DNA of 33,768 nucleotides, from contig NW_003143302.1 in the NCBI RefSeq assembly GCF_000003605.2, positions 205,051 through 238,818 on the forward strand, written 5' to 3'. The notes below the pieces were generated by a model that was not told the origin of the DNA, searched no databases, and saw nothing but the letters and a program-made list of their open reading frames with translations. Both the position numbers and the translations under genes were made by a program. The DNA comes from Saccoglossus kowalevskii (taxonomy: Eukaryota > Hemichordata > Enteropneusta > Harrimaniidae). Each line of letters begins with the position of its first letter. Position 1 is the first letter of the stretch. Positions 1 through 33,768 of this stretch are shown here, in pieces.

Positions 1-1727
1 ACTCTCGTGCGTCGTTTCCAATCGGAAGTTTTCAATTTTATACTGTATGTAATAGTGTCTGTGCGTCCCCAAATTGCATTTGCATATATTTGTTCAAAGA
101 AAATGTTTTGCAAAATAATCGATATAGCTTTGTTACACTATACAAGCAATCAAACTATTATGTTACAATACTACAACCAGTACTGAATAATCATGAAGCA
201 ATCATAATGCTTAAAAAAAGTATCATACACGGCGGTAAGGCAACAATTATGGCAGTGTTACTTTTAACGAATACTAGTAGCCACTAAATTCTTGATTAAA
301 CTTCTTTAATGATCTCAAATTTTATCAATATAAAATTATTTTTATACTAATAGAGGTCATTCACGATGTGTGAACAGAGGTTAAAATTTGCATATATTAA
401 AAAACAAACATGTAAATTATGATGAAGATCGCTAATAATAGTCTAGTTGACTATTATTAAGACAAATTTATTTTTATTTATTTAATTAATTTTATTAAAC
501 TCTTTATACTGTAGAGTACACTTCCTGAAATTTATTTTATGAGAACAATAGCAACAAATTTCAAAAGATCAACGCATTACGAAATATATATTCAGATTTT
601 AATAGCATATATTCCATTCGAACATAGAAGCATTGTCACCCTTTTTCAGTAGAAACTTCGTGCAAAATTGTTGACAGGATTCACCGACTGCCTCAAAAGT
701 ATGTGATTTTTCGAAAAACACATTTATAGAAAGAAAGATAGAAAATCTTTCTGACGATAAAATGACTCTTGGGCAGTACTCATATTTATACGTAAACCTC
801 TCCCAGAACGCGTAAATTGTATTTTCAATAACCAGGGGATTGCCAACACAGTCATTGCTGTAATTATTGTTTCATCTTTTTGTCAAAACTCAACAGCTAA
901 AACACGTACAACACGTATCAATTCTGACAATTGTACGTGTATCTATCGGGCGCGTAATGTATAACAATGTTAATATGTTAATTTGTAACTTGCATTGGCG
1001 ATTACGGACACGTGGTTTATCTGTCATCGGCCACAAATTATTCGTTATTTGATATTACTGACGTTATTGCCCCTCATTTAGTAAATTACATTTGTGAGTG
1101 ATATATATAGGGAAAACTCCCAGCTGATTGAGCTGGTATAATGACTTACCAAACTACACAGGGTTAACTAGTACAATTATTAGACGACGAGCGCGATGAA
1201 GAACTAATTCATAAGAATATCACAAGAATTGAAAGTTGCTATATGTGCACATCAATTTTCGCGTGATTCAGAATTTGGTGTAATTTTAGTGTCTGTGATT
1301 CGCCCTGGATTAATCAATCAGAAACAGAACACACCTGCTCCAAACCGTCAACTGGTTGGCTCAAGCATGGCTCAACAGGTGTTTTCAATGTTTGCGAGCC
1401 AATAGAATTCAGTGTCACGTTTACTTTGTTGTCAAGAATGGAAACTTGATGGGAACACAATTTTACAAAGACACGTGTTGTTGACACCCGGAGCGTTTTA
1501 TTGCCACTTCAGCGTTCACCTCCAAGTTTCCGCGTCACTTATTGAGTTTGACGTGTGCATAATTAATGACTGAGTGAACATAAACGTATTCTCGTTTCTT
1601 GATTTAAAGAAAGAAACAATATTCGAGACCTCAAATGCGTCTGTCTCACATTTGAACAGCACCCGTTTTAACTAAACTGGCTCACTGCATTATCAGAGAA
1701 GAACATAATAAAGCGCTAGTACAGACC
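1..1727. other. 5' flank of the TRPV-like gene
   Basis: No coding region is supported here. The open frames are short, AT-rich and without recognisable domains. The stretch just upstream of 1728 should hold the channel gene's promoter and 5' UTR. An in-frame stop lies near 1650 and no ATG occurs between it and 1728. A TATA-like run (tatatatag) lies near 1103, but it is too far upstream and the DNA too AT-rich for it to count as evidence. Confidence 0.5.
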
Positions 1728-1957
1728 ATGTCAACAAGGCTGAATACAATACAGATGCAGAGTTTAGATGGAACCTCGCAAGAAATGTCATCATTCGACT
1801 ACGCCGGTTACAATGTTGATGAAAACGATGGCACACCCCCACTCGATGGTAAAGTAGTCGTACAAGACGCCCAATACTTGGATGAACTCTACATCAGTGC
1901 CACGCGCCGACCAACCAGTCTGTGTGGCCACCTACGTCAATTTACTCTGCATAACAG
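1728..1957 (+). CDS. TRPV-like exon 1: start and N-terminal tail
   Basis: Encodes residues 1-76 plus two bases of codon 77. It begins MSTRLNTIQ and forms an acidic, probably disordered cytosolic tail before the ankyrin domain. The donor is cag|gtaagc. The two leftover bases (ag) join the first base of the exon at 11068 to make an Arg codon, which confirms the 9.1-kb intron. Confidence 0.88.
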
Positions 1958-4900
1958 GTAAGCCTATTTCTATCTTCTCCTGGAATTATTGATGCTGCTT
2001 ATGAAAAATAAACCGACACGTGGCCAACCATAATGGCGTACTCCCGCCGGCAGTTACGGTACTTTCACATGTAATGAAGATTGTCTTTCTTTGAATCAGT
2101 GGATTTTTTGGCAATTCTTATAATAAATTAAATGAAATCCTTGGCTGTCATTCGACTTGCTGGTAGTATTAACACACTATACCACATTATGTATAACACC
2201 ATATTGAATACATTGTAAAACCTGGCGAGCATCTTGGCTATTTCACAAATATTGTTTTCTGTGAGCGATTCGGTTATAAATTCTCCAAATTAGTGTACAA
2301 TGGCAACTCTTTATATACTTTGCGTGGGTATGCTAGCTTATATACATTACTGATTACCCATAGTCGTTAGTCTATTAACACTTGTGCTATTCTCTGGAAT
2401 ACCGCGAAAAATACCATGAATAAAAATTTGATTAAAAATGCGACCTTGTTTTGAAAATAAAGGCACGACATAATGCACATTTGTTCATTTCGAGAATAGT
2501 TTTCAATTTTAATAAACATTCTGGAACTTCAAACGAAAGTAATTATTGACTATTAAATCTACCAACATGACTACGCGTTATATTTATTCCATTCCACAGC
2601 AAGTCTGTGGTGAAATTCAGCCCCCAACGACAGGAATAAATAACACTTTCGTTTTTTGTTTTGCATTTTGCATGTAATGTAAATCCTGTCTATTAATTAT
2701 GGCCAGTATTTAAATGAGTTGAGACAAATACTACATGAATAGAAATGGAACACATTTTCGGAAATACCAACCCCCATTCCCTATTAGTACTGTGACGATT
2801 AAATTTAAAATAAATGAAATTGTTTAAAATAAGATAGATATGTAATTATTCCAGTGTAATCAGTCGTTATTACGAACCGTTTAAGTACACACACTTAAAC
2901 TAATGCGACTTGAGCTTAAATGTATATAACCTGGTGTTAACTGTAAATACTACATTAATCAATTTGTCAAGGCTTATAATAACTAATCGGCCGGGGTTCT
3001 AATTGCCATGACAACTGAACACCAAACAACGTGTGCAAAATATGTACACGCTCATGTATGTAATATGAACTGTGATACATAACTGCGGTTATTAATAATT
3101 AAGTAATAACATTTATGAATACAAGTTGTTTTATTTATGTTTATTCACACGATTGGTTATAAATACAATGTATTCTGAAAAGACGTGACTGCAGCGCAAT
3201 AATGTGAATGTGTGTGTAGTGCACACGTCACCAATTCTGAATTTAATAGTGGTTGGCGAGTTTTCCAATCTGACGGAGTTAAATGCGCATGCGTCTCATG
3301 GTTTGTTATTTGTGTCTTCATTTAAATCAAAGACAAATTGTGTATTAGGCAAAATCAACTTAACAAACTCGAACGTACTACTACACTATCTATAGAGTGT
3401 CATTTGATCATGTACAGTAAAGGCGGCAGCCGTAGCTTCCGAGCTGTGCTTAAGAATTGCAATTGCTTCGTGTCTGCTGATTCTTTACTTAGCGGGGTTG
3501 AGAGAGGGGTGTATAACGGAATATCGCAAACAAACTTGAATAAGTAGGAAGTGCCAAAAGTCATTATTCTAAATTAGTAGGCGTATGCGCTCGACTCAAT
3601 TATACTGTCTAAAATGTATTTTTGTAGTATTCTGACGCGCGACGATTTATATAAACCGAATGACAATGTAGTAGTCACGGTCTTGGTGGACTGTTTCTAT
3701 TGACTTCTGCTTAAACAACACGAACTGCAATATTTACATGAAATTCCGACCAGTATGCACGTCTTAGTTTCTGGTAGGAAATTTCAGAGTGATCAGAGTT
3801 GTTGTATTTAAAACTGCACGACTATCCCTCGATGTACATTATAATGTGACTTCTTTAGTTGTGAGCCTTTTGCAACACACCGGGGAGGGTACTGTGAGCA
3901 TGCGCAGTTCGAATTGGTGATGGGCATAGAAGTTTTGTTATATTCTATCAATTGTATGTGGTGTTTGAAATTTGTACATTTTATATTTAGAGATTCTGAA
4001 TAGCTTGACTGTATGTCTGCAATACAGGTACTGCAATTTGCTAGGCGAGGTGACCGGAATTTACACGGTTTTATGCACGAGCTTAAATCTTGCAAGCTAT
4101 AAGAGGCATTACGTATATTGCAGGAGAAATATATAGAATGATTAGTCTGACAACACAGAATATTTTTTTTTCCGGATTTGTAAAAGGGTTTGATGATGGG
4201 CTGTGGGATTAGTTCATTTTAGCCTCAAGTTACAGATCCGCTATTTTATATGCGAGAGTTGTGCGTCTATTTTTTGGATTGTGAAGTGAGGACGATGGTT
4301 CAGAGTGTCGACCCGATTGATGCATTTCAGCTCGGTAATTATAGGTAATATCCGTTCACTGCAAGATCTCGCGTAATGCGTGAAAAGCGCGGAAAAGTAC
4401 GTCTGCTGTAAAAATCGAATTATTTGATTTCGAACCTGATTTTTTTTTACATTTCAATGTCGAAATCCCAAGCCTCCAGAGAGGAGTATGGTGCCAAGAT
4501 ACACTCACTGCACGCCAATGTGCATAGGACATTATTAAGCGTGGAAAAAATTGTTTCGTGTCAGTCGAATTACACGCGATTTTTGACATAACGCGGGATC
4601 ACGCAGTGAACGGAGAATGATCCATTGGTAAAACAAAGATTGATCGCAAATAAAAATGAACCGTTTTTAACCAGTCTATGCAAGCCTACGAGTCATCATT
4701 GATACACACGGGAGAACATGACGACGTCGCTTATTCTCCATTTATTGGTATGTGACTTTTACGTATGACGATCAAATCGAATCCCATCTTGACCAATATT
4801 TCCGTCTTCCGTTCGCCTCTTCGTTGAAAGCAACTTTCTGGCGTTTTGAAATGAAACAACGCGGCGTCGAGTAAATGACCGGGCGCCCTCTCACGAAACT

Positions 4901-7900
4901 TAATAGCACTAGAGAGGTAGTCGAGTAGGACTTTCCCGAGCTCCGAATCTTCATCAAATACCTCAGTAATGTTGGCAGTTACTGGGATGTTGATACGTGT
5001 GTAGCGTATGTTGTGCTTATCCAATATCTCTGTCACGTCCGATGCCCTGCGCGAGAAACGACCAGAACTGAACTTTTCTAGCAGCCTAGCTCTTGCGTTG
5101 CTATCTGAGAGAATAGAAAAAAACAAATGCACGAATAAACATGGACTCCATAATAGTGATACAATTTCTGATCAAAGGACTATGCAAGCTCTTCAAGTTC
5201 GCTGAGATTCTCAACCAATTAAAAACAGTTTACAACACGAAGATTGATTGGTAGTGTAATTTGCATTTAATTCCAACTGAATTGAAGTTAAGACACACTG
5301 TGTTTTAATATACACAAGGAGGGTATACATGTAGTTAGACATTTGAATACCCCAAAAATTCTCCGTCCAATCAACAGTAATTCAAAATTGTCATATCCCA
5401 AGTCAATGTGCAGAGCGATCAACTAAGCCAACAAAGTTCTAAACAAAACCAGTTATTGCGGAGAGTGAAAGCCCGAGATTTGCAATATGCGTGATTTTAA
5501 ATAAGATAATATAACTGTTGTTAATTGTCGAATACGGCACGCCACACCTGACAGTAAAAGGTGCAAAATGGCCGTCGAGATCTCGTTAAGAACGAAAGCC
5601 ACGAAATTAGTTTTCTGAAGTCAACTGTTCCAACTACCATGGTTAAATAAGTCATAAGCTTAGAGTCGATGCGATGATTGAAGAGATCAGAACAAAAGTC
5701 AACTAGATCTGGGCGGACAAATTGTTTTACTAGTAGTGAACATGCTATAAACCGGACAATTTCGCAACTGACATTTTGATCGTTCACAAACCATATTCGT
5801 TCAAAAAAATGAACAGTCTACGACAGTGCGCTTTGTGTATTACTGGTAAATACCGCCAGTCCAATGCGCTTGCTGATGTTCCCGTGTCTTGAGACCAATA
5901 CAATTGTACGTGTCGTGTGCTTCAAATAGAACTATTATAACTCAAAAACAATTAATTAATTGATTATACTCGCCTGAGTTGACGGACATCAAAAGCAGTC
6001 CACCTGGCTTCAATGCATGCATGTAGTGGAACAGGATTGTGTTTTCAAGATCCCGCACGTAGTAGATTGATTGAATCAGATGCACGACATGGAACTTCGA
6101 ATCACAATGAATGCCGTGCTCGTATGTGCCCTGTAAAGAGAAACACATAAAAATAACTTGAATGAAATCACTGAGAGTTTGAGCAGGATGAATAGACCAA
6201 CTGTGCATCTTTGACAGAGCGCACGTCTTTCGTAGCGTGCATTCACGAATTGAGAACTCGACATTAAACATGTATTGCACTATGCTTGTACATTTCACAA
6301 AATCACCGATAAATGCGATTAACATGAATAAATTACAGTTGCTACGTTACGTAGTATAGGCGCTTTTGGTATACCCCGGTAGTACGTTACGTAACTGTTT
6401 GGATGCGTCAGTCTGGCTAATAACCCCTGTTTAAGGAACAGTATTTGTTTTATTTGTTGAGAGTTAGAGCTGAAACCCGCCACTCGCATCCAGGTGCATT
6501 TTATCATATGGCTGGTTCAGGTTTCCAGAGATTTTAGTCCTGTTATTATTTTTGTTTTTGCACGTTTTTTCCCTCACGGGTATCATAATTATCAGGTTTA
6601 GCACTTATATTTCCGTCTACAGATTTGTGAATAAATCACGAGCCTCCGTTCGTGGCAGCGTGGTCCCACTCTTATAAACGGCGTACTTGGTGTTATTTAT
6701 GATATAGTAGAAAAAACCACTTTGCATTCACAATCATCTGCCGGAATTTAAAGGGCGGCAGTCGTCGTGCCGCGTCCTGTTCGATATTGGACTCGTAGCG
6801 ACGTATACAACGCGTGTAAAATACACTGTTTGTTTACATGAAATTCGAACACGCGCTGCGCGACGACCACCGCGCTTTAAATGTGTTCGTCTATAAAACA
6901 GGTTACCACTAATGCTATATTGCTATTTAATTTAATTTTCCCTTCACACACCGTTCTTGCCGTTCATTTGAAAATGCTTCTTTCCGTACCATCAACTTGA
7001 GAATAACGATATAGTATTATGAATTAATTATGCATAATAAGATAGCGTTACTGCGCATGGCAAAAAAGGTTTATTGACTACATGTAATAGAGAAATTCGT
7101 TCTAATCACGTGTTTGAGTATCAAGAAGTGAAAGTACGGGGAATAAAGATAACTAAATATTGTTTGACCTTGTATTCATCTGGGGTTAAGGTGCTCCATT
7201 CCATGTTTATTTCAACAGCCCGCTTCTTGCCGAGCAACGCTTTGTACCGTTCGTACAGCTGTGACACATCTTCCATGGGTTCGACAAACTGACAGTACAC
7301 TGATCGGCTTTTCATCTCTGGTTTGAGTGTTGCAACCCATTCACGGACGCATCGAAGTATGGTCGTGTCTATTACCTCTAAAAATCACAAGAACAGTGAA
7401 TACATGTCATAACTGACTACTAAAATCAAAACAAGTCGAACATTGCATATTCTTGTTTGTGATGCGTTTAATACTCGTTTAGCTGACTTGCATTAATTCA
7501 TTCATTGTATTTAAATTGCAAAACCTCTTCCAATAGGGAAAACATAATTTTTTTAATAAATATAGACCGAATAAACGTATTATACCAAGGCTGAACAATT
7601 GATATATTGTATATTGCCAGCTGCAAAATTCAACGGGGCCACGAAAATCACGATTTTCGTAATTATCGTTTCTCCTGTGCCACAATCGGAGCCTGAAGCA
7701 CTTCCTCCACACATCTAATTTACATACATTATGATCACCAGACAATTGGCGTACGCAGGAAACGGAAACCGGTCAAATATAAAATGGATGACTAATGCTT
7801 CAATGCGCTGGGCGCCCTTTCGCAGTACTCATTCCAATTACATCGCAATTGATTGTAGACGGACGCAATTAAGGAAATTTCAGCACCTGCTATTCCTTAA

Positions 7901-10900
7901 TGACGACCGTTAGAAGAATATTAAATTCCAATTCTTATCATGCTACGTGTGATGTATGCATTTGCGTATTTCGGTATGCTTCAATTAAATATTACGATAC
8001 CCATAACTAGTTATTTTTCTTGATTAAATTGATTAAAAAGATGTCGTCTCTGAAGAATTTGTCAACAACTGATTTTATATAGCTACATTATAATGTCATC
8101 TTCTCGAAGGAAATGGATGATTTAAAAATGTCGTTTGATTACATATTGCATATCTGCATTCCAGGTTGTATTAATTCGTGTTTTTACAACAATTACAATA
8201 AAATTAACATTTTTACTATTTTTACTATTACACTTTGAAAGATGCAATATGGATGAATGAATACATTGGATTATGTTTTACCGTGAACTTAAAACATTGC
8301 TCTTGTTCGACGAAACCGTGTAATTCTCTAACTAGGCAAAGTGCGTTGATTGTTCTGTTATCACAAAATCAATTACTGCGCATGCGTATTAATGTTTTTA
8401 TCAAACGAATATGAATACGCAATGTAAACGCATTTTTTACTTTATGGTAAATAATATTCAAATTACTATCAATATGCAGTAGCAAACAACAAAATTGAAA
8501 ACAAATATCGTACCCTTCAACAATTGAAACATACTGATCAATACATGAAGAAAACGCGCATATCGAAATGTATTTAAGTGTTGGCCCTAAATCTGAATAT
8601 TAATGAAACTCGGTTCTGTTTATATTATCTGTTTCCGTAACGTTTAATTTATTTATATACATTGTTTCATTAGAGCATGACATTAAGCTAAATCGTTTTT
8701 AACTAAGAATGCTTAATTAATTACTCCTAAAAAAAAGAGGCGCCTGCCATTTGTGTACTACAATAGTTCATTAAAGAAATTCTACAAAATAAACTCGCTA
8801 TGTCTATAATTCTAACGTTGCATATCGTACAGCTCTCTTTGTTTGGAACCTAATTTCGCATTTTTAAATCTGACTAATTTTGTTCTGTGTTTTATCAACC
8901 TACCATTTCCCGGACCCACAGCCAATACACGTACACATTCCTCTTTCGGTGACAACGTCTGTAGCACGGCCGGTAGTTCTTCATCCAGCCAATACGCCAT
9001 AGTCTCGCAGTGGTTCGAGATCTCGTAATACTTCTTGATGGCGTAGTACGAATAGACGCTGATTCGACCCACTGAGTCTCGGGAACCATTGATAGAGGTA
9101 GCGTTTTCTTGGAGAGATAAAAAACGTGGTAATAACCATATCTACGTTAATTACTTAGTATGTCAAAATGCGATATTTATATAAATGTGCAGGTGACGTA
9201 CCTGCCGATATATAGTACTGATTTTGTAGCGGCGCGAGCAAATTAGATGGAAGTGTGTGCAGGTGATGACGTTTTATTTCACCAAACCTGAGAAAAATGA
9301 TGTATTCGCTCTGACATTATAATTTTTGTTTTTTTAATTTACTACATCATGTTCACGTATTTACCACTTCACACATTACTATTTCAAAATGACACTACCA
9401 GCCTACCATTAGCCATCTTCATGTGAACTTGACCACGATGCAAACAATTAAATGAAATATTCACTTTGCTATGTACATCTCATTCTAAAAATAGCGACAG
9501 TGTAAACCACTTGATTGGTCATCCATCCCTTTTTTTTCAAAGCACAATTAGCAGCGACGAATTTACTCATACATAACGTTCCGAAATTGTGAATTTAGCG
9601 TATGCACAACGTTTACAAATACATCTAGAGTTAGTCAGGACGATGGACTGTATACTTACTTCCATCCATGCCGAGCAGCGGAACCTCTTTTCTCAGCACT
9701 TTGTGGTAAATGGCCAAGTCAGTGGTGCTGGCTACAAACGGAACAGGTTTGAGCTGCACGAATCGTGAAGTGTTGTATGACATCAGACAAATTGTCGCTA
9801 GGGAACACAACAGTAGATAACGTTCCAGTGTTGAAATATGCAAATTAATATAAATGGATGAGTATACTTATAACATATGATATGTATGTGACGTTGTAGT
9901 GAGCATGCGCACTGATCGCGCAACGATTAATTAATATATATATTGTTCCTGAATGTCAGCAAATTATTCGGTTCAGTACAATCGATGTCGACATTCATTG
10001 GGGGTAATATAACCTTTTATAAATGAACTGTGACCTACAGTCTGATATATAAACTATACTCCACTGGCCTGTCGTAAAATGCCTACCAGTGCATAACCAA
10101 ACGAATAATTAATATAACAACGTTGTCCATAAGTAGTCAGATTATCAGGAACACGTGCATGTATATTTAATAACGGCAGCGAACAACGCGGCCATTTTAT
10201 TTTCGGGGAGGAACGGCCGGCAGTCACTGCGCATGCGCACTCGACGTAGACAAGTGCGACAACCTATATTGCAGGATTACGGGAATACTTCTTTTCACTT
10301 GAATTTATTTTTGCTGAATTAATAAATGTGAAAATAAAATCCAGCGAAAGTATCTTTTTTTTCATAAATTTTACATTCAACTTATTCAAAATAAACTTCA
10401 TACAAAAGACAGCCAAAATGTCTGTTTCAGCCAAAATACTGCTAGGTGAAATAAAATATTTAATAGTATTCCTGATATTACTCATACACAAGAGTACGTA
10501 AAGCAATTAAATATTCATTTGAAAGCGATGCTAAATTTCAGAAATTTTTCCTTTTACGCATTAATTAAAATCCTCGAGACCGTGTTCTGCTTTCCTCTGT
10601 ATTGCGGATGCGTCAGTAAATCATCGCTAATGTTCATACAGGCGCCTTTATCTGTGCGGCATTGTATAATGCAGCTCTGAGGTGAGAGATCGTTACATCT
10701 GTCATCCCATATTTAATCGTTATTAGCGTAAATTATATACTACGGAAAATGTCTGTCTTTTTAATATACAATAGGTTTTACACGCTTTGTGTGTATTGTC
10801 GATGAGAATGGTTTCATTTATCGCGTGTGTCATACTATAAAACTCGTGAAAATCCACAATATAATTTATCTTATTCCCCGCAGTAGTATTTCCGACAAGT

Positions 10901-11567
10901 CAACATTTGTATCAATGCGTCTTTCCGACAGGTTGCGCGCCCTCTAGGGACAAAGCATCTCCGTGGCAACCATTGTTTACGTCCATTAACGTATTCTGAC
11001 GTCTCGGAAGCGCGTCGTCGTTAGATGTCGCTAGTTATCGGAAACACGTTTTGCATTTTCATTGTAGGGTCGATATCTCTCTTCTCTTCGAAGCTATAAG
11101 CGAAGGAAGTTTAGAAGCTGTAAAGCGGTTGCTACTATCAAATAGAATTGACTTGTGTACTAGAGGTATGTTAACCTGTACATTTATTTGTCTGTTCCGC
11201 GCAATGGTAGCACTCACTATAGCACAGTCCATCTAGAGGGACTGTGATTATGGTAATACAACATTTCTTCTCGGCATAGCGCTTGTGGTGATTATGTTAT
11301 TATATATGTGTCATGATGTTGTTCATAACACGCGTGATTACCTACTTTCCTGTTGCCAGGGCCACATGGCGAGAGTGTTCTTCACCATGCACTATTAGTC
11401 GACAGAGATGACATCGCTTTATTTCTCGCCGACTGTGACAGGAGACTGGTCAATATGGAAATGACATCTTCACTGTATCTGGGTAAATGTGTAATATTAC
11501 TAGTAGTCGATTTTATTCACTTTGCTCCAATTGGGGTCTAATTGTAAATTTAATCCACTATATTATG

Positions 11568-11603
<36 letters not shown>

Positions 11604-14600
11604 GCACGCTTAGAGCCGAGAACCAACTCTCGTGCCTGGTGGCTACAGAAGATTAGGTCGCGTATATACCTCGTATATTATTACCTTCGGTTGGTCACTC
11701 GATTTGAGCTAATAAACGGCAAAACTGAAAATCGACAAATATTATCTGAATAATGATAACATAACTGCACCTGCTCTGACAATGCCACGCGATTTGAGCT
11801 TTAGATCGACGAAAACAAACATAGCTCTCGACAGGGGGCGCCCCCTCACTCGGCCTTGTCGGACGAACAATGCTCTAAAATGTAACTGTTGTTGAACGGC
11901 CGTTTCTTGTAGGGGAATCCCCTGTACACATTGCCATTATGAACAATAATGAAACTATGGTGGAGGAGTTGATCAATCGAGGCGCAGATGTCCAGAAACC
12001 GAGAGCTTGTGGGACATTCTTTTTACCCGGAAAGGATTGCAAATGTTACTACGGTAGAGTAATTCCCAACGGATATTTATCGTTGTTCATATCCATGCGA
12101 CTGTTGTATCTTACAAATATATTCATGGGGATAATTTAATTACCTCGGTATACTGTTAATATATTGCATATATATATTTAAAGCCGTGTCGCTTTCGTGT
12201 CTTGGTTAGAAGAGTGTGGTATGTATTATAGCGACCGCCAAACATTATTTCAGCATACTACTGCCAGACCACAACAACACATCATACATATTGACTTTTA
12301 TCCCATTTAGGCGAATACCCGTTATCGTTTGCAGTCTGCCAAGGCCTCAAGAAAACAGTGGAGCTTCTGGTACAGCGTGGGGCCTCACTGAGGGCGAGGG
12401 ATCGTTTCGGTAACACGCCCGTCCACATGTTGACGACTATCGCAAACACAAAAAGAGCGAAAGAAATGTACGACTTCATAATGAATATGGACGCCGAAGG
12501 GAGAATGTCTCTAAGTCATTTGCGAAATGGTATGGGAATGACTCCTATGTCATTAGCTGTGAAAAAAAGAAACATCGAGGTGAGGAAACCGGTTGCCATG
12601 AGTGACCAACACCCAAGTAATACTCGGATCCATTATCCTATTAGAACATTATTTGAGTATGTCGACAGATAAAATACTAAAACATACTGTAATAATGTAC
12701 TCTGGACTCTGGACGTTCACAAAATAGCACTGCAGTTTAAGTATGCCAGTGCGTTACTATATAATACAAGTTCCTTATTTACTGAAAATGTTATTAGATA
12801 GTATATACCCTGAATAGCTATCAGTCACGTCTTCATATTAAAAGATATGTTTATGTATAACACGTGAATTTGTCACGTAATTCGTTTATTCTTTTTCCCG
12901 AATAGATTTTTGAGCATATGATGAGCAGAAAAAGAACATTCCTATGGAATTATGGGACGACAACTTGCTATGCCTATGATTTAGAAGAGGTCGACACGTT
13001 GCAAAATAACTCTATCATCAAGGACATTGCATCGAACCTTCGTAACGATTTTAGGCTTGTGAGCTACTTATTTTGAATATCAATATCAAAAATCAATTAA
13101 CGTAAATTAACCATAGATTCTTAATTGATTCTAGAATGTTAGATACATTTATGGGCACGGACTGTGGAGAAGATAGCTTGGATTATCGGGGACACAAATA
13201 TATATTTTAAAATTTAAATAATTTTTTGCGATACTGCCCATTACGATTGTACAGTACCGGGACGTGTGCGTTACAGATATGTGTCGACTAAATGTTAGGT
13301 GTATATAGATGAAATTAAAGTTTTAGATAATACTATATTTCAGTTGATTCACATGAATAGTTTATTTGTACATTTAAATATATCTTTAAGAAATTTTTTG
13401 TAACTGTTCTAATTACAGTTCAGCGCTTTTGTGAATGTGAGCCCATTAAAAGAGCTGTTGGAATGGAAGCGCTCCAGGTATATTCAAAAGTGGTGGCTAT
13501 TTTCCACTGTAATGTACTTGATTTATGTGGTTATCCTCACCGCCGTGTTGTATAACCAGCCAATGACGCCCGTGTACCACGTCAATGCCAGCTCGTCGTC
13601 CCAAGCACTCAAGATGGAATCAGTATCAGTACAAGTAAGTTAAAATTTCGTTTTGATGAGTAGTGCGCAAGATGGTGATATGAAGCGGGATATTCACATG
13701 CTGCTTTTCTTTATTTTAGGATGCCTATGAAACCACCAGCGACTATGTGCGCATGAGTGGGGAAATTTTTGTTATTCTTGCGACGCTTGTCATGACGACG
13801 TTTGAGGTAGGTGCGAACTTAGCTACATAGGTAAACATTGCTACTCGTACGTTATCAACAAGTACGTTTAACCTGATTTGCTGTCTTGAGCAATCGTACC
13901 TAGTAAGAATGTATTGGGATTTAGTTTTTTTTTTCCAAACTTTTTCCCCCACAAGTCCACACTTTTTTCTTGTCTTTATGGAGATTGTGAACCGTTACGG
14001 TTTTATTCATAGTTAGTGTGTGATCGCTACAGATAACCGTATTTAATTTGTAAACAAACATTGCATTCTGTATATACCTTGAAAACTATCATTGTAAATC
14101 GAACCTTACACATTGGTTAAAACCATGTAGCTTTAATAAAGGTGCAACATCTGGAGTCTTCAATGTCAGGGCTTGAGTCCAATATAAGTACAACAGGTAG
14201 ACACTTTAACTAATGTTTCTTTGCGGACTATTATTTAATGAGCTTAAATATATCTTCGACCTCTTGCAATTACAAGCCACTGACCAAGACATTGTGTCGA
14301 TTACCTATATATACAAGAAAATTCTTCTCGGGTGCGTATCTAAAAATGGCTACGACTTGTATTCTATGAAAGCGACACAATTGATCTAGTTATAAATCTT
14401 TGCTTTCCTTGTACATAGTCAGGGATTTCAAAAACACATGAAATTGGCTGCACCCCACAGACAACAAAGATCTGTGATGTTTTTTGCTAAAAAGAAAACC
14501 AAATATAATAATGACGTCACTTTAAATTATGGACAATTATGGATGATTCTCAGTAAATCAGAATCATCAACAAAGTGGGCAAATTAAAGCTCTTATGTAA

Positions 14601-17600
14601 TGCTGTTTAATATCAAAAAGTTGTGCATGTTTTTTTGATAACTGCGCTACAATTATTTTCATTTGAGTCTAGTATAAATACTGCAAACACTAATTTGAGT
14701 TGTGTATTTGCCAAATTCATTTCTTAAAGATTAAATCAAATAAGAATAACATGAATAAATGAATGTCTTATTTCAACAGATCATCGACATATGCAAGCTT
14801 CGTGTTAAAGTATACCTGGGTCAGTCAGCCATTGCATTTCATTTGCTTGCGTAAGTTTCACAACTTGAATTGTTTTTGGATTTGTTATAATTTATTCTGA
14901 ATTTACTGTTGACCTAATAGAATCGCATTTTTGGAAACTTATTTGAACATTTACCGTTTACTTATTTCAAGAGTGACACCCATGTCAACCAAATGAAACG
15001 CATAGTGTTTAATTTGCCAGTTTATTTGGCATTCTTCAAAGTTTTAATTATTATAGAATAAACTTAGTAACCTGCATGAATGTACTGTCACATGAGACAT
15101 CGACGTTGGATTCGATCACATTTTAATAGAATAAAATCGATGTTCTTGATTGGAAACGTGCATAAAGATATGTATTTTGTGTGTACAAAGTATAGGTTAC
15201 TTTTAAATAAGGATTGCTACTGAATAATTAGACTGGCAAAGTCGGGACTTCTTTTTTGTTTTACAAAAAGAAATAATTGTTGTTTTAGTCCTTTTAGCGT
15301 GATCGCGAAAACTAACCTGACCGCTAAAGAAATCCTGACTGGACGCATCTGCGGGCATTTGACTGATATTAATTATTCATGATGTCATTGATTATTCATG
15401 AGTGAGTATTTGAAAGTAAACGTGACCCTTTTAAGGTTGACTCGATTCGATCGCAGAGATGAATACTTTAACTTTTTTTAAGTGAAACTGCGATACTTTC
15501 ATCCATGTTTACTGAAAACATGTCGATTTAAATGTCCAATGTATATAAGTAGTTATTCAAAAGTGAAAGGTCCTGTACATAGATAAGAGATGACGTATAC
15601 AGCTGCACTTTGATTCGTTGTCGATGCTCGTCAACATATTTTAAGGTAGAGATGCAGTTTACGTGACAGGTATTTTAATTAGTTAATTAGGAAACCAAGA
15701 TGACCTCTCTTGTCCACAATACTATATATTTTCGGAAAGCTTATTGTATGAATTTTAAAATTTTGTTAGTATTTTTTTTATGGACACTGTAGTTTGAAAT
15801 ATGCACAAAAATGTGCTTTTTGGTCAAAAGTGATTAAAAAAAAAAGCTTCTAAACCATGCTTCTGTTTCCCGTCAAAATTGGTTTATGGGTACATCTGTT
15901 TACTATGGAGAAAGTGCCGTCTTGAAAACTGTCTACCAGTTGTCAATGTTGCAGGGCAGCATCTCAAATTTCACTACTTCAAGTTTATGCATAAATTAAC
16001 ACCCAGGCTAGTTGGATGTACGATTGTTGTAACACTATTCAACCAAAAACAATGCCCGACGGCGTTTTGACGATAAACACATTGTCAATCATTTGTGAAA
16101 ATTTCAAAACAAAAGGTCAAAGCGTCTAGGAGCTTTTTTTTTAAAGTTCTGGGATGTGCACTAAAAAGAAGCTGAGATAATTGCTAATTTGCATAACAAT
16201 TCACTCAGTAAGAAGTTTGCTCTTGCTCATAATTAAAATGGCTGTAACAGTACAAAATTTAAATGTATTATCGTTTTGTTAAAAGTTAAATATAGTGCAT
16301 AATATGGAGATCCCGTCATTCCTTTTTTCACCATGTTTTTTTTTTATTATTTATGTACAGCCTTACTAAATCTTGCTAAGTATTCAAAAGAGATAATGTT
16401 TGCACCTGTTATCTATATTTTAAAAACGTTTTTGAGTATGTTCCACTATTCACAATTCTACAAAATTTTAACAGTCTATAGCCAAGACTGTTTGAATAAT
16501 AAAAAGCAAAAGAAAAAATCACTCCCAAGTGCTCATGAACCTGCATCTCTACCTTAATTAGCATAATTACCGGAGTGATTCCGCTCCGGTTTTCACTCCA
16601 ACGCAGGGAGTCACTTGAAAATGCGCCCAGTCGGGATTTCTTTCGCAGTGACGCTAGTTTTCGAGGTCACGTTAAAAAGACTAAATTGACAATTAATTAT
16701 ATTTTTTTGTAAAACAAAAAAAAAAAGAATTCCGGACTTTGCCAGTCTACTGAATAATCTTTACACTATTGATTTTGAAGTTTCTTTACATTGTGTGTAG
16801 TTGGTGTGTGATCAATAGCGTTCTTCTTCAACCGTTCTTCCGAGTATCTAGATTATCGCAAGAAGTTATTTCAGCGTGCGCACTCCTGTTTGGATGGTTC
16901 TACTGCATGTTTTTTGCCAGAGGATATAAATGTACAGGTCCATTCATATTCATGATCCAATCTGTGAGTTAATTTAAATTATGTTAAATATTTCGCACAC
17001 TGGCCGTGTGAGATTTACTAGTTTCAACACAATAAGTTTGCAAACTTTGAAAACAATATCTGAATATCAACTCCTTTGGATACGATTGGTTGTCACAGTA
17101 AAGTATTGTGTACGATAACTGAAACCACTTCTTCAGATATTCCTATTGATGCCTCGTATAATATGATTCGTACTCGTAGATTCTGGTTAAAGATATAACC
17201 AAGTTTTTTATGGTTTATTTTATCTGTCTTACTGGATTTTCACTCGGTAAGTCAATGTATCTAAACTATTTATCATTGTTAATACACGAGGCTAGTATAA
17301 TAAAACCGGAGATAATATCAATACCCAATCTCCCAAGCAGATGTCTATATCTACGGAAATATCTCTGCTACCATGCTATTTTATGCTCGTCGTTGATTGG
17401 TCGATACGTCACAGTCGAAGACGCCCACCAAAAACTTGCCATGCATGTCTTCGATTTTCGAACCCGACGGAAGCGTATGCGTTTTTTTGTATATTCTGGC
17501 AGCTTTATAATTTATATTGCTCGGTGATCGACAGGGCGGTCCGCTTGATGAACCGAGTAACACCTTAGTAACCGTTATTCCTCGATGAAATTAACTATTT

Positions 17601-19867
17601 CACGGTTAATCGGTGAGTTTACGAAACAAAATAATCATCCGCTATCGATAACATATTTTAAAACTTGTTTACTGGCATGAAGAAGTCAATACGAGAGCCT
17701 CCTCTAACAATTAAACGACAAAAAATACGCGTAGAAACAGTTATGTGGCGTTTCACCAAAAATGGCGGTGTGTGGTGACAGAAATACTTTTTGTATTCCG
17801 GCCGCAAGGATGTCTGGGATGGAGAACAATCAATACCCACACGATATTCAAATTCAAAGTTGTAAAAGATAAATAACACTGCAAACGTCTGAAAAACGTA
17901 TCACAAGTACAAACTCAAGGAACTAAACAATTCGCTACAAATCAAATCAAAAAAAGATTTGGAATATTCTGCTCCATGTCATAAGTGATACCTGATCACT
18001 CAATTATGCGGGTTGTCCATAATTAGCACGTCATAAAGAAATAATAAAAAAAAAAACTTTATGCTTTTGAGATATCAAATATCATGCATTGATTTGATTT
18101 AAAAATAGCACTAGAAATTTAACTACTTGCGCAGTATGCATATAACAGGTTCCGACCCACTCGAGAAAACTGTCAAAACAAACATGGAAAACTGCGCATT
18201 ATCCAAATTAATTTAAATAGATGTGTATCAGCAACAACTGGTCAAGATTGCATTTCAATCGAGACTCTCTACGATATGAGGTAGAGGCGTTGTTTTGATG
18301 AAATGTAACTCGGCACATACATAAATAAATAAAGTTCAATTACATTAATTTCAACTTTACTTAATTACACTATTATAAACTATATAATTTATTTACATAA
18401 CATTTCTTGTCTTGCTTTTTTTATTCCCAGCAATTCACATGATGTATTATCCCATTCCTGATTACTGTATGCCACGTGAAATGGCGTCACTGGGAAGTAC
18501 GGCAGTCTTCTTAAATAGTGCAATGTTAGGACTGGTACAGTTGGATATATTTGACGACCCTACAGTACGTATTGTTAAAATAACCCAGCTTTCACAATAC
18601 CAGTATGCCAATACACAGATTTTGTAATACAAATAAACTCCCCATATGGAATAATATGAGAACTTGAAAAGCATGACTATAAAGCAATGGATTACATTCA
18701 CGTATTAACGAGTAATTTGTTTAGTTTCAATATATAAATCAAAGACTACGAACATATGTTGAAAGACTCCTAAACGAAACCGATTCAACTACACTGATAC
18801 TGGCACTATTTGAAAAGTTAATCCAGCGAACTTGTTCATTTAAATATGTTAGTCTGCAGTTTGTGTTTGTTAACGTGACAATCACACCCCATTGCTTGAT
18901 TACTTTGGTATCATTAAATAAATTTTAAAAAGTTTGAAAAGCCATTTCTTACAAAACAGAAAAAAACACAGAAACGATTGCAGTATTTTTGAAAACATGA
19001 GTAGTTGAAGTGAAATTATTATTTGGCTAGAAATGTCCAAATAGCGTACTCTATACTACTGAGTAAGTTGGTCGGGACAGTATTCCTGAACCATTTCTAG
19101 TGGCACCTCATGAAGTATATGATTGCAATAATCTTTTTTTTAACTGAAGTTGATTATTATTGTATATTTTGCAGACGTCCTCTTTCACAAAGGCTTTAAT
19201 TTATGCATATTTAATAATCGCCTATGTGCTGATGCTTAATATGCTGATTGTCATGATGGGAAGTTCATATTCGGCCATTTTTAATGACTGGAATCATCTT
19301 TGGAGTATGCAGGTATGTATTTATCAAGTAGCCTTGCTGTATTAGGCATGCGTATTCCACGTAATCATCGTCAAATGGTAACTGGATCAAACTGAATCTT
19401 AAACGTTCACGAATGTAAACGTGATTATACATATACACCATGTGTCGTTTCTTACTAGAAAGTACTAACTACACTCGTGGTTGAGCGAAGAGGACCTAAA
19501 TGTTTTTTCCCAAAGGCTGGGATTAATGGAGTAGTTATTGGACTGAATCCAAAGAAGCAATATATACGGTAAGGGTGTTGAAACATGCGTGGTGCTGTAC
19601 CAGTGTATCTAAGTGTTCAGGTATAATGCATATCGACACGTGTTTCCCACCTTAGTTTATCTTAAAAAAAAGACGTGTTCTTCATTTAAAGCACTTTCGT
19701 GAAAATTATCAATCATATAATAGTGAAATTTATAATAGTTGAGTTTGAGGAGGATGAAAGATTGCATTATTGGTTTGTTTTGTTATAGAGTTGAAGTTAC
19801 TGACGAAGAACATTCGAAGATTCATCGCAGTATTCCACATCATTTTATAACAGGAAGACTAATGTAA
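1728..19867 (+). CDS. TRPV-type cation channel, complete 15-exon gene
   Basis: Plasma-membrane tetrameric cation channel subunit of the TRPV family. Exons: 1728-1957, 11068-11165, 11360-11482, 11913-12053, 12311-12579, 12906-13058, 13419-13634, 13720-13806, 14780-14850, 16801-16963, 17180-17246, 18431-18564, 19175-19312, 19459-19568, 19789-19867. All introns are GT-AG, every phase matches, and the exons sum to 2079 nt (692 aa). Residues about 78-300 are ankyrin repeats, with the long-finger motif ACGTFFLPGKDCKCYYGEYP typical of TRPV. S1 is about 363-383, S2 424-443, S3 453-473, S4 485-503 and S5 523-541. The pore loop is about 560-584 with D578-I-F-D-D-P583 where the selectivity filter falls. 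S6 is about 592-612 (LMLNMLIVMMG), followed by TRP-box Trp627. An NAS glycosylation site lies in the S1-S2 loop at 394. The start is the first ATG after an upstream in-frame stop and has A at -3. The cytosolic tail is short. The TRPV subgroup cannot be assigned without a tree; invertebrate TRPVs are known in sensory cells. Confidence 0.95.
1958..4730. other. TRPV intron 1, 5' part, downstream of the nested gene
   Basis: No exon could be supported. The region holds one small inverted-repeat element (4351-4614) and GCATGCGC-type motifs near 3286 and 3899. The rest is AT-rich non-coding DNA. Confidence 0.6.
4351..4614. mobile_element. Small inverted-repeat element (MITE-like)
   Basis: The ends are inverted copies: TCCGTTCACTGC at 4351-4362 and GCAGTGAACGGA at 4603-4614. 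Similarity continues inward for about 40 bases (both arms then read ..GATC.CGCGT.ATG..). There is no coding capacity and no convincing target-site duplication. A non-autonomous DNA transposon relic is the likeliest reading. Confidence 0.6.
4731..5104 (-). CDS. HNMT-like exon 5: C-terminal domain and stop
   Basis: Acceptor ctattctctcag. It encodes DSNARARLLEKFSSGRFSRR, RINIPVTANITEVFDED, LLDYLSSAIKFRERAP and GFDLIVIRK. These match the C-terminal half of HNMT (..DISDCF.., ..LLWDFLTE.., ..FIVIE). TAA ends at 4731. Confidence 0.9.
4731..9783 (-). CDS. HNMT-like SAM methyltransferase, nested in TRPV intron 1
   Basis: SAM-dependent methyltransferase of the histamine N-methyltransferase family; human HNMT moves a methyl group to the imidazole ring of histamine in the cytosol. 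Exons in transcript order: 9783-9660, 9107-8904, 7377-7169, 6130-5974, 5104-4731 (1068 nt, 355 aa plus stop). Phases match throughout. The SAM glycine-rich loop is LAVGPGNEVID (about 103-113), with an acidic FVEP at the end of the next strand. HLIQSIYYVRD (196-206) matches the HNMT block HMIQMLYYVKD, then come LKPGGLLLMSV and the C-terminal strand FDLIVIRK. The protein is longer than human HNMT (292 aa) because of about 60 N-terminal residues. The start at 9783 is the only in-frame ATG in exon 1, but an upstream coding exon joined at the acceptor 9799-9798 is possible. Going by remembered human numbering, Gln143 and Tyr146/147 are kept (Q199, Y202, Y203) while Glu28 and Asn283 are replaced, so histamine may not be the substrate. 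One intron uses a GC donor. Confidence 0.85.
5105..5973. other. HNMT-like intron 4
   Basis: An 869-base GC-AG intron. An 88-codon open frame on the - strand at 5787-5521 has no recognisable domain and is not needed to keep the HNMT frame, so it is treated as chance. Confidence 0.6.
5974..6130 (-). CDS. HNMT-like exon 4: catalytic-face helix, GC donor
   Basis: Acceptor ctctttacag. FHVVHLIQSIYYVRDLENTI and ALKPGGLLLMSVNS align closely with HNMT. The exon ends CAG|GCGAGT. Using the nearby GT instead would create a stop codon at the junction, so the GC donor at 5973-5972 is preferred. Confidence 0.85.
6748..6880. mobile_element. TTAA-flanked inverted-repeat element
   Basis: A compact CpG-rich palindrome in AT-rich surroundings, inside HNMT-like intron 3. 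The arms run inward about 40 bases from TTAA at 6748-6751 and TTAA at 6877-6880 (left AAGGGCGGCAGTCGTCGTGC, right the inverted AAGCGCGGTGGTCGTCGCGC). TTAA at both ends is the target site of piggyBac-type transposons, so a 133-base non-autonomous relic is likely. Confidence 0.5.
7169..7377 (-). CDS. HNMT-like exon 3: Rossmann core
   Basis: Acceptor gatttttag. It encodes EVIDTTILRCVREWVATL, CQFVEPMEDVSQLYERYKAL and EWSTLTPDEYK. The FVEP acidic position is where the SAM ribose is held. The donor gtcaaa is weak but gives the required phase 0. Confidence 0.85.
8904..9107 (-). CDS. HNMT-like exon 2: N-domain and SAM loop start
   Basis: Acceptor tctctccaag, donor gtaggt. It encodes YSYYAIKKYYEISNHCETMA, then ..DEELP.. 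(matching DKKLP in HNMT), then LAVGPGN, the first part of the SAM-binding loop. Confidence 0.88.
9660..9783 (-). CDS. HNMT-like exon 1 (start uncertain)
   Basis: The donor gtaagtat gives phase 1 and joins correctly to 9107. It encodes MSYNTSRFVQLKPVPFVAS to MDG, which has no counterpart in human HNMT. The frame stays open upstream to 9867 with a hydrophobic stretch (YLLLCSLATICLMSY) but no ATG. A plausible acceptor (gttccctag) ends at 9798, so the true exon may begin at 9797. Confidence 0.6.
10188..10239. promoter_or_regulatory. Possible promoter motifs (YY1-like and NRF1-like)
   Basis: GCGGCCATTTT at 10188-10198 fits a YY1-type site and TGCGCATGCGCA at 10228-10239 is a perfect NRF1-type palindrome. 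They stand about 400 bases upstream of HNMT-like exon 1 and inside TRPV intron 1. Animal promoters often carry these motifs, so this is a candidate promoter for the nested gene. There is no transcript evidence. Confidence 0.35.
10934..10950. promoter_or_regulatory. CTCF-like motif
   Basis: TTGCGCGCCCTCTAGGG resembles the reverse complement of the CTCF core, which in bilaterians reads like GCGCCCTCTAGTGG. It lies 118 bases before TRPV exon 2. One motif match only. Confidence 0.25.
11068..11165 (+). CDS. TRPV-like exon 2: first ankyrin repeat
   Basis: Acceptor cattgtag, donor gtatgt. The peptide VDISLLFEAISEGSLEAVKR reads as the opening ankyrin repeat, with its helix-turn-helix pattern. Confidence 0.9.
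11360..11482 (+). CDS. TRPV-like exon 3: ankyrin repeat 2
   Basis: Acceptor ttgccag, donor gtaaat, phase 1 at both ends. GPHGESVLHHALLVDRDDIA is a clear ankyrin repeat (a G-x-S-x-LHHA version of GxTPLHxA). Confidence 0.92.
11569..11602. repeat. (TA)17 microsatellite
   Basis: An uninterrupted TA dinucleotide run in the channel's intron 3. Confidence 0.97.
11832..11847. promoter_or_regulatory. GC palindrome, CTCF-core-like
   Basis: CAGGGGGCGCCCCCTC contains the perfect palindrome AGGGGGCGCCCCCT. Each strand shows CAGGGGGCG or AGGGGGCGC, the heart of the CTCF consensus. Its location in intron 3 of a sensory channel gene makes a regulatory site possible. Confidence 0.3.
11913..12053 (+). CDS. 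TRPV-like exon 4: ankyrin repeat 3 and finger loop
   Basis: Acceptor tttcttgtag, donor gtagag. It encodes GESPVHIAIMNNNETMVEEL and then the ADVQKPRACGTFF stretch. The Ala-Cys-Gly-x-Phe-Phe loop between repeats 3 and 4 is a strong TRPV signature. Confidence 0.95.
12311..12579 (+). CDS. TRPV-like exon 5: ankyrin repeats 4-6
   Basis: Acceptor cccatttag, donor gtgagg. The exon opens with GEYPLSFAVCQGLKKTVELL, followed by FGNTPVHML and then MGMTPMSLAVKKRNIE, covering the last ankyrin repeats. It ends in phase 0. Confidence 0.95.
12906..13058 (+). CDS. TRPV-like exon 6: linker domain
   Basis: Acceptor cccgaatag, donor gtgagc, 51 whole codons. IFEHMMSRKRTFLWNYG and YAYDLEEVD match the post-ankyrin linker of TRPV channels (W-x-YG followed by Y-DL--ID/VD). 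Confidence 0.93.
13419..13634 (+). CDS. TRPV-like exon 7: pre-S1, S1 and S1-S2 loop
   Basis: Acceptor aattacag, donor gtaagt, 72 whole codons. PLKELLEWKRSRYIQKWWLF leads into a hydrophobic S1 (STVMYLIYVVILTAVLY). The extracellular loop carries an N-A-S glycosylation site. Confidence 0.94.
13720..13806 (+). CDS. TRPV-like exon 8: S2
   Basis: Acceptor ttattttag, donor gtaggt, 29 whole codons. SGEIFVILATLVMTTFE is most of the S2 helix. Confidence 0.92.
13807..14779. other. TRPV intron 8
   Basis: 973 bases of AT-rich intron. No exon, repeat or RNA gene was recognised. Confidence 0.6.
14780..14850 (+). CDS. TRPV-like exon 9: S2-S3 linker, start of S3
   Basis: Acceptor tttcaacag, donor gtaagt. 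It encodes IIDICKLRVKVYLGQSAIAF and continues into S3. It ends in phase 2, and the gc left over joins t at 16801 to make Ala463. Confidence 0.9.
15220..15228. repeat. Target-site duplication, left copy
   Basis: CTGAATAAT directly before the transposon's TAGACTGG end. The identical 9 bases follow the other end at 16750-16758. Confidence 0.8.
15229..16749. mobile_element. 1.5-kb TIR DNA transposon, probably Mutator-like (MULE)
   Basis: The element begins TAGACTGGCAAAGTC and ends with its inverse, GACTTTGCCAGTCTA allowing one mismatch. The inverted repeats are about 125-130 bases long (15229 to about 15352, and about 16620 to 16749) and, by eye, about three-quarters identical. Both arms contain TTTTGTTTTACAAAAA, then ..CGAAAACTA.., then AAAGAAATCC.GACTGG.CGCAT. 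A perfect 9-base duplication (CTGAATAAT) flanks it. Long TIRs plus a 9-base target duplication are typical of Mutator-like elements. The interior is AT-rich with no transposase reading frame, so the copy is non-autonomous. It lies in channel intron 9 without disturbing the exon 10 acceptor. Confidence 0.85.
16750..16758. repeat. Target-site duplication, right copy
   Basis: CTGAATAAT immediately after the transposon's CCAGTCTA end. Confidence 0.8.
16801..16963 (+). CDS. TRPV-like exon 10: S3 and S4
   Basis: Acceptor ttgtgtgtag, donor gtgagt. It completes S3 (WCVINSVLLQPFF) and carries S4 (ISACALLFGWFYCMFFARGY), which lacks a row of basic residues, as usual for TRPV. A transposon ends 51 bases upstream of this exon. 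Confidence 0.93.
17180..17246 (+). CDS. TRPV-like exon 11: S4-S5 linker and S5
   Basis: Acceptor actcgtag, donor gtaagt. ILVKDITKFFMVYFICLTGF matches the conserved TRPV S4-S5 linker and S5 (I-L-x-D-x-x-x-F-x-x-VY). Confidence 0.93.
17247..18430. other. TRPV intron 11
   Basis: 1184 bases. Short open frames occur near 17210-17568 on both strands, but they overlap one another and show no domain. No repeat boundary was recognised. Confidence 0.55.
18431..18564 (+). CDS. TRPV-like exon 12: turret, pore helix and filter
   Basis: Acceptor tttattcccag, donor gtacgt. It encodes the turret, the pore helix (STAVFLNSAMLGLVQL) and the filter region DIFDDPT. The usual G-M-G-D filter is absent. Confidence 0.92.
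18565..19174. other. TRPV intron 12
   Basis: 610 bases of AT-rich intron. Nothing recognised. Confidence 0.6.
19175..19312 (+). CDS. TRPV-like exon 13: S6 and TRP box
   Basis: Acceptor atattttgcag, donor gtatgt, 46 whole codons. AYLIIAYVLMLNMLIVMMG is S6 with the gate region, and W627 in HLWSMQ matches the TRP-box Trp. Confidence 0.95.
19459..19568 (+). CDS. TRPV-like exon 14: proximal C-terminus
   Basis: Acceptor cttactag, donor gtaagg. KVLTTLVVERRGPKCFFPKA follows the TRP helix, like the beta-strand-rich proximal tail of TRPVs. Confidence 0.88.
19789..19867 (+). CDS. TRPV-like exon 15: C-terminal end
   Basis: Acceptor tttgttatag. It encodes RVEVTDEEHSKIHRSIPHHF and ends ITGRLM followed by TAA. 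With this exon the coding sequence closes at exactly 693 codons including the stop. Confidence 0.88.
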
Positions 19868-20106
19868 CCATCCCAGCAAAAATAGTGTTAGGATCATTCT
19901 GCTGAATATAACCAATTTATTGTGTTTTGTACTTTCTAGTTTATTGCAGACCATATCATTTATTATTTAGCAGACTAACACAACACACAAGTGTTTTAGG
20001 TAATTACATTTATTATGCTTGCAATATTTTCAATAAGGCTAGTATTTCCATTGAAGTCGATTCATTGCATGCATTGTCCGCCTAATTAGTATGTTTGTGA
20101 GTCTGG

Positions 20107-20380
20107 TTTTCGTTGTACTAGACTAAGTTCGTAGACTTAATAAATGAAGTACTTTTAGATATCTATGAAATCGCAATATATGCCGACATTTACCTAGATA
20201 TTTGTTTTCTTTAAAACCTGCATCGCCTATATGCCTTCGACATTATACTGGAAATGTAGAGCCAATGCAGAATTATTAATAATTATTTCTTTCCTATCCC
20301 GATGGACATATTCAGTTAATAGTAAATGTAGTAGTGTTGTATTTATATTCGATGGATGAGATTTTGATGTGCAAATTTGT
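20107..20380. repeat. Diverged direct repeat, copy 1
   Basis: Aligns in the same orientation with 33428-33705 through a series of shared words (TTTTCGTTGTACTAGA / TTTCGTTTTACTAGA; GATATTTGTT..AACCTGCATC; TTAGTAAATGT / TTAATAGTAAATGT; TTTTGATGTG / ATTTGATGTG), with several indels. It may be an old interspersed element or a segmental duplicate. Confidence 0.5.
20139..20144 (+). promoter_or_regulatory. Possible poly(A) signal of the TRPV-like gene
   Basis: AATAAA lies about 270 bases after the channel stop. In AT-rich DNA the hexamer alone is weak evidence. It also lies inside a block that has a diverged copy near 33428. Confidence 0.35.
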
Positions 20381-20828
20381 AGGTAATTTACTAACAAGCA
20401 ACATATAAACGTTTCTATAAAGGACGAAATGAATGACACAACACACAAAACTAGATGTATTGACTAATACTTGAAGCGAGCATTTTTTTTAAAACGGTAA
20501 TATCTACTTTGTTTTGCCATCAGAGTTGTGTCAATAATCTGTGATGTCACCGTTTTTAGAAATGGTACAAATCGAGATAATTTTTATGTTTAACATCAAA
20601 TAATGATTTTGAATATTCACTCTGTATGCCAATATACTTGTTATCAAGAAGTTAATATTATTCATCAACAAGTCGTGCTCTTTGCTGGTTGATTTATTTC
20701 TTTATTATCCTAAAGCTCAAGCAATCGGGACATCGCATTCGAACGTGCAATGTCACGGTATCCAATAACATCTCAGTCTATATACTTCTTTTGCTTTTAG
20801 TTTTGTGTATTAGAATAGGATAGTGAAA

Positions 20829-20890
20829 ATTGACTTGTACAGATACACAATTAATACTTAACTAGATATACGACATGTGCTATACATTGT
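20829..20890 (-). pseudogene. Decayed copy of the EgtD-like exon 4 / intron 4 junction
   Basis: About 60 bases nearly match 24558-24618, which is the 3' end of EgtD-like exon 4 and the start of its intron: ATTGACTTGTACAGATACAC, then CTAGAT.TACGACATGT. The donor reads TT where the functional copy has GT (tag|ttaagt against tag|gtaagt). It is a fragment without function, lying downstream of the gene's stop codon. Confidence 0.65.
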
Positions 20891-21206
20891 TTTCTATGGT
20901 AGTGTAACTACATTATAATATAATGTGGTGACAATTTTCACAAGACTCACGCGACAGACACATTTATTATATGTTGAAAAATGAATCTAAATAAAGATAT
21001 CATGTATATATAGTCTAAACTAAAGTATGACAGTTATTTATATTCTCAGTAGAATGCTGTTGCAAATGAGCTATTTAAAAAGAGATTATCACAGAAATAA
21101 TCATGTGAACGAGTCTGTTAAGGAAACCGATTTAATCGCAAGTAGATATTGTTTCCACATCAAATCTTATCGAAAATGATCCATTCATTCTTTGATGACA
21201 TTAACT

Positions 21207-21212
21207 TTTATT
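21207..21212 (-). promoter_or_regulatory. Possible poly(A) signal of the EgtD-like gene
   Basis: AATAAA on the - strand, about 85 bases past the stop codon. A fitting distance, but a common hexamer in such AT-rich DNA. Confidence 0.45.
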
Positions 21213-21295
21213 TACTCGCATATGGTACCCATCAAGAATGAGATCCTCATCTTACATAACTATATATAAACTGCGTAATCTTATCTTTAAAATGT

Positions 21296-21483
21296 CTACA
21301 TTCGTTTTAACAACGCTAGTCCATAACTATTGGCGTCGTCACTCCAAGTCTTTTCCAAGTACAGTCCATTTCTCTTCATGGTATCTTCAAATTGATTCCA
21401 TGACCATTTAAGACTCCCGTTTACCAATTCGTGCCTATATAGAAGTTCACCTTCTTTAAAATGTATAGTTAAACCTAGCGTGT
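21296..21483 (-). CDS. EgtD-like exon 5: C-terminal end
   Basis: Acceptor atattttacag. It encodes TLGLTIHFKEGELLYRHELV, WNQFEDTMKRNGLYLEKTWS and YGLALLKRM, ending TAG at 21296. It matches the family's ..F..GE.I.TE.S.K... and ..F..LA..AG......W.D....F...L pattern. It is separated from exon 4 by a 3.1-kb intron that holds a LINE relic. Confidence 0.92.
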
Positions 21484-24400
21484 CTGTAAAATATGAATAT
21501 ATATAAAATGATATTCTGTCAATAGAGAAAAATCATCACAATGTGTACCATACACTACTAAACCTTGTATATTGTAAGGTTCCGAAAAAAAAACAATATT
21601 AATATACACAATAATAGTAATTCTAGTGAAGACCACAGATATAGTTCATACGAACTAGTCTAGTATGTGGCCCCGTGATATTGATGTGATTAATTAAATG
21701 CTTGAAGATTGAATTAATTATATACAGATTCTGAAACATAACAAGTATATTGATTCATGAGATACAGTTTTAACGTATTTTTTCAATAAATATCTGCTTT
21801 CAATATTTGTTATGGAATCAGGAAGTGAGGTCCAGTTTTTTGCTACCGCATATATGATACTGTGTTGATTAGTAGTAAGATTAATTATAGGAATATAATA
21901 ATTGGAACTAGTAGCATGACGTGTTGCATAGTTGTGTGGAAGAGTTTCGAAGTAATGGTCAACATTATGGGCAAACTAGTTTTTATTAGGATCAAAAAAC
22001 AAACTCGGGTAGTTACTAAGTTTATAGAAGTCTACAATATTTGTTTTTTTAATAGGAGGGCCGTTGGGCACGAACATTTGAAAACTTTATTCTAGCTAAC
22101 ATTTTTTTTCTGGAGTAGTATAATTTAGTCAAGAACGGATTTGTAGGTGTTACCCTAGATTTCAGTAAATAATATGTGTTAAAATGAGAGTTGTAAAGCA
22201 AGATAAGAATAGAAAGTGGGACAAAATGACGGATTTTAGACAAATTGCGTTCTTAACAATTAAATTTATTGTCACTCACAGGTACTTTTAAATAAGACGC
22301 CCTCTATAGTTTTATTTTGCATCTTAACGTTGCCACAAGTAATTGCTCTTAGATGTTTTAATTAACATATTAGTTTTGTTTGTGTTGATGATTGATTTAT
22401 GTGCATTGCACCAGTTGCACACCTTCTGGAATTCGAAGTTAATGTTGTTGAGATCAATAACGTTATTTCTAAGAACTTTGAAAAGATTGGTGTCGTCCGC
22501 AAAAATCGAAAACTCTGGTTAGCAATATCATTTATATACAAGAGAATTAAAATCGGGCCGAGAATCGATCCCTATGAAACGCCGCAAGAGATATTTCGGG
22601 GTGGGGGTGGGGGTGGCGGTGGCGAAGTGCTTGTGTCAATTACACCATACTGCTTGCGACCGGAACGGTAGTTTGTTAACCATTGTAGTACTGTACCCCC
22701 CAAGTCCATAATTTTCGAGTTTACTGGCTAATATGCCATGGTCAATGGTATCAGCCAGGGCCAGTTTAATATTGTGTTTTTTCGATAATCATACTGAAGT
22801 TGTTGGAGTATTTCATATTTTTCCCAAGTAATTAATCATTTCTTAGCCAACAATTATCTAAAAACTTTACTAATGGCAGAAAGAATCGAAATAGTCCTGT
22901 AATTTCCCACATATGTACTGGGTCCTCTTTTTTAAATACGGCAGTAATCCTGGCTATTGAGCAGTTAATGATGTGAGCAAGGGGAGCTGAGATAATGAAA
23001 GATGAATGAATGGCAAGTTTTGAGTGGATTTGGTCGTAACCAACAAACTTTTTTGGGTCTGATTGATTGATCTTGGTGAAGACGTCATAATCAGAAACAT
23101 AACTGAAGAAGTATGAATTAGGCTAGAGTCTATTGAAATATATGATTAATGTTGTTAGTTACTAGCAGCTAGATTCGGCCCAATATTTGTAAAGAATTAG
23201 ACTAATTCCTCGGCGATATCAGTTTCATTAGTTAGAATGGTGTCATTAGAAGTGACGAGCTTTTGTGCAATGTTATTAGTGGTTTTATTGAGAATTTAAA
23301 TGGTCACCTGACATTTGTTCTTATTAACAGAGTTTAATTTATTAGTGTAGTAACGTTGTTTGGGCATTTTTAGCAGTTTATATTGATGATTCTTGTATTG
23401 CCTATAATAAGTGCGTATCTGGATATTATAAATTATTCACACAAATTAAAAAATAATATTTACTTTTGCTCGATTTTAGAAAACCCTTCGATAGTCATGG
23501 CTTATTGGCATGTTTCTTGTTAATGTTAGCCGTTTTGTTCTTCAGATGCTCCGAGCAAACAGTGGGGAAAATGTTATAGAATTTGATTTGATATCTTGTT
23601 TATCTCGTATGCAGTTTAGCTAAATCCCAATTTGTGGAAACATATTCAGTAATCATGCATAATTGCTCTTTTCCGAGTTCCAACAAACATTCTATTCTGC
23701 CACGTGAGAGTGCAGCAAAAACTTCATTTCATTCATATATGTGAACAGTATTGCAACGTCATCTCTTGAAACCTTATCCATTTTGACACATTTTGCACAA
23801 AACTGTAAATATTTACTATAAAACAGTAATGCATAATTATGAGAAAATACGAAAACCAGAATTTACAAGCACTGTGAACCCAGAATATGTTTTGCGACTT
23901 TCATTTTGTAAGCTGTGAGAAATAATCTCAAACTGACAAATGATTTTGGTATGAACATCAAGAGTGAAGTTTTACAGGCCTGCCAAACGTCTGTAAAGTA
24001 TGTTTCTCCATATCACATGCGCATACTGATAAACTGGAAATATAGTGACCCCCATTGCGCGCGCTCACTTTCGGTAGAAATGGAATAAACTTTCGTCTAC
24101 ACAAATAATTTAGAAATCATTCACCGATTCCCGTTCATGTCCATAATTGATCTTTACACGATAAACAAGATGTTTAATATAGTTATGATTTCGAGGATGC
24201 TTCGGCCACATTAATATTGATGTTAGTCAATTCATAGTCTTTTACGCGATCCAGTAGAAATGGGGACCTAACATTGGTGAAATAAACTTAAGTTATACGG
24301 ACGAAAAATGGAGTACAGAATATTAGAAATTTCATGTATGCGATTTCATAGCAAAAATCATTTTACTGAAACTTTTACTGACAATACTATTCGACAGTTT

Positions 24401-26527
24401 TACATTTTGCTATTGTCCAAACTGACACAAAATATCTGTTTGCATGGACCATTGAGAACATTGAACAACTTTATTACATCAAAGTTCCATGATATATTAC
24501 ATAAAGCAATATTGTACATATGCAATGTCACCTCGTCACCTTGGTACTAACAAAAATTGACTTGTACAGATACACAAATAACACATATACTTACCTAGAT
24601 GTACGACATGTTCGCACGTGCTTTTTAGGGCCTTTTGTATATATTGTGCGTGTTTAACGGTGCCACACATGTCATCACGAATAACGTAATTGCAATGTAA
24701 CTGGAAATTTTCCTTTTTGAAGTTTGCGTTGAACTCTCTATTCAATCGATTCAGTAGGTTTTCATTAAATGATATTCCCATTTTTGGATCAGAATGCATG
24801 GCAAGAATTTTATCTTTATCTTGCGTGAGATCAATACCAATCAGAAATCTATCTTTTTCTCCTGTAAAATCAGAACATTAGTTCAGGTCAGTTCACCCGT
24901 TTTCTTGCTACCTGTCATCTGAAAACATTCCAATTATTTGGGGCGGCTGAACAAATTTCTTTCTTTTCTTACATTCCAACAGGTTGTGGTGCACTGGGGA
25001 TTAGTGGTACACACAATACTACTGCACATATAAATATTACGAAAACAAATAACACAATATATTGAGTTTTAGAGGAATAAAATCTGCAGATATGTTTCAC
25101 AACAACTTAACCTTAACGAATAAAGAAGGACTTTACACCTACCCATTGTTTCTAAAACCCTTGATAAAAAATTCTCCATTTTATTCAAGGGTATATTGCT
25201 TAAACTATTTCCCAGAAATATGAGCAGTTTCCCTTTTCGTATACTTCTTAAATAAGTCAAACCATCATTATAATCCCCAACAAATGGCTCAACCAAAACG
25301 GAATCAAATTGTTCCTGTAACACGGTAGCATTTTGCAACATAAAATCTGTAAGACACGAAAGCAGCACCATGAGAAAAACGTGTCGAACTATTGAATGTT
25401 ATGGCAGCGGTGGAAGAAAATACCAAAACACACAGATAATTCAACAACACATGTATTATAATAGCAATGTATATATGAAACCAGACATGATTAGTACAAC
25501 TTCTGAGGATCTGGATGGAAATTCATCAATATGTATATGATTGTTGTCAAATGTTGCCCTCTTATTTCATTTTACTTCACTTAAGTGGTTTTATTGTTTT
25601 CCAACTGTTGAACCATAATTTTGGATGGATAAATGGAAGAATTTAAGAAATTCATTCAATTACAAAACTGTATACACACCTCCAGCTATATCAATCGGTA
25701 TATACGTCAAGTCTTTGTTTTTATTCAATAATGCTGATATTATGTGTGTAGTCTTTGTTAAACTGCCAGCACCCAACTCACATAACACAATGTCATCTCC
25801 TAAATCAGAGATAATCAAATCTACAAAAATATGGTAATTACATATGTATTTGTTATTTTGGTTTCAACCCTGAATTGAATATGACATTAGAATACCATGT
25901 TGGTCCAAACGAGAGGCCCAATAATCTTTTGATTATATGGGTTTTCTAGTGAATTTGTTATGACACGTCATACAATCAAGTATTGTTGTAGATATATGTT
26001 ATGTGTTGGAAGTGGGGAGGTGTCGGAATCACACAAATGATCAATACTACAGAGTAACTACAAAATGATATAATTAAGTAATTAAATATTCAATTTGAAA
26101 CAATTGGGCCAAAAAGTTATAAATAACTCCAGTAGGACACATTCCCTCGACATTTCTGGGTCTAGGTTACTTATATTTGTAAATACGCACACCCACCTGA
26201 ATATTGTCCCCAGCATGGTCTTAAAATATACTTTCGAAAGAACGTTGGTACAATGATAAAACTTGGCGAAGCAGCTGTGCTAAATAACTACAGTAGGACA
26301 CCCCCCTCCAGATTCGCACATTTATGAGTCTAGGTTACATAAATATGTAAATTCTCACACCCACCTGAATATTGTTCAAGCATAGTCTTTTCAGTTCGAT
26401 AAATATGATATAAAGGATTTTCCATAGCATTTTTTTCGAACAGTTTTGAACCTTGAGTGTCGTATAAATACCAGTGTGGTACATACTTTGGTGTGGATAA
26501 CAATCCTTCTTTTATTTTCTTCTCCAT
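21296..26527 (-). CDS. Stand-alone EgtD-type histidine methyltransferase family protein
   Basis: SAM-dependent methyltransferase of the EgtD/DUF2260 family. In bacteria and fungi this family trimethylates the alpha-amino group of histidine to hercynine, the first step to ergothioneine; related domains form part of OvoA (ovothiol). Exons in transcript order: 26527-26365, 25820-25680, 25346-25143, 24861-24595, 21483-21296 (963 nt, 320 aa plus stop; mycobacterial EgtD is about the same length). All phases match. Visible blocks are PKYVPHWYLYDTQGSKLFE (13-31), NPLYHIYRTEKTML (37-50), the SAM loop CELGAGSLTKT (68-78), YIPIDIAGDF (94-103), VEPFVGDY (120-127), FLGNSLSNIP (145-154), FLIGIDL, FNENLLNRLNREFNANF and the C-terminal GELLYRHELVNGSLKW (270-285). 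No EgtB or OvoA sulfoxide-synthase domain is present in the frame or nearby. The Glu of the histidine pocket has a likely equivalent (E277), but the motif around it is altered. Histidine as substrate is therefore an inference. Confidence 0.92.
21690..23700 (-). mobile_element. Decayed LINE retrotransposon (CR1/Jockey-like), RT and C-terminal part
   Basis: Read on the - strand, the pieces line up in the right order for a non-LTR retrotransposon ORF2 but in shifting frames with stops: INKKHANKP.LSKGFLKS, QYKNHQYKLLKMPKQRYYTN, PKKFVGYDQIHSKLAIHSSF, SIARITAVFKKEDP, NYRTISILSAISK, QLQYDYRKN, ADTIDHGILASKLENYGLG, RSILGPILILLYINDI, FADDTNLF (22505 downward) and C-terminal KNWTSLPDSITNIESRYLLK. FADD is the catalytic reverse-transcriptase motif. 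The endonuclease domain was not found, so the copy is probably truncated at its 5' end. It lies in the same orientation as its host intron (EgtD-like intron 4). The end coordinates are approximate. Confidence 0.85.
22597..22623 (+). repeat. G-rich tract inside the LINE relic
   Basis: A run of GGGGGT-type units followed by GGCGGTGGCG, with at least four G-runs, so it could fold as a G-quadruplex. It lies just upstream (on the - strand) of the RT motif around SILGP. Confidence 0.8.
24595..24861 (-). CDS. EgtD-like exon 4
   Basis: Acceptor ctgattttacag, donor gtaagt. RFLIGIDLTQDKDKILAMHS, then GISFNENLLNRLNREFNANF, then HVVHL. These match GIDL..K and FN.N.L.RIN.E...DF of EgtD. Fragments of its 3' boundary recur at 20829-20890. 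Confidence 0.93.
25143..25346 (-). CDS. EgtD-like exon 3
   Basis: Acceptor cgtgtcttacag, donor gtaggt. It encodes LVEPFVGDYNDGLTYL, LLIFLGNSLSNIP and ENFLSRVLETM. N152 in SLSNIP aligns with the Asn of the family's STIGN motif. Confidence 0.93.
25680..25820 (-). CDS. EgtD-like exon 2: SAM-binding loop
   Basis: Acceptor tttttgtag, donor gtgtgt, phase 1 at both ends. It encodes DDIVLCELGAGSLTKTTHII and LTYIPIDIA. ELGxGxxxKT and P-I-D-I are the SAM-binding hallmarks of the family. Confidence 0.93.
26122..26221 (-). pseudogene. Decayed copy of the EgtD-like exon 1 / intron 1 junction
   Basis: Matches 26282-26390, the end of exon 1 and the start of intron 1. Shared words include AATAACT.CAGTAGGACAC, GTCTAGGTTAC and CACACCCACCTGAATATTGT, then CAGCATGGTCTT against AAGCATAGTCTT. 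A one-base gain (ctggggacaat for cttgaacaat) shifts the exon frame. It lies within intron 1 of the functional gene, about 160 bases from the original, and is not an alternative exon. Confidence 0.7.
26365..26527 (-). CDS. EgtD-like exon 1
   Basis: MEKKIKEGLLSTPKYVPHWY starts the family's N-terminal helix. The ATG at 26527 was chosen because EgtD proteins begin close to this motif. An in-frame ATG at 26605 would add 26 hydrophobic residues, but a good acceptor (tatgttttcag) lies between the two, so that part is probably a 5' UTR intron. Donor gtgggt, phase 1. Confidence 0.88.
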
Positions 26528-27806
26528 TGTCCTGTATGAAATAATAATCTTCTGTTGAGTCTGAAAACATATAGTAGGACATACCAGCAAAATCAGGGAT
26601 TGCATTTTGTGTTCATCTTCAGTAAATAGAAAAAAGAAGAAAAAAGAGAAGAAAAAATGTATTTACCAAACGCCTCAGCGTGGTATTACGATTTTGTTTT
26701 CAGGGGTGGGTGATACCAAGTTGAAAAATGGATGCACATATGGGGTTAATTCCTGGAATTGCAATAGAGAGGGCTCAGGCCAAAATACAATATATAGTGT
26801 TTTCATGTTTCGTCTGATATTTCTGTGGTATTCTGCTGCTGTAACTAATGCAAGATTGTATTGTGTGCACTCAAGGGTTATTCGTTTTTTGCTGATAACA
26901 CCCCTATTTTTCAATGGCAGAGTCAAACTAGTTTCACTCCCACTGGGAAATCTGCATTGTTGCTTGAATGAGAGCTAATTAAACACTTTTCCAGACCGGC
27001 GAGTATGTAACAGCAAATTTTAACAGCGTATCACGTGATTTTACTCAAAATGTCAACATAAAATAAAGCTATTCCATTTTAGGCAGGAATAATTGGGAGT
27101 AGAATATGTGAGGGATAGTATCAACAGAGATGTGCATACTGAAAAGTAATATATATCCTTCTTTTGCATCTCTGAGCATTTCTGTTTTAATATACTGGTT
27201 TTAAAATTTTGGATTTGCATGATTTGAGATGTTTTTTTTTACTGAAACTCCCCTATTGATCGAATCCCGGGTTCGAAGGAGAACGACACACCACGTGATT
27301 CGTTTGAATACAATAATGAAAAGTGCAGATAGGCCTCAAAATTGTGCATTGACAAACATGCCGTTCAACTTCAGTACTACTACACTGACGGGATGACTTT
27401 CGTCGACAGCGGTCTTTGCTGAGCTGCACGCCACAACTTCACTTGTGATGTTGCTTGTTAGCCGTCATGGGGGATTGAATGAATATTGATTACCGGTTTA
27501 AATGTTGCTCATTTGGCGTTGATAATCTTTATTTGGAACTAGCTAACGCCGCAACATCGCCAGCAAAAACCTCCTGGTACTTTGATGTTGATGGTTGCTC
27601 TTCATGGCAATCGCTAATTTTACTTACTGTTTATAAAACTCAAGCAACATACATCAAGTTCTGTCAATCGTAGTATTCCATGTGATGTACACCTAATATG
27701 CCAAACATGTTGCTGGACGTTTTGAACTGGATAAAAATAGCAGGCGAACATTTGTTTACAAAATAAAAATGGGTTGGTTGCCAATGAAAACAAGCCGGTA
27801 GTCTGG
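26528..27806. other. 5' flank of the EgtD-like gene
   Basis: A purine-rich low-complexity run lies at 26628-26658 on the + strand. An 83-codon - strand frame (26926-26675) and a 123-codon + strand frame (26607-26978) overlap each other and show no domain. The EgtD-like promoter should lie in the first few hundred bases, but no clear motif stands out. Confidence 0.45.
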
Positions 27807-28916
27807 TTGGCGATCCGCTCCGCTCAAAAAACAAGCAATATGTTTTCGGTTTATAACTAAAGTCTTCAGAAGTCACTTTATTTCATTGCTAGGACGTATT
27901 CTGTCGTTAAATGTATTATTTCCAACCAATTTGCGATAGTATTTTCTAGATTGGAGTTAGCATTTACATTCCATTCAAAGTTGCGTTGTGATTATGTTGA
28001 TACAATGTAACAATGTCTTACCGGTGTGCAACCGTTATTACAAGACTGGTAGGAGATAATAAATTTAGGACGAAAGTATTCCAAAAACAGTTTTTGGCTG
28101 TTGCCATGGTAGTGGTGGCCCAGGATTGTTTTTCCAATTAGTGACGATACGGCCTGCCTGTCAAGTATGAACAAAATTAGCCAAGCCAAAAAAAATCTCA
28201 GACGAGTTAGAAGCCGTTGCTGGTGAAAAGTTACCCCAACGTTGGCGTAAATTTTCTTGGTAACGAAAATAGACATAAAAAAACAGTAAATTGTTGCCCA
28301 CACTCAAGCTGAGTAGAATTAGCAACGTCCGTGCTTTTTAATCATAGAAATGTAGAGTGTGATACATTTGGCGTGAAGGTATTCAAAAAAGAAGTTTTTG
28401 GCTGTTGCCATGGAAACGGTAGCCAGAATTTGTTTTCAGATTTTACAACCTAACTAGAGTGAAGGTGTGACTTGCCTGCCAAGTTTGAACCAAATCGGCC
28501 CAGCCAAAAAAAAAAAATCACAGAAGAGTTAAAAAGCCATTTCCGGTGAACAGATACCCTAACTTTGGGGTCAAATTTCTCATTAATGAAAACATATATC
28601 AAAAATTCAAATAGTAACTTTTTGCCCACACTCAAGCTGAGTAGAATAAGCTATGTCTGATGTGTTGTATCCAAAATTTCTAGGAGGAGATACATTTAGC
28701 GCGAAGCTATCCAAAACCAGTTTTTGCTGTTGATATGGCAACTGTGGGCAACATTTTTTTCCAGATTTGTTATAATAACTGGGGTGAAGGTGTAACCTAC
28801 CTACCAAGTTTGAGCGAAATCGGCTAAGCCAAACAAATCACAGAAGAATCAATACGTGAAAACACTGGAAATCACACACACACACAAAAGTGATTTTAAG
28901 TGGAGCGGATCGCCAA
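27807..28916. mobile_element. TIR element with internal tandem repeats
   Basis: Ends are inverted copies with one mismatch: TTGGCGATCCGCTCCGCT at 27807-27824 and its complement at 28899-28916. Inside are about three diverged direct units (about 28060-28330, 28360-28660, 28690-28870). They share AAACAGTTTTTGGCTGTTGC, then GGTGTGACTTGCCTGCCAAG, then ATCGGC.AGCCAAA..AATC, then TTGCCCACACTCAAGCTGAG. No coding frame survives. It looks like a non-autonomous DNA transposon that carries a minisatellite-like core. A target duplication was not identified. Confidence 0.65.
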
Positions 28917-29789
28917 TACCATGCTCATTTGCATAATGACCGTGAAAATACTGAAAACATTATTGCATAAGTTATACGCAAATTAGTTTTAGTCAAAATA
29001 AGTGACTGCCTAGAAGTACCATTACTGTTGTTATATTCATGTACCCAAGTATATTCATGTACCCAAGGGTAAAATATCGTACTTCTAAATATTGTATATT
29101 TCTGCTATGTTTCGAAAAACGCTACTCTTGAAAAGACTACTTTGTTTGCTCTCAGACCACATTTGCATATGGGGTGTCGAAATACCGATTTTGATTTCAG
29201 GGACGTGTTATGATAGCGACTTCACGTTCGCATATTCCAATCCCACGCCGTTGCACTATTGTTTAGAATCAACAACTTGCATGTTTAGGGAGGAGATTAT
29301 AAACATATATTACAGCAATTTTATTAATAGATTGTTTACTTATTGTATTTAGTAGTGGCAACTTCGCAAAGCTTTAACTGTGAGACACAACCCTGGTAAT
29401 CACGCGATCATGCCAACGACTGCGGCGATAGGTTGGTCACATGGTTACTCTGCCACGCCTTAGAGATTTTACTTTTAATATAGAGTTTGTAAACTTGTAT
29501 GCTTTACCATGCTTTAATCTCATAAAATCTGATAGACGTTACACGCAAAAGATAGAGTTAGAAATTTCAAATAGAAGAATACAATGTCCATTTTCCTGGA
29601 CAAGTGGGAGACTTTAATTGTTAATGGGTTCCCACAACTGGTAACGGGTATACAGTGTCTATTTTGTATGAGTTATATTAGCTGTGACATTTGTTGTATC
29701 TTGACATTGTGCTGTAACCTAATTTCTATTGTATGCAATAAAGAAGGATAGGTAAGTATGTATGAATAACAAAAAAATGTAAAAGGAGG

Positions 29790-29960
29790 GAGAGAACCGT
29801 GCAGCGAAGGGTTACTTGTGTGAATAAAGCTGGACTATCTGTAATGAACTTATGCGTATTCATTTGGGTCGAACCTGGTACCTCTACGTGTGAGTGACAT
29901 CAGCCAAGCGAGACGAAGTTCCCTGATCCCTGAACACAACGCTTGTGTTCACAACATACG
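29790..29960 (-). mobile_element. Possible tRNA-derived SINE
   Basis: On the - strand, TGGCTGATGTC (A-box-like) is followed about 30 bases later by GGTTCGACCC (B-box-like) in the context GTAGAGGTACCAGGTTCGAC. The remainder does not fold as a tRNA. A degenerate SINE head is the best guess; no tail or target duplication was defined. Confidence 0.3.
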
Positions 29961-31477
29961 AATTAAAATAAATTTCATTACATATGTAATAATGATGAAT
30001 ACTTCATTTTCACTACAAACATTTTTCCGCTAAAATAAATTCCAGTGAAAATGCAATTTTCGTCATACTCTATTGAGACTTGACACAACACAGTAAAAAT
30101 TGGATTCACATGGAATGCTTGAAAACTTTTCATCGAAAATAAATTAGGTGAAATTCTATGTGACTTCATGAGTTTAGGAAATGAGTAAATTACCAATTAC
30201 TGAACTGACATGGAGTTAAAGCTCCAACAATTACAAAGGCTGAATGGAGAGACGTTCACAATTTAACATTAATCGTACATGATGTGACAGGCACTTCCTT
30301 CATCTGCATTCGTTATTATGTTCGATTAAATTCAGTAGTGGCATGGGCATAATGTACTTTATTTACCCTATACCAATCAAGCTCTCGTTTGTCAGTGACA
30401 TGGAAATGCTTCTGGTCCATGAAACATAATAAAACAGTTATTGTAGAGAGCTAGTGCCTCAATATGCAGCCTTATCAGTATCATAACTGTGTATTCCACA
30501 TATATATGACAATTATTTGAAAAATCTCTAGAAAAATCAATAAATAAATAAATAAAGAAAAAAATCTAAGAACTAATAGTAACAGTGCAAAAGCATAACC
30601 TTCCCTTTACGTACAAATGATACCCACAATCACTGAGGTAAGATACAAAGTGAAATCGTGGTAACCACAGTGGTCAACATTATTGATTATCAGGCAGGTG
30701 TTCGGAAATGTCTTAGTGTCATTGACATGTATGTCCTCCACGTCATTTTACGGAAGTAACTCACTAAATCAAAATTAAGGTTAAACTGTAATAGACACTA
30801 ATCTTTCGTGTAAAAAACCTCCATTGGGAAGTTTATTATTCTTTGTTATTTTATTTGCTAAAATCTGATGTTCGATGAACGTTGATATATACTGCTGTTT
30901 TTAAATGACACAACAATTTATGTTTCCTTTATTAGTGCATAATATATGTTTCTAAATTTTCTTTCCAAAGCACTCTGTCAAAACAGGAAAATAGATATGA
31001 CCCGGATGTAAAACACCATACGCATGCGCAGTTCAAACAACTATGTGCAGGTCAGTGTCCTCCCTGCTTCGAATACATTTGTGTTTCACAGTTTTGTACA
31101 GTCAGACTTGTTTTATAAATATGATTAGCTACAGTAGTCAACGTTTATAAGTTACAGTTCTCATTTATGAAAGAGAAATATGTTTACTAGTATATTGAAC
31201 TTATCCCAATGTTAGAACATGTTCTGGTTACTCAGACATACAAGCAGAATAATAATGTAAAAACAATCACATCACGCATTAAAGGGAACCTCAATCCAAA
31301 CAACATAATGACACCTAAAGAAAAGGCTCCACAAATGTAGGAGAATGCAATTTACAGTTTTGTTGTATCACTTTTCATTCTCTAGATATTCCACTTTTCA
31401 TCAGTATTACGTAGTCAGCCATCTTGATTTTCAAGCAAAGGATTATGGGTAAAGTATGACATCATAGAATCTGTTGT

Positions 31478-31937
31478 CAGAAATTGAGAAAATTATTTCA
31501 TCTATAACTTCAAAAGTTGAACTTCAGATTGGCTGAAAGTTTAGAAATCGGTAGCATACATGTACTGGTGCCATCCATGCTTATAAAATAGTTGTCATGG
31601 AAACAGAACTGAAAATATTTATTTTTATGTTTTTCTACCAAATGCTAAAATTTCCTTATATTGTATACAATTTACCAACGTGAGTAGGTTATATAGGTGA
31701 TATATCACATGTTGAGCACACAAAGGGGACAAAAAAGTGACATTCTATATTTCACAACTAAAATATTGATTTTTATTTTTTTAACGTTTTTAACAATATC
31801 TTCACTTTATGTGTATTTGTGAAATTCTAATTTCCATTACTATAATTATATACATGAGTAATATGCACAACGAAAATTTGAACTAATTCGCATCAGTATT
31901 TCTCATGTTATAGATGAAATAATTTTCTCAATTTCTG
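31478..31937. repeat. 31-base perfect inverted repeat with 398-base spacer
   Basis: 31478-31508 is exactly complementary to 31907-31937 (core AATTGAGAAAATTATTTCAT). Similarity stops abruptly at both sides. It could be the arms of a fold-back transposon relic. Confidence 0.75.
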
Positions 31938-32651
31938 GATTGGCATAGGCTGGTGAATAAGTATACTATGTTCCAAAATACTTAATTGTCAGTTCTTTAT
32001 TTATTTATGTACAAAATGTATATATATTTCGACTGGTATCTAGTGCAGGATGAAAGCTCCAGTAATCCCACATGTTTTAAACTGGTAAATACAAAACAGA
32101 AATTTTGTTGGACGTTCATTGTTACAACTCACGTTGCAAATAACGGTCACAGCATCTAAACTCCATCACCACATTAATTAGGACTGTATTTAGAAATGGG
32201 TATCAATGGTTGAAAAAAATCGATTCCGATGTCTCTCCGACATTTGATTATAGGGATAATTCCACAGTAGTTATATTTTTGGTATCAGCAGCATTACGAA
32301 CATCATAAATAAGAATTCTCCCTTGTAATTAAATCAATGGACAGAGAATTTACGAAATTGACATTCAAGACAGGATCCACTACCACGCGGAAACCCGTTA
32401 CTTTTTGCAATCATGACATATGTACCTTGGTTTATTATATGAGTCTCAATACCAGCCATACACTACCTATAACCAGGGAGCTGTAATGCTATAACACTCT
32501 TTTCCTCACACACTGTTCTACCAAACCGAATATCGCTTGGTAAGCAGTCGCCTGACGCAAGCACACCCACAAACACCCGAATCATGCAGAACAAATAGCT
32601 TTCTCTATAAATGACGTTTAAACAGGTCGAGAACAACACATATTTACGTAC

Positions 32652-32837
32652 CTGGAAACTGTCACTGCATTTATATCTGTTTTAGTATACGATCCACATT
32701 CTCCAAATCGTTCTCTATTATAGTCCATAAATGAAATTTGAAGGTATTTCATAGAAGTGATTATTCTATTATTAGTACAGTACATTGACCCTGGCCCAAG
32801 CCCTGCCCATATTTCGAAATGAAGATTATACATGATA
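32652..32837 (-). CDS. Possible internal exon of an unidentified gene
   Basis: A protein-like open stretch of 62 codons with an acceptor (cgcgatttcag) and a strong donor (cag|gtacgt). It contains NLHFEIWAGLGPGSMYC, MKYLQISFMDYNRERFGECG and TKTDINAVTVSR. Composition (Trp, Cys, aromatic residues) is unlike the surrounding random frames. The family was not recognised. No neighbouring exon could be joined with certainty: a candidate at 33036-32976 has good splice sites but the wrong phase, and the acceptor may instead be at 32881-32880. Confidence 0.35.
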
Positions 32838-33192
32838 CTGAAATCGCGAGAGTGTAGTTGTGACCTCGATAATATACGACTTCAAACAAAATATCAAAAT
32901 GTATAATGTATTTAATAATCAGAGGCGCCAGACGTGTCCACAAATATGAAGTATTTGTAAAAAAAAACACCACAATTTACCTGTACTGAACTTTTCCTGC
33001 GAATATATATCAATGATATTTTCCATGTTTCCATGGCTCCTCTAAATATTTACACTACTCAGAAACGTAGTTATCTTCGATAAATAAACAGTCCAAAAAT
33101 ATTTCAAAAATACCATGTTTTCCTCAAAATAGCCAAACATTATCACCAAGAAATGAACACGTTGTGATCCTTAATACATTGTACCTCTTGCT

Positions 33193-33312
33193 AAAGCAAG
33201 TGCATTGAAAATTCGATTGATACTGGTCTTGCAAGTGTTTGAAACTTGTTTCATGTACTTTCGAAATAGTTGATTGCGGTGACTCTCTATATTTTTCGGT
33301 TAAAATTGGCAT
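33193..33312 (-). CDS. Possible 5' exon of the same unidentified gene
   Basis: MPILTEKYRESPQSTISKVH followed by ETSFKHLQDQYQSNFQC, ending at a donor-like ag|gtacaa. It is polar and protein-like but has no domain. It joins in phase to a small candidate exon (33036-32976), but that one does not join to 32837, so the model is unproven. Confidence 0.2.
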
Positions 33313-33427
33313 AGTATTTGTAGTGTGCCTTTTTCAAATGTTTTCAATAACGCTTGATTTTCTTTAAATTCGCTTTATTCGCTTTAGTATAATTATCCGA
33401 ATAATTAATTAAGTTACTCTGTTCGCG

Positions 33428-33705
33428 ATTTCGTTTTACTAGATTAGTTTAATACGCAAAGTTACTTGCCGTCCTCCTAAATGCCAATGAAATCACGACA
33501 AATGCTGACAATTATCTTGATATTTGTTATGTTATTTGTAACCTGCATCATTATATTCCCTAGACATGCTGCTGGAAATGCTTAATCCAAATATGTATCA
33601 GATAAAGCGAGAAACACAACTACAATCCCGTTTCTATCTCGATAGACGTAGTTAGTTATTAGTAAATGTGTATTTGCAATAGATCAATGAGAATTTGATG
33701 TGGTT
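33428..33705. repeat. Diverged direct repeat, copy 2
   Basis: Second copy of the block at 20107-20380, in the same orientation and 13.3 kb away. Similarity runs on towards the window end but fades. Confidence 0.5.
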
Positions 33706-33768
33706 ATACACGGATACGTGCTTAATAAAATCAGCTATATTGGCCTGAGGCGGCGCTACATTGATGTA

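Follow-up and report, generated by a model that had tools for sequence, protein, structure and literature searches.

The presence of an apparently complete EgtD-type gene in an animal genome raises the question of whether the gene is genuine and truly belongs to the animal, and, if so, which substrate its product would methylate. The locus lies in a 33,768-nucleotide stretch of the hemichordate Saccoglossus kowalevskii (contig NW_003143302.1, positions 205,051 to 238,818; hereafter the window), the end of which is also the end of the contig. The first-pass annotation described a 320-residue EgtD-like protein in five well-spliced exons at 21296-26527, in an animal with EgtD alone that could either make hercynine or have repurposed the fold for another N-methylation. 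The reading preferred here, to which a probability of about 0.58 is given, is that the gene would belong to an animal-specific branch of amino-acid N-methyltransferases with the EgtD fold and at least six loci, and that histidine is likely not the preferred substrate of the window copy.

The coordinates, the gene structure and the length of the protein were described correctly (Table 1). All four introns run from GT to AG, every exon break is in phase 1, and the coding length of 963 nt corresponds to 320 codons plus the stop. Exon 2 carries ELGAGS, which we take to be the AdoMet motif. The protein matches the Pfam family Methyltransf_33 (PF10017) at E 5.1e-66 over profile positions 1-303 of 304, scoring 223.3 bits against a gathering cut-off of 23, and a profile made from prokaryotic EgtDs only recovers all five exons in the six-frame translation. 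Furthermore, nine solved structures were matched, six of them EgtD sequences (E 6.4e-31 to 7.8e-27) and the remaining three weak and unrelated (E 0.09-0.13). Given that a PF10017 match of this strength across five in-frame, phase-consistent exons is not due to chance, it is confirmed that an animal genome carries, in the window, a real EgtD-type gene that is both full-length and stand-alone.

Table 1. Features of the window, of the paralogous loci and of the OvoA-type loci; positions without a contig handle refer to the window.
Feature	Location	Strand	Remarks
EgtD-like gene, exon 1	26365-26527	minus	start codon at 26527; bears the equivalents of M. smegmatis EgtD Y39, F47 and Y56
EgtD-like gene, exon 2	25680-25820	minus	motif ELGAGS
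EgtD-like gene, exon 3	25143-25346	minus	motif FLGNSLSN with the G161 and N166 equivalents
EgtD-like gene, exon 4	24595-24861	minus	altered pocket loop (Y206 to H192, T213 to G198), 9-residue insertion, M252 to K246
EgtD-like gene, intron 4	21484-24594	minus	possible degraded reverse-transcriptase fragment at ~22324-22518
EgtD-like gene, exon 5	21296-21483	minus	stop included; conserved Glu E277, 4-residue insertion, S282 (= S284 of EgtD), K284
Histamine-N-methyltransferase-like gene	8866-9000, 7166-7384, 5942-6133, 4734-5087	minus	
TRPV-like cation channel with ankyrin repeats	~11000-19345	plus	between the two methyltransferase genes
Paralog L094	C53		five exons, splice sites at the expected places; 54.2% identity to the window protein
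Paralog L093	C344		exons 2-5; exon 1 not found
Paralog L096	C4613		exons 3-5; N upstream
Paralog L097	C1558:350000-358500		five exons; exon 3 end out of frame relative to L096
Paralog L095	C2801		91.1% identity with the window protein across 112 residues; N from within exon 3
OvoA-type set 1	C4451:222098-228991	minus	nine matches, profile positions 14-443 of 444
OvoA-type set 2	C4451:329138-334177	plus	four matches, profile positions 219-443

Several smaller features accompany the gene. The fragment in intron 4 matches the Pfam model RVT_1 at E 0.018, under the cut-off of that model. A 58-nt repeat (26150-26207 against 26318-26375, 88% identity, 168 nt apart) covers the splice-donor region of exon 1 and may reflect an incomplete, degenerate duplicate of that exon. 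The sequence beside the exon 4 donor is found again downstream of the gene as a 35-nt repeat (20826-20860 against 24553-24587, 91% identity), where 20826-20860 is perhaps the leftover of a partial duplication.

Membership of the fold family does not extend to the narrower EgtD class. Only two NCBIfam models were matched up to E 1, namely the EgtD equivalog TIGR03438 (210.2 bits, under its cut-off of 290.9) and the EasF model TIGR03439, which is matched over the full length, more weakly than EgtD (135.3 bits, under its cut-off of 205.55). EasF proteins come from fungi, where they methylate a tryptophan bearing a prenyl group, and represent an EgtD fold acting on another amino acid. The alternative that the window gene derives from OvoA, as its C-terminal methyltransferase domain split off, which the first-pass annotation had itself considered, could draw on the presence of OvoA in this genome (see below), but it is next to impossible: the OvoA C-terminal model TIGR04345 gave no match to the window protein in NCBIfam up to E 1, whereas the EgtD and EasF models match it over its whole length.

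The gene is not single. A PF10017 profile search of the 572-Mb S. kowalevskii genome returned 19 matches at six loci, a lower bound, located in the window and on contigs C344, C53, C2801, C4613 and C1558 (in the control of this search, two of 14 known genomes were positive, Escherichia coli and Methanosarcina acetivorans). The five other loci follow the exon plan of the window gene where they can be read. The frame break in L097 reflects either a pseudogene or an assembly error. Close pairs of paralogs are under selection against amino-acid change, with dN/dS values of 0.207 for the window gene and L095 (101 codons), 0.243 for L094 and L093, and 0.242 for L097 and L096; synonymous change between subfamilies is mostly near or past saturation.

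The descent of the family was examined against 84 prokaryotic EgtDs, comprising the best 80 of at least 582 confirmed loci and four of 48 plasmid records, all picked by likeness to the window protein, to which they have a mean identity of 30.8% and a best of 35.0%. The tree combined these sequences with five animal copies (L095 was too short and was left out) and the M. smegmatis EgtD; fungal and other eukaryotic sequences, like the remaining confirmed prokaryotic loci, lie outside it. Within this sampling the animal copies form one group with support of 100/100 on a branch of length 1.63, which meets the rest of the tree at an unresolved centre. The root serves for drawing only, and the program warned that the animal rows deviate in letter composition from the alignment. 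A phylogeny of EgtD-like proteins had been proposed as a check on the gene, and in this comparison with prokaryotes a donor among the sampled groups was rejected, because the animal copies nest in none of them. A pattern search of viral contigs with the single window protein gave zero matches, an alignment-based search of viral contigs gave 21 candidates of which none was confirmed as a close relative, and phage records gave no match at E 1e-5.

The other genes of the window also bear on its origin. In the PDB, the rough joined model of the histamine-N-methyltransferase-like gene matches two HNMT sequences (3.2e-10 and 5.3e-10); in Pfam, it matches generic methyltransferase models only, all under their cut-offs. 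Pieces of the TRPV-like gene at ~12295-13073 match TRPV6 structures at 2.8e-27, with designed ankyrin proteins ranking higher, and its ankyrin repeats exceed the Pfam cut-offs; its later exons, up to ~19345, were called by eye only. With the introns, these two neighbours and the 572-Mb genome, the animal origin is secure. Contamination by bacterial DNA, or recent acquisition of the gene from a bacterium, might be suspected because the EgtD family is common in bacteria, but it is scarcely credible in view of the four introns, the TRPV-type and histamine-methyltransferase-like neighbours, the five further loci that share the exon plan wherever it can be read, the mean identity of 30.8% to the prokaryotic proteins and the fully supported animal group on its branch of 1.63. 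On this evidence, contamination and recent transfer can be regarded as ruled out, while an old transfer into animals or into an earlier eukaryote may have taken place.

The substrate question turns on the pocket, for which residues of EgtD are given in M. smegmatis numbering. M252 is presumably a substrate-pocket position of EgtD, and we take M252 and E282 together to set the preference between histidine and tryptophan. Tryptophan is named in a review (PMC9103826), a partial echo of this role. The same review gives a role in EgtD to G161, and PMC8593015 gives roles to Y39, Y56, N166, Y206, T213, S284 and E282. At the positions around the amino end of the substrate and AdoMet, the window protein retains all six residues (Y39, F47, Y56, G161, N166 and S284). 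G161, N166 and S284 are also invariant in all 84 prokaryotic EgtDs; the invariance of Y39 and Y56 in that set is partly the result of selection, since 80 of the sequences were picked via patterns that overlap these two residues. Equivalents of Y56, N166 and S284 are kept in every animal copy that covers them (four, five and five copies, respectively), and the Y39 position of L097 is Phe.

The side-chain end of the pocket is different. A205, Y206 and T213 are present in all 84 prokaryotic EgtDs and M252 in 73 (another residue in 11), whereas the window protein has M191, H192, G198 and K246; these changes were scored against prokaryotic EgtDs, with fungal Egt1, EasF and other animals outside the comparison. 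In the order window, L094, L093, L097 and L096, the residues are M, M, M, N and T at position 205, G, W, W, F and L at position 213 (as aligned), and K, H, H, I and V at position 252. Position 206 is Tyr in four of the five animal copies and His in the window copy only, and this His could likewise bind a carboxylate. Ala205 of EgtD acts via its backbone according to PMC8593015, so the change of its side chain may matter little. Furthermore, the pocket loop of all five animal copies is one to two residues shorter than in any of the 84 prokaryotic EgtDs, and all five share two insertions found in none of the 84, one of nine residues before position 252 and one of four residues before S284; a profile-profile alignment puts both at the same places.

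The segment around E282 requires a more careful reading. Aligners place a variable residue (N280 of the window protein) at this position, and a Glu (E277) stands three residues earlier, beside the four-residue insertion. A replacement of E282 by Asn was considered and dropped, since the paralogs have this Glu in common: in all five copies it lies five residues before the Ser equivalent to S284, compared with a spacing of two residues in bacterial EgtD. E277 may thus stand in for E282, and recognition of the imidazole may survive in a different geometry. The rearrangement of the segment is a safe claim, and the loss of E282 is not, because all five copies share the Glu.

Compared with EgtD (TIGR03438; PDB 4pim, 4uy5, 7scf), the window protein is alike in its whole fold by sequence, its length, ELGAGS and the six kept residues, whereas it differs in the side-chain positions of the pocket, the two insertions and an equivalog score under the cut-off, and its gene differs in having introns, a family of paralogs and no EgtB found. 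Because its equivalog score falls short and its side-chain pocket departs from that of EgtD, the protein should not be filed as EgtD. From the observed gene structure, fold family and residue changes, we infer catalysis, product and substrate as follows. The product of the window gene would be a functional N-methyltransferase, SAM-dependent and with the EgtD (Methyltransf_33) fold, in which Tyr40, Asn152 and Ser282 would hold the carboxylate and the alpha-amino group of the substrate as in EgtD, with Tyr22, Phe30 and Gly147 predicted to line the substrate site. Methyl groups would pass from AdoMet to the alpha-nitrogen to give an N-methylated amino acid or a betaine. The 205-213 loop, position 252 and the E282 segment have an altered sequence or length and vary among the paralogs, so histidine is unlikely to be preferred by every copy. 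Between the two uses originally proposed, the altered pocket would favour repurposing for another N-methylation rather than hercynine production; the most likely role of the window protein would be to N-methylate another amino acid, either instead of histidine or in addition to it, and the family is a real, divergent and probably functional animal branch of EgtD-type N-methyltransferases.

It is distinctly unlikely that the protein methylates no free amino acid at all and acts instead on another amine or a macromolecule, or merely binds AdoMet as a non-catalytic protein. Such a role could be read from the remodelled pocket, the number of loci and the unrelated histamine-N-methyltransferase-like gene in the same window, but the retention of the Y56, N166 and S284 equivalents in every copy covering them argues against it. 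Moreover, no HNMT-like gene was found beside the paralogous loci, which is a weak result given that eight of 18 flank stretches are all N and others are partly N, and the three further matches to it in the genome are weak ones lying on other contigs.

The first-pass annotation had further suggested a genome search for EgtB or OvoA, and here the notion of EgtD alone does not hold. Two OvoA-type sets lie on C4451, about 100 kb apart and on opposite strands. Each match is a single-exon score under the whole-protein cut-off (in the control, three of 14 known genomes were positive, one above the cut-off), and all five exon pieces tested from set 1 have the OvoA model TIGR04344 (5-histidylcysteine sulfoxide synthase) as their best model. 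One piece contains the HxxxHxE iron motif, which is named in PMC4768315, where OvoA is also already known from animals. Judging from these matches, the S. kowalevskii genome has OvoA, a protein of thiohistidine chemistry that is distinct from the window protein.

For EgtB, the outcome was negative within the regions searched. As first described, the window lacks an EgtB-type domain: a profile of 67 EgtB-like neighbours of prokaryotic egtD found nothing in its six-frame translation up to E 0.1. EgtB-like reading frames occur near egtD, within the fetched flanks, at 69 of the 84 prokaryotic loci (two of these supplied the EgtB queries). No EgtB was recognised by the EgtB-model search of the genome, which returned two OvoA exons (one per set), a piece of C540 and, on C300 and C2607, three matches that are short and weak; the control of this search was positive in four of 14 known genomes, none above the cut-off. 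Long stretches of N in the fetched assembly regions mean that an EgtB could be hidden. The C540 piece was rejected, since GldK (82.8 bits) scores higher than EgtB (64.0 bits) and, among solved structures, formylglycine-generating enzymes match it best. This piece (7400-8050) is an uninterrupted FGE-sulfatase frame nearest to GldK lipoproteins on a 13.5-kb contig, and may be a bacterial contaminant.

A pathway without EgtB has a precedent in EanA of Chlorobium, an EgtD homolog that trimethylates histidine in a pathway from which the oxygen-dependent EgtB is absent and that differs in having the rhodanese-like EanB as its partner (PMC9103826). It is conceivable, though rather unlikely, that the window protein is a true histidine N-alpha-methyltransferase, with hercynine being either a betaine end product or a precursor supplied to OvoA. 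EgtD is the best family match, most of the residues for the alpha-amino and carboxylate groups are retained, there is a conserved Glu close to the E282 position, and an OvoA-type enzyme is present; in addition, PMC4493562 reports that OvoA can couple hercynine and cysteine to the sulfoxide of ergothioneine, and PMC8779493 reports a methylated hercynine from a marine sponge. Against this stand the changes at A205, Y206, T213 and M252, the score under the EgtD cut-off, the insertions near the pocket and the divergence of pocket positions among the paralogs. The coupling reported for OvoA is the reason for keeping, as a doubtful reading, a route in which the animal would make its own hercynine by an EgtD-like enzyme and convert it by OvoA to an ergothioneine-type thiohistidine without EgtB.

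Some invertebrate proteins carry the label 'histidine N-alpha-methyltransferase-like' in public databases, and the EgtD-like family in animals may thus already be annotated; no description of such a family was found in the open-access literature searched. Microbes are said to be the makers of ergothioneine, with animals only absorbing the dietary supply (PMC7653990), a general statement that the route from hercynine through OvoA would, if true, contradict. An animal with several EgtD-like loci together with OvoA would offer a direct test of whether some animals produce hercynine, ergothioneine or other amino-acid betaines of their own, and its paralogs may provide a naturally occurring set of EgtD pockets with changed residues.
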